From contig JAIQDT010000172.1 of the NCBI GenBank assembly GCA_021521415.1, positions 806,001 through 870,000 on the forward strand: a stretch of 64,000 nucleotides of DNA, in the 5' to 3' direction. Each line of letters opens with the position of its first letter. Within the stretch, counting starts at the first letter, position 1. A model generated the notes under the pieces. That model searched no databases. It worked only from the letters and a program-made list of their open reading frames with translations, and was not told where the DNA came from. Source of the stretch: Bidens hawaiensis. Its lineage: Eukaryota; Streptophyta; Magnoliopsida; Asterales; Asteraceae. A program made the translations under genes and the position numbers. Of the stretch, positions 1 to 64,000 are shown piece after piece.

Positions 1-389
1 GGTTGTGGCTTCATATAACCAAGAATGGATAGGACATAATAGTCTAGTCTTATGTATATAGTCTTTTGATATCCCAAGCAGCATTTTGTTACAGCATGTT
101 GGGCTGACTTGGGAGTTGTTTGTGGTTTAGTACTATTTCAAGCACTGGCCCTTATCGGGTTAAGTCTACATGTCACTTGGTGACAAATTTTGATACGCAT
201 ATACAAGCGCTGGCCTATACCAGGTTAAGCCTATGCGCTAATTTTGGATGCATATGTACAGTAATGATTATAATTAATACAAACGTGTTTTCTTTGGCAT
301 AGTTATGTGCTGTGAAGGTGTAATATCGTAAAGTTGTGTTAATCATAGTGAAACGATATTGATTATTATATAACTGATTATTCTATAGA
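1..389 (+). other. 5' untranslated leader of the Tekay-like element
   Basis: Non-coding DNA before the gag ATG. No primer-binding site such as TGGTATCAGAGC is present, so that site lies further left. Two diverged copies of a short unit (CTGGCC...GGTTAAG around 145-165 and 210-230) form an imperfect repeat. No other signal seen. Confidence 0.6.
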
Positions 390-3300
390 ATGGCCCCGAA
401 GAAAACAAACCCTTTGTCTGAGGCGGAAGTGGCCGCAATGATTGCTCGTCAACTACAAGCAGTGATACCAACAATTGTAACACAAGTCACTGCAGGCATA
501 CGTGCTAACAATACTGTTAATCAACCTACGAGCACCACCACGGCCGCTGTTAATACACCTCCGCCGGACACTAATGTAGCCCCGGGTGTTACTACCCCGG
601 TGAATACTGATAATGTCATAAATAATAATAACACTCTCCCAACTATGAATGTCACTGGGAACCCGGAACCTGTTGTGCACCCTGATAATATCCCGAACCC
701 GAACCCTGTACCGGTTGTTAACACAACTAATAATGATAATACTCGGACCAATACCGATAATAACAATAATAATAACCGAGAACCCCCACTTCAGGAGTAC
801 TCATACAAACAATTTACATCATGTAAACCGATTGAGTTTAAGGGTATTGAAGGACTTGGCGGACTGGTCAAATGGATAGAAAAGACCGAATTAGTAATTA
901 ATATCAGTAAGTGTCCACCGAACCGCGTGGTCAAATTTGTTACCAGTATGTTTCTAGACCAAGCGCTGATGTGGTGGAACACGGTAGTCCAAATAAGGGG
1001 ACAAGATGCCATTAATCGTATGTCATGGACTGAATTAAAAACCCTCGTATTAGAACAATTTTGCCCAAAAGATGAGATCCTGAAATTAGAACACGAACTT
1101 TGGAATTTGGAAATGAGAGGCACTGATCATTTAAGTTACACAAATCGTTTCAATGAATTGACTCGTTTGGTACCATGGTCAATTATTCCGGAATCCAAGC
1201 GCATTGAACGTTATATTTGGGGACTGACCCCAGCTGTGAGAAGTATAGTCTATTCCGCAGCCCACCCAACTTTAGAGAGTGCCGTGTTACAAGCCAGCGT
1301 CGTTACTTTTGACCTTACAAGAAATGGTGTATTAAAAGTTCCCGGAGAATCATCCAGTTTGAAACGAACTAGTTATACCTCTAGAACACAAGTGAAATCT
1401 CAGAATAAACGAATATGCCCTACAACTCAGGACTATGATATGACCAGTTTCGACATGAAACATGATACATACAAGGGGTCATTTCCGAAGTGTGGAAAGT
1501 GTAATTTTCATCATACTGGAAATTGTCGAACGATCATATGTCAGAGAAGCGGAAATATTGGGCATAATGCCCCAAGTGGTAGAACAATAATGAATACTTC
1601 AAACCGACAGTTTCAAACAACCCAACCTCGTCGTTCACAAACACCTAGTCACCAACCAATCCGACAACAATCTAATCAGCAAACTCCATCTACAATGAAC
1701 CCTCATACATGTTATAAATGCGGTAGTAGGAAACACTTTAGGAGACACTGCCCTAATTTGAACCCGGGTACAGTGAGAAAGCAGAACCAAGTACAAGCAT
1801 CAACCTCCAACACAGCTAAGGGACGCGCGTTTGTATTAGGACCGGGTGAAGCGCGTCATGATCCGAATGTGGTGACAGGTACATTCTTAGTTTCGGGTCA
1901 GTATGCTTCAGTTTTGTTTGATACGGGCGCCGATAGAAGTTTCGTATCTGTTAATTTCTTACCTTTAGAAAATATGCCGGTTAGTGAACTAACAAAACCA
2001 TATACTATAGAACTCGCTAACGGTAAGTCTATACTTGTTAACCGAATAGTCCGAGACTGTTCCCTTATCCTAAACGACCACCCATTCCTTATTGATTTAC
2101 TTCCAGTGGAATTGGGAAGTTTCGATGTTATAGTCGGTATGGACTGGCTATCTAAGTATAAAGCTGAAATTGTCTGTAAGGATAAGATCGTTAGGATACC
2201 TCTTTCGATTGATGAAGCTATGATTGTTCAAGGTGAGAAATCTGGTACGGTACTGCCTCTCATATCTCAACTTAAGGCATTGAGATATTTACGCCAAGGT
2301 TGTACTTTATACTTGGCGAGCGTAACAGTTAAGGAATCCGAGGAAAAACGAATGGAAGACATCCCAGTGGTACACGAGTATTCAGATGTATTCCCCGATG
2401 AGTTGCCTGGTTTACCACCGACCCGACAAGTAGAATTCCGTATTGACTTGATACCGGGAGCAGCACCTATTGCTAAGGCACCTTATAGACTTGCACCTTC
2501 TGAAATGCAAGAACTGTCCAACCAGTTACAAGAATTACTGGACAGGGGTTTTATTCGCCCTAGTTACTCACCGTGGGGAGCACCAGTGTTGTTTGTAAAG
2601 AAGAAAGACGGGAGTTTTCGAATGTGTATTGATTACCGGGAATTGAATAAAGTGACTATAAAGAATTGATACCCCTTACCTCGAATTGATGACTTGTTTG
2701 ATCAACTCCAAGGTGCGAAGTATTTTTCAAAAATTGATCTTAGATCTGGTTATCATCAAGTAAGAATTCAGGAAGAAGACATACCAAAGACAGCTTTCCG
2801 AACTCGGTATGGTCACTACGAATTTTTGGTTATGCCGTTTGGATTGACAAATGCACCTGCAGTGTTTATGGACCTCATGAACCGAGTTTGCAAACCTTAC
2901 CTTGACAAGTTTGTGATAGTGTTTATCGATGACATTTTGATATATTCGAGAAGTAAGGAGGAACACGAACAACATTTGCGGGAAATCTTAAAATTATTGA
3001 GGCAAGAGAAGTTATACGCAAAGTTGTCCAAATGTGAGTTTTGGCTACAAGAAGTACAGTTTTTGGGACACATTGTGAACCATCAAGGAATCCAAGTAGA
3101 CCCAAGTAAAATTGAGGCCATTAAGAATTGGCAAGTCCCTAAGTCACCAAGAGAAATTCGTCAATTCTTAGGACTAGCCGGGTATTATAGAAGATTCATT
3201 GAAAACTTTTCAAGTATTGCACAACCTCTAACCCTCCTAACTCAAAAAGATCGAGCATATGAATGGGGAGAAGAACAAGAAATGGCCTTCCAAACGTTAA

Positions 3301-5201
3301 AACAGAAGTTATGTGAGGCTCCAATATTAAGCCTTCCAGATGGAACGGATGAATTGGTGGTATATTGTGACGCATCTCGTAAAGGTTTAGGATGCGTACT
3401 GATGCAAAGAAAGAAAGTAATAGCATATGCGTCCCGACAATTAAAAGTACATGAAAAGAATTACACGACCCATGATTTGGAATTGGGAGCAGTTATCTTT
3501 GCATTGAAGATTTGGAGACATTACTTGTATGGCACTAAATGTACCATCTATACTGATCACAAAAGCCTACAACACATATTTGATCAGAAAGAGCTAAACA
3601 TGAGACAAAGGAGATGGGTAGAACTGTTAAATGATTATGATTGTGAGATTAAATACCATCCGGGTAAGGCCAACGTAGTAGCTGATGCTTTAAGCCAAAA
3701 AGACAGAATCAGACCATTAAGGGTACGAGCACTCGGAATGATTGTTCAAAGTAGCCTAACCGAACAAGTTCGCGTTGCACAAGATGAGGCCTTGAAGGCA
3801 GATCAGCTAGAAAAAGAAGAACTGCATGGAAATGAAAAGAATTTTGAGAAGAAAATCGATGAAGTATATTATTACAAAAACCGGGTCTGGATTCCAACAC
3901 TTCATAAACTCCGAAAGCTGATTCTTGATGAAGCACACAAATCCAAATATTCTATTCATCCAGGTACTGATAAGATGTATAAGGATGTTAAAGAATTTTA
4001 CTGGTGGCCTGGTATGAAAAAGGATATAGCCGTGTATGTAAGTAAATGTGCAACATGTGCAAGGGTAAAGGCGGAATATCAAAAACCTTCTGGAATGTTA
4101 CAACAACCCGAAATCCCACAATGGAAATGGGAACAAATTACCATGGACTTTGTAACACACCTTCCTAAAACCTCTCGAGGACACAACGCAATTTTGGTAA
4201 TTGTGGACCGATTAACCAAATCCGCACACTTTATTCCCATCCGTAACAACTACACCACCGAAAAACTTGCTCAAATTTACATTGATGAAATAGTATCTCG
4301 ACACGGAGTACCTCTTTCGATTATTTCCGATCGAGACAGTCACTTTACTTCACATTTCTGGCAAGCAGTACAAGAAGCCTTGGGAACCCGAATCGACCTA
4401 AGTACGGCTTACCATCCCCAAACCGATGGTCAATCTGAACGAACCATCCAAACCTTAGAAGATTTACTTCGTGCTTGTGTACTGGACTTCAAAGGGAATT
4501 GGGATCAACACCTCCCGCTCATTGAATTCTCTTACAATAACAGTTATCACAGTAGTATACAAGCAGCACCTTATGAAGCTCTATACGGGCGAAAATGTAG
4601 ATCACCACTATGTTGGACAGAAGTGGGTGATACTCAAATTTCAAGATCCGATTTAATTCAGGAAACCACCGATAAAATTCACCAGATTAAGCAAAAATTG
4701 AAAGCTGCCCGTGACCGACAAAAGAGTTATGCCGATGTTCGCAGAAAACCGTTATCTTTTGAAATAGGTGATAAGGTATTTTTAAAAGTATCGCCATGGA
4801 AAGGTGTTATAAGATTTGGAAAGACTGGTAAACTAGCCCCGAGATACATCGGACCTTTTGAGATTGTCGCAAAAATTGGTCCCGTAGCTTACCGATTAAA
4901 ACTACCCTTAGAACTGAGCACTATTCATGACGTGTTTCATGTATCGAATCTGAAAAAGTGTTTGACTGATGAAACGACAATAGTACCACTGGAAGATGTT
5001 CAGATCGACGAAAAGCTCAACTTCGTAGAAGAACCGGTAGAAATTGTAGACGGGAAAACCAAACAGTTACGACACAACAAAATTTCATTGGTAAACGTTC
5101 GGTGGAATTCAAAACAAGGACCCGAATATATTTGGGAACGAAAGGACGAATTCCGAAAGAAATACCCACACCTGTTCCCTAGAAAACCGATGACACATTA
5201 A
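390..5201 (+). pseudogene. gag-pol: Gag-Pol polyprotein of the Tekay-like element, one internal stop
   Basis: One long reading frame broken only by TGA at 2667-2669; the same frame resumes at once (PLPRIDDL..., start of the RT core), where related proteins have Arg, consistent with CGA to TGA. Order: Asn/Thr/Pro-rich N-terminus (about residues 1-140), retrotransposon gag domain (150-270), a CCHC knuckle ([14 protein letters not shown], near 440), aspartic protease with FDTGAD (near 510), RT with FIDD at 2922-2933, RNase H ([10 protein letters not shown]), integrase HHCC zinc region, DDE core ending in [13 protein letters not shown] module (APRYIGPF), and a chromodomain-like tail (ISLVNVRW...YIWER). 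Such tails are known to steer chromoviruses to heterochromatin. Apart from the stop the protein looks complete, so the insertion is fairly young. Confidence 0.92.
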
Positions 5202-5223
5202 ATTTCGAGGACGAAATTTCTTA

Positions 5224-5235
5224 ACGGGGGGAGAA
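5224..5235 (+). promoter_or_regulatory. Polypurine tract of the Tekay-like element
   Basis: AACGGGGGGAGAA lies directly before the LTR start TGTGACA, as expected for the plus-strand DNA primer. The preceding GAGGACGAAATTTC recurs in degraded form before the related LTR at 55549. Confidence 0.85.
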
Positions 5236-5785
5236 TGTGACATTCATGGCAAAACGTGGTATACTATATTCTTTACGTAACAAGTAAAAGATAAATCGGT
5301 TAATTCGTAGTGCTTAAACGAGTAACCGACCGATACTAATTATGACCCGTATACATAATGAGGGGTCATATACGAGTTATATATAAGTTATAGAGGCTAA
5401 CATATTGATATTTAGGCCTTAGTACGTTTAAAACTCTATAAACGAAAAAGGTTTCGTTTATCGATACGCTATAAGCTTAAACGCAATCGTTAATATCAAA
5501 ACAAGCATTGTAGCATCCGTTAAGCCGAAAAAGATTTATAAAACACTTATATGACATGTTCTAAGCAATCCGTGAAAATATTTTGGAATTTTACAACGAG
5601 TCAGTACGTTTTTCTTATTTTACAAAAATAAGCTGAAAAACACTCGTTTTTACGCTATTTTTTATACCCGAATTAATTTTCTTGCGAAAAACCGAACCCG
5701 AACTAAACTTGAAGTGGGCTTTTCATGTTTGGGCTTGTGTGATTGGAGTAATGGGCCAAAACAGCCCATTAAGGGGCTTCCAAGA

Positions 5786-5834
5786 GTTCCGATCGGAACA
5801 GCTCTCCACACTACACATTTTTTTTTTTATATAA
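5786..5834 (+). promoter_or_regulatory. Palindrome and TATA-like box in the Tekay LTR
   Basis: GTTCCGATCGGAAC (5786-5799) is a perfect 14-bp palindrome, flanked by AGA and AGCTCT, which extend the symmetry imperfectly. About 30 bp downstream, after a T-run, is TATATAA (5828-5834). The layout suggests a core promoter with a dimer-binding site; this is inferred. Confidence 0.5.
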
Positions 5835-7898
5835 CTTCATTCCTAAGTTATTGCTATTCATTTTAACTCTCAAACCTTTTGAAGTCCAAGCAGCTCTAGT
5901 TCTGTTCTCTCAACTCCCTTTCAAAACCCTAAGGTAAGATCAAATTTTACAAAGATTTAACCAAGTTTGATTCATATAATTAACATATAAACATGTTTTA
6001 GTTAGTTTTAAACATGTTTAACCATCCAAAAACCCTAAAAATCAAGTAAAATTATGTTTTGATGTAAAACATGTTTACAAACCAGGAACATATACTTTTT
6101 TTGGTCAAAAACGCGGATTAGAACATGAATACAACGTTTTTACGGTTAGAAAGTTCGGTTTGAATCCAAAACCGAAACCCTAATTATCAAGGCTGTTACA
6201 TGGATGATTTATGCTTGGTTTGATGTTATATGATATGTAGATATACTGAGTTTGCAACCCGAGACCCGGAAAGTCGTTTAAGCTAGCAAAATTCATCGAA
6301 AACCGACAAGGTAAACCCGTAATACTCGTTTAGGGGCTGTTTAGTATTAGGTTGTGACGTGCTTGTTTTTAGCTTGTGAAAACTTGTAGGAACATTAGGG
6401 ATCATATAAATGAGTCCCTGTTCAAATTTGGTAATTTTTCGATAAACGGAGAATATTTGGTGAATTTATTACCGTTTATGAGCGTTTATTTGGGAAAAAT
6501 AGCTAAACATATTGAAAAATTATGAAACTTGGTTTTGGAGTTTAATATGTGATGGTACGATCACTGGTAAAGTTTGGGAATCATTGGAAATGTCTAAGTA
6601 TGATTTGAGCAATCATGGCTTAACCGAATTTTAACAGCCGAAAAATGCACAAAAAGGCATTTTGTCAAAAGAGTTAGGTTCTGGAAATTTTGCAGGGGCT
6701 ATGTGTTAACATTGAGGCCATTGGTAAAAATTATCGGATTTTTCGGAGGTCGTTTGATATAAACGGGCCATTTATTACACGATTATAACCTATTAAATGA
6801 ATTTTTATAAATAAATAATTAATCATAAAATTTCTGAAAATATTTTTATAAAATTCTCCATGTCTTAATGTATTTTTACAAAAATTTACATAATTTATAT
6901 ATAAGTACATATTTAGTTATGATTAATCAAAAATTTAAATTATAATTGTTTTAACGAAACCGGCAGTTTTGTGTTTAACGGACTGACTGGTATGTCAAAA
7001 TGTCAAAAGTGGTCAAATATCATATTTTTGAATGATATTGATAAAAACGAACTTTTTACGAGAATTCCGGACAATTCGGGTGAATTGTGCGCGTTTTGTA
7101 TAATCAAAACCGTGTAAAAACGGAAACGAACCCTGCAATCAAACCAGACACCGAAACTTTAAAATTCTTTCATAAATCAAATTATTTTATTAATCAATAT
7201 ATTTACTTAAGTTTTATGTGATCTTACCTAATCCCGAAACGTATAAACGATCAACTGAGCTAGGCTCGGAAAACGGTGAAACTGAGCCAAATCCAGTTTT
7301 AAACATTTCATAGTATACAACGTCACAATCTAAGACTATGGTCATGTTCTAGGCCTAACAGCTATACCCAGATTATCTATACAGGCCGACTTAGCTTGAA
7401 CACTGTACTAGTAATAACGATACGATACCGTTTATAGGAATCAGGCTATAAACGAGGCATCTGACTTATTGATACGTGATTTCTGTGCGAACTACGATAA
7501 GGTGAGTTTCACGACCCCCACTTTCTAAACTGTTTTACGAACTTTTGGGGTGAAAAGCATGTTTACATAAACTGATATACTTGAAAACGTGTGATGATGT
7601 GGATTATCTAAGTACTAACACTTGACAAGTCCCCACAAACACAAGTGATTAACTTCGTGCCGGTGGCGTGTGGATAGTACTATCGGTTTGACAAACCCAA
7701 CTGTGACAGAGCCGGTGGCGTAAGCCGGAACATATGTAAAACCAGTTGCACATTGTCATTATATATTTACATACTGCTATGTGGTGTTAGACATAGTACA
7801 TACTTGGGGCAAAATGGCTGTTAAATGCCAACGGGAGCGCATGGGCAGGAGAGGCCATGCAGTATAGCTCGTTTTGGTTTCACTTGTGGCTTAGTATA

Positions 7899-7992
7899 AT
7901 ACATCATACACATACATCATACACATACATCATACACATACATATACACATACATATACACATACATATACACGGACATATATACATACACA
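7899..7992 (+). repeat. CATACA/CATATA microsatellite
   Basis: Interrupted repeats of CATACATCATACA and CATATACA inside the LTR; slippage-type simple sequence, no other role seen. Confidence 0.85.
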
Positions 7993-8358
7993 ATGTAAAC
8001 TTTACGAACTCGTGAACTGATTTCATTGATACTCGTGAAACTTGAAACTCACCAACTAGACGTAGTTGACCCGTTTTAACATGCTTTTCAGGTAAAGCAA
8101 AAGTGGAATGATTTGCTTACATGCTTGGTGTTAGGAAGAAAGTTGAATAAGCTGTGAATAGACGCTGATATAATACTGTATAAGAAGCTCGTAAACCGGT
8201 TATGTGTTTTTCTCATCTAGTTTGTAAACTTAGTACCAACCCATGTATTATGATGTAAATTAGTTTATGAATTTCTTTATAAACAATGTTGTTGATACCA
8301 GTGTTATCTGTTACATTCCCGTATTACGCTTCCGCAACTACCTAGTCGGGGTGTGACA

Positions 8359-8981
8359 GTTGCCCCTACATTTCTTAGTCCAAACGACATAGCAATATAA
8401 CACTATATGTCGTTAGGAGTCATGAATGTTGTATCCTCTTGATAAGATGGTTCCATCTGAATTTGTTGAAATCCATAGGAAGCATCCATAAGGGTAAGCA
8501 TTTCATGTCCTGCCGTTGCATCCACCATGGAGTCTATATGTGGTAACGGGAAAGGATCCTTGGGGCATGCCTTGTTTAAATCAGCAAAATCGACACACAC
8601 CCTCCACTTTCCATTCTTTTTGGAAACAACAACCACATTAGCTAGCCATCGAGGATACTTAACCTCTCTGATCATACCGGCCTTAAGAAGTTTTTCAACT
8701 TCTTTTTGTATGATCGCGTTCCTTTCAAGAGCAAATTTCCTTCGCTTCTGATGGATGGGTTTAACTGATAAATCAAAGGCTAACTTATGAGTAATTCCCT
8801 CTTTAGAAATACCTGTCATGTCTGAATGTTTGAAGGCAAAAGTGAACTTTCTTCTCTTTAGGAAGGATATTATATCCTCCTTGATCTCACTAGGGATACT
8901 GGATCCTAGGAACACTTTTACATCTGGATCCTCGGGATCCAAGTATACTTCTTTAGTATCCTTCTCCCGAGCTTCCAGCAC
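8359..8981 (-). pseudogene. pol: Reverse transcriptase, N-terminal part (Tat lineage)
   Basis: Encodes the linker before RT (ending HSDMTGISKEGITHKLAFD) and RT fingers and palm up to the first catalytic region: VVVVSKKNGKWRVCVDF, DLNKACPKDPFPLP, LMDASYGFQQI. A TAG at 8403-8405 follows NDI where Tat proteins have Tyr, and the frame continues with degraded MPFGL-like wording to the Tekay insertion point. The YxDD motif, RNase H and integrase are not in the window. RNA-directed DNA polymerase, now non-functional. Confidence 0.85.
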
Positions 8982-9034
8982 GTCCCTAGGATGTTGTTGT
9001 GGTTGCTATGATATCGTCTGTTTGGTTGTTGGCT

Positions 9035-9985
9035 TCATAGATGAGGAATAATAGTTTTGGCTTCCACTTGATCACCATCTATCCTTACAAATCCCCAAGG
9101 GGTCGGTAGTTTGATGCATTGATGGTAAGTAGAGGCCACTTCCTTCATTCCATGTAGCCAGGTCCTGCCTAAAATAACATTGCAACAAGAAAGGTTATCA
9201 ATAACACAGATTCTTTGGTAAGAATTTAACCCTTCGATGTATATCGGGAGATTAATGTCCCCCAATGTTTTCTTGATCTCTCCGCTGAAATCGACTAGTA
9301 TCAACGTCCTTGGGATAATCTCCGAGTCTGGTATATTCATCTTCCGAAGCACATCGTTTTGGATAATATTGACCGAGCTTCCATCGTTGACCAGGATCCT
9401 GCGTACATAATGGTTAGCAATAAACAAAGTAACAATCAAACCGTCATGGTGTGGATCCTGGTTGTTTGATTTATCTTCTTCATCGAAGAAGATGCTTTTG
9501 TCAGTCGTCAAAGTGGTGGATATAACTGGTCGTTCCCCGTTATCCGACTTGGTCTCCTTGGCGAGCCTCTTAGCTGCGGAGAAGGAATTGCCGCATTTGT
9601 CTGAGCCTCCGGAGATGAAGTTGATCACTTGAGCATCTGGTGGGGGTGGAGTTGCTTTTTGAGGAACCTCTTCAGGATCCTGGATCCTGGACTTTTTTCT
9701 TCCCAACTGTTCCTTAAAATGGCCCTTACTCAGGAGGTATCCAATTTCCCTCCGTAAACTGATGCAATCATCCATCATATGGCCAAAATCCTCATGGAAA
9801 GCACACCATTTGGATTTATCTCTGAAGGTGGTTGACTTTTCATTCTTTCGGGGCCACCTTGCCTTCTCTCCTAGATCCTTCATGGCACAAATCAAGCCAT
9901 GGGTATCTACGGATAAGCAATACTCTGAGATGTTGGGATAATATTCGTCATCATCTCCTTCTTCAACTGCTCGGACGTTTTAATT
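9035..9985 (-). pseudogene. Gag C-terminus and aspartic protease (Tat lineage)
   Basis: The N-terminal part has the Tat gag signature KWCAFHEDFGHMMDDC, a Cys/His cluster followed by LRREIGYLLSKG. A retropepsin-like domain follows with LVNDGSSVNII in place of the usual D(S/T)G; a DGSS form is common in Tat proteases. ILGRTWLHGM ends the domain. The frame is open from about 9985 down; TAA codons separate it from gag and from RT. Confidence 0.8.
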
Positions 9986-10006
9986 GTTGAATTTGGAGTA
10001 CGGCCT

Positions 10007-11706
10007 CTAGTTGTTGTTTCTGTACGAGGATCCTTTATTCTTGTTGGGAGATTCTTGCTTCGTCTGAGCCCCTAATTGTTCTTGGATCCTTTTGTCGTCT
10101 TCCAGCCGTATGAACCTTAGTGCTCTGTTCCTTAGTTCATCTAAAGACCTGCAAGGAGTCATCACAATATCATCATAAAAGGGGGAGCCCCTCTGAAGTC
10201 CCATCTTGAATGCTTCAACAACAATAGCCATGTCAATATTGGGGATTTCTAGGGCTTCCCTGCCAAACCTTGTAACAAAATCCCTAAGGGATCCATTACT
10301 AGGTTGGATAACTCGGTATAGATCACTAGTTAACTTCTCAAATTTCCTACTACAGGAAAATTGACTGTTGAACAAGTTAACTAAGTGTGAGAAAGAAGTA
10401 ACAGAAAAGGGAGGAAGACTTAGCAGCCATTTCAAAGCAGATCCTGATAGTGTGGCTCCAAAGCCTTTGCACAGACAAGCCTCCTTGAGCCTCTCAGGAA
10501 TCGGGTTGATTTCCATTCTTTCTTTATATTGAGCTACGTGCTCTTCAGGATCAGTGGTCCCGCCATATACTTTCATGTTGGGGGTTTGAAAGTGTTTCGG
10601 GATTTCCGTGTCACAGATTGGTGGAGCAAATCTGGACAATCTGTGGCTTCCTTCCGGTATCTCGGGAATTGGACGGATCACCCCGGGTATGCTGGATATC
10701 ATATCCTTAAGTTTTTGCAGTTCCTTAGCCATGGCTTGGTTGATACCTGCAACCTGCATGAAACCATGGTTAGCATTTAAGGATATAGGATCATGCGGGT
10801 TACCTTTTTTTTGTGTAAAGGTTGGCATTCCAGAAGAATGGCTGAGATAAGAAGCGTCTGCTGCTGGAGTTGGTCTACCGGAAGCTATGGTTTGCATGGG
10901 GACTATATCTCCTTCATGGACCTCAGAGGACCGTTGATGTCGAACCCCTGAGAAACCATGATCCTGAAAGAAGGATCCTTGATTATGGACAAAAGGATCC
11001 TAGTGGTTGAGAGTTGAAGGATCCTTGAAGATATGATCCGGAAGATCCTGGTTAAAGGATCAATGGTCCTTGCTGAAAGGTTGAGGATCCTTGAGCTGGT
11101 TGACCCATGGATCCCTGGTTAAGGAAGGACGATCCTGGGTGAAAGATCGAGGATCCTTGAGTTTGTTGACCCATGGATCCTTGGTTAAGGATGGACGATC
11201 CTGAGTGAAAGATCAAGGATCCTTGAGTTTGTTCACCCATAGATCCCTGGCTAAGGATGGACGATCCTGAGTGAAAGATCGAGGATCCTTGAGTTTGTTG
11301 ACCCATGGATCCCTGTTGGAGGATAGATGATCCTTGCGTGAACTGAGCCAAGGATCATGGAGTGGTGAAATCCAGCACCCTAGGCACCAAGGGAGTCTAA
11401 TCCTCCGCTGGCCTCTTAGTCTTCTTGAGATCTTCAATCTCCCGAAGGATCCTCTAGTTGGTCTTGTTCTGCTGCTCCATGTAAGCCTCAACCTGCGAAA
11501 ACATAGGGAAACATCATTGTTAGTATTAACCGCCGAAGTGGCAACAACGGTTTTCGAGCTCTAGAAGACTGTAGTTGCGTCTTGTTTCCAGCAGCAGCAG
11601 CCCGTGGTGCTCCCGTGATTGGAGGAGGCATCGACGGAAAAGTTCTTGATGAGAGAGGAACCGAAGACGGCATGGTTGATGAAGCAGAGGTTGATTGAGA
11701 GGCCAA
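10007..11706 (-). pseudogene. gag: Gag of the Tat-lineage element, broken
   Basis: The start is taken as the ATG at 11706 (MASQSTSASSTMPSS), just downstream of the primer-binding site. The N-terminal third includes a region of 22-residue tandem repeats (11065-11345). The core gag domain (10007-10897) is clear: FQTPNMKVYGGTTDPEEHVAQY, LSGSALKWLLSLPP, LRDFVTRFGREALEI, SLDELRNRALRFIRLEDD. Frames change near 11490 and 11050, and there is a TAG at 11000-11002. Structural capsid protein; inactive copy. Confidence 0.75.
11065..11345 (-). repeat. 66-bp tandem repeat inside Tat gag
   Basis: About four copies of a 66-bp unit, each with GGATCC sites, encoding 22-residue repeats built on GSMGQQTQGSS and FHSGSSIL (Gln/Ser/Gly-rich). 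The length is a multiple of three, so the repeat could expand in frame. Copies differ by a few bases. Confidence 0.85.
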
Positions 11707-11771
11707 TGAAAGTGATATGGGTATGAAAGGTTGAAAATTGATAGGAAATAATCTGGATTATAGCACCAATT

Positions 11772-11789
11772 GCCCCACGCTGGGCGCCA
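11772..11789 (-). promoter_or_regulatory. Primer-binding site of the Tat element
   Basis: On the minus strand TGGCGCCCAGCGTGGGGC lies three bases inside the LTR end, the position and TGGCGCC start expected of Tat/Athila primer sites. I do not assign the exact tRNA. Confidence 0.8.
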
Positions 11790-11792
11790 AAT

Positions 11793-12434
11793 TGTTTTGA
11801 ACAAATATCTGCTGAGGATAATATATCCAAATCTGTTATGTGAGGTTTAGTGCTAAAATGATAACAATTAATATATGAACGAAATAGAGATGAACAACGT
11901 GATTTGTTGTGAGGAAAAACCCCTTGATCTTGATTAGATCAAAGGAAAAAAACCCCGGGTGATGACAAATCGTCTATCACCACTTTATTAATGTAAATAT
12001 CGGGTTACAAGGTGGAGTTTATGATCAAAGATTACAAAGTAGCTAAGTGTGTGTATGAATTGCTTAGAGAGTTCTTGAGAGAGTGTTTATGATTATCAAC
12101 CGTCAGTAAGTGAATGTGTGCCTTAGTTTGATCAGAAACTCAGTATTTAAATAAAATAACCACTAACAACTAGTCCTATTTTCTTACCATTCTTCCACTA
12201 GCCACTCCCACTCTTTGACCACGTGCATAAAGGAGTCTTGTAGCGAAAGTTTAGGCAGACTTGGTCATACATCCGTTATACCTATCAAATATAATGATAT
12301 ACAAAGGAAACAATCGTTAGTAAATAATAAATACTGAGGATCCTTGATCCTGACAGGATCTGACTAAGGATAACTGATCCAAGAACGTATGCCAGGATAA
12401 CTTATCCACAGTGTCAAATTTCCGTGCCCTAACA
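11793..12434 (-). repeat. 5' LTR of the Tat element (642 bp)
   Basis: Minus-strand ends are TGTTAGGGCACGG (12434) and ...CAAAACA (11793), next to the primer-binding site. GGATCC-type words recur near 12338. The five bases outside (TCTAT, 12435-12439) are the putative target duplication; the partner is not in the window. Confidence 0.8.
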
Positions 12435-12463
12435 TCTATTATGAGGATTTGCTTTCAAAGATT
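12435..12463. other. 29-bp remnant between Tat and Athila, ending in the Athila target duplication
   Basis: Pre-insertion DNA whose last five bases AGATT (12459-12463) are repeated at 53571-53575, just outside the other Athila end. No other content. Confidence 0.75.
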
Positions 12464-12893
12464 TGATGTGAGGTCGAAGACTCACTCAAAAATAAACCGA
12501 TTAGAACTATTAGATAGCGATAAGCGGGTATCGAACACATGGAGTTTGTGGAAATTGTGTTACCAAGTACTTTTGATATTTATCTAAATTAAACTAAGTG
12601 CAAAAAGTAAATTAAAGGAGTTGGTTGTTTGGTTTTGATTAACAAAAATAACTAAAGCAATAAACGAGTTTTAAACAATATAAGAAACAATGCTCTCTTC
12701 CGATTTCAGGTTTTCAGTATTAATAATGTTAATGTTTACTTTTGGGATGAACTACATAGACATAATTCATGAAAGTGAGTTTGAAAGTGATCAAAGAGGA
12801 CGAAGTACTTGGATTATAAAAAAATCGCAAGGTTATCACTCAATAATCAATATAATATAGCTAACCCTAATTCTCTTATACTAAATCTCGATT
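12464..12893 (-). repeat. 3' LTR of Athila, partial
   Basis: Matches 52395-52828 almost base for base (shared GTGAGGTCGAAGACTCACTC, TAGATAGCGATAAGCGGGT). After about 430 bp the two diverge abruptly, so this copy has lost or replaced the rest of the 1176-bp LTR, including the U3 part. Confidence 0.85.
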
Positions 12894-14108
12894 GCCTATA
12901 TATAACACATTTACACATTAACCTTTTTATTGGTGATCATCCATACATTTATATTTAATCAATTCTCCTCGCATACGCTTGTACAATCATCAAATCTCCA
13001 CCTATGTAAATGCTTTTGACATGAATACAAATCAAGAGGTCTTAAAACGGGTTGTAATGGGGCCAAGTGTAAGGGTATGGAAGGGAATATTGAAAGTAGC
13101 TCAAGTGATCCGATCCGACTTATTACAAACAAACTAAGTAAACTATAAAATAAACAACTATAAACATCACCAACTACTCTTTTTCTTTTTCTTTTTTTTT
13201 CTCTTTTTTTCACTTAATACATAATACTTAGAACATTGCATACATAAACATTGCAACTTTAATACAAACTTCCTTTTTTTTGTAAGCATAATAAACATAA
13301 TGCTTAATACTAATTGACAAATACTAAAAACAATTACATAAAACCTATTAAGTCAGATCGTTTCCCAACATAACACCAGGGTTGATTGAATAAAATAATA
13401 GGCCCAATAAAATTTTCTAAAGGAACCAACCCCCCCGCCCCTCACATAACCATCCTCATATGTATAATGTATGAGGCCCCAACCCCCCTAGTACCCACAC
13501 TCTCGCTCATCCAGACGAGGCTTAACCTAAGTGCCTCTATAACTAATTGTACAAGTTCTATCGGAGAATATAAACTTTTCCACCAACCAATACTTCCTCA
13601 ATTCTCAAGTGTAAACGAATATATTACGCAAGTTATTACACCTAAAACATGCTAACCTTGGTTAGAAAACTACATAATCTCCTTTTAAAAACAACTAGGC
13701 ACATGTTATTTAGGGAATTGTGACCATGAAAAGGGACCAAAACTTTACCCCGCCATCTTACCACTTTCCGATTCTTTTAAACACAATTTTTTTAAAATTT
13801 TTTTATTTTTCTGATATTTTTTTTTAATTTTTTTTTCTGATTTTTTTAAAAAGATTTTCAAAACAAACAAAAACGAACGAAAATTTTCCTCATCCCCACA
13901 CTTGGGATACATTGTCCCCAATGTACGATTTTAAGAAAAATAACACAAACCACTTGTTAAACACAACCTTCATTTCAACACATTCCTATAATACTTAATC
14001 AAATATTTTGCCCACCACCCATCCACCCAAAAACACATAAAGACACAAAAAAATAACAACTATACAGTAAGATACAGAACAGTGTTCATCTGGCATCACA
14101 AGGCTCGA
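12894..14108 (-). other. Athila 3' non-coding region
   Basis: No gene. It holds CT- and T-rich simple sequence (13170-13215, 13790-13855), a C-rich run at 13429-13442 that would be purine-rich on the element's sense strand, and a pair of boxes at 13890-13930 (minus strand GGGGACAATGT then GTGTGGGG) just downstream of the 3' ORF. A similar box pair follows integrase at 17555-17620. Confidence 0.6.
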
Positions 14109-14775
14109 TCAGTTGTAAGGCGGGTGAGCCGACCCAAAGATAGACGTCATGAAGTCTGAAAACTGGCCAAAATTAAACGCCCCATCACCGCCGCTGCTTC
14201 CTTCTTCTTCTTGTGGTGGTGGTGGTGGTGCCATTGACTGCATTGGGCTGACCCACATTGAATGATGAAGTGGTGGTTTGGGATATCGTACCGAACCGTC
14301 ATACGGAGGTAGAGTTGTGTAATCTACAATTTGTGGATCCGATATAACCGGTTCACCTACATTCCATTGATCATGCATCCTCCGATTCCAATCATCCAAA
14401 TATCTCATATTCATCTCATGTTCTCGCCCATAAGCATTGGCACGGTTCCACATCTCTAACCTATCGTGCCTCTCTTTTTCGGCCCGTTCAGCATAGGCCC
14501 CCATGAAGGTCTGATGGTCAAATAGTGTACGCGACTCATCTGACCAATTTCCATACGTGGAAGGCCTATGCCTCTGCACCACCTCACTCATTGACCCCGC
14601 ATGGGCCCAATTATTACCATAAGAGTTATAACCATCTGAATAGTCCCAACCCTCGTATTAGGAACTGCTGCCACCACCCACATCCATATAATCGGGTCAT
14701 CGCCCTCTTCCACCTGTTCAATCTCATCATCTTCCTTTGGCTCTACATCCTCTCTAATCACTTTCCATCTCACCT
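14109..14775 (-). pseudogene. C-terminal part of the Athila 3' ORF (ORF3)
   Basis: Continues the ORF interrupted by SIRE-B. First comes an acidic stretch (EPKEDDEIEQVEEGDDP), then after a one-base frameshift and one TAA a Tyr/Gly/Asn-rich segment and a coil-prone, charged segment (AERAEKERHDRLEMWNRAN). It ends in a Pro-rich tail (MAPPPPPQEEEGSSGGDG) at 14109. Function unknown. No membrane segment is visible, so an envelope role is not supported here. Confidence 0.6.
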
Positions 14776-15989
14776 TGTTGAGTCAAAGATTTGACCTAAG
14801 AAAGATATATGGAAGATTGGAATCTTCTCAACCTTCCCAGAATTCGCTAAGTATGGATACGGGCACACCTTAGACCTCCGAGCAAGGTTTTACTTAGCCG
14901 GGCATGATATTTTGTCTATCAGGCAAGGTTATCTTCTAGAATTCTTCTTTAGTGGATATCCGGGCAGGGTTCGCAAATTAGTGTATTACCGGGCAAGGTT
15001 CGCTTGTTTATGCAAATCCAGGCAAGGATCACTTTATCAAGCAAGTCTGTTCTTCATAGCCAAGTAAGGTTTACTCCGGAGTAAGCTTTTGGCTAACCAA
15101 GCTCATGAAGCCAATATATTGGAAGACCGGGCAAGGTATTCTTTAATAATACATTGGTCCAAGTAGGCTGGATGTTTAATGGAATATCTCTAAGTAACAT
15201 CGGGAAAGGTTCAACTCAAGCAAGGAACAGTGCTGCCGAGCACACTTTGCTAATAAGCTATTTTTATAGTAAAGAGTTGAAGGGACCATTGAAGAACAAG
15301 GTTGCTCGTAAGAGTTTGTCGGGCAAAGTCTGATAAAGTTAAGAAGATTGAAGTTTACCCGGTGAGTTTACTTGGTAAAATACTCTTTAAGTAAAGTCTA
15401 CCCGAAAACTGATCCCGGGCACACATCTATGTTACCAAGTACTGAAGGAAGGCAGAGCACACAGTCTACTCGGAAAGTCAATATTGCTGCAAAGCCTACC
15501 CGGAAGACTTGTTTTACACTTAGAATAATTCTGAATATGTAATTTGAATATGTTTTAGCATTTAGGGTTTCTAGAAGGAATGACAGCTGTAAAGGAGGTG
15601 TCAGGCCTATAAAAGGAATAATTTAGGGCACGCCTCCCAAGGGAGGACGGATTCAGGCAATCACACTTTTAGGATAAGAAAGAATATTTCTGAGTGTGAC
15701 AGCAGTCCTAGGAAACGTACGGATAAACTTTCCCTTCAAGAAACCCTAAATCGATTATCATTTGTATGATGAACATTATATGAATGAAAATATTTTGAGT
15801 GAATCTTGTGTGTGTTAGTTACCTTTGATTATTGTTTAGCAACTACCCTGTTTGCTATTGATTCCGCCTTTAACAAACGGTAATCTTTCTAAATATAGCA
15901 ACCCGTCATTAACTCCCTTGTCAACACATTTATTTGTGTGAGTTATGACTTGATTTGTGTAAGATCTACCTGAAATCGGGGACCTGACA
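14776..15989 (+). repeat. SIRE-B LTR (1214 bp)
   Basis: Begins TGTTGAGTCAAAG and ends GACCTGACA. It is homologous to the solo LTR at 45775-46981 and the minus-strand LTR at 58576-59712. About a dozen copies of a word near CGGGCAAGGTT are dispersed through it, with CTACCCGG words near the 3' part. TATAAAAG (15608-15615) is a likely TATA box. Confidence 0.9.
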
Positions 15990-15991
15990 AA

Positions 15992-16003
15992 TGGTATCAG
16001 AGC
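15992..16003 (+). promoter_or_regulatory. tRNA-Met primer-binding site of SIRE-B
   Basis: TGGTATCAGAGC, complementary to the 3' end of initiator tRNA-Met, two bases after the LTR end. It shows that the LTR was a 5' LTR. Confidence 0.9.
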
Positions 16004-16113
16004 TTGTTGCTGCTATTTTAGTAAGATTCTTGTTGCTGATTGAAGATTTGAAAAAAGATGACGTAAGCAGACCACTGTTCCATTGAAGAAGTGACGTCAG
16101 CTGCTCTGATTCT

Positions 16114-17016
16114 TCATTTATCACACACAAGCACATGATGCCTAGCAGTTTGTGTGTATTTCCAACCCGGCAAATATGACAACTTAAACTCTTTAAATAC
16201 CTTGGTCATTCCCACCGACTCGTCAGTTATCACACCATGATTCTTTAGCAATGCTGTGATCAGTCGACAATGCGGAATTAACTTCCGCTTATTGCTTTCC
16301 CGGCTGATCCAAATATTATGCATGAATAGATATCGGTAAGAAATAAGGGGCGTCCCGCACACCAATGCATACAATACAGGAATATCATAGTTCCGCACTA
16401 TCGAAATATCTCCCCTTTGAGGCATCACGTTGTACAAGCAAATAGACATCAATAACTTTGCTTCAATATTCAAATCCTTTCTCTTTATCTGATCACCTGA
16501 ACCTCCACCTCTTTTAAGAACCTTTTCAAGCATGTGGTTCCATTGAGGGTGCTTGTCGGGGCATTCAAATAAGTCTTTGGCAGAAGGGTATATGTATGAG
16601 TTGCTTGGCTTGGTGTCAAAACGCGAGATCTGATTAAATGAGTCAAATGATATCACCACTTCCTGTCCTCCCACCGTCCCAATTAATTTCATGTCGTGCC
16701 CCTTCTTGTAGGTGGGGCATCTTAACGTGGACACCCATTCCTCAATCTCTCTATCGTACAAACTGTTAGTCTCTTCATCATAACACTTTAAAGCTGCTTC
16801 CCAACCCAAAGCTTCAAACTTGTCAACTATCCCAAAAGCCTCAATACCGGGATCGGTTACCTCCTTCTCACACATGTATCCTACAATTCGTTTATTCAAC
16901 GTGGCCATTTTATCAATGAACAGCTCCGCTTGCCATTCCAATATGTACTTTGACAATCCCCCACCTTTCCAAGTGGGTACGGTTGGTACTTGCACACGTG
17001 CTTTCTCTTCATGCAA
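16114..17016 (-). pseudogene. N-terminal part of the Athila 3' ORF (ORF3)
   Basis: A 300-codon open frame from ATG at 17016 to TGA at 16114, just before the SIRE-B fragment. The wording GWEAALKCYDEE...EEWVSTLRCP, VVISFDSFNQISRFD, LNIEAKLLMSICLYNVMPQRG, ISYRYLFMHNIWISR and LIPHCRLITALLKNHGV matches what I know of the 'putative plant transposon protein' domain found in Athila-type 3' ORFs. No signal peptide or membrane helix. Just upstream (minus sense) are the ACCGTGG inverted repeats and the end of integrase. The pattern of a small-residue hydrophobic helix, an M-x-x-R-G turn and a closing L-P-x-x-L block recurs in the N-domain of the copia ORF3 proteins at 39201 and 48224. Biochemical role unknown. 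Confidence 0.7.
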
Positions 17017-17230
17017 CCCTAGTCTCTTTGCTTGGGTTGAATTAGTGAAGATATGAGAAAGTTATGAATGTTTGAAATTGGGGGTTAGTGTTTGTAGAGA
17101 TTGTGAGGAAGAAGAAGATGAAAATTGAAGTAAATAATAATGGTAGGTGGATTGTGTGGTTTAGAATTTGTGTAAACTTAAGTTTTATTGTTTTATTAAC
17201 ACCAAAAACCCGGTCCCCCTTTTTCTTTCC

Positions 17231-17425
17231 CGATCGGACCGTGGCCCACGGTCTAAACCGTGGGTCACGGTTCAGTTGTTGCTGGTCGATGGTTTTCTAG
17301 TGGACCGTGGCCCACGGTTCACACCGTGGGTCACGGTTGAATTGTGTCAAATCGAACAGACCGCACCGTACCGTGGACCCAGCCCTAACCGTGACTCACG
17401 TTATCCACCGTGGGCCACAGTGTAA
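17231..17425. repeat. ACCGTGG/CCACGGT inverted-repeat array upstream of Athila ORF3
   Basis: Perfect palindrome ACCGTGGCCCACGGT at 17237-17251 and 17304-17318, one-mismatch forms ACCGTGGGTCACGGT at 17256-17270 and 17323-17337, and decayed copies near 17387-17402 and 17406-17420. The array sits between the integrase end and the ORF3 start. The same motif occurs in the Athila 5' LTR (53206-53350). Confidence 0.85.
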
Positions 17426-17709
17426 ACCCCAGTCCACAGTTTACCCCTATTTTTTTTTTTTACAAAAAAAATCAAAAGGAACCAAGAAAAACAAAAATAA
17501 TTAAAACTTATTTACCAAATTAAAAATAAAAATTAACCTACCCCCCATAAAAAACCCGAGTTGTCCCCAACACGGTAAAGAAAATCATAAAGACTTCCCC
17601 ACACTTGACTTGGACAAATTCCAAAAACGAGGAAGGTAATTTTTTTAAAACCAATTTTAAATAAAAACTAAATTAACCTATACTAAAATATACAACATAC
17701 CTTGGCCTC
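17426..17709 (-). other. Athila spacer after integrase
   Basis: AT-rich non-coding DNA with poly-T and poly-A runs. The boxes GTGTGGGG and TTGGGGACAA (minus strand) lie at 17555-17620, echoing those after ORF3. Confidence 0.6.
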
Positions 17710-19068
17710 TTAATTCGGTTCCTCATCCGATGAGCGTAACAAGTAACTCACCCGGTTCACATCAAGCATATTGATGTCCTTTCCTTCCAAGTAAGGTTTA
17801 AGTCTTTGGCCGTTCACTACTTGTTTTGTTTGCTCTTGAACATCTTCTATTTCCACATCACCAAACTGTCCCACTTTGGTAATGATATATGGGCCCATCC
17901 ACTTGCTCTTTAACTTGCTCGGGAACAACTATAACCTTGAATACAACCACATCTTTTGACCCACTTCAAAAGTCCTTTTTCTCAACTTTGCATCATAGAC
18001 CTTTTTTAGTTTATCTTTGTATGCGGAAGCACATTCATACGCTTCATCCCAAATTTCCTCAAGCTCATTCAACTTCAACTTTCTCAATTCACCCGCTTCC
18101 TTACAAACCGCGTTAACATTCTTGATAGCCCAAAACGCCTTATGTGCCAACTCCATTACATATACTAACCGATAAGGAGTTGTGCCAATAGGAGTTTTGT
18201 AGGCGGTCCGATACGCCCACAATTCATCATTTAACTTAGAAGACCAATCCTTCCTATCAACCCGCACCGTCTTCATCAAGATTTATTTAATTTGGCGATT
18301 GGACACTTCAACTTGTCCACTTGTTTGTGGATGATAAGGAGTAGCAATTCGGTGATTCACATTGTACCTTTTTAAAAGTTTCCCAAAGTTTAAATTCTTG
18401 AAATGCGACCCACCATCACTAATAATAACCCGCGGGATACCAAACCGAACAAAGATGTTTGATTGAACGAATTTGCAAACTACCGAATGATCATTGGTTC
18501 TTGTTGCTACCGCTTCTACCCACTTGGACACATAATCGACCGCAACTAAGATATATAAAAATCCATTCGAGTTTGTAAACGGGCCCATAAAGTCAATTCC
18601 CCATACATCGAAAATCTGCAAAACCAATATCAGTTGCAATGGCATTTCATCCCGTTTTGAGATACTACCCAACTTTTGGCAATTCAAACAATATCGGGCA
18701 TACTCACTTGCATCTTTTAAAATGGTGGGCCAATAAAACCCACATTGGAGCACCCGGTAACCCGTCTTTTGACCGCTAAAATGACCTCCACACGCCGATG
18801 CATGTGCATGAGTCAAAACTTCCCACACTTCAGAATCGAGAATACACCTCCTTATCATTTGATCCGAATCAGTCTTGAACAAGTCCGGTTCATCCCAAAT
18901 ATATTGTTTCACTTGGGCCATGAACCGTTCTCTTCTTTTCTTCACCCAATGACTTGGAATAGACCCCGTTGCTAAATAATTCACAAAGTGAGCATACCAC
19001 GGTGCGGTTGACACGGTTAAAAATTGTTCATCGGGAAACCGTTCGTTTATCTCCATCGTCATCGACAC
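17710..19068 (-). pseudogene. pol: Integrase of Athila
   Basis: Zinc-binding HHCC region ([19 protein letters not shown] then CLNCQ), followed by the RNase-H-fold core with [20 protein letters not shown] and [16 protein letters not shown], so all three acidic residues (D, D, E) remain. A TAA at 18280-18282 follows, then the core C-terminus (TVRVDRKDWSSKLNDELWAY) and, after another stop near 17929, the GPY-like module (KWMGPYIITKVG) to 17710. Would catalyse insertion of the cDNA; inactive because of the stops. Confidence 0.88.
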
Positions 19069-20834
19069 CCTCCAATGGAATTCGGGATAAGTGATCCGCT
19101 ACTACATTTTCACACCCTTTTTTATCCCGAACCTCTAAATCAAACTCTTGCAAAAGCAATACCCATCAAATTAACCGTGCTTTTGCATCCTTCTTCTCCA
19201 TCAAATATCGAACCGCGCTATGGTCCGAATAAACAATCACCTTACTCCCCCAAATATACGGGCGAAACTTATCCAAAGCATACACCACCGCAAGCAATTC
19301 TTTTTTGGTGGTTGTATAATTAAGTTGCGCTTCAGATAAAGTTTTACTCGCATAATAAATTACCACCGGCTTTTTAATTACTCGTTGACCCAAAACCGCT
19401 CCGATAGTAGTATCACTAGCATCACACATAATCTCAAACGGCTTTGACCAATCCGGTGGTTCTAGAATGGGAGCTTGAACCAACTGTTCCTTCAAAACAT
19501 TAAACGCTTGCAAACATTCATTAGTAAAATCAAAAGGAGCATCTTTTAACAATAAATTACATAAAGGTTTTGTGATCACACTAAAGCCTTTAATAAATCT
19601 TCTATAAAAACCCGCATGCCCCAAAAATGACCTTACCCCTTTAATGTTTTTAGGTGGTGGTAAAGATGATATTACCCGGATTTTTTCCTTATCCACTTCC
19701 ATTCCCCTTTCCGAAATCACGTGACTTAACACGATACCCTCTTGCACCATGAAGTGACTTTTCTCCCAACTTAGAACTAAATTTGTCTCAACACATCTTT
19801 TTAAAACTTTTTCTAATTTATTGAGACAAGTTTCATAAGTTGAACCAAAAATTGAAAAGTCATAAATAAATACCTCAAGTGAATCCCCAACCATATCCGA
19901 AAAAATACTCATCATACAACGTTGGAATGTGGCCGGGGCATTACACAATCCGAATGGAATTTGCCAAAAAGCAAACGTGCCATACGGACATGTGAAAGTG
20001 GTCTTGTGTTGGTCATCCGGGTGAATAGCAATTTGATTATAACCCGAGTACCCATCCAAAAAACAGTTTTACTTTTGACCTGATAATTTTTCAATAATTT
20101 GGCCAATAAAAGGTAATGGAAAATGGTCTTTAGATGTAGCAGCGTTTAATTTACGATAATCAATGCAAACTCGCCACCCGTTGACCGGTCGGGTGGTGAT
20201 TTGTTCACCGTTTTCATCTTTAATTACCTGTATACCTGCTTTTTTCGGTACCACCTGTGTAGGACTTACCCATGCGCTATCCGAGATGGGATAGATGATT
20301 CCCGCATCCAACCACTTTTTACCTCTTTCTTCACAACTTCTCTCAAATTGGGATTCAACCTTCTTTGAGTCTCCGGGTTGGTTTTGCCTCCTCATTGGTG
20401 ATGATTTTGTGCATAACTATAGATGGACTAATGCCTTTTAAATCGGAAAATGTCCAACCTATGGCGGCTTTATTCGTCTTCAACACCTTCAACAATTCTT
20501 GTTCTTGGGCCTCTTCCAAATTAGATGCAATAATGACCGGCAATGTGTCATTATCCCCCAAAAACGCATACTTCAAGTGGCTTGGCAAATCCTTCAATTC
20601 CAATTTCGGTGGGCTTTCCAATAATGGTTTTGTCCCCGAATCGATCACAGCTGGCAGACTTTCAGTTTGATGAGTCCATGGTGGTCGTCCTTCTTTTACC
20701 GCCAACACATCTTGATTTTTCTCTTCCATCCTCAATGCACAAAGATGTACATGTTCAAAAAAATCACAAACACATGCTTCCAAAGCATCTTCCTCATAAT
20801 CATGTGGTTCACACATGTCAACAATATCTGCCAT
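19069..20834 (-). pseudogene. pol: Reverse transcriptase and RNase H of Athila
   Basis: Starts with the Athila RT linker (LPSHLKYAFLGDNDTLPVIIAS, TIGWTF-like AAIGWTFSDLKGISP), then a frame change at about 20360-20395, KKWLDAGIIYPISDSAWVSPTQVVPKK, NGWRVCIDYRKLNAATSKDHFPLPF, a TAA, and DGYSGYNQIAI. The catalytic motif, usually (F)MDDF, reads FIYDF at 19859-19870, so the first Asp is lost. RNase H follows with MCDASDTTIGAVLGQ, TTTKKELLAVVYALDKFR and YSDHSAVRYL; the thumb/connection includes FLGHAGFYRRFIKGF. Dead by several independent lesions. Confidence 0.88.
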
Positions 20835-20864
20835 GAAACACTCATCACCACATAAAGCATTAGA

Positions 20865-21455
20865 TCAGTTAGTGAACACATTTAATCTCATTTTCCTATT
20901 TCCAAACGCCATATCAACCGTGCCCGATCGATTTTCAATAATAGCATGAGCGGTGTTTAAAAACGGTCGACCCAATATAACATTTTGTTGTTGGGTCGAA
21001 TCAACCGATGAGTAGTCTAAGACCAAAAAGTCAACTGGATAGTAAAATTCTACAACTTTTACTATCACGTCCCACACAATTCCTCGGGGGAGTTTATGAG
21101 ACAAATCGACTAACACAACCGTTGTCTCAACTCGTTTTAAAGGTCCAAAATCATATTGGTCGTATAAACCCCCCGGAAGAATACTTACTTCGTCCCCAAG
21201 ATCTAGTAACGCCTTAGACATTTGAAAATCGCCTACTTGAATGTTAATTAAGGGCGTTCCCGGATCTTGAAGCTTAGGAGGAAGATCTCCTTTTAAAACC
21301 GCATTTACCCGCTCAGTTAAATCCACTCGTAGAGGCACTTTTTGTTGCCTCTTTTGAGTGCACAATTCTTTCAAAAATTTTGCATATGCGGGTACTTGCT
21401 TAATTGCCTCAAGTAGAGGTAAATTTACCTTTACTTGTTTAAAAACTTCCCACAT
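20865..21455 (-). pseudogene. pol: Aspartic protease region of Athila
   Basis: FMKEL-like start (AYAKFLKELCTQKRQQ), then LTERVNAVLKGDLPPKLQDPGT, the typical Athila wording before protease. The catalytic segment reads LLDLGDEVSILP; Athila proteases usually have DLGA(S), so the residue after Gly is changed to Asp. VILGRPFLNTAHAIIENRSG closes the domain. The reading frame is open over the whole segment. Confidence 0.82.
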
Positions 21456-21711
21456 CTCTTCTATTTGAGGACCCCTTCTTCAATGATATTTTTCTTACCC
21501 GGGTCAAGTAAAGCCGAGGGAAATGAAACCACTTTTGGTTCCACTTCCGTATTTTTATCTTTTACATTTGAAGTTTGACCCGGATTTTGTAATGGTTTTT
21601 CAAAAGTGACATGTTTAGTGGGTTTATTAATTTCAATTTCATTATCACTTTCATTACCCGTAATATCCTCAACTTCCCATCAACCACACCCGGTGATAAA
21701 TCTTTTTTATA

Positions 21712-23323
21712 TTATTTACCACTTCTTAAAATACTAATGTGGTTAATAGGAACATTACGAGAAGAGTTATGAGAAGGATTTACCTTTGTGTCGCTTGGCA
21801 ATTGACCTTTATTCTTCTTCAACTCGGACACTTCAGTTGCAAGTTGACCCATTTGTGTGGTCAAAGATTGGATGGCCTTATCTCTAACTTCTTCCTTTTG
21901 CATTCTAACCTCATCAAGTTGATTTCTTCGTTGCATTAACTTCAACATGTCCATAACCTCATTTCCACTCGATGAACTTTGACCCGTTGATCCACTTTGA
22001 CCGCCACTTCCTTGGAAATTCGGGTTAGATTGAGTAGCTGGATTTCCATATTGAAAATTCGGAAGATTTCTTAACCCGGGGTGGTAGGTGTTGGAATTCA
22101 TGTTGTAATTCCTACCACCTCCCCCTTGAAGTGCATTCAACTCTTCCACCGGTGCTTGACCTACCGTACATACCTCCGTTGCATGACCCAACTAGTTACA
22201 ATTTGTACAAACATTGATTACTTGATTAGTGGTTTGTACATTTCCTTCTTCCACGGCTTGCACTTGCGGTCTACCAATCACCGGTCTTGCTCTTCTACCA
22301 GTTTGGGCCTTTCTCTTTGTGGTAACCGCCATTTGTTCCAAATATGCCCAATCGTCTTGTTCATAATTGGTACCAAATGTACCATTTGTGATAGACCTCA
22401 AATCTCGTTCATCCTCCATACTCAACCTTCATGAAAAGCATTTAATAATTCCCAAAGCTCGATACCATGATGAGGACAATTTTTAATCATCATGTTAAAC
22501 CTCTCGAATGCTTCATGAAACATTTCCCCCGATTGTTGTTGGAAGGTTCTCAAACTTCTTCTCGCATCATTGGTCTTTTGGGTCGTGTAAAATTCTTCTA
22601 AAATACTTGTTGCATTTCGGCCCAAGTATAAATAGACGCGGAAGACAAAGTGTAAAACCATCTCTTTCCCTTGCCTTCCAATGAAAACTGAAGTAGAACC
22701 AACTTAACCTCATCCGATGTAAAACCTTGACCCCCAATTGTGTTGCAAATGGAGTCATATGCCTCCAAGTGGAAGTAAGGTTCCTCAGTTGCTAGACCTT
22801 TATACTTCGGAAGACTTTGAAGGGAATTGATTCTTACTTCAAATGTCATCCCTTGATGATTGAGAGGGATAACCACCGAAGACGGATTATTAGTAATTAT
22901 GGGTCGGAAATGGGCTTCAATCCCCCTTACCATCTCTCTTGCATGCCTTCTTGGTACCCCCATTGGTACTCTTGGTTGACCCATTTTCCTATAAACAGGC
23001 ATTGGCTGCGCATATTGTTGTTGAAACTGTGGTTGGAGCATTTGTGGTTGGAATTGTTGCTCTTGAGGTTGCCCTTGCGTTTGTTGAATGATCGGTGGCG
23101 GTTGAACTTGATTAACAACAATCGGTGGTTGTTGTTGAGCTTGTTGAACTGGTGGTGGTGGTTGTTGAATAACCTGTGGTGGTGGTTGTCGATTAAGCTC
23201 TTTCAATTGTTGTGGTTGTTGCCATTGACCATAACCAAAAGTTTCCGGATTTACCATGTTTCCTCCATCACCTCCCATGTAGTAACCTTCTACTTCATAC
23301 CCTTCAAATACACTATCAAACCC
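21712..23323 (-). pseudogene. gag: Athila gag, main part, cut by SIRE-A
   Basis: Minus strand. From the SIRE-A insertion point at 23323 the frame runs through a Gln/Pro-rich segment (QPPPPVQQAQQQPP), an Arg-rich patch (GVPRRHAREMVRGIEAHF) and the gag core (ITNNPSSVVIPLNHQ, NSLQSLPKYKGLATEEPYFHLEAYDSIC, FSLEGKGKRWFYTLSS). It then shifts frame near 22600 and 22425 (FHEAFERFNMMIKNCPHHGIELW) and ends in a CTNCN half-knuckle, a Ser/Gly/Gln-rich stretch and a coil (MQRRNQLDEVRMQKEEVRDKAIQSLTTQMGQLATEVSELKKN) at 21712. The N-terminus is at 51826-52151. The 21456-21711 stretch is the decayed gag-protease join. Confidence 0.82.
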
Positions 23324-23860
23324 TGTTAGTGCACGGTTTTGCGTCTTGAGTCTTTGTAATTATCGTTAACGTATTTGTTTTATGTTTAATGTAATAAACA
23401 ATTAAGTTATTCTCTAGTTCGCTATATATAATGTCTAGTTCGCTAAGATTGTTTAGCGAACTAAGACTTGAGTTTATTCCCTCCTGATTCGTTAGAGGAT
23501 GTTAACGAATCAGGGGGTGATTCGTTAAGCTATTTAATATGTTTATGTATGTAACGAAGTAGTGTCTAGTTCGCTAGGGAATGTTAGCGAACTAGACCTA
23601 TCTTCTATATATAGTGAACTCTATTCACATTTAATTTAAGTTTTTGGGAGATATTTAACGAAACACTGTCCAAAATTTCTCTCGATCTTCATCTTAATAT
23701 TATACAACTAATAATATATATATATATATATATACACTGATAATACGTATACACATATAACACTTAATCAAACGTAATTATGAGCTAGATCCATATTAAT
23801 CGTATAAACACAGATCCGAGATCTGTTATAGTTATAGGATTGATTCCAAGGGTTCCAACA
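23324..23860 (+). repeat. 5' LTR of SIRE-A (537 bp)
   Basis: TGTTAGTGCACGG to CCAACA. Nearly identical to 51285-51825 (541 bp); the main visible difference is the length of the (AT)n run near 23716. Contains three strong inverted repeats and a TATA box. Confidence 0.95.
23436..23613 (+). promoter_or_regulatory. Three hairpin-forming inverted repeats and TATA box in the SIRE-A LTR
   Basis: TAGTTCGCTAA/TTAGCGAACTA (23436-23463), CCTGATTCGTTA/TAACGAATCAGG (23483-23514) and TCTAGTTCGCTA/TAGCGAACTAGA (23565-23596). The last two have 12-bp perfect arms and 8-nt spacers. TATATATA (23606-23613) follows 10 bp later, so the repeats occupy the proximal promoter. Confidence 0.8.
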
Positions 23861-23862
23861 AG

Positions 23863-23874
23863 TGGTATCAGAGC
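23863..23874 (+). promoter_or_regulatory. tRNA-Met primer-binding site of SIRE-A
   Basis: TGGTATCAGAGC two bases after the LTR end. Confidence 0.95.
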
Positions 23875-24334
23875 TTTCGGGGCTCAAATTACACTTGATT
23901 TGGGTGTTTAGACAGTTAATTAGTCGTATTTATTGTTAGTGTTCTGTTTGGGTGAATTTGGATCAATTTAAGGTTAATTGAGTGAATTATGGACGAATTG
24001 GATTGGATTTGAGTTGATAAAGATATTGGTAAAGTATTGTGAGTTGGAATTGAGAATTGGATTGGTTTTGAGTTGATTTGGTATTGGTTTTGGTTTGTGG
24101 CCGAAACAGGGTTGTGTTTTGGTATAAATGATCTGGTAATTGGGGTTAATTGGTTACGAGTCTGGTTGATTTAGACTCACGATTAGTTTGCGAATAGTTT
24201 GGTAGTCTATTTGTGCAGTTTGGTTGAGATTTGAGGGAGTATTACGCATTTAAGTATTCTGGGTTTCTGGTTTTTTGTGTTCTTCATTTCCAGAAAATCT
24301 GGAAATCTTCTTTGAAAATTTGAAGATGAACATG

Positions 24335-24925
24335 ATTCGCTATCATCTTGATGTTGATTAGTTATCTTGTTCACTTTGATTCGTTCATTAATTTAGTCGA
24401 TCGTTATAAATTTCAAGTAATTCGCTAACCGGTTCGCTACATTTTTGATTCATGTTACCTAATTCGTTATTTGGGTTAATAGATTCGTGTGACATGCGTC
24501 TACTTTGGGATTTGTGTCATAACAACCTTTTCCACGTGACATAAGGTGTTAGAGTTTGTTACAAACCGTTGTAACAACCTGATTCGTTATAGTTGATTCG
24601 CTATCAACTGTAGCTGGTTGGTTATCTATTTCGCTAAGTTTTTCTTAGCGATTCGTTACTGAAAACCTTCTAATTCGTCAAGATTTCTCTTATCAATTCG
24701 CTAGCTAATTCGTTAGTCAATTTGTTAGTTTGATTTATTGTTAAATCTGATTCGTTGACTTTCTGATTCGTTAAACTCAATCTTGATTTGCTATCTGATC
24801 AATCTTAGCTTCGTTAAGATTTGATTCGTTAATATACTGTTCACACTTCGCTACAACCGTTTACAGTTCGTTACATTTACCATTCGTTAATCTTATTCCC
24901 TATTTGATTCGTTACACCTTTGAAT
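24335..24925 (+). repeat. TTCGCTA/TTCGTTA keyword array in the SIRE-A leader
   Basis: More than a dozen copies of GATTCGTTA, ATTCGCTA, TTCGTTAC and close variants within 600 bp, ending some 20 bp before the gag ATG. They are the words that form the LTR hairpin arms; in the leader they are mainly in one orientation. The leader between 23875 and 24334 is otherwise TTGG-rich with no clear signal. Confidence 0.8.
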
Positions 24926-24943
24926 TTTTGAAACTTGTAAAAA

Positions 24944-27900
24944 ATGGCCGGTATGTATGCATTAGCGTCTCAAAACATGTTGATGCAACAAATGCTGCAA
25001 CTTGATACCGAGATAGGTTCACATTCGAAATGTCCAAGATTGATGAAGTTCAGTAACTTTGCAAAATGGGAACCTCGGTTTCGTGCTCATCTAGGATCAG
25101 TTCTTCCTGACTGCTCATATTGTTTAGATGAAGTTTATACTGTTCCTATGATTGGAGATGAGACTATCGGATTCAGACCTAAAGCTATATCTCAATACTC
25201 ACAAGAAGAGAAGAAAGCATTAGAGATAGAAACAAAAGCCTACTCTACTCTAACCATGGCTTTACCTGAAAATATATTTCACCAAGTGGGTAGTATTAAA
25301 ATATGTGCCTCTCTGTTTCAGCATATATGAATGAGAAGTATGGGAAACACAGCTGAAAGCAAAAAGGTGATACTTAAGTTTCAATTCAGAAATTTTAATT
25401 TACTCAAAGGTGAAACGGTTGAAGAGATGACAACGAGATTCAATCACTTGATTGCAGAAATGGATAAAATGAAGTTGGAAATTTCTGAGATTGACAAGAT
25501 TGATACTATTAAGAGTGCATTAACAAGTTCGTATTCTACTTTTCTAATGGTATTTAAAGAAAACAGTTATTTCAATGAAGACTTGACTGCAAGTGAGTTT
25601 TTACAAAAGATTGAAGCTCGTGAGTATGATCTCTAGTGTCAAAAGTCATCCAAGGAAAGTCAATATCCTGCTTTCTATGGTGGTAGCATGCCTCTAAGTT
25701 CAACAATTTCACCGATCACTGCTTTTCTGACACATAACGCAAGAGAGAATGAAACAACAATTTATAGTGATCCTAGAGCATGTTTTTATACTTCTGGTAA
25801 CTCTGGATCACCAAATGTTTCTGCTGGTTCAGGAAGTTCATCTTCGACAAATCAATACTCATCACCTCCAAACGTCAACATGAAAGAAGTTGAACAAAAC
25901 TTTGCCTTTCTATCAGCTTTCATGACGTCTTATGAAAATCTGGTTAGTAGCAAAATTGCCACTAGTGATCTAACTGATGAAGACTATGATCAGATTGATC
26001 CAGATGACTTAGAAATCATGGATTTAAAGTGGAACATGGCAATGATTGTTCGTAAGGTGAAAAGATTCATGCAAAGAATCGAAAAAGATCTTCCTGCCCT
26101 GAACAAGAAGTTGGGATTTGACAAATTGAAGGTGAAATGTTATAATTGTCAAGAATTCAGACATTTTGCAAAAGAATGTGACAAACCGAAAAAGGAGTAT
26201 ACTGGTTCTCATGGTCAAAGTTCAAACTCTTCAACACCACGAGGTAATGATGCTGAGAAGAAACCATCAAGTTCTGGGTCACAAGCAATGTTAGCTAATG
26301 GAGATGATTGGTCACAACGATTACCGTGCAACGATACTCAAGCTAATCTGGCTTTGTTCGGGTTGACTCAAGATTTTCATGATGCTAGTGGAAGTGAGGT
26401 ATCTACTGATAATGACTCTGGATCGGATTCTGATGATTCCTGTGACAAGCCTACAACAGTCTTTGCATGCATGGCTAAGATAAACGAGGTTAGTCATTCT
26501 ATTTCTGCTACATCATCTGTTAAAGTAAATTGTTCTGAATGTGAATCTAACAAATCTAAGTTAGAATCTTTAAAGAATCACAATGACAATTTAGTGAGAG
26601 AAATTGCTTCTCTAAATGATACTTATCGACAATCTCTCAAATCTCAAATGAGATCTCGTGAAAAGATTGAAGCATTGTCGACAAGTAACCATGATCTCAA
26701 AGCTGAGTTATCTGTAAAAATGACAATTAATGATCAAAAGTTTCAAGAAATTTTGAAACATCGTTCAAAGATAACCGAGCTTGAGAATGAGGTTCTTGAG
26801 TTAAAGAAATTGAGCAAATTTCGAAATTCCTCTTTTCTGTTGAATGAAATTATTAAAGTTTCTGGAAGACAAAAGGATTCAAAGAAAGGTATAGGTTTTG
26901 TTGAAATTCCTCCACCATTTCACAATGATTATAAAATTAATCTTTTCGCTCCAACTGAGGAAGATGTTATTCTTAAAGAACCTGTGATTTCAGAAAAATC
27001 TAAATCTAGTAAGTCTGAAACTGTTAAAACCCGATCTGTTTCTCTGAAACCTCATGTTCAAAGCAACAAAGTTTTTTGTTGAAAATGTTGACAAAGTTAT
27101 CATTGAGGATGTGTTTGAACCTGAAATTATACACAAGAACAAGAACATTCCAAGTTCTAATCACATACTGTGTGAACCTCATGAATTTGAGGAGGCTGTG
27201 TATGGTTCGCACACAACTAAGATGAAACAATATGTTCAAGCTAAACCAGTGAAGGCTAAGAAACCAGTAAAACAAAAAATTTCTGTTGAGGATTTGTTGC
27301 GTTTCATAAATCCTAATGCATCTAAGCCGTCATCTTCTCGTGTGTTTAAGTTAAAGGGGATGGATACGATGTTCACTGAGAAAGACATTCCAATAAGTAT
27401 CATTAAACCCGAACTGATTGAGAGTGTGTTTCTCAATGAAACTTCCAAGATTCATGAACTTGAACGTTTGTATGCTCAAGCAAAACAATCAGCTCTATCT
27501 GACCCATTGACTAAAGCAAAACAAGTTAAGAAAATTAACTTTGTGAAGTCAACTGGGACAGATACGTTGAAAAAGTTTTTCTAACTGTTCTAATTTAGAT
27601 TTCTACTTGAAAAAGAAATCTGAATTATCTGATGAGTTTGCTAAGAGCATGACCAAAAATGTGGGTCATCATCAAACTTCTGAGTCTTTTGTTCCAAATA
27701 ATTCTCAACATCATCGTGTAGACATGCGAAGTTGTTTTCTTTGCGGTCAACATGGTCATGTAGTGAGGAATTGTAGTCAGAAGAGCTATCAGAATCTTCA
27801 TCCTTTTATCAAGGACCATCCTAAGCTGGTTCCTTTGGTAAAGGAGATTCTGAAACGACCTGTGTCGTATGCTGATGATACTCATATTATGTTTTCAAAT

Positions 27901-28152
27901 GTACATCCTCGAAAAGTTGTTCATGTGAATGAAACTCATGGTTCCGTTAAACCTAAGTTTATTCCTACTGAACCATTATGCAAAAATGTTAATTCAAATA
28001 TGGTTCAAGCTGCGTATCTAAGACGAAAGTCGAAGAAACCTATAACTTCTTCTCAAGTTGCTGAACAACAATTGAATTCAACTAAAGTTAACTTTTCTCA
28101 AGAAAACCAAAAGGTTCCCAAGACCGAGACCTGGGCTGCCTTTTTGAACTAA
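24944..28152 (+). pseudogene. gag: Gag of SIRE-A, broken
   Basis: Starts MAGMYALASQNMLMQQ; copia gag wording follows (MKFSNFAKWEPRFRAHL, TLTMALPENIFHQV, RFNHLIAEMDKMK). Lesions: small insertions around 25325-25360 that create a TGA, TAG at 25634-25636, and frame changes near 27060-27080 and 27590. Two CCHC knuckles: CYNCQEFRHFAKEC (near 26140) and CFLCGQHGHVVRNC (near 27735). Between them lies a long coiled coil (LKNHNDNLVREIASLNDTYRQ... to ELENEVLELKKL), typical of Sirevirus gag. FRNSSFLLNEII and GIGFVEIPPPFH are shared with SIRE-C gag. The C-terminus is ETWAAFLN followed by TAA; pol is in another frame. Confidence 0.85.
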
Positions 28153-28166
28153 TCATTATCTTTTGT

Positions 28167-30255
28167 GTGTACGGTACATCCAAGACCATTTATGGTGAAA
28201 ACTGGATCATGGATAGTGGATGTTCTTGTCATATTACTGGGAATCTCAACCTCTTAATAAATGTGAGAAATATTCAAGGGGGTTATGTGGCATTTGCTGG
28301 GAATTCTGGGGGAATGATTACACAAGAAGGTGATGTTTCAAATGGGAAGATTACTTTTGAGATGGTTAACTATTGTGATAAAGTGGACCATAACTTATTG
28401 AGTGTGTCGCAAATATGTGATAAGCAATACACTACAGTATTTACAGATAAAGAGTGTCTGATTTGGAAACCGGGTTACGTGATTCCCGAGGACATGGTTA
28501 TTATGCGATCACCACGATCAAATGATATTTATGTCTTAAATATGAATTCTAAAGTAAATACATCGATCGAAACGTGTTTTGTCTTGAAAGCGACCGAGAA
28601 AGACTCAGTGCTTTGGCATCGAAGAATGGGTCACATACATGTTCGAAAGATGAACTACTTAATGGAAAACGATTTGGTAGAGGGTGTGTCGTTAAAGAAT
28701 TTTAAGTTATCTGATCACTATGTTGCTTGCAAGAAAGGCAAATAGAAGAAGAAATCACACCCATCTAAGTTATTGAATTCTATTGATACTCCGCTTGAAC
28801 GACTTCATATGGATTTGTTAGGTCCAGTGAATCGTTTGAGTATTTCTGGAGACTGGTATTGCCTAGTAGTTACAGATGATTATTCACGATATTCATGGGT
28901 TTTGTTTATGAGTTCAAAAGATCAAACACCGGGTCTTGTTCAAAATCTAATCACTAAGATCAAATCACTTTACAAACTGAAAGTGAGGAGAATTCGAAGT
29001 GACAATGGTACTGAATTTAAAAATACTGTATTGGATTTCTTTTGTGTACAAAAAGAAATTCATCGAGAATATAGTGCCCCATATGTACCACAACAGAACG
29101 GTGTAGCTGAAAGAAAGAATAGAACGTTGATTGAAACTGCTAGAACAATGCTTGCTGATTCAAAGCTTCCTGTCCAGTTTTGGAATGAGGCGGTGAATAC
29201 TGCTTGTTATACACTCAATCGAGTTCTAACCGTGAAAAGACTCAAGAAGACCAGTTATGAATTGCTGAATAATCATAAACCTAATTTAAAGTACTTGGAA
29301 CCTTTTGGGTGTCCTTGTACTATGTTGAAAAAGGATGTGGGAAAGTTTGATGAAAAAGCCATTGAGGGTTATTTCTTGGGGTATGCGTCACCTAAGAAAA
29401 GAGTGTTTAACTTTACGTCCGGTTGTGTTGAAGAATGGTACCATGTAGACTGTCAAAGGTACACTACTCCTCCACAAGGGAAAGGTCCCGACTGGATGTT
29501 TGACTACGATGGCTTATTCAATTCGTTTACTCCAACAACTGATCATCCAGATAAAGATTTAGTTCGTGCTTATTTTGAAGAATATTTGGAAATTCCAAGA
29601 TTTGCAAGTTCAAATGATGTTGAAGCTCCAATTGTTGCTCCAACTGACGAACCTGACAATGAGTCTCCTGTTCATTATGATAATGCTTCTATTTCATCTG
29701 ATGATAATGCAGTTGTAGATCAAGTTATTGAACTTGATAGTGATGTTTCATCTCCTGAGTTGGGTGAACATTACACTAATTTATTTGAAAATGTTGTTGT
29801 TTCTGAGTATCCTACTCTCAGGATCCACAATTACCATTCACAAGAAAACATTATTGGAGAACTTGATGTGGGAGTTCAAACAAGACATCAAGTTGCTTCT
29901 TCAAGTGAAAATAATGTCTTATGTGCTTATGCTGACTTACACTCGTCTGGGATTGTAAATCTTGCTAAATTCACTTGTTTTCTACCTGAAGTTGAGCCAA
30001 CGACTCCTTGTGTGGCACTTCAAGATCCTTCTTGGGTAGAAGCCATGCAAGAAGAATTACAACAATTTGCACGTTTAGGTGTTTGGGATCTTATCGACAA
30101 ACCTGCTAGAGTCAAGAAAGCTATTCCGACTAAGTGGGTATATAAATGTAAGAAAGATGATCGTGGGGTAATTGTGAGAAACAAGGCACGATTAGTAGTG
30201 CAAGGTTTTCATCAGCAAGAGGGTATTAATTACACTGAAGTATATGCTCCAGTGG
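28167..30255 (+). pseudogene. pol: Pol of SIRE-A, 5' part: protease, integrase, start of RT
   Basis: Protease with WIMDSGCSCHITG; GAG-pre-integrase with LWHRRMGHIHVRKMNYL; a TAG at 28743-28745; integrase core with LHMDLLGPVN, RIRSDNGTEFKN and PQQNGVAERKNRT, so D, D, E are all present. Then a variable acidic linker and the RT start: WVEAMQEELQQFARLGVW, PTKWVYKCKKDDRG, NKARLVVQGFHQQEGINY. SIRE-C enters right after APVV, within the RT fingers, and RT resumes at 42571. Confidence 0.9.
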
Positions 30256-30662
30256 TGTTGGTGCATGATGTCAGTAGTTCAGTGTCTAGTGTCTGTAATC
30301 GCGTTTGTAATATTTTATGTTTTGTATAAGCGAAGTTGCTAACAAGTTCGCTGATATGGGCGAACTTGTTAGACAAGCAAAGTTAGTGACAACTTCTCCT
30401 GAACATGCCAGGCGAAGTTGTCGTGATTATATAAGCCATCTGTTACGGCTTATTAATTAATCATTCATTCAGTTTTCGTGTATTCGAGTCAGAGAGAGTC
30501 TGTAATCAAGTGATCTTCGTATCACGTGTTTAAGGTTGGTATACAACGTGTTTGATTATCGTGTGTTAATCGTATTGTTTTCTATACTCGTAACGTCTTA
30601 CGTAGGGATTCCGCACCTGCGTAGTACGTGATATCTCGTGTAGATCCGGCTGGGAACCTACA
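30256..30662 (+). repeat. 5' LTR of SIRE-C (407 bp)
   Basis: TGTTGGTGCATGATG to AACCTACA. CTAACAAGTTCGC (30339-30351) and GCGAACTTGTTAG (30360-30372) form 13-bp perfect arms with an 8-nt spacer, upstream of TATATAA (30428-30434). Two of the differences from the 3' LTR destroy keyword copies here (GCAAAGTT and AACTTCTC instead of GCGAAGTT and AACTTCGC). Confidence 0.96.
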
Positions 30663-30664
30663 AT

Positions 30665-30676
30665 TGGTATCAGAGC
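30665..30676 (+). promoter_or_regulatory. tRNA-Met primer-binding site of SIRE-C
   Basis: TGGTATCAGAGC two bases after the LTR end. Confidence 0.95.
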
Positions 30677-30861
30677 TTTTGCTCGATTGTGTGGTTCGGG
30701 ATTATCACGCGGGTATAGAAATCGTTCCGTTTGACTATTCGCGGGACGAGTTTTCTGAGTTTTTGTGTCATACTCATCTCCTACAAGCTTAAACTACCCG
30801 TAACACCTTCACAAACCTCGAAAAACCCAGAAATCTAATCTGCAGAAAGTTCATGTTCATC

Positions 30862-31114
30862 AGGCGAAGTTGCCGTCACTGTAAGTAGGGTTTCGGCGAA
30901 GATATAAGGTTAAGCGAAGTTATCCACAACTTCGCCTACCTCTTCAAGTTCGCTTATCTTAAGCGAAGTTACCCTCAACTTCGCCTACCTCCCAAGTTCG
31001 CTCAACTTAAGCGAAGTTATTCTCAAGTTCGCCAATCCAGCGAATTTAAGAAAGTGAGCGACGTTACAAATTCACGCGAAGTTAAGCTTTAAGCGAAGTT
31101 ATCCACAACTTCGC
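30862..31114 (+). repeat. GCGAAGTT/AACTTCGC array in the SIRE-C leader
   Basis: Nine perfect copies of the 8-mer (both orientations) in about 250 bp, plus AAGTTCGC variants. Three are paired as GCGAAGTT-N6-AACTTCGC: 30914-30935, 30963-30984 and 31093-31114, with spacers ATCCAC, ACCCTC and ATCCAC. The array ends 60 bp before the gag ATG. Confidence 0.92.
30881..30886 (+). promoter_or_regulatory. Candidate 5' splice site in the SIRE-C leader
   Basis: CACT|GTAAGTAGGG: GTAAGT matches the plant donor consensus. It lies upstream of gag, so splicing to the acceptor at 39198 would remove gag-pol and leave ORF3. Predicted from sequence only. Confidence 0.45.
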
Positions 31115-31173
31115 CAACAGTGCTGTTTGAAAATAAAATTTTTATTTTCGGATTTCTTTGAGTTTAGAGAAAG

Positions 31174-33777
31174 ATGTCTTCGATAAACATTACTGAACTA
31201 GTAAAGATGGAAGTAGAAGCAGGTTCAGCTACAAAGGCACCCAAGATGCTTAAGAAAACGGATTATGTAGCGTGGAAAGATCGTTTTGAACAATATGTCA
31301 AGTATCAAGATGCCAAGATGTGGGTGTGTATACAAGATGGTTACATTCCACCTACTACTGAGTATGAAGGTCGTGATCAGATCAAGAAGTACAAAGAGAT
31401 GGAAGATGAAGAGAAGAAGATGTATGAGGCAGAAAGTAAAGCTCATGCAGCAATTACAATGGCTCTTCCACAAGAGATACTTCACACCTTCCGAAAGTAT
31501 AAGACTGCTAGAGAGCTTTGGGAAGCTCTTGAAAACCGTTTTGAGGGCAATGTGGGAATTCGTGCTTCGAAGATTAAACTTCTAAAAACCCAATTCTCGG
31601 TCTTCAAGTATCTGAAAAACGAATCACTTGATGATATCATCACCAGATATTATCATCTGATGACTGAACTCAGCAACTATTCAATCGCATACAAAGAAGA
31701 TGAGATTGTTGAGAAGCTTCTTGATGCTCTCCCACCAAAATGGGAGATGTATACAGTGTTGATGAGAGAAGATAAAGACTTTGCTGACTATGACCTTGAG
31801 ACAGCAGTTAACAAGCTAAGAACGTTTGAACTGAACATGGTACGAAAGGAAACACCTACCGATCAGGTTCAAGATCCGGGTATGTATGGGGCAAAGGTTA
31901 ACTCAGGATCAAGTTCGAAAACGGAATCATCTGCTTATTACTCTAAGGGAGAGTCAGGCGCGAGCTCAACACATGAGGGACACGTATCTCTCAACATGAA
32001 CGGTGATGTGTGCTATGTAGCTGGAGGGTCAAATGCTTCTCAACCTCAAGCGAACAAGAGTAGTTATTCCCCGAGTGTTTCAAACAACAACTACTCGAAG
32101 ATGCCCATGAGTGTCAAATCTGTTGAACAGCAGTTTGCTCTCTATGCATCTTTTATTGCTTCTTTTGAGAACTACATTCAGGGTAAGATCGTTGATCCTG
32201 CAGTTTTCGATGAAGACTATGACCAGATCGATGCTGATGATCTGGAGGAGATGGATCTGCAGTGGCAGATGGCTATGATAGTGAGAAGGGTAAAGAGGTT
32301 CATGAAGAAGACTGGCAGGAAGTTTGTCGGAGAGAGGCCAGGGTTTGATAAGTCTAAGGTTCGCTGCTACAACTGTCAGCAGAATGGCCACTTTGCAAAA
32401 GAATGCAAGAATGAACGTGTAGAACGCAGTCAGAATAGATCTACACAGCAAAGTGGTAGTGGTAATGACTATAGAGCCATGATTTCCAGACATAATGAAG
32501 AGTACAACTGGAATCTGCATGTTGAAGAAGTATTTGAACAGGCCAACTTGGCAAACATCGAAAATGCAGATAGTGTGAAGGGAACTGGCGAAAATGAAGC
32601 GTACATGGCAGATGTAGCAGACCAACTCTCCGAGGTAAGTACCGAACTCCCTTGTACTAAGTGTGAACTTCTGTCTGAACAACAGACAACTCTAACTGAT
32701 CAGTTTGTTAGTTTGGATGCGCAATATAAAACTTTAAAAGAAGATCATCATTTCACTAAAGCTAGAGAAAATAGTTACAAAGTAAAAATTAAAGCTAGTG
32801 AAACAGATATTAAAAGTCTTAAAGCAAAGCTTGCTGAAAAAATTAACATGATTGATCTTAGCTATGAAGTTCTAGAAGAGAAAACCAAACTAATAGCTGA
32901 GAGGGAAAAACAGATAGCTGATCACCAGGTAAAAGTGGTGGAACTTAACAGGAAACTTGAACAATTCAGAAATTCCTCCGCTATACTTGATCACCTCGTT
33001 AGTGATCAAGGGTCTCCAAAAAGGGGAGGAATTGGTTATCATGAAGTTCCACCACCTTTCAATCATAATTACACTTTTAACCCTAGTAATCAGAAATCTG
33101 TCGATGTTGACTATGGTCAGACAGTTCCAGTTCCAGTTAGTGCTAAAAAACCAGAAGTTAGTAAGCCTGTTGCAAGTGTTAAAATTTCTGCTCCGAGTCC
33201 TGTCTCATCTAACTCGGACAAGTCTTCTGAGTCGTGTGACACAAAACAAGAGGAAGTATTACCAAAAAATGGAGAGAAAAATAAAACACCTGAAAAGAAG
33301 CCTCCACTAAACCCGTATGTCCCACCTTATGTGAGACAAATGGGCAGTAATACTGCCTCAACATCTAAGACAACTTTTGATAAGAAAGTTGAAAACAGGA
33401 GTTGTTTCAGATGTAACCAATTAGGACACCTTGTTGCTGATTGCCCTCTGAAGCAGAAATTCAGAGGAGTGAGGCCTTCAAAATCTGAGAAAAGAGCTAA
33501 CGGTAATCGATTTAATGGTAAAAATGAAAACCCATTAAAATTCAGAAATTGGTCTAATCCAGGTTTTCAAAGAAATAGATCTCAGTTTTTCACTGCAAAC
33601 AACCAAACCATAAGTAATAATTCATTTAATTCAAGACGGGTTAAGTGGCCTCATAGATAATCCACAAGAAGGTATCCTGTTAGGACTCACAGAAATGATT
33701 ATAATACTAACTTTGGACAGCCAAGGTACGGGATGTATCGACCCAAGACCAAGAGGTCTTGGGTCCCAAGATTCTAA
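31174..33777 (+). pseudogene. gag: Gag of SIRE-C, one premature stop near its end
   Basis: ATG at 31174. Copia gag domain: KKTDYVAWKDRFEQYVKYQD, TMALPQEILHTFRKYKTARELWEALENRFEG, SLDDIITRYYHLMTELSNY, LLDALPPKWEMY. First CCHC knuckle CYNCQQNGHFAKEC near residue 398, second CFRCNQLGHLVADC near 744. Between them is an acidic segment and a coiled coil (LKAKLAEKINMIDLSYEVLEEKTKLIAEREKQI). TAA at 33658-33660 is probably premature, since the frame continues with Arg/Asn-rich sequence to the typical copia gag end KRSWVPRF and two tandem TAA codons (33775-33780). Without the first TAA the protein would be about 867 residues, long for copia gag but normal for Sirevirus. Confidence 0.88.
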
Positions 33778-33780
33778 TAA

Positions 33781-36700
33781 TCTGCTTTAATCGTGCAGGA
33801 ACAGTTGAACAGGGCTGCCAACAATCAATGGGTTGTGGATAGCGGCTGTTCCCGGCACATGACGGGTAACAAGAAATTGTTACAAGACTGGAAACCTGTT
33901 CAAGGTGGTAGAGTGAGTTTCGCAGGAGAGAGCGGTGGAAAGATCACAGGAATTGGGACCGTGACTAACGGGAAGATGACGCTAGAGAAAGTTAACTTTG
34001 TTGAAGAACTGAAGCACAATCTGCTGAGTGTTTCGTAGATTTGTGATAAGGATTATACCGTGCATTTCACGAAGAATGAGGCGATAGTGTTGTATCCTGG
34101 TTTCAAGATACCAGAGGACTGGATTGTTATGAAGGCTCCGAGAGTGAAGAATACGTATATCATGGATATGAGGTCTACTGAAATGGCCACTGAAGAATCG
34201 TGTCTTTTGTAGAAAGCGACTGAATCAGAGTCCGAATTATGGCATAGGAGAATGGGGCACATTCATCTTCGTAAGATGAACTACCTTGTCAAAAATGGGC
34301 TTGTGTTAGGGGTTCCCTTGAAGAATTTCAACTTCGAAGACAAATGCTTATCATGTAAGAAGGGAAACAAACACAAGAAATCCCATCTCACCAAGAAGGT
34401 CAATTCAATTGTCAGTACCCTAGAATTACTTCACATGGATCTCTTCGGTCCCGCGAATGTAAAAAGTCTAGGAGGAACATCGTACTGCTTGGTGATTACT
34501 GATGATTTTTCTCGATACTCGTGGGTATATTTCCTGAAGTCGAAGGATGAAACTGTTCAGATGGTAATAAATTTGATTACCAAAGTTGAGAACATTATGG
34601 GAAAAAGAGTTAAATATATCAGGAGTGACAATGGGACTGAGTTCATGAACTATCAGATGGAGATCTTCTGCCTACAGAAGGAGATTGAACACCAATACAG
34701 CGCACCGTATACTCCGCAACAAAATGGAGTGGCTGAGAGGAAGAACAGAACTTTGATTGAAGGAGCCAGAACCATGCTGGCTGATTCGAAACTTCCCGTG
34801 GTGTTCTGGGCTGAAGCTGTTGCTACAGCCTGTTATATCCTTAATAGAGTGTTAACTGTTAAAAGATTAAATAAAACCTGCTATGAACTAATGCATGGGA
34901 GAAAACCCAACTTGAGTGGTCTTGAACCATTCGGGTCCCCGTGTTCGATATTAAAGACCAATTCAAAATTTGGTGGAGTAGCCGACGAAGGAATCTTAGT
35001 TGGATACGTTGTTGGGACTCCCAACAGACGGGTCTTTAATACATCGACCAGCAAGGTTGAGGTGGTATGTAACACTGATATCACAAGTTACAAATCACCA
35101 AAACCAAGCACGGGACCCGCTGGGGTTTTCGACTATGATAGACTCTATAAATCTTTTAACATACCTTATCTAGATTTTGCAGAAGCTGAGGAAAGAATTG
35201 CTACGAAGATGATATGCGATGAGGAAGACACTTTGGTGCAAAGACCACAGTATGATGAATGTCAGCCTTCCTCGTCAAATACTGTCAATACCCCTACTGC
35301 CTCTACTGAAGAGGAATTCATCAATCCGTTTCATTCTCAACATCAATCAACCATGGATGAGCTATCTTCGAACTTGGAAGATAATCTAAATGTCAGTTCG
35401 GTTCCGACTACGAGAATTCACAAAGATCATCCTTTGGAGAACGTGATAGGTGATCTGTCCGCCGGTGTACAAACAAGAAAAAGCTTGAATGAGCACACCT
35501 GTGTTTACACAAGCATTAAAGACACGGGCATTATCAACGAATGCTTGTACACCTGCTTCATCAGCCAGATTGAACCAAAGAACTATCAAATGGCTCTTAA
35601 GGACAGCTCGTGGGTCGAAGCCATGCAAGAAGAGTTAGCTCAGTTTAAGAAAATGGAAGTATGGAATCTGGTTGAAAAACCGAAGAATGTGCATGCGATA
35701 GGCACTAAATGGGTCTTCAAATGTAAGAGAGATAAGAAAGGGGTTGTTATCAGGAATAAGGCGAGGCTGGTTGTTAAAGGCTTTAATCAACAAGAGGGGA
35801 TTGATTACAATGAAGTATTTGCTCCTGTGGCAAGATTGGAAGCCATTCGGCTGTTTTTGGCATTTGCTGCTCATAAGGAGATGAAAGTTTTTCAGTTGGA
35901 TGTGAAGAGCGCGTTCCTAAACGGTAAAGTTGACGAGGTTGTGTATGTTGAGCAACCTCCGAGTTTTCCTGACCCTGACTTTCCTGATCACGTGTACAAG
36001 CTAAGTAAAGCGCTGTATGGACTACATCAGGCACCTCGTGCCTGGTACTCAACGTTATCCGATTACTTGCTTGAGAATGAGTTTGAAAGAGGTAAGATTG
36101 ATAGCACGTTGTTCTTCAAGAGAAAAGGAAGCGACTTCCTACTGGTGCAAGTCTACGTAGACGACATTATCTTTGATGCATCAAAGGTCGCCATGTGTCA
36201 GGAGTTTGAGGCCGTCATGAAGAAGAGATTTGAAATGAGTGCTATGGGTGAACTAACTTTCTTTTTAGGATTGCAGGTTGATCTGAAGAAAGACGGGATG
36301 TTCATTCATCAGACGAAGTATGTCCATGATGTTCTCAAACGCTTCAAGATGGAGGACAGCACTCCATATGATACTCCAGTCTGCGTCAATCACAAATTGG
36401 GTGCTGATTCAGACAACGATGCAGACGTGGACCCAACCCAATATCGGGCTATTATAGGTTCTTTAATGTACTTAACTGCTTCTAGGCCTGATATAATGTT
36501 TGCTGTTTGTCTTTGTGCACGATTTCAGGCAAACCCAAAAGAATCTCATTTGAAGGGTGCGAAGAGGATACTGCGTTATCTCAAGGGCAAACCGAAGCTG
36601 GGGTTGTGGTACCCGAGAGAAGGAGACTTCGAGCTAGTCGCTTACACAGATTCTGATTATGGAGGGTGCAATCAGAGTCGGAAGTCTACAACTGGTGGAT

Positions 36701-37101
36701 GTCAGTTTCTTGGTGGTAGATTGGTGTCGTGGCAATGCAAGAAGCAGACTTCAGTCGCAATTTCAACCTGTGAAGCAGAATACATGGCAGCATCCAACTG
36801 CTGCTCCCAGGTTCTTTGGATTCAACAACAGTTGCGCGACTATGGTCTGAATTTCTCACTTACTCCTATTTGCATTGATAACACAGCTGCTATCTCAGTA
36901 ACTAACAATCCCGTGAAGCACAGTAAAACTAAACATATAGACATACGTCATCATTTTATACGGGATTGTGCTGAGAAGAAGCTGATTGAGCTCGAAAAGG
37001 TTGATACGTTAGATAATTTCGCTGACTTATTAACGAAAGCGTTTGACAAAACTAGATTTCAAAACCTTGTTGAGCTGAATGGGATGATCAATCCAGAGTA
37101 A
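33781..37101 (+). pseudogene. pol: Pol of SIRE-C: protease, integrase, RT, RNase H (two stops)
   Basis: In frame with gag. Protease WVVDSGCSRHMTG; TAG at 34036-34038 and TAG at 34210-34212; GAG-pre-integrase LWHRRMGHIHLRKMNYL; integrase with LLHMDLFGPANV, YIRSDNGTEF and PQQNGVAERKNRT; RT with [12 protein letters not shown] and YVDD at 36153-36164; RNase H with YTDSDYGGCNQSRKST, AISTCEAEYMAAS and HSKTKHIDIRHHFI, ending at TAA after GMINPE. From 34252 on the frame is open for 949 codons with all catalytic residues in place. The stops therefore hit only the protease to pre-integrase stretch. Confidence 0.93.
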
Positions 37102-37117
37102 CCATGCTTTGTGTTTT

Positions 37118-37123
<6 letters not shown>

Positions 37124-37152
<29 letters not shown>
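37124..37152 (+). repeat. 29-bp poly(A) tract after SIRE-C pol
   Basis: A pure A run 22 bp after the pol stop. SIRE-A has a 10-base G run (43912-43921) at the equivalent place. No target duplication or TE end is visible next to it, so it is internal simple sequence or an old recombination scar. Confidence 0.9.
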
Positions 37153-37154
<2 letters not shown>

Positions 37155-37160
37155 GTCACT

Positions 37161-37445
37161 ATCGCTTAGAACTATGTCAGTTGCCTCAGTTTGAAGGACA
37201 TGTCTTAGGATATGTTTGGTCCTCATTTCTATTTGTAGAATATGAGGATAGCCATTAACCAGATGACTGAAAGTGACCGGGGCGGTTTATGATGAGTTTT
37301 CATTCTTTCGCTGAAAATTAGTCGATCATACTTAGTTAGAAGGACACATACTAGTATGTGGTCGGTCCAGCTGATCCATTGAATCTTCGGGATAGCCGTT
37401 AACTTGAAGACTTTGATCTGGTCGGGGCGATAGAAGTTAAATTTT
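37161..37445 (+). ncRNA. Tandem hairpin dimer between pol and ORF3 of SIRE-C (candidate RNA structure)
   Basis: Two units of about 147 bp. Each has CGCT..A, then GAAGGACA, a short stem-loop, GGTCC, GGATAGCC(A/G)TTAAC and GGGGCG in that order. Hairpin 1 is ACATGTC-TTAG-GATATGT (37198-37215); hairpin 2 is the perfect palindrome CACATACTAGTATGTG (37345-37360). SIRE-A has the same pair at 44229-44520 with different bases in the stems but pairing retained. That points to a cis-acting RNA element in the transcript rather than an independent gene; function unknown. Confidence 0.6.
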
Positions 37446-38463
37446 TCTTTTCGGGAGATGAAATTATTTTTCAAGTCTACTACTTCGTAAGAAGTTACTT
37501 TACTATGTTTAACAGAAAATTGATCCAACCTTGGAAAGTGATAGATATACTGATTCTGTATGCTTAACTAGTGAAGTTATTAGGCTTAAAAGTCTTTAGA
37601 ACAGTCATTGTATGTCATGGTAGCTTTTTATGGTGCGTAAAAGTAGAAGTGATACTAACTAAATCTACTCGATTTTTTGTGGAAACTCCTTAAGAGTTGT
37701 GCATGTCTTCATACATATCTTTCCGAATGATAGGCAGAAAATCGATTACCCAGTCATACACGAGCCCGTGAGTGTTCTGATTCCCGTGAAGATAGAGTGT
37801 CAAGACGCTGCAGTGATCCAGATTCGGGACTTGCAGTTATTTTCTTCTTGAAGTTGTGTATATACGTGTTAATAATAAAAAATAATAATAATAATAATAT
37901 TTTCTAGAGTTCATAATGATAATGATTATCAATCAAGACACAAGAAGGTGAACGGGAAACAGAGTCTAAGATCGAAGAGTAATTACTACTTAATCAGACA
38001 CTACGGGTTGAGGTCAATTCGGGGTGACTTGGGGAAAATCAAATACGCCTTGAGAATAGATAGGAGGCATTATAATCTCTGAGTTGTTGCCCACTTAAGT
38101 TTTGAGCTTAATTGAACCTAACTCGTATCACAGAAACGATGAAAACCATTTTAAGTATATTACCTGTTTACAACCAGTTTCTTTATGTCATAATACAGCT
38201 GAACACGGATCTGTGTGACAGTCACGAAATTAGTATGATTCCTGTTCGGATCTTTTCCAAAACATGGTAGTCCCTGTCGAGACTGAAATTTGATCCCGTG
38301 TACTTTAATTTTTCAAATTTTTGTTACTTTTGTAATTGTTTGATTTTATACCTGGTTACTTGGTCTTGATCGTTTCATTTAACACTTTAAAGGATGTTTT
38401 AAAACCTAATTGTAAATTGTTCAAATTATGGGGTTTGTTTTGAAAAATTTTAATATCAGCGAA
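37446..38463 (+). other. Conserved non-coding region of SIRE-C between pol and ORF3
   Basis: No ORF. Scattered blocks match SIRE-A 44521-45410 in the same order: CAGTCATAC, TCAATTCGGGGTGACTTG versus TCAAGTTGGGGTGATTTG, TTGAACC..A..TCATATCAC, and GTCATAATA..GCTGAA. Conservation in non-coding DNA between diverged families suggests a cis function. An (AAT)n run lies at 37872-37900. Confidence 0.55.
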
Positions 38464-39146
38464 GTTCTGCATAACTTTGCCTGATAGGCGAAGTTATCCA
38501 CAACTTCGCCGGTACATCTGCGGCCCTATATAAAGAAGCTTTAAAGTCAAACAGTATCAATATTTCAAATTCACAGCGAACTTATCTTTCTAAACCTAGG
38601 CGAACTTATCGATCATAATCCATCGATCTTCTGTGTTCATTCTTTTCCGATTCTAATCCGATTATAGGTGTGTAGGGTTCTAATATCATTGTTTTTGAGG
38701 TTAATCATCGGTCGTTTCGACTCGATTATTGACCTCGTCTTTCGACCATTATCACCTGATTTTCATACTTACTTTCACGTGATAGTAAACATATTAATCG
38801 TCCAAATCGACTCAAAATCAAGTGTTAACTGGCCAAAATCTTCAAAATTGTCCAAATTGATTCGATTCAACAGCCTTCACTGTCGCCGTTTCGAATTCGG
38901 CGAAGTTACAGTTTAGGCGAAGTTATCCGTAACTTCGCGTAAGGTCTAACTTCGCCTGATAATTACTTTTTAAACAGTTTAGGAGGCGATGTTGTGGTTA
39001 GGCGAAGTTCTCATTAACTTCGCCTGGATCATTTTACTTAACTATTATCAGACGAAGTTCAAGTTGAAGCGAAGTTGTTTCCCAACTTCGCCTCACCTTT
39101 AACTTCGCTTATACAGAATTGATCACAACTTCGCTCATGGTAACAT
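38464..39146 (+). repeat. GCGAAGTT/AACTTCGC array upstream of SIRE-C ORF3
   Basis: About 13 perfect 8-mers in both orientations plus GCGAACTT variants. Pairs with a 6-bp spacer occur at about 38489-38510 (ATCCAC), 38917-38938 (ATCCGT) and near 39002-39024 (CTCATT); one pair has a 7-bp spacer. It is the second array of the same keyword in this element and ends about 55 bp before the ORF3 ATG. Confidence 0.92.
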
Positions 39147-39174
39147 GCGAACTTGTGATTCGCTTTGATGTTTA

Positions 39175-39198
39175 TCTAACTTAACCTGTTTGTTGCAG
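39175..39198 (+). promoter_or_regulatory. Candidate branch point and 3' splice site before SIRE-C ORF3
   Basis: TCTAAC (39175-39180) resembles a branch point, followed by TTAACCTGTTTGTTGCAG ending at 39198; the ORF3 ATG begins three bases later. The arrangement suits a spliced ORF3 mRNA, with the donor at 30881. Confidence 0.5.
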
Positions 39199-39200
39199 AT

Positions 39201-42092
39201 ATGGCTGCTGTTGCTGGAGCAGGTGGTGCAGGCGGTGATGACGGAGGTGATCAACAAAGACAGTTCTTCCCGGGTCACAACATGTACATAACTTTAGACC
39301 CGGAAGCGAGCGGAGTTGATGATTTCCGCAAAATCATCACATTTCTTTTACGGTCAAGGATATTCCACGCCATTACAACAACTCTGCCGATATCCTTACC
39401 CAACATTGAGGATTTCTGGCAGACCGTGGAATACGACTGTAGAGTCGAACCCCCGGTGATGTGCGCAACCGTCAACAATCATATTGTTCAGTTCTCTTCT
39501 GAACATATCCGAGCGGCTCTGCGGTTTGGAAACGAGACAAGGGATGACCCGACGGAGTTTGTAGCTCCTTTCCGCGATGGGGCATTTTTGAGGATGGGTT
39601 ATTCTGGTCCCTTAGGGGATTCGCAGAGAAGGAAGGGATTTCTGCTTGACCAGTGGCGCTTTCTCATGCATGTTATGATAGTATGCATGTCAGGGAGAAA
39701 GGCGGGCACTGATGGCATGGGCGCGACCATGCAGTCAGCGATGACTGCTCTGACATACAACAAGCGATTCAGCTTTAGTCAGATGGTTTTTTACGAGATT
39801 GATCATCAACGAAGAGCGATGGCGCGTGAGAGGTTCATCATGTATCCAAGATTCCTTCAAATGATCTTGAATCATGTTGCTCCAACACTTCCTCAGCGCC
39901 GTCCGATCCGATATGTAGAGAGCGTGAACAAACGGATCTTCGCCCAGTGTCGATCCTCCAGTGTGAGGAGCAAACCTGAGCTTCGTCCTCGCCATACTCC
40001 ACTCTTTGGGTACTTAATCAACCCGGGGTATGTGCCTGCTCGTGGGGATGAGTTTAGGGACCCGGCACCACAACAGGCAGGAGCACCTCAAGCTATACCT
40101 GCTGCTCCTGTTGTGTCACCGGAGGAGAACGTGGACCTTGATGCAGAATTTGGTGGTCAAGGCTTCTTTGATATGGATTGGGTGGATCCAGAGGAGAACG
40201 TTCAGGTCCCTGTTGAACGTGCCTCGACTGTGCATGTTACTAGGGCAGCTACAACGGTGGCTGGCTCAGATTCTGATGATGAAGTGGCAGAGGCGAGAAG
40301 GATTATGGTGACTCGAGAAAGACTACATGGGAAAAGAAAGAGAACAGATGATGATGACGAGTCAGACTTTGAGGAAGAGGTACAACAGTTGATAAGAAGG
40401 TCAAGAAGGGAACGGATAGGTGCAGGATCAGGAGCCGGTGAAAGCTCTAGGGTGGTACGTTTCACTCCACCAGCACTATCCGGTATGACAATGGTTCCCT
40501 CATCCCTACAGGTTACAAGGCCAAGCGCTACGGGTGTTCCCGTGGTGGCTACCTCATCTACATTTGGCCTTCCACCCACTACTTTCCAACTTTCGGCTCC
40601 CGTGATCGTTTCGTTGCCGCCTCCGACTGTTACTCCATCGGAGGTCGTGGCACGCTTTATTGAGTCGACTGTTGTGGCCACTGCAGGGCTATCGGTGACG
40701 ATACCACCTGCGGTTACGTCTATTTCTACTTCTGAGGTCCCGGTGACATTGGAAATCCCTCCTCAGTACACTCAAGACATTTCACATATGAGGTTCGATT
40801 TCGATGCAACCCTCTCAGACTCAGAACGAATAGCTGCACTTGAACGGGTCGTGGCAGAACAATCAAGGGTGAATCTTATCCAGACCCAGGCTATTCAACG
40901 CCTAGTTGCAGGGAATCAGATGCAGTCGTCCCTGCTGGTAGAACATGGAAAGATCATAGATGCTCTGAAGGAGTTCTTGGCATCTCAGGGGGAGACGAGC
41001 TGTAAAGGCGACGAGTTGAGGACCAAGAGAAGGAATGATAGAGACGATGATCCCAATGCGTCGAAAGATGCAGGTGGTGAGCTACCAAGAACTACTCAAG
41101 CTCTTGGAACTTCCACAACTCAGGGGGAGTCGACATCTGCAGCTGGTGGTGATGATGTGGTGGTGGTGGACGTAGAGGAGATGGATGATGTTTTGGTTGG
41201 TGATGATGATGTACTAACAAGTGATGTGATAGAGAAGATTGGAGAAGATATTGTGATTGATACAGAGATAGAAGAGGGAGAGATAGTAGAAGAGAATGTG
41301 GAGCATGAGATACCAGATGTTGAGAAAGCAGGTTTGAGTGAACAGATTGGAAGCGATGAGTCTGAATGGGAAGAGCAGCCTAGATGGAAGGAAGGCTATG
41401 CTCAGTGGTTCGTCAAAACGAAGAAACCGGCGGTCCCTACAATGTTTAAGAAGAGTTACAACATTAAAGGCTATGCTGAAGCGAAGAAAGGGATTATATG
41501 CTGGATCTATGATGAGCAGTTGAGGCTCTTCGTGATTAAAACGTATAACGGTGTTCAGTATTTTAAAAGAATGTTAAGATCGTTGAATACACTGCCGGAA
41601 TGTAAAGTGAAAGACTTAGCCAGATTGGGGTTAATCAATCGAAGTGATGATAATATGGCTAGAGTCATTGGGAAAATTGTATGGAAAGAGAGTATAAAAG
41701 AGAAGAAGTTTGAGCTGTTGAAGCCACAAAAGGGAAAACTTGTTGAAGACAAGGATAGAGGTTTGAGAGCTGATGGAAAGCCTTGGATGATTATGAAGTA
41801 TAAACCGATCCGGTGTTTGAAAGAAGTACCGATGAAGCTTATGCCCAAGGATGTGCTTAAAGACCTAAAGTGGTGGTTTGTAGATTGTGAGACAGCTGAG
41901 GCGGTGATGGAAGATGAGGATGAACAAGAGGTGCTAAGAGTTTACGATCCGATGCATTTGGTAAACTTATCGCAAGCTGATCTGCAGGTGCTCAATGAGA
42001 AAAAAATCTTTTATATTCCTGCTTGGAAAGACGAAGCGAGGAAATATCAAAGAGTTGTGTCGGTTTGTGTTAGAGAAGGAGTGCATGCGTGA
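39201..42092 (+). CDS. ORF3 of SIRE-C, 963-residue protein of unknown function, intact
   Basis: The longest uninterrupted frame in the window. N-terminal globular domain (about 20-250): LLRSRIFHAITTTLPISLPNIEDFWQTVEYD, HIRAALRFGNETRDDPTEF, LLDQWRFLMHVMIVCMSGRKAG, MTALTYNKRFSFSQMVFYEI, FIMYPRFLQMIL. Then a Pro/Thr/Ser-rich and acidic middle with a basic patch (GKRKRTDDDDESDFEEEVQQLIRRSRRER), a predicted coiled coil (about 530-590), a very acidic stretch, and a C-terminal domain with EGYAQWFVKTKKPAVP, GIICWIYDEQLRLFVIKTYNGVQYF and VYDPMHLVNLSQADL. No signal peptide, membrane helix or enzyme motif seen. SIRE-A (48224) and SIRE-B (59889) carry homologues. The basic patch and coil would suit a dimeric nuclear, DNA- or RNA-binding protein; that is inference. 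Confidence 0.85.
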   Translation: MAAVAGAGGAGGDDGGDQQRQFFPGHNMYITLDPEASGVDDFRKIITFLLRSRIFHAITTTLPISLPNIEDFWQTVEYDCRVEPPVMCATVNNHIVQFSSEHIRAALRFGNETRDDPTEFVAPFRDGAFLRMGYSGPLGDSQRRKGFLLDQWRFLMHVMIVCMSGRKAGTDGMGATMQSAMTALTYNKRFSFSQMVFYEIDHQRRAMARERFIMYPRFLQMILNHVAPTLPQRRPIRYVESVNKRIFAQCRSSSVRSKPELRPRHTPLFGYLINPGYVPARGDEFRDPAPQQAGAPQAIPAAPVVSPEENVDLDAEFGGQGFFDMDWVDPEENVQVPVERASTVHVTRAATTVAGSDSDDEVAEARRIMVTRERLHGKRKRTDDDDESDFEEEVQQLIRRSRRERIGAGSGAGESSRVVRFTPPALSGMTMVPSSLQVTRPSATGVPVVATSSTFGLPPTTFQLSAPVIVSLPPPTVTPSEVVARFIESTVVATAGLSVTIPPAVTSISTSEVPVTLEIPPQYTQDISHMRFDFDATLSDSERIAALERVVAEQSRVNLIQTQAIQRLVAGNQMQSSLLVEHGKIIDALKEFLASQGETSCKGDELRTKRRNDRDDDPNASKDAGGELPRTTQALGTSTTQGESTSAAGGDDVVVVDVEEMDDVLVGDDDVLTSDVIEKIGEDIVIDTEIEEGEIVEENVEHEIPDVEKAGLSEQIGSDESEWEEQPRWKEGYAQWFVKTKKPAVPTMFKKSYNIKGYAEAKKGIICWIYDEQLRLFVIKTYNGVQYFKRMLRSLNTLPECKVKDLARLGLINRSDDNMARVIGKIVWKESIKEKKFELLKPQKGKLVEDKDRGLRADGKPWMIMKYKPIRCLKEVPMKLMPKDVLKDLKWWFVDCETAEAVMEDEDEQEVLRVYDPMHLVNLSQADLQVLNEKKIFYIPAWKDEARKYQRVVSVCVREGVHA

Positions 42093-42150
42093 AGATACAA
42101 GATTGAAGATTACAAGACACGTGTTTGAAGCTAAAGAGATGAAGCTACTG

Positions 42151-42163
42151 CCAAGGGGGAGTC
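42151..42163 (+). promoter_or_regulatory. Polypurine tract of SIRE-C
   Basis: CCAAGGGGGAGTC immediately before the 3' LTR. Confidence 0.88.
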
Positions 42164-42570
42164 TGTTGGTGCATGATGTCAGTAGTTCAGTGTCTAGTGT
42201 CTGTAATCGCGTTTGTAATATTTTATGTTTTGTATAAGCGAAGTTGCTAACAAGTTCGTTGATATGGGCGAACTTGTTAGACAAGCGAAGTTAGTTACAA
42301 CTTCGCCTGAACATGCCAGGCGAAGTTGTCATGATTATATAAGCCATCTGTTACGGCTTATTAGTTAATCATTCATTCAGTTTTCGTGTATTCGAGTCAG
42401 AGAGAGTCTGTAATCAAGTGATCTTCGTATCACGTGTTTAAGGTTGGTATACAACGTGTTTGATTATCGTGTGTTAATCGTATTGTTTTCTATACTCGTA
42501 ACGTCTTACGTAGGGATTCCGCACCTGCGTAGTACGTGATATCTCGTGTAGATCCGGCTGGGAACCTACA
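42164..42570 (+). repeat. 3' LTR of SIRE-C (407 bp)
   Basis: Same length as the 5' copy with about six substitutions. Here the keyword pair GCGAAGTT-AGTTAC-AACTTCGC is intact. TATATAA at 42336-42342. Confidence 0.96.
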
Positions 42571-43861
42571 AGTGGCAAGATTAGAGTCGATTCGAATCTT
42601 TCTGGCATATGCTGCTAACAAGAATATTAAAGTTTATCAAATGGATGTTAAAAGTGCTTTTCTCAACGGTGAACTTCATGAGGAAGTGTTTGTTTTACAG
42701 CCTCCAGGTTTTGAAGATCCTGATTATCCTGACCGTGTTTACCGATTAAACAAGGCATTATATGGTCTACTTCAAGCCCCGAGATCTTGGTATGGCACGC
42801 TCGCCGACCATCTAACGGATAATGGTTTCAAACGTGGAACTGTCGACTGCACTTTGTTTTATAAGAATATTGGTGATGATATTCTCCTTGTTCAAATTTA
42901 TGTTGATGACATAATCTTTGGGTCTACAAACGACACGTTATGTAAGGAATTTAAGAAGTCTATGCAAACCAAGTTCGAGATGAGTTCGATGGGAGAGATG
43001 AATTTCTTTTTAGGGTTGCAGGTTCATCAGTCTGTGAAGGGAATCTTCATTAATCAGACAAAATATGTGAACGACGTCTTGAGCCGATTCAAGATTACTG
43101 CCGGAAAAATCCCTTCTACTCCTCTTCCCGTGGGTCACAATTTATCACCGGATGAATTGGAGGATACTGTTGATCCTACCCTCTATCGTGCCATGACTGG
43201 TTCTTTAATGTATTTAACTGCTTCTCGACCCGACATAATGTTTGCTGTTTGTTTATGTGCTAGGTACCAAGCTTGTCCCTGAGTGACTCACCTGGAAGCG
43301 GTCAAACGTATTCTGCAATATCAAAGGGGAAATCCTGACATCGGGTTATGATACCCCAAAGATGATACTTTCGATTTTACAGCTTACTCAGACTCAGACT
43401 ATGGAGGATGCAAGATCAATTTCAAGTCTAGTACAACGGGATGTCAATTCTTAGGAAGCCGGCTTTTTTCCTGGTAGTGTAAGAAGCAGACAATGGTCTC
43501 CACTTCAACCGTCGAAGCTGAGTATGTTGCAGCCTTGAGTTGCTGTTCCCAGGTTTTGTGGATACAACAACATCTTCGCGACTACGGTTTGAAGTTTCTT
43601 ACTACTCCCATTTTGATTGATAATTCTGCTGCTATTAGTATCACCAAGAATCCCGTATAACATTCTAAAACAAAACATATCGAAATTCGATATCATTTTA
43701 TAAGGGATTGTTATGAAAAGAAATTAATTGACCTTGAGAAAGTACATACCGATTTTCAAAAAGCCGGTCTATTTACCAAAGCCTTTGATAAAACACGTTT
43801 TAACTTTCTGCTTGGTTTAAATGGATTGAAGACCCGTGCTGAGATCCTAAAATTAGGATGA
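42571..43861 (+). pseudogene. pol: Pol of SIRE-A, 3' part: rest of RT and RNase H
   Basis: Resumes after the SIRE-C duplication AGTGG with [41 protein letters not shown] and the active site YVDD at 42899-42910. One frame runs to TGA at 43859-43861 but holds four stops: TGA 43280-43282, TGA in place of Trp (GL*YPK, near 43349), TAG in place of Gln (SW*CKKQ, near 43475) and TAA near 43658 (NPV*HSKTKH). Most are C-to-T or G-to-A changes relative to SIRE-C or the usual family residue. RNase H wording: AYSDSDYGGCK, STVEAEYVAALSCC. Confidence 0.9.
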
Positions 43862-43911
43862 TTATATTTATTTTAGTTTGTTCTAGATTAAATTTTTGTT
43901 TTTAGGTTTTA

Positions 43912-44225
43912 GGGGGGGGGGTGAATCTTTGAAAATACAAAAATATTGTGCTTTATGTTTGTTTAGATAAAAACCAAAAACATTAAAAAATTTGAAAAAT
44001 CAAAAATATTGTGATCTTTCTTGTTTTATTTTAAAATTTGAAAAACCAAAAACATTTTAAAATTAGAAAATACCCAAAAGATTGTGATTTCAGTTTGTAC
44101 AGAAAATTCTGAAAAGGTCAAAGAGAATGTGAATTTTCTCGTTTTGTACAGAAAAATCTGAAAAGACAAAAAGATTGTGTTTTGTAAGTTTGTAAAGAGA
44201 AAAACCAAAAATATTTTTGCTTATG
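43912..44225 (+). repeat. Degenerate A-rich tandem repeat after SIRE-A pol
   Basis: A 10-base G run (43912-43921), then several diverged copies of a unit like GAAAAACCAAAAATATTGTG followed by a T-rich half, about 50-65 bp long. It occupies the space just before the hairpin dimer. Confidence 0.6.
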
Positions 44226-44228
44226 TTC

Positions 44229-44520
44229 GCTGAAAATTATGTCATTTGCTTCTATTTTGAAGGACATATACTTTTATATGTTCGGTCCTGATAATTTTTT
44301 TTATAAATCTTCGGGTTAGCCATTTACCTGACAAATGGATAGTACTTGGGGTGTTCGTTAAGCTTTCTACTTTAGTTTTTGACTGAAAATTTAGTCAGTT
44401 ATTTAAGTTTGTGAAGCATGGTTGCATGCTTTGGTCCTGTTCTCTACTTGTAGATGGATAGGATAGCCATTAATTTATAACTTAAATTAACTGGGGCAAT
44501 TAAAATAATTTTGTTTTATG
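44229..44520 (+). ncRNA. Tandem hairpin dimer between pol and ORF3 of SIRE-A (candidate RNA structure)
   Basis: Counterpart of 37161-37445. Unit 1 hairpin ACATATA-CTTT-TATATGT (44264-44281), unit 2 hairpin AAGCATG-GTTG-CATGCTT (44414-44431), both followed by GGTCC, then TAGCCATT and GGGG. Unit spacing is about 150 bp. Stem sequences differ from SIRE-C but remain paired. Confidence 0.6.
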
Positions 44521-45774
44521 CTCCTCAAAATTTTGAGTTTTTAAAGCAAAAAGAGAAAATAATAGTACATTGATTATTTGACCCCAAATCCAGAAAGAAA
44601 TAAGTTTAAAAGACTGTGTGCTTAATCATTGGTGCATTGATAGGTCTTAAACAAGCTGCTAGAGTAAAATAAGTGATATAAACCTAAAGAAAAACCAAAT
44701 TGAAAGAGGTGTTAGTCTCTAGTAAAAGTCTCGGTGAGGATGGCAGAAATGTAATAATCAGTCATACTCAAGCCTTATGGTTGTTGATCATCCAAAAATA
44801 TAATAAAGCAAATAACAAGCGATAGGATTCTGGAAACTATGAGTCTTTATGCGGCTTAATCATCTGGGTATTCATAAGCATGAATATTTTACTCGCTTTC
44901 AGAGCAAACCCAAAGTCATTACACTTGATCACTGCTGTACTTCATACAATCCAAATTACTGACTTGATCAAAATCCGTTGTTAGTCATACAACTGTTCCT
45001 CCCTTGCGTGCGTCTCAATACCAATAAGAAACGGACCCCAGGGGATACATTGTATGTAAGCCGACAGATGGACTCGTGCATACTCACTCACAGTAAAGGA
45101 AACTTGATGCATTGCTCAATATTATAAAATTCTCATTTGGTATTCAAAAAAAAATTGATCAACATTATAATGGTTTAAGTCAAGTTGGGGTGATTTGACA
45201 AAAATCAAATTAAACTTGACCCGAGATTAGGAGCTGATAGTTTCTGATATTCTGTGCTCAAATTGAACCATAATTCATATCACAAAAATGCTTGAAGGCT
45301 TGTTATAAGATTTAAGTGGACAACAATATCAATGACCGACTTATCGCCAGTCATAATATTGCTGAAATATAAAACTGTGATGGAAGGGCATTTTAGTCAA
45401 TATGATTCTCTGCTTAAACTCAACAAAAATACAAAAATATGTACTACTTTTGATCAATCATAAAAAAACACAAAAAGATTGTCTATTTTTAATGTTCGGA
45501 TACTTCTTTGTAAATATATTCTTTAATTTTTACAAAATACCAAAAATATTTTATCTTTCTTTCTTTACATATGTTTCGAGAATGTGAAACGTTGTTAACA
45601 TTTTTGATTATCGGGATAAAAGGTCCTCGATAATTCTTTTAAGTTAAAGTTTTTATTTATTGGATAATATTTAATAAATTCTTTACTTAATTCATTTAAT
45701 TATTTAAGTTAAAATTAAATAAATTTTAATTCGCTACGTATGGATAATGAATTAGATGGTTTCTAGCGAATTAC
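44521..45774 (+). other. Conserved non-coding region of SIRE-A, up to the solo LTR
   Basis: No gene. The first 900 bp align in blocks with SIRE-C 37446-38350. The last part, from about 45600, is AT-rich and ends with ATTCGCTACG and TAGCGAATTAC, the first keyword copies of the second array and the ATTAC target of the solo LTR (45770-45774). Confidence 0.55.
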
Positions 45775-46981
45775 TGTTGAGTCAAAGATTTGACCAAAAT
45801 GAAGTATATGGAAGATTGGAATCTTCTCAACCTCCTCAGAATTTGCTAAGTATGGATCCGGGCACACCTTAGACCTCCGAGCAAGCTTTTACTTAACTGG
45901 GTACGATATTTTGTCTATCGGACAAGGTTATCTTCAAATATTCTTCTTTAGTTGATATCCGAGCAGGGTTTGCAAATTAGTGCATTGTCGGGCAAGGTTC
46001 ACTAGTTTATGTAAATCCGGGCAAGGTTCACTTTGTCAAGCAAGTCTGTTCTTCAAAGCCAAGTAAAGTTCACTCCCAAGTAAGCTTTTGGCTAACCAAG
46101 CTCATGAAGCCCAGTGATTGGAAAACCGGGCAAGGTATTCATTAATAATAGTGGTCCGAACAAGCTTGATGATTGAAATGGAATATCACTAAGTAACATC
46201 GGGCAAGGTTCAACTCAAGAAAGGAACAGTACTTCCGAGTACACTTTGCTAATAAGTTATTTTATATCAAGGAGTTGAAATGGACCATTGAAGAACATGG
46301 TTGCTCGTAAGGGTTTGTAGGGCAAAGTCTGGCAAAATCAAGAAGATTGAAGTCTACCCGGTGAGTATTTTACTTGGTAAAATACTCTTCAAGTAAAGTC
46401 TACCCGGAAACTGATCCCGGGCACACTTCTATGTTACCAAGTTGTGAAGGATGGCAGAGTACACAACGTACTCGGAAAATGAAAACTGATGCAAAGCCTA
46501 CCCGGAAGACTTGTTTTACACTTAGAATATTTTCTGATTATGTAAATTGAATATGTATTTTCGTTTGGGGTTTCTTGAAGGAATGACAGCTGTCCTAGGG
46601 TGGCAGGCCTATAAATAGAATGTTTTAGGGCACGCTGCCTAAGGACAAGACAGAGAGCGACACATTAACTAAAATAGAATATTTTGTGTGACGTTGTCCT
46701 AGAATACGTACCGAAAAACCCTTCTTCAAGAAACTCCAAATCGATTATCCAGTTTGTATGATTGATATTATATAAATGGAAATCTTTTGAGTGAATCTTG
46801 TTTCTGTTGGTTACGTTTGAATACTGATTGAGCAACCGTATGTTTGTTATTGATTCCGCCTTTAACAAATAGTTATCTTTCTAAATATAGCAACCCGTCA
46901 TTAACTCTCTTGTCGACACATTTATTTGTGTGAGTTATGACATGATTAAGTAAGATCCAGCTGAAATCAAGGAACCTGACA
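45775..46981 (+). repeat. SIRE-B solo LTR (1207 bp)
   Basis: TGTTGAGTCAAAG to CCTGACA, flanked by the perfect duplication ATTAC (45770-45774 and 46982-46986) with no PBS or internal sequence, so it formed by LTR-LTR recombination after insertion. Homologous to 14776-15989. The CGGGCAAGG words and the TATA box (TATAAATAG, from 46610) are conserved. Confidence 0.94.
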
Positions 46982-46986
46982 ATTAC

Positions 46987-48010
46987 TTTCTAGTTTGCTC
47001 TTTTATTTCTCTTCCGCACTCTGTAACGAACCACTCTTATTTTGTTATACATATGTAACGAATCAAGACACGATACATGTCTTGTTCGCTACTCTGATGT
47101 AACGAATTGGAATAACGAATTGCCTGATTCATTATTTAAAATTCAAACGAATCTCTTGATTCGTCCAACGAGTACATCCGGTAGCGTGTAAAGCTATATA
47201 AGACAAGGTACACGAACAGTCCTTCACTATCACCTAAAGTCACCTTTTTCAAATTTTTTCTCTGATTTTCGACCTTCGAATTTCGACTTTTCAAAACTAT
47301 CATTGTATTACTCAGGTATAGACGATCACATCTTTGTGATTTTCGTCAAAAATGATGTTGCATTGATAGACTAATTATGTACTTTTGTGTTCTAAGGGTT
47401 TTCCGAGTTCAAAACCCCTGATTTATTTATGATATATGGTGTTTATATAGTTGATGTATAGTCATTTGTGATCGGAATGCGATTCCGATACCCTTGGTAG
47501 ACTTTAATCGAAGTATGATTCTTGTTTGCCGGGTCGATTGAGGGTTTATGGGTTCGGGGTTTTTTTTATACTCTGTTAACCTAAGTTATCTCTTGGTCTT
47601 GAGCCTCAATCTCAATATCATGTGTTTGGTAATATTTTTTTGAGATCACTACACATAATGTTTCGGTTATCCGAAGATAGTTATGGTTTAATTGAAGCTT
47701 GATTTGTGTTGTTGACTTTCGGTGTTCATATTAATTTTGACTTTGACTGTGTGAGTCAAAGATCAAGTCTAATTATTGGCCATTCGTTAACTTTAGCGAA
47801 CTGGAACTGCTTCGTGTCCACTTCGTTAAAGATACATACGATTTAGCTCAGCGAATCATTTTATCAGCGAATCAAATGAGGATTCGTTAGAATTGAAACG
47901 AACGGGGATTTAGTTCGTTAATATTTATAATTAATTCGCTTAGTCTAATTCGTTAACTTATTTACATGATAGCGAATCACTTGATTCGTTACAGATTGGT
48001 AAGGAATCAA
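46987..48010 (+). repeat. TTCGTTA/TAACGAA keyword array upstream of SIRE-A ORF3
   Basis: Dispersed copies of TAACGAAT, GATTCGTTA, TAGCGAAC, CAGCGAATC and ATTCGCTT on both strands, densest at 47030-47165 and 47780-48000. Same words as in the LTR and leader. It lies 200 bp to 1.2 kb before the ORF3 ATG. Confidence 0.8.
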
Positions 48011-48204
48011 AGTGATTATTACACGAATGACATTACTTTATTCATTTAATTAAATTCAATTAAATTAATGACCTATTCCAAACCGTCTAAACGCGTAAAT
48101 ATATTGATTACTAACGACATATAAAATTAAACACATCATCTAAAGATAAATAGAAATATATATAAAATTGTTCATTGTATTATATCTTCATATTACTTAT
48201 GTTG

Positions 48205-48219
48205 GTTTAATTTATTCAG
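48205..48219 (+). promoter_or_regulatory. Candidate 3' splice site before SIRE-A ORF3
   Basis: GTTTAATTTATTCAG ends at 48219, four bases before the ORF3 ATG at 48224. Same placement as in SIRE-C. I did not find an equally good donor in this leader. Confidence 0.45.
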
Positions 48220-48223
48220 TAAA

Positions 48224-51200
48224 ATGGCTGATCAATTGAATCAAGATCCACTGATTGCTGATCAAGGACATCAAGAACAACCACCACATGAACAACCACC
48301 TCCAGCACATCAGGAAGCAGTTATTTTATTACCTTATGACACAAAACACAACATCTGTGCTTATGTTGATCAAGATGTTGCTGATATTGCTGTGTTCGGT
48401 GATATGTTAGCATTCTTAAGATGCTCAACGATACATTATGCAATCACTTCCAGGCCTAAAGTTTATTTAAGTATTATTAGGCAGTTCTGGAATACCGCTG
48501 AGGTTGTTGAGGTGGAGAATCACATTCGAGCCACGATCAATCAGACTGTTATTACAATTAATGTGGACGTGATTCATCGTGTACTTCGTTTTGATGACAA
48601 TGATGACAATCCAAGTGAATTTGACAAGCAACTGATCACGGGTTTGTTTAATCATCAATGTTACGGTGGTGGTATTGATGATTCTATGTTGAACAAGAAT
48701 GGGTTATGCCCACCATACAAGTATCTTCTCCATGTTTTGATTCATTGTATGAGTGGTCGTCGTGGTGGGTTTGACCAATGCAGAAGTAGTATACAATCGG
48801 CCTTTGTTGCACTTATACTCAACAAGCCATTTAACTATTCCAAGCTGGTTTTCGATCATCTGAAAGAGCAAGTTCAACAAACGACTCAGTCGAAGAAGTT
48901 CTTAATGTATCCTCGATTCTTGCAATTGCTAATTCAAGACTTGATGCCAAACCTGGTTATTGATCGAACTTTGGTGAACGATGTGCTTCCTTTGGAACAC
49001 ATGAAGGCTGACACTATATTTCGAATGATGATTTACCGTAAGGAGAGACCACAAGACAAGTGCATGATTGGTCATATAATTAATGCGAAATATGTCTGTC
49101 CTCCTAATGAACGTTGGATCCACGATGACTCGGATTCTGAGCGTGAAGGGGGAGAAGGTGGGAACGATGATGATGGTCATGATGATGGAGATGGTGGAAA
49201 TGGTGGTAATGGTGATGCAGCTCTTAGAGAGCAACACGAGGTAGTAAATGTTGCGTTAGCTGCCACTATTGCAGCCAAACAAGAAGGGAAGAGAAAAGGG
49301 AAAGCTGTGGCAACTGGAGAGCCATCAAAGAAACGACGTGTCAGCTGGGGCTTGGGTAATTATTGGTGTGCCACCACCTCGCCAATCAACGCCTCAACGC
49401 TCGATAGTGTAGCCTAGATGCTTACATTGACAACAATGTTGGTGTCTCATGAAAGGCTTGGTTTAATTCCACAAATGGCTTTATCTGAAATACCAAGGCC
49501 TCCTGCTACACTGTCTACTGTATCTCCAACGCCATCCATGAGGCCTACTCCTCCTCCTCCCAATGATGTCTCTTTCATGAGAATCACTCGGCCTCAAGGA
49601 CCGATCCAACCTGTTCATCCATCCCTGTAAACCTTGCCACCGAACCGTCAGACTGATATGCTGTTGAATCTTCTTCATCTTTATGAGAATTAGATGTCTG
49701 CTGACCGTCAGAATCAGGAACATCTTATGGAGAATCAAAGACGGATGATGAGTTATATTTCTTTTTGTCAAAAAGAGACTAAAGCGTTGCGTGCCATTGT
49801 TGAGTCTCAGGGGGTGAAAATGGAGGAACAAGAGGAGTTAATCTTGCAGTTGACTTGCAAAGAAGATGCCTTAAAGAAACTCAAGAATGATGATCAAGAT
49901 CCTAACGAGTCTGGTGCAGGAGGTGAGCCTAAACAAGCGCACGGTTCATCTTCGGGTGCTGGTACGAGTGAAGGTGGTGACTTAGATAAACAAATCATTG
50001 TTCATTAAGATTACACAGAGGCTAAACCTTTGGATAGAATTGAAGCTGACACGGTAATTTTTATTGATGGTTCTGGAGTTGTGAAGAGTATGGTGAATAG
50101 GGATGAGATCGAGGCTGGTGAGTTCGTTGATAGGTCTCTGACACAGGAGCAGATCTCTATTCTGCTCGGGTTAAATGATGAATAGTTGACTGTGTTAGAG
50201 ACTGAGCCTGATGTCGAGGTGGTGAATGAGGAAGGTATAGAAGATGATCCATCTATTCAAATGAATACGGATTTTATTTATGAAGACGAGGAAGTTGAGA
50301 TGGAAGATGTCACTGCTGATGAGTATCCTGACCTGTATCAACACACAAACGTTGATCAAGGTGCTCCAGTATTTAATGAAGAAACGGTTAAAGAAGCAGA
50401 AGATCATCTTGAGGAAAAATCCAAAGGCAAGAGGAAAGTTTATCCCGATTCACTTCTCGACACATCTCTTGAGGAGATTCAAAGTTGGTTCAGATTTAAA
50501 GCTGCGGGTAAGATTATCCAGGCATATCGTTATGTTAATAAAGAACGAAAAGACACAACTGCAGCGTGGGTCAAAGAAAACCAAGTGACTTCCTTCAAAG
50601 TTGTATCCAAGGTTCATGGTGATATCGTCTCATGGATGTATGATTCCGAGCTTAAGGTATGTATAGTAAAATGGGAAAAGGGAATCCAGTACTATGAAAC
50701 GATAATGGGCGTTCTTACATTACCGCGTTGGGATGTGCGTACCCTCTAGAGGCGTCCATTTATCAATCGTAGTGGCGATCGGACAGCTGAATGGTTTTAT
50801 CAACACTTGCTGTTCGAGGTAAATCATGGGTTCAAGTTCTTCAAGCCCCAGGTCCCGAGACGTAAACGTATTGAAGAGATTGATCCAAGGACTGGCTGGA
50901 GGAAACTTGTTCTTAAAGTAAAGCCGCCGAAGATGATGAAGCAAGTGCCGGTGAAGACGATGCCCCAACACATGCATCTCTCGTTCAATCGCTGGTACTA
51001 TGACAATCGTACTGGCGAGGCCGTCATTGTACTTGGTAAAGGACTGAAGACAGAGCTTATCAAGAAAATCGACCCGATGTGGTTGGTTAATTTGTCTGAA
51101 ACAGACAATGATGTGCTACACAGGAGACAGATTCTGATCGAGCGCAATGAAGACTACAACCTGGCTATGCAATTTCAGCGCTTTGTGCGTGTTTGTCATG

Positions 51201-51250
51201 AAAATGGAATTCATAGTTGCAGAGATTGGCAGTCCAAGCGTTTCAAGTAA
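48224..51250 (+). pseudogene. ORF3 of SIRE-A, broken
   Basis: MADQLNQDPLIADQGHQE starts an N-domain that parallels SIRE-C ORF3: FLRCSTIHYAITSRPKVYLSI, RQFWNTAEVVEVENHIRA, RVLRFDDNDDNPSEFD, YKYLLHVLIHCMSGRRGGFD, IQSAFVALILNKPFNYSKLV, FLMYPRFLQLLI. An acidic Gly/Asp run (near 49140-49210) and a basic patch (KQEGKRKGKAVATGEPSKKRR) follow. TAG at 49415-49417, further stops or shifts near 49630, 50008, 50186 and 50747. C-terminal part: TAAWVKENQVTSFKVVSKVHGDIVSWMYDSEL, WNKG-like YETIMGVLTLP, VKTMPQHMHLSFNRWYYD, DPMWLVNLSETDNDVL. Pro/Thr-rich and coil segments lie in between. Same protein family, inactive copy, function unknown. Confidence 0.85.
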
Positions 51251-51272
51251 CTTAAAGCCAAAGAGCTCAAGA

Positions 51273-51284
51273 CGAGGGGGTGTC
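51273..51284 (+). promoter_or_regulatory. Polypurine tract of SIRE-A
   Basis: CGAGGGGGTGTC directly before the 3' LTR start at 51285. Confidence 0.8.
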
Positions 51285-51825
51285 TGTTAGTGCACGGTTT
51301 TGCGTCTCGAGTCTTTGTAATTATCATTAACGTATTTGTTTTATGTTCAATGTAATAAACAATTAAGTTATTCTCTAGTTCGCTATATGTAATGTCTTGT
51401 TCGCTAAGGTTGTTTAGCGAACTAAGACTTAAGTTTATTCCCTCCTGATTCGTTAGGGTATGTTAACGAATCAGGGGGTGATTCGTTAAGCTATTTAATC
51501 TGTTTATGTATGTAACGAAGTAGTGTCTAGTTCGCTAGGGAATGTTAGCGAACTAGACCTATCTTCTATATATAGTGAACTCTGTTCACATTTAATTTAA
51601 GTTTTTGGGAGATATTTAACGAAACGCTGTCCAACCTCTCTCTCGATCTTCATCCTAATATTATACAACTAATAATATATATATATATATATATACATAT
51701 ACTGATAATACATATACACATATAACACTTAATCAAACGTAATTATGAGATAGATCCATATTAATCGTATTAACACAGATCCGAGATCTGTTATAGTTAT
51801 AGGATTGATTCCAAGGGTTCCAACA
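51285..51825 (+). repeat. 3' LTR of SIRE-A (541 bp)
   Basis: TGTTAGTGCACGG to GGTTCCAACA, then the duplication AACCC and Athila gag. Hairpin arms and TATA box are as in the 5' copy; the (AT)n run is longer. Confidence 0.95.
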
Positions 51826-52151
51826 AACCCATATCCGTATCCGTCACCTTGTGATCTTGAATGTTGCATGAAAGGTTGTGGATGATATTGGTAGCTTGAT
51901 TGTGATGGTTGAAAGGGTGGTTGTTGATGTTGTTGAGATGATGATGACGCACCAAAGTTAGAATTAAGGTTGGTAATAGGTGGCAATGTGGATGATGTTG
52001 CATAAGTGAATTGAGCATTGATGGGTTCAGTTGTGGGAAGTGGTTGGAGTTCACTTGATGCTGTAGATATATTACTAGTGATCGGTGGAGGTGGATTTGG
52101 TGGAGGTGTGGTTGGAATTGTTTGACTTGAAGTGGGAACTGGTGAATCCAT
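51826..52151 (-). pseudogene. gag: N-terminal part of Athila gag
   Basis: Minus strand, ATG at 52151 (MDSPVPTSSQTIPTTPPPNP). A Pro/Thr/Ser/Gln-rich, low-complexity N-terminus that runs open to the SIRE-A insertion, where the frame continues at 23323 after allowing for the AACCC duplication. This confirms that 12464-53570 was one element before SIRE-A entered. Confidence 0.85.
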
Positions 52152-52371
52152 GTTGTTTGATGCAGTTGGAGAACCAAGAAGTTTGTTCCCTCAAAGTAAA
52201 ACTCGGTTTCTTTGAAGTGTTCTGTCAATCTCAGAATCAATAACTAGCGGTGATGACCTGTTAGAGCTTCTAGTATGCATACACCTGTAGGTACCTGCAC
52301 ACTAACACAACCAGCGTAAACCCGAAAATAATAAACACAAACTACTAAAGCTAGCACACGTTGCGCACTAC
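52152..52371 (-). other. Athila 5' leader
   Basis: Short non-coding stretch between the primer site and gag. No repeat or motif array seen. Confidence 0.6.
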
Positions 52372-52389
52372 TCCCCGGAAACGGCGCCA
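52372..52389 (-). promoter_or_regulatory. tRNA-Asp-type primer-binding site of Athila
   Basis: On the minus strand TGGCGCCGTTTCCGGGGA, which differs at one base from the TGGCGCCGTTGCCGGGGA I recall for Athila. Five bases separate it from the LTR end. Confidence 0.9.
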
Positions 52390-52394
52390 AAATT

Positions 52395-53570
52395 TGACGT
52401 GAGGTCGAAGACTCACTCAAAAATAAACCGATTACAACTATTAGATAGCGATAAGCGGGTATCGAAAACTGGGAGTTTGTGGAAATTGTGTTACCAAGTA
52501 GTTTTGATATTTATCTAAATTATACTAAGTGCAAAAAGTAAATTCAAAGAGTTGGTTGTTTGGTTTTGATTAACAAAAATAACTAAAGCAATAAACGAGT
52601 TTTAAACAATATAAGAAACAATGCTCTCTCCCGATTTTAGGTTTTCAGTATTTATAATGTTAATGTTTACTTTTGAGATGAACTACATAGACATAATTCA
52701 TGAAAGTGAGTTTGAAAGTGATCAAAGAGGACGAAGTACTTGGATTATAAAAAACGCAAGGTTATCTCTCAATAATCAATATAATATAGCTAACCCTAAT
52801 TCTCTTCTACTAAATCTCGATTTCCTATGGCACCAAGAACGGATAGTCAAGAACACGAATTTATACTATACTATAATTACAAGGCAAACTCATAATCACC
52901 ATAGCAATACAATCAATTGATCAAATTACTATCCCACAAATAACATAAACAATTCACAAATAGTCAATTGAAACCCTTACAATTCGGGAGAGAACACAAA
53001 TAGAACTAGCCACTCATCATTCGGTTCATCATAGCATCAATTAAAGTAATCATACAAGTCACAAACCCAATTGAATGACAAAAATCACCAAAGTATTCTT
53101 CTTTCACTCCAATATTCGTCCTAGAGGTGTTTTGTAACCAAAGATCATGAAAAGACAGCCCAAAAACTCATAAAATATGTAGAAAATCGGCAGTTACGAT
53201 TCCGAACCGTGGCCCACGGTGGTGGGCTCCTATCAATACTGGACTGTGGCCCACGATCTCCACCGTGGGACAAAAGCCACGGTACGGTGGCCTCTTTCCA
53301 TTTTGTGAATTTGGACCGTGGCTCACGGTTTAGAACGTGGGCCACGGTGGACTTCAACCAAATAACTTCATTTTCACTTCGTTTGACCTCTCTCGCGTCT
53401 CCAGTTCCAGAGGTTTCTTCGTTATTCATCATAATGGGTCCCGAAACATCCTTTAAACCTACAATTCACCAACAACACCATAGTTATCTAATTCCACAAA
53501 ATAAACCAATTCAAAACATGATTATTACGACTTTAAATCAATTAAGGGTTGTTCCATGGACCACCCGTCA
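52395..53570 (-). repeat. 5' LTR of Athila (1176 bp)
   Basis: Plus-strand ends TGACGTGAGG and ACCACCCGTCA, with TGACG/CGTCA terminal inverted repeats, followed by the AGATT duplication (53571-53575). The first 430 bp match the 3' LTR at 12464. The U3 part (minus sense) holds ACCGTGG inverted repeats. Confidence 0.88.
53206..53350. repeat. ACCGTGG/CCACGGT inverted repeats in the Athila LTR
   Basis: Perfect ACCGTGGCCCACGGT at 53206-53220, then CTGTGGCCCACG, CACCGTGGGA, ACCGTGGCTCACGGT (53314-53328) and ACGTGGGCCACGGT. Same keyword as 17231-17425. Confidence 0.85.
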
Positions 53571-55548
53571 AGATTATAAAACGATTATATGCGCGTTTGA
53601 AGATTATAAATATTATCACCTAAGGTGATAATCTCATAATAACTTTATAAATACGAGGTTTCATTTTGAATGTTGAATTTGAAATTTATTCAATAACAAG
53701 CTACAACTTTCAGTATGTTGCATAAACTCAAGGATCATATCATTGCAAAATCTTTTTGGGGCGCATTCATAAATGATTCATACATTAAATATTGTACCAT
53801 GAATCTCGTTCGATAACGGTTTATGCGAATTTTTACTTCTTATTATCACAAGCAGCGTTACTTTCATGATTTATCATCATCGCGACAGCTTTACGTATGC
53901 TAAATTCCTTAAACAATTTAACTTACAAGATTTTCATTTGATAGCAATTTAAATGTTTCTCTAACTACGCGCTACCGCGATGCTATGTTATTATATAAAT
54001 TTTCTCGGAAACGATAGAACGGCTCTACTTAAGACGTCATTCTCAATTTTATTCTATTATTCTCAAAAGGGTATATGATACACGATTTACATATTTCTTC
54101 ATTAATTTGAGTCTCACGATTATTTCGATTTTCTTTTCAATTGACGAGATGTTTCGATGGTAATTTCATGCACATGAGATTTCATTTTGTGTTTTGATTA
54201 TTCATGACTGAATTCAAGTTATTCAATAACAATTGGTGTAATACCTTCAAAACCTCATTTTCCCTAAAAATTTCGTTTATATTTTAAACGATATTTTCAT
54301 GACTATGTTGTTCATGTTTGAGCATTTATGCTTTTCAAATAAGACACGATTATATGCATTATTCTACGTCATTTCATTCAAGCTATTAACGGCCTATATG
54401 TGGCTGACCATGAGTTTTGGCACTATTGGAGATTGTTACTATAATCGTAATTATGTAAATGGTTTCACCATAGAAGCCGTATTCACATTTTATCACATTT
54501 CATCGATTGGTTTGTTAATTCAAAATTCTATTTATTTTTAGTTTGATACATGCATACATCACCCCAATAGAAACTCACCTAATTCTCATGTTATCACATT
54601 TCACGTAACGTATCCGCAAAAACGTATAACCTCAAGTTTGTTCACGTGTGAACTCATCGTACGATGTTATTGTTAATTGAATCGTTGTTTATCCCAACCT
54701 TATGTATCCATTTGTTGGACTTCTCATTTTTTCACTTATTGGATTTTTCATTTTCACTCATCGGAATCTCATTTTCATTCATTGGACTTTTCATTTCCAT
54801 TTTATCAGAGTCTTCATTATCGGGTTTCATTTATCGATTTTATTTAGTACCTCAATTTATATACTTTGACAAATATCTTTATGACTTTTAACTTCAAATA
54901 TTATTTCACATTGTTTACCCAAAAATTTTGTTAATTTATTTGATCGTCGTTACCGATTTAAACCGAATTTTTCTTTCCACCTTGATTTATATCTTACAAT
55001 TTTGTTGTTTCAATTATTTATCCCATCTTTCTTTCTTATTTAAAAGTCAATCCCAAAATTTTCAACCGCTAGTATTGGTTTGCCAAAATTGGTAAAATTC
55101 AACAAATTTTATTTACGCTTCTAATGTTTAGGATTTCAAAATAAATATTTCTTTTAAACCACACAACGAAACGAACCATGTGGACTATACGACGATCTAA
55201 ATAATTTTGGGTGCACACTTAATTATCGATATCCTCGTATGGAAGCCATAGTAAGTACGCTTGTGTGCGATAACTCAGACCCAAGAATGATAGTAGAAAA
55301 ACGGTAGAAGTGCGAGTTATGATAAAGGCATGGTGGATACGCCGCGGGTACATCCTATATATAAGTGTCTTTATTATGTTTCTCATTTGTGGTGTTTTTC
55401 GAGTCATGCAAAGATTTGACATTATTCTTTTGCTTTAAAATTTTTTTTATACAACTGCTTTTCTAAAAACGACATTCGTTAGTAATTATCTCTATATTTC
55501 AAGTTTATTTTGAATTTTGGGACGAAAATTCCAAAAAGTTGGGTATAC
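53571..55548. other. Decayed AT-rich DNA between Athila and the gypsy LTR
   Basis: Starts with the Athila duplication. A strong inverted repeat with arms ATTATCACCT and AGGTGATAAT and one spacer base lies near 53611-53631. Four diverged copies of a 21-24 bp unit (TTGGAC/ATTTTTCATTTTCACT) occupy 54715-54804. The last 50 bp (TTTGGGACGAAAATTCC) match the 3' end of a Tekay-type internal region, so part of this stretch is probably an old gypsy element whose pol can no longer be read. No gene seen. Confidence 0.5.
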
Positions 55549-55789
55549 TGTGACATTCGTCAATTTCGGGTCACTTTTGTATTTGATTTATTATGTAAAC
55601 CGACCCGTTTTGTAAACCGAAAGTTTTGATATAATCAAAATGATGGATTTTATATTACAATATTGTTTTATACTTGTCGGGTCTCAGATTCACCCTTTTC
55701 AATCCCTAAAATGGCCTTAAAACGCTTTAAAACAACTCCGAGGGGCCAAAAGTGCCAATTTTGAAAGTTCAGAATTTCCACCAGGTGAC

Positions 55790-55837
55790 CTTAGCGCCGC
55801 GCTAAGATCAAGGGGAGAGACCTTAGCGCCGCGCTAA
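55790..55837 (+). promoter_or_regulatory. Twin GC-rich palindromes in the gypsy LTR
   Basis: CTTAGCGC-C-GCGCTAAG (55790-55806) and TTAGCGC-C-GCGCTAA (55823-55837), 33 bp apart, about 110 bp upstream of the TATA-like box. Likely a duplicated protein-binding site in U3; inferred. Confidence 0.6.
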
Positions 55838-57310
55838 AGGGAGTCTGCACCAGAACTTGTTTTTTGTTGTTTTTATGCAAATATGTGACTTAAACCAACC
55901 CATTTTCATGCAAGACTCTTTATGCTTGACCCTTTCAACTTACCCTATATATACATGACCATTTCCTTCTTGTATGAAGAGGTGTCTAGGAATTTCGTAG
56001 TCCTTGATATATATATAATTATATAACTCTTTTATACATATTAACCATGTTTAACTTCTGCTCATTTTACTTTGTATATCATTTTTATAAGTTCCATGGT
56101 TATGAGTTTGAAGATACTTGCCTCGGTTTAACCGTAAATAACTCTAAACCGTAAATCGAACTTGTTTACTAGTTTTGTTAAATAATTGTTTAAACATGTT
56201 TATTTTTAGATTTAAGTTTCTAAAATCATTTTAAAAGTTCTGTGGTTATGGGTTTGTGAAATCTAACCTCGGTCTTAACCCACAACAAGATCCGAACCGA
56301 CAACCGAACTTTCGTTTAAATACTTTATTGTTAACTTTTTTGTTGTAAAACTTAAGTATCTTCATTTATAATTTATTATACAAGTTCTTTGATATTTGGG
56401 CATGTGGAAACCATCTATGAACTTATTGCGAGATGGAAGCCGAACCAAACTGAACTAAAACGATTTTCACTCGCTTAAGAAACACAAGTGTGTTTTTAGC
56501 TATCAAGACTGGTATAAATCTTTAAAATACGTTATAAACTGATTTTAATTATTTTCTTATGTACTTGGAAATGTTGGATCCAAATTGATCTCATAACAAA
56601 GTTTGGACCGACAAAACCAAACACTCGCTTAACGGACGTTGTTAGTTCTAAAACAATAGAACTACATACTTGGTTAAGTCTTATTAAGTTTTATTGAGTT
56701 ATCTCATAACATTCATTATTTTGGAAAGTTGACTTTGGGTTTTACCAATTATCAAGACCCGAACCAACAACCCGAGACACTCGTTAAAACCCGTTTTAGT
56801 ATCTATATTATATAGGGACTTGCATTCTTGCATTTTACCCACCTTATTACTTAACATATGTTGAGTAAATATTAATGGCTAGATACTTTAACCCGGTTTT
56901 CGAGCAAACTTATATTTTTAAAGACTATTATTATAATTTCTTGAATATTTACATGTTAAAACTTAAACTTTTAATTGTTTGCATTTCTTATCATTTATTT
57001 TAAGACTTCCTAGACACCTCTTCATACAAGACTTCCCTTCATCTAGACCTTGCTAGTTAAACCTCATCCTTACGGTTACTCGCCATTTTACCGATCAAGT
57101 TTATTACTTGAATGTGAGTAATTTTCATACCCCGTTATCCATCTTTCGTTTTGGGGGTGACATTGCATACTTATTCAACTAAATGCTTTATACTTGAGTC
57201 TTAAACCACAAACTTTATTGTATACTTTACTTAAATAATGCTCGATTTGGTGTTCTATGCTTACATGCTTAAATGCTAATGTGTTTACCGCTTTTGGATG
57301 GTTGATTCAT

Positions 57311-57520
57311 GAAATCCGAATCTATTTGGTATTCTCTTATAGACGGTGTAGTTAATGTATTCTTATTAACGATCTCATACGAAATCCGAATCTATTTGGT
57401 ATTCTCTTATAGACGGTGTCGTTAATGTATTCTTATTAACGATCTCATACGGAATCCGAATCTATTTGGTATTCTCTTATAGACGGTGTCGTTAATGTAT
57501 TCTTATTAACGATCTCATTA
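57311..57520 (+). repeat. Three 70-bp tandem repeats
   Basis: Unit begins GAAATCCGAATCTATTTGG and includes CGTTAAT...ATTAACG, an internal inverted repeat. Copies differ at only two or three bases, so the amplification is more recent than the LTR itself. Confidence 0.93.
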
Positions 57521-57868
57521 TCTAAATTGTTGCTATTATTTATTGTTTCGTATACAAGTTGTGGAATTTGTTATTATATACATATTTTTTCAAAACTATG
57601 AAATTGCTCACCTACCTTTGTGTTGACAAATTCTATTATATGCAATGTTACAGATTTGAATTTTGGTTATTGTATGAACATGTTACAACAAAAAATGAAC
57701 AATATATTATTTACTATGATATTTTTTGGTTATTGTATGAACATGTTGTGTGACTCCTTACGATTTTGTGAATTTAAATGAGTTGATTAAATATTGACAC
57801 TTTAAATAGTGTCTTGTGTTTTTAGGCAATTCCAGGCATGTTCCGCCGCCTTTGGTCGGGGTGTAACA

Positions 57869-58575
57869 GTAGGAACTTTTGTAGATGATTATATAGGTAA
57901 AAGTTAAAATACAAAGAGTCACAGAAATAAAAAATGAGAAGGGTGAGAAGGATTTGTGACCTTAAATGGTTAAGATAAAAAATTCCATAAATTTTTTTAA
58001 AAAAAAAGTTATAAAAGCATAACTTAAAATATAAATCAAAAATAAAATAAGTAAAATAATAAATAAAAATAAAATAATAATAATAATAAAATTAATTACC
58101 CCCGTTTTCCTTATTAAAAAAAACAAGAAATGTCAGTTTACCATTAGGAGGTTTAGATTTTTTCTTTAGTTTAGCTTTTAAGGTTAGACTTTCGGGTTTA
58201 GGTTTTTAGGTAGTTGGGGCGAGGAGTTTTAGGTTTTTTTTTTGGGGTGGGGTGGGGGGGGATTCCTAACTTTCTCACTAGACAAATTATCAAGTTGATG
58301 CTCATATAACTGAGTTTAGACACTCTCACTTTCAGTAGCTCCTTACATGACTCATTTTCTTCATCCGCATTTGGGGGTGGGAGTGCTTGATCGTTGAGCT
58401 TAAAGGTTTGGCAGGTTTAGGTTTTAGAATCAAAGAGCACAAAATTTGTAGCTTAAGATTAGATGGATGGCCACAAATCATTATTACCTCTGTCTAATAT
58501 TAGTCACTCTTTGTAGGATAACCCAACTCTATCATGATTCTTTTTATTAAGATCCAAAATATGGTCGTTTATAAC
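57869..58575. other. Spacer between gypsy LTR and SIRE-B
   Basis: A-rich and (AAT)n simple sequence (58020-58095), a G/T-rich stretch (58180-58262) and unique DNA without an ORF. ATAAC (58571-58575) may be the SIRE-B target duplication. Confidence 0.6.
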
Positions 58576-59712
58576 TGTCGGTCCCGAATAGTCACTCAAT
58601 ACTCATAACAATGTCATAAACCACACATAATGTGTCAACAAGAAGGTTAATGACGGATTCCTAAATAAGGAAAGATTCTTGTTTGTAAACGGCGGAATCA
58701 GAAACAAACAAGATTTATTGCTAAGAGGTTAATAAAAGTAACAAACACGAACAATAACTCAAAAGATTTCCATTTATATAAAGTGATTCATACAAATGAT
58801 GATCGATTAGGGTTTCTTGTCGGAATGTATATTCAATGATAACCTAGGACAGCCGTCACACTCTATCGGGAATATTCGTTCTTATCCAAAAAGTGTAAAG
58901 GCAAATCCGTATTCCGTCTCGTCAGGAGGCGTGCCCTAAAATATTCCTTTTATAGGCATGCCACCTCCTGACAGATGTCATTCCTTCTAGAAATCATAAT
59001 GATTAACACATATTCAAATTACATATTCAAAAACTGTACTAAGTGTAAAAACAGGTCTTCCGGGCAGACTTTGTATCACTTGTCTTTTCCGAGTATGCTC
59101 GGTCCCTTTTGTCCTAGAGTAAACCTGGTAACCTTCAAGTGTGTTCGGGAACAGTTCCCTGGTAGACTTTACTTTCACCAAATAGACTTCAGTCTTCTTG
59201 ATCATATCCAACTTTGCCCGATATGATCCAACGAGCAGACTTGTTCTTCTAATGGTCCAATCAACTCCTTGCTAGTAAATAGCTTATTAGAAAAGCAATG
59301 TGTGCTTGGATACGCTATAGCTTGCCTGAGTTGAACCTTGCCCGATGTGTCCTTAGGATAATTCTTAACTTTCATCAAGCGTGCTCAGACCATTGTTTAT
59401 TAAAGAATACCTTGCTAGATCTTCCAAGTACTTGGCTTCAAAAGCTTGGTGAGACCAAGGGTTTGCTAAGAAGCAAACTGTGCTCGGTCATGAAGAACAA
59501 CCCTGCTTAACATAGTGAACCCTGCTCGGATATTCACTAAAGAAGATTTCTAGAAGATAACTCTGCCCGATAGGCAAAATATCATGCCCGGCTAAGTAAA
59601 ACCCTGCTAGGATGTCCAAGTGTGCTCGGTTTCATACTTAGCAATTTCTGAGGAGGTTGAGAAGATTCCAATCTTCCTTATACATTGGTTAGGTCAAATC
59701 TTTGACTCAACA
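58576..59712 (-). repeat. 3' LTR of SIRE-B (1137 bp)
   Basis: Minus-strand start TGTTGAGTCAAAGATTTGACC at 59712, end CGGGACCGACA at 58576. The TATA box TATAAAAG lies near 58945 in minus sense. GGGCAAGG words (as CCTTGCCC) are dispersed through it. About 70 bp shorter than the other two copies. Confidence 0.88.
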
Positions 59713-59724
59713 ATCTCCCCCTAG
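59713..59724 (-). promoter_or_regulatory. Polypurine tract of SIRE-B
   Basis: CTAGGGGGAGAT on the minus strand, adjoining the LTR start. Confidence 0.85.
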
Positions 59725-59888
59725 ATTGGAACACCTCAGCTGTCCCAAAACATCTTTAACGGTTACATACACTTAGTCAAAATCCATATTCGAATCAAAA
59801 TCAAACTTTTACATATTAAAGGTTAAACTATTACATATTCAAAAATCTGTCAGTAGACATTACAAATCAAAGCCTATTATAAAGATCT

Positions 59889-62800
59889 TCATCTTCTTCT
59901 TGCATCATAAGCTGCTTGTATTCGATTGACTATTATAGTTCCTGCCCTTTGTCGAAAGATAAAAAGGATCTGGTAATGAGTGTGACTCTCAGGAATGTCC
60001 ATATCCCTTATATCTCTGAGATCTTCATTATGCAGATAGGTCAGGTCTTCATCCCTTTTGATTATGCCCAAGATAATCCCATCTGAATTTCGAAGAATAT
60101 AGTGGCCATTAGTTTCCTTGTACTCAATTTCAGCAACGATGCCATTCTTCTGGACACTGTAGTTTGGGCGTGTCATTCTTCTTTCAAGGCTTATACAAGT
60201 GTTCATATTTGACAGTGGATATTTGTCTTTGACTTTCAACTGATAATTCAATTCAGCACTTCTTATATTTTTCAATTTTGTTGCTCTTCTTGTTCTATCA
60301 TGTTTTGTCAACTTCCACCTTTTCTTTTCCTTAAAAAATGGGAATCCCTTTTCAGCTTCACCCCTCGGGTACTTTGAAAGTTCATTTTGCTGTCTCCCAG
60401 CCAACTTGTTTTGTGTCATGATAGTCATATAGATTAAGATCGGCCATTTTCTCCAATTGCTCTTGTGTGTATTCAGCAAAATCATCTCTCAAAATGATGT
60501 CTCTCAATTGTCTACTTTCCATAATCACTTTTAGAGACTGAGAGACTGAGTCATAGAATAGATTTCTTGGAAGATCCACATGTGATTGTGGTCTTGTTGT
60601 TCTTTGTGATCCAACTCTACTTGACTCACCTCTGTATGTTGATGTATGTTTCCTTGAGGTGGAAGGCCTAGTTGGGATAGACTTCATTGGTTTGCTAGGC
60701 CTTGTTATAGAAAAAGCTTTCATAAACATGGACTCAATCAGTTCACCATCCTTTGATCGTTTAACAATCTTGCAGGCACAAACCTTCCTCCAACAAAACT
60801 CCTTGGATTTTCACCTTCCAAAAGAACTTTTTCCCATTCAACTTTTTGCAAGTAGAATAGTTCTTTCAGTTGATGTTTATCAAGTGCATTAAAGGAGTTC
60901 ACATCCATCCCTTTCTGATTTACCATTACCCCTCTCAAAATCTCAATCATTTCTTCATTTTCCCATGGAACTATAGGTTCATATATTGGCTCAGGTTTCA
61001 CTTCCTCTGGGATTGGGGTATCATCAGTCTTCCTTTCAAACTGATCTTTCAGTTTTTCTCTCAATGTTCTTATTCTTCTTTTCTTTGCAAGGGGTTCATC
61101 TTGATTTCCCCTTTCTTGTACAATGGATGGCTCAGGTTGCACCCTCTTTAATTTTTCTTTTCTTTTCATTTTGTTATAAATTTACTCAACTGTAGCTTTA
61201 TCCAAGCTCTCAACCATATCAGGTTTCATTCCTTTGTCCAATAAGTACCCACACATTCCTCCAAACTTCATTCTCAAAGCTTCAAGTTTTTCAGCCGCCT
61301 CATCTTCTCTAACAAATTTTTCTTTCACTTCTTCTCTGGTGTTATTATAAGCTTCTCTTAACTGTTCAAACTTGAAATGAGTTAAGTCTTTCTCATAATA
61401 CCCATGCTTTCTCAAATACTCTTTATACTTTTGACCATCTCTGTTCATTTGTTGTATTAGTTCCTCAATAGTGTTCCTTTCTTTGTTCAATCTTCTTTGT
61501 AGTTCATCATCATTTAAAGAAGATAAGCTTCAAAACTTATTCCAAGACCCATCAGCTTGATAACTAGAGGATTTTTCCTTTTAGCTTCAATCAAGCTCTG
61601 CTCAATGCTTCTCCTTTGATCTTCAGTTATTGTCACTATAGGAGCCACAACATTAGCACTTTCAACATTTACCTGGCCCCTTTCATTGTCATCATCATTA
61701 TCATTATCAGATTCATCAGATTCATCCACATCCTCTGTTGTTTCATTAAGTGCATCAATTTTTGGTTCATCTGGAGTTGGATTATCAGGAACTGGAACAT
61801 TTGGTACTCCTTGAACAAATTCTTCAGGCCTCAATGTTTGTAGTGGAATTGGCCTCTATGGACTTGATTCATCATCAGGTGTTTCCACAAAATATCTATT
61901 CTTTTCATCCCATTTCCTTTTAGTTCTCAATTCATCCCATTCAGCCTGGTCATAAGCTTTTCTTTTTCTTGTGTAAAACTTTTCAAATTTGGCAACATTC
62001 TCATGAATCTTTAATGCTTTAGCCATCATCTCCTCAATTGTTTCTTCAGTTGGTTTTTCAGGTTCCTGTTGAGATTGGCTTGTGGATTGTGCAAACATAC
62101 TCACTACCAAGGCTAAAGAGTTATCCACTTCCTCAGCTCTCTTTAAATTTATCAAAGCTTCAATGACAATTTGATCATCAGCCTCCTCTTCATCAATCAC
62201 TTTAGTAACATTGGCTTGATCAATCAGGGCTTCCTGCTCTGCCAGCTCTTCAGGAGTCAAGATTTGGGAAATTACTTCCCTTTCTCTTGTTTCTCTCACA
62301 ACATTTTCAAATTCTTTCCTGGCAGCAGCAGAGGCTTCCTCTTCTTCATTCAATCACTCTTTCTTTAACAAGATCTGCCTTAACATGCTCTTCCTCATAG
62401 ACTTTTGATTTCACCTTATCCATTCTTCTTTTCAAGTCTTCCTCAGTTTCTGGTGGGAAATCATCAATATCCCTATCCAAATCATCCATCTCTTCATTAT
62501 GCTCTACCCTCTTGGAGCTTTCAGGTTGTTCAATTTCAGGTTCAGTAAATGTAGGCTCCTCAGTAGCAGCAGTATTATCAATGATCACATCAGTTTGTGC
62601 TTCAATCAAAATATCAGTGGCCACATCAGTGGTAGCCACATTTTCATCAATATTCATCATTTCATCTTCAACCTCAGTCTCCTTCTCTCCTTTTCCCTCA
62701 TCCTCATATCTGCTCAACACATTTAGAATTTCATTTTCAGCATCATAGTTTTGTTCATCTCCCTCAGACTTATCAGCCTCATACTCATCATCAATTATAC

Positions 62801-64000
62801 TCCTTTCTTCACTTTCATCATCATCATCATCATAGGCATTCAGCAAACAAGTCAACCCATCAACATTATCTGTTTTACCACTTGCATCCTCCATCATAAC
62901 ATCATCAATATTTACAATAGCATCAGTTGGCTCAATTACATTCTCCCCCTGTTTTGGGGCAGTTGAGGTCTTCTCAACCTCCTACTCCAGGGTTTGAATT
63001 CATTCATGAGCAACAGCCAACTGATCCTTCAGCTCATCATTTTCTTTCCTTAACTCAGAGTTTTCTCCCTTCAGATCAATGTTCTGGCAAATAAGGTCAA
63101 AATTTATTTGTAGTAGGGAGGCATTTGAGGGTGGTGTGTTGGACGGTGAAGTGTGGAAAGGTTCTGGTATAGGAATTGAGGTTTGGGTCTGGGGTGTGGA
63201 TTGTGTTGTTGTTTGAGGTGGTGTTTGGGATCTGGTTTGAGGTGGGGATTGGTATAATGGTTCAGGTTGACTTAGGGTTAGGATGGGAATTTGAGTGGTT
63301 GGTGATTGTATGAATTGATCATTTGGGGGTGTAGAGAAAGGTGGTGTTTGTTGTAGAGTTTGGTAGGTTTGATCAATTGGTGATGGTGGGTAGGGTGGTG
63401 TTTGTGGTGGAGTGCCAAAAGGTGTGGTTGGTTGTTCTTGTATAATTTGATACTACCCCATGAGGTTGTGCAATGACCTCAAAGTTTGCATCACCCCCTT
63501 CTAAATTACCAGCATCATCATCATTATTATCTCCATCACTATCAGAATCATCTTCTCCATCACCAGCTTCATCATCATCATTCCCATCTTCTGATAATAA
63601 CTCATGTAAACGAGGAATTCGAATAATTTCAACAAAAAACCAAGGTAAATCTTCATACACCTCATGTGGATTGAATATGCTCGAACTTTCCTGTGATTCA
63701 ATCCTTTTGTAAGTATCAGGGTCTTGCAGAGCATGAGTTGTTCCAACAGTTGGTAATCTCTCCAATTCTTGATTAAATATGATCTGTAGGAACCTTGGAT
63801 ATGCCAAAAACTTTTGCTTGTTTTTCTTATTCATGTTTTGAACCAATCCATCAAAGATCATGCTTGAAAAATTGAATGGTAGATTGAAAAGCACAGCCAC
63901 AGTTGCATTGGCTAGATCCCTGCTCATCAGGGTCCATGATCCCTTCCGTGGAGCAAATCCATGGATGATATGGTGGATCAAGAACTTGTAAATGATTGGG
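59889..64000 (-). pseudogene. ORF3 of SIRE-B, partial and broken
   Basis: The minus-strand frame enters at 64000. The N-domain shows MIHHIIHGFAPRKGSWTLMSRD, VAVLFNLPFNFSSMIFDGLV and FLAYPRFLQIIFNQEL, matching FLMYPRFLQLL in the other two ORF3s. Then an Asp/Glu-rich run (63480-63600), a Pro/Gln/Thr-rich linker (63150-63440), a coiled coil (SLLQINFDLICQNIDLKG, ENSELRKENDELKDQL), two stops near 62985-62998, and more acidic and coil-prone sequence. The Lys/Arg-rich C-terminal region (WKLTKHDRTRRATKLKN) ends in IQAAYDARRR at 59889. Frame breaks lie near 62350, 61850, 61510, 61180, 60735 and 60400. Same overall architecture as SIRE-C ORF3 though sequence is far diverged. Confidence 0.8.

Follow-up and report, generated by a model that had tools for sequence, protein, structure and literature searches.

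Three nested retrotransposons

The window, i.e., the whole 64,000-nucleotide stretch of Bidens hawaiensis DNA analyzed here, contains three LTR retrotransposons that are nested insertions, each with a target-site duplication (TSD; Table 1). The Ty3/gypsy element Athila is interrupted by the Sirevirus SIRE-A, which in turn contains the Sirevirus SIRE-C and a solo LTR. The domains of SIRE-C include RVT_2, rve, and zf-CCHC, identified by profile matches. SIRE-C (ATTGGTATCAGAGC) and SIRE-A (AGTGGTATCAGAGC) carry the Sirevirus 5′ LTR/PBS junction CA/(A)TTGG/TATCAGAGC, the former reading CA/ATTGG/TATCAGAGC and the latter being a variant already noted by Bousios et al. 2010 (PMC2829016). Against the Sirevirus standard PPT, AGGGGGAG with an AT/TG attachment site, SIRE-C has AGGGGGAG, but TC precedes TG, and SIRE-A has GAGGGGGTG. 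Both carry repeated boxes 5′ of the LTR TATA and of an ENV-like ORF, as Sireviruses do. However, the box core CGG-CCG, found in 12 of 13 published cases with Tnd-1 as the exception (PMC2829016), is absent, and the words hold TTCG/CGAA instead (cores GCGAA/TTCGC and TTCGY).

Table 1. Elements, genes, and keyword features, in window coordinates.
Feature	Position	Strand	Remarks
SIRE-C	30256..42570	+	Sirevirus (Ty1/copia); TSD AGTGG
SIRE-C LTRs	30256-30662, 42164-42570	+	407 bp each; pair 98.3% identical
SIRE-C LTR keyword cluster	30330..30419	.	4 half-sites, 5′ of LTR TATA
SIRE-C gag-leader keyword array	30864..31114	.	12 half-sites; dyads GCGAASTT-n6-AASTTCGC
SIRE-C gag	31174..33660	+	Retrotran_gag_2, zf-CCHC
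SIRE-C pol (integrase, RT)	34252..37101	+	profile matches
SIRE-C ORF3 upstream keyword cluster	38459..38509	.	3 half-sites, 22-mer GCGAAGTTATCCACAACTTCGC among them
SIRE-C candidate ORF3-promoter TATA	38526..38535	+	10/10 vs. Sirevirus LTR TATA consensus
SIRE-C ORF3 candidate 5′UTR intron	38668..39198	+	donor TAG/GTGTGT (cut at the slash), acceptor TTGTTGCAG
SIRE-C ORF3-leader keyword array	38900..39134	.	keyword identity 0.93
SIRE-C ORF3	39201..42092	+	963 aa, open
SIRE-A	23324..51825	+	Sirevirus; TSD AACCC
SIRE-A LTRs	23324-23860, 51285-51825	+	LTR pair
SIRE-A LTR keyword cluster	23418..23594	.	9 half-sites 5′ of TATA at 23605
SIRE-A gag-leader array	24336..24914	+	TTCG half-sites sense-strand in 21/21
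SIRE-A ORF3 upstream keyword cluster	47024..47119	.	5 half-sites; partial TTCG half-sites on to 47166
SIRE-A candidate ORF3-promoter TATA	47194..47203	+	8/10; ~80 bp past last full keyword
SIRE-A ORF3-leader keyword array	47783..47991	.	word match
SIRE-A ORF3 N-terminal piece	48224..49417	+	397 codons open, then stops
Athila	12464..53570	-	Ty3/gypsy; TSD AGATT
Athila LTRs	5′ LTR 52395-53570; 3′ LTR remnant ~12464-12899	-	
Athila 5′ LTR keyword array	53206..53350	.	ACCGTGG; palindrome ACCGTGGCCCACGGT
Athila ORF3-upstream keyword array	17231..17425	.	word counts vs. shuffles
Athila ORF3 fragment	16114..17016	-	PF20167, E 1e-14

Keyword arrays in non-coding DNA

A sequence-only reading of this DNA had claimed that each element repeats its own short word, or keyword, in the LTR and/or leader and again 5′ of ORF3, and exact counts and shuffles confirm this for all three elements. 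In the window, GCGAAGTT and its complement occur at 30330-31107, 38459-39127, and 42238-42320 (one stray, 27726); TTCGCTA/TTCGTTA and complements at 23418-24908, 47024-47985, and 51379-51617 (strays 6952, 12241, 14843, 37031, 44354, 45730, 45764, 53418, and 55475); and ACCGTGG and its complement at 17238-17407 and 53206-53342 (strays 2570, 18997, and 39423). The Athila LTR array is visible only in the 5′ LTR, the 3′ LTR match being limited to 12456-12899.

Chance occurrence was estimated from 300 dinucleotide shuffles per region on both strands, using two variants of the SIRE words and four 7-mers for Athila. Observed/expected counts were 4/0.02 (5′ LTR), 12/0.12 (leader), 16/0.13 (pol–ORF3 linker), and 5/0.02 (3′ LTR) for SIRE-C; 10/0.30 (5′ LTR), 17/0.45 (leader), 13/0.61 (ORF3-upstream), and 10/0.24 (3′ LTR) for SIRE-A; and 7/0.18 (5′ LTR) and 10/0.22 (ORF3-upstream) for Athila. 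Coding DNA was keyword-free, with zero observed against 0.22 expected in gag-pol and 0.12 in ORF3 of SIRE-C, 0.78 in the gag-pol part and 0.41 in ORF3 of SIRE-A, and 1.21 in Athila pol; the keywords sit in the non-coding pieces around two gene starts. A look-elsewhere control, comparing the most frequent 8-mer with 60 Markov resamples, was passed by SIRE-C (24 vs. a resample maximum of 8) and SIRE-A (18 vs. 8) but failed by Athila (8-mer, 7 vs. 10; 7-mer, 14 vs. 14), whose excess rests on the shuffles. The words also differ between elements, as claimed, with foreign words appearing at most once or twice per array region. Their supposed privacy to single elements holds per lineage, not per copy: with overlapping starts counted, the genome contains 148,255 matches to the pattern GCGAAGTTN{0,30}AACTTCGC vs. 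15 to a reversed control.

The ORF3 proteins

SIRE-C ORF3 consists of an N-domain (~aa 26-280), an NLS-like KRKR at 378, and a C-terminal region kept in relatives. The Athila ORF3 frame, whose first Met is codon 37, seems to be interrupted by the insertion of a copia LTR piece (14776-about 16110). To call ORF3 private to each element was inexact, since the Athila protein matches PF20167 (Transposase_32) over the cut-off (55.3 vs. 45 bits) and the SIRE-A protein matches it under the curated cut-off (32.3 bits, E 1.1e-7). SIRE-C ORF3 has no direct PF20167 match, though it is 32% identical to SIRE-A ORF3. BLASTP aligns the SIRE-A and Athila proteins at 21% identity (E 7e-4), sequence comparison of SIRE-C with Athila ORF3 gave nothing significant, and profile–profile comparisons reached probabilities of 20% and 6%.

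In Kyte-Doolittle plots with a 19-residue window, the transmembrane threshold is 1.6. No transmembrane stretch, as a retroviral envelope would have, appears in the SIRE-type ORF3 proteins scanned, 18 in all (two from the window, 16 from a set of 54 relatives), whose maxima stay at or below 1.51. Among 16 Athila-type proteins (one from the window, 15 from a set of 27 relatives), three exceed 1.6, the window's own reaching 1.33. An NLS-like patch is present in 16 of the 18 SIRE-type proteins, although in some, SIRE-C ORF3 included, such patches are near shuffle expectation (1 vs. 0.9). Because transmembrane stretches are lacking and NLS-like patches frequent, a nuclear role of SIRE-type ORF3 is plausible. 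The VANC domains DUF1985 and DUF287 are absent from the Pfam tables of 28 Athila-type and 18 A-type ORF3 relatives, and from the 25 most-matched Pfam families listed for 28 SIRE-type proteins.

Word and ORF3 lineage change together

A predicted change of keyword with ORF3 lineage is borne out in a sample of 15 upstream regions from three Sirevirus lineages (A, C, and D) whose N-domains are 30–32% identical, with C copies chosen by word and D represented by one copy. Each region contains its own word only (10/10 C-type, 4/4 A-type, and 1/1 D-type), with zero cross-presence. TTCG is part of both the A and the C word and opens 10 of the 15 D-words, which lie in the same orientation; the degenerate D word was defined post hoc, and exact D-type 8-mers are no more frequent than the resamples allow (6 vs. 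a maximum of 8). Since lineage membership is common to gag, LTR, and ORF3, this co-switch does not single out ORF3 as the reader of the word.

A candidate internal promoter

Upstream of SIRE-C ORF3, a keyword cluster is followed by a TATA, a second keyword array, a splice-acceptor-like AG, and the ATG, the TATA being the only match of at least 8/10 within the 2,099-bp pol–ORF3 linker. The same order recurs in 9/9 further C-type copies, picked by word and dyad layout, all with a TATA of 8–10/10 and [CT]AG plus 2 nt plus ATGG at ORF3. Across these ten sequences, column identity is 0.93 for keywords, 0.91 for TATA, 0.83 for the acceptor stretch, and 0.64 for other upstream positions, and the donor GT and acceptor AG of the candidate intron are invariant (10/10). 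Because the nine copies were chosen by dyad layout, ascertainment accounts for part of the keyword conservation and layout, and repeat homogenization can mimic selection.

The LTR TATAs score 7/10 in SIRE-C (30427) and 10/10 in SIRE-A (23605). At the SIRE-C ORF3 and the SIRE-A LTR, a TATA of at least 8/10 lies at most 50 bp downstream of the last keyword; that of SIRE-A ORF3 is at most 50 bp from a partial half-site at 47160, and its TATATAAGACAA recurs in two of three other A-type copies. Two more 8/10 strings (48156 and 48158) and an acceptor-like AG (48218-48219) precede SIRE-A ORF3, in whose leader no strong splice donor was seen. The two-cluster layout is kept in 4/4 A-type copies, with the TATA missing in one (L026) and the AG before the ATG in another (L023). 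Athila has no TATA match upstream of ORF3. Against a promoter, AT-rich DNA often contains TATA-like strings: a match of at least 8/10 is found in 28% of 50-bp windows in the SIRE-A LTR, and 7.6% of 10-nt windows upstream of ORF3 reach the column identity of the TATA. Alternatively, ORF3 RNA could arise by splicing from the LTR leader, which has been reported for Bagy2 and predicted for Athila. Bousios et al. suspected an internal ENV promoter that they could not conclusively identify (PMC2829016), for which the SIRE-C upstream region is a candidate.

What the keywords may do

We favor, with a probability of roughly 0.6, keywords acting as cis-regulatory boxes for a pair of promoters within one element. 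The LTR promoter would drive gag-pol and genomic RNA and the internal promoter ORF3, both units sharing the order of keyword cluster, TATA, transcribed leader with a second keyword array, and ATG; in SIRE-C, the ORF3 leader resembles a 5′UTR intron ending at the ATG. Keyword enrichment and placement, conservation of keyword, TATA, and AG in SIRE-C-type copies, and the co-switch are observed; the candidate TATA would be in use, the candidate intron spliced, and a DNA-binding protein, host or element-encoded, would read the word and co-activate both promoters. A promoter role fits best because linker arrays track ORF3 while LTR arrays do not need it. In Bousios et al. (PMC2829016), boxes lie upstream of ENV in 9/9 elements with ENV vs. 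0/4 without, and OPIE-2, PREM-2, Osr8, and Tnd-1 have no ENV, yet carry 8–9 boxes in the LTR. Such arrays in ORF3-less relatives are a finding that the sequence-only reading, in which ORF3 reads its own keyword and acts in anti-silencing, transcription, or RNA packaging, had itself named as counting against it.

That proposal can be recast as a possibly nuclear PF20167-type ORF3 protein that would bind the word of its own lineage at each of the two promoters and activate or de-silence its own family, functionally like VANC; we regard it as possible but somewhat improbable. It is compatible with the two-promoter explanation, to which it adds the reader's name. Enrichment, lineage specificity, and the 15/15 co-switch speak for it, as do the shared TTCG, as if one protein family had drifted in specificity, the TM-free SIRE-type proteins with their NLS-like patches, the resemblance of the same-orientation SIRE-A leader and D-type arrays to VANC arrays, and a sunflower study in which the inner part of SIRE elements reportedly shows strongly lowered CG methylation. 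The missing VANC domains, NLS-like patches near expectation, the confounding of ORF3 with gag and LTR, and a base of three lineages (C word-chosen, D one copy with a post hoc word) weigh on the other side. So do the seven of 16 ENV elements in Table 2 of Bousios et al. that are boxless in their Table 3 by our own count, and a small CpG-decay test, in which 2/16 vs. 6/41 CpGs differ between LTR copies (P = 1), with no keyword protection. The sequence-only reading is partly supported, and its VANC-like form, though strengthened by the co-switch, is not needed.

An RNA-level element, in which hairpins or single-stranded motifs formed by the arrays in genomic RNA would be recognized by Gag or host factors and serve its packaging, export, or translation, appears unlikely. 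Array segments do fold far beyond shuffles (z -5.9, -5.3, -8.5, -5.0, and -6.1), as does the LTR U3 (z -6.2, -8.4, and -5.3), against 35 control windows with a mean z of -0.84, a minimum of -5.84, and a next value of -3.21; yet inverted DNA words yield such scores whatever their role, folding is weak in the clusters just 5′ of the ORF3 TATA (z -2.3 and -3.6), and a keyword-free SIRE-A leader stretch still reaches -3.0. In four of five arrays computed, pairing is higher within keywords than around them, but there is no common shape (unpaired 0.50 vs. 0.38 in surroundings in the SIRE-A gag leader; the opposite, 0.12 vs. 0.48, in the SIRE-C leader). The sense-only orientation of the SIRE-A leader, matched by 22/22 in a second A-type leader, partly reflects T-richness (P about 0.0015 after composition), and keywords upstream of both TATA boxes are not predicted. 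Passive spread of functionless words by slippage or conversion between arrays would suit the identical 22-mer at 30914, 31093, and 38488 and a roughly 16-bp tandem run of C-words in copy L045, but is quite improbable: flanks differ around the identical 22-mers, spacers keep their length but not their sequence, coding DNA is avoided, and the layout persists in 9/9 chosen C-type and 4/4 A-type copies. Very improbable is that the boxes are chiefly a host-silencing signature with some other primary function; palindromes of maize Sireviruses are small-RNA hotspots (Bousios 2016, as cited), but this is a consequence that explains neither box conservation above surroundings nor linker boxes tracking ORF3.

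Relation to known systems

The core observation, a family-specific word around the main and extra gene starts, has been known since 2010: Bousios et al. (PMC2829016) described repeat boxes, particular to each element, that precede the TATA in Sirevirus LTRs and, only in ENV-bearing elements, the ENV gene as well. Like those, the boxes here are element-specific, many-copy, and CpG-rich, lie in the LTR and before ENV, and are palindromic; unlike those as described, they also occupy the gag leader, the D-type array is same-orientation and not palindromic, and a TATA and intron-like ORF3 leader are visible. New here are the candidate ORF3 promoter, the co-switch, and the lack of a transmembrane stretch in the scanned SIRE-type ORF3. 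A conserved candidate promoter and intron allow a direct test of long-standing questions about the function and expression of the plant retrotransposon ‘envelope-like’ gene.

Like the VANDAL VANC system (Hosaka et al. 2017, PMC5735166), the elements combine an accessory protein of their own with short family-specific words, dense in non-coding DNA and differing between families in one genome. In contrast to VANDAL, a DNA transposon, these are LTR retrotransposons, and the VANC21 motifs form same-orientation arrays, as in the SIRE-A leader and D-type, whereas SIRE-C has fixed-spacing dyads. Doubtful, but consequential, is the idea that Sirevirus (perhaps Athila) ORF3s are lineage-drifted, sequence-specific nuclear regulators reading their own TTCG-type word at the LTR and internal promoter and so regulating themselves positively, or countering silencing, orthogonally to co-resident families; if true, VANC would have a counterpart among LTR retrotransposons, and the role of the plant ‘envelope’ gene would be explained. 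The lineage-matched change turns such speculation into a concrete A/C/D word–protein swap within a single, very copy-rich genome.

Grande gene23 (Gomez-Orte et al. 2013, via PMC7264820 and PMC11963269) is likewise an accessory gene between pol and the 3′ LTR, with a nuclear product and its own promoter, an analogy for the candidate ORF3 promoter, although gene23 is antisense and ORF3 sense. The text on sunflower Athila (PMC11728184) presents neither word arrays nor a Sirevirus link (‘palindrom’ and ‘SIRE’, 0 occurrences); its aORF(+) has Transposase_32, shared with the Athila-type ORF3 here, and the sunflower protein is predicted to be nuclear.

Nested Elements in the Window

Three elements are nested in the window, each closed by a target-site duplication (TSD). 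SIRE-C and SIRE-A are Sireviruses (Ty1/copia), Athila belongs to Ty3/gypsy, and each carries an ORF3 after pol. LTR pairs are 98.3% (SIRE-C), 95.8% (SIRE-A), and 95.7% (Athila) identical over their aligned parts. Open frames comprise gag, pol, and a 963-aa ORF3 in SIRE-C, and 397 codons of ORF3 in SIRE-A. The Athila 3′ LTR (12456-12899) matches the 5′ LTR (52388-53570) only over its last ~440 bp, with TSD AGATT at both ends; its U3 part seems to have been lost, and the Athila LTR array is therefore visible in one LTR only. The Athila ORF3 is apparently interrupted by a copia LTR piece, from 14776 to about 16110, a relative of which lies in the SIRE-A linker, i.e., the stretch between pol and ORF3.

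Nested LTR elements of the window
Element	Position	Setting	Strand	TSD
SIRE-C	30256-42570	nested in SIRE-A		AGTGG
SIRE-A	23324-51825	nested in Athila		AACCC
Athila	12464-53570		minus	AGATT

Keyword Arrays

The sequence-only reading held that each element repeats a short word of its own. Counts tested against dinucleotide shuffles, with a look-elsewhere control, confirmed these element-specific arrays as real, except that the Athila array fails the look-elsewhere control. The SIRE array regions have CpG observed/expected ratios of 1.13-1.51, versus 0.56-0.75 in their coding parts. In SIRE-C, inverted pairs of words (dyads) follow the pattern GCGAASTT-n6-AASTTCGC (nine in the window), with spacers constant in length and variable in sequence, while the SIRE-A LTR dyads read TTCGYTA-n8-TARCGAA. 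Across the assembly (3,474,515,312 bases in 15,902 contigs), C-type dyads gave 148,255 matches versus 15 for a reversed control (spacers 0-30), and A-type dyads 11,307 versus 4 (spacer 8). Unlike the LTR dyads, the SIRE-A gag leader (24336-24914) carries single words (half-sites) on the sense strand only, with 21 TTCG and no CGAA, a bias of P about 0.0015 for this leader after base composition is considered; a second A-type gag leader, on the reverse strand of L045 (another piece of the genome) at about 7420-7990, has 22 and none.

The 22-mer GCGAAGTTATCCACAACTTCGC is identical at 30914 and 31093 in the gag leader and at 38488 in the cluster upstream of ORF3, within unrelated flanks, which suggests that the spacer is under selection or that one array has converted another. 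On the L045 reverse strand, C-type half-sites of nearly uniform orientation form a roughly 16-bp tandem run (6607-6868) close to the A-type leader array. Two stretches of contig C1, L020 (266400-269500) and L021 (1185500-1187800), hold C-type dyads, several with 5-nt spacers, and no ORF3 match was found in the 3.1 and 2.3 kb fetched.

Word and ORF3 Lineage

We sought ORF3-type proteins by tblastn in 240 kb of the same genome (L022-L045) picked without regard to word. Four A-type ORF3s turned up (L022, L023, L026, and L043), as did a D-type in L030 and a broken E-type in L045; C-type ORF3 was not found in these 240 kb, and Athila-type ORF3 was absent among the best hits. Matches of the query proteins P0052 and P0053 in L025, L026, L030, L036, and L044 were excluded as copia pol, a judgement based for P0052 on the name of its source and for P0053 on its RT domain. 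Words were then counted in 15 regions lying upstream of ORF3, each about 0.9-2 kb long, namely the window's two, nine C-type copies chosen by word, and the 240-kb finds; L022 is N-terminally cut and went uncounted because its upstream region is gone. L018-L021 (4 of the 13 regions fetched), none of which has an ORF3 match, were left out of the ORF3 comparison, L018 and L019 being treated as LTR/leader parts.

The expectation that the keyword changes together with the ORF3 N-domain was borne out: 15 of 15 upstream regions carry the word of their own lineage only, in a comparison that spans three lineages, has its C copies picked by word, and has gag and LTR of the same lineages. All ten C-type regions contain 14-23 C-words and neither A- nor D-words; all four A-type regions contain 13-21 A-words and neither C- nor D-words, those of L043/L044 (10 and 11) lying in two adjoining blocks. 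The D-type region has 15 D-words (YCGRGYAA; 15 sense, 0 antisense) and neither A- nor C-words, versus 0.08 expected and a maximum of 1 among 100 resamples, for a lineage of one copy and a degenerate word defined after inspection; its exact 8-mers reach six occurrences, within the resample maximum of eight. N-domain identity is 32% between C and A, and 30% for both A-D and C-D. TTCG lies inside the A- and C-words, and 10 of the 15 D-words start with it. The L031 LTR, which may belong to the D-type element, has two D-words, equal to the resample maximum of two. The E-type ORF3 fragment on the L045 reverse strand (2178-2405 and 2796-3430) is too broken for word assignment; the four TTCGGTC-type sites upstream of it are possibly a further word.

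A Candidate Internal Promoter of ORF3

Each of the window's four Sirevirus units has keywords ahead of the chosen TATA and a second set between it and the ATG (4 + 12 for SIRE-C gag, 3 + 13 for SIRE-C ORF3, 9 + 18 for SIRE-A gag, and 5 + 8 for SIRE-A ORF3). The candidate TATA of SIRE-C ORF3 matches the published Sirevirus LTR consensus at 10/10 positions and is the sole string of at least 8/10 within the 2,099-bp linker; the SIRE-C LTR TATA reaches just 7/10. For SIRE-A ORF3, the TATA scores 8/10, and two further 8/10 strings lie close to the ATG. No TATA match was found upstream of the window's Athila ORF3.

Nine further SIRE-C-type copies were picked from contig C1 by their dyad-match layout, with ORF3 N-domains 85-97% identical to that of SIRE-C. 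All nine have a TATA of 8-10/10 after the first keyword cluster and an ORF3 start of the form [CT]AG + 2 nt + ATGG. In the ten-sequence alignment, keywords have a mean pairwise column identity of 0.93, the TATA of 0.91 (a level reached by 7.6% of 10-nt windows), and the acceptor stretch of 0.83, against 0.64 in the remaining sequence, in copies selected by word and possibly homogenised. Neither the GT at 38668 nor the AG at 39197 varies among the ten, and the same is true of seven further GTs and five further AGs. The two-cluster layout recurs in 4/4 A-type copies, with the string TATATAAGACAA in three (window, L024, and L044) and an AG ahead of the ATG in three. In the D-type copy L030, the array spans -1876 to -508, a 7/10 TATA lies at -383, and the ORF3 start reads CAG-AT-ATGG, as in SIRE-C.

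ORF3 Proteins

The ORF3s of Athila (E = 1e-14) and SIRE-A (E = 1.1e-7) both match PF20167 (Transposase_32), the former above the curated cut-off and the latter below it. With E allowed up to 1, the family is also matched by 18 out of 28 SIRE-type proteins and, for the Athila type, by 21 out of 28. Direct similarity between the two types is weak, and, because hhalign probabilities are low (20% and 6%), their homology rests mainly on these common matches. None of the 18 SIRE-type proteins scanned has a hydrophobic membrane stretch, and 16 have an NLS-like patch (0.2-1.2 per protein in shuffled sequences); 3 of 16 Athila-type proteins reach the hydropathy threshold. NCBIfam gave no match for the three ORF3s, a PDB sequence search with ORF3 profiles gave a best E of 0.042, and viral contigs scanned with SIRE-C ORF3, SIRE-C pol, and Athila ORF3 contained no relatives.

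Function of the Keywords

Cis-regulation of two promoters is the best-supported function of the keywords. The sequence-only reading proposed an ORF3 protein that would read its own element's keyword as VANC proteins bind the motifs of their VANDAL transposons and remove methylation. That the word tracks ORF3 lineage speaks for such a reader; we nevertheless consider it unlikely and rank it below two-promoter cis-regulation because Sireviruses without ORF3 carry LTR arrays, a finding that goes against the original proposal, because VANC domains are missing from the Pfam families listed for ORF3 relatives, and because a CpG-decay test, on small numbers, shows no keyword protection. That same test likewise gave no support for keywords as unmethylated sites.

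The arrays may instead act as RNA structure. They fold better than shuffles, and keywords are more paired than their surroundings in four of five arrays; however, inverted words would yield such folding whatever their role. A hairpin role common to all arrays is unsupported, since among the five computed the SIRE-A gag leader stands apart: it folds at z = -5.3 although its words are less paired than flanking sequence. Rfam gave no match at the gathering threshold.

Relation to Published Work

The architecture is real and mostly known; the array layout, and even the VANC analogy, is already in print. Bousios et al. 2010 (PMC2829016) described boxes in 13 Sireviruses, with linker copies in 9/9 that have ENV (their name for the gene at the ORF3 position) and 0/4 that do not, 77 of 79 linker copies preceding ENV, together with CpG islands and an LTR TATA; an internal ENV promoter is proposed there, its conclusive identification not achieved. 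Maize Sirevirus palindromes are reported to be small-RNA hotspots, and VANC21 is reported to read same-orientation arrays in VANDAL21 (PMC5735166). A 2026 sunflower paper asks whether ORFs of LTR elements modulate methylation, with VANC as example, and reports that CG methylation is strongly reduced in the interior of SIRE elements. Searches of open-licence literature returned no published description of TTCG words, of the anatomy of this promoter, or of a co-switch between word and ORF3.

Other Repeats in the Window

A copia LTR family has three copies (14776-15990, 45775-46982, and 58600-59713), one followed by a PBS. Its word, GGGCAAG/CCGGGCA, is mildly repeated in the same orientation upstream of the family's TATA and is similar to the D-type ORF3 word of L030, with 4, 5, and 2 sense D-word copies. 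Because of this resemblance, the family was ruled out as a clean ORF3-free 'solo LTR' control. Local tandem repeats occur at 10973-11363 and 57311-57518, with spacings of about 66 bp and 70 bp, and a control window inside the former folds as well as the arrays.
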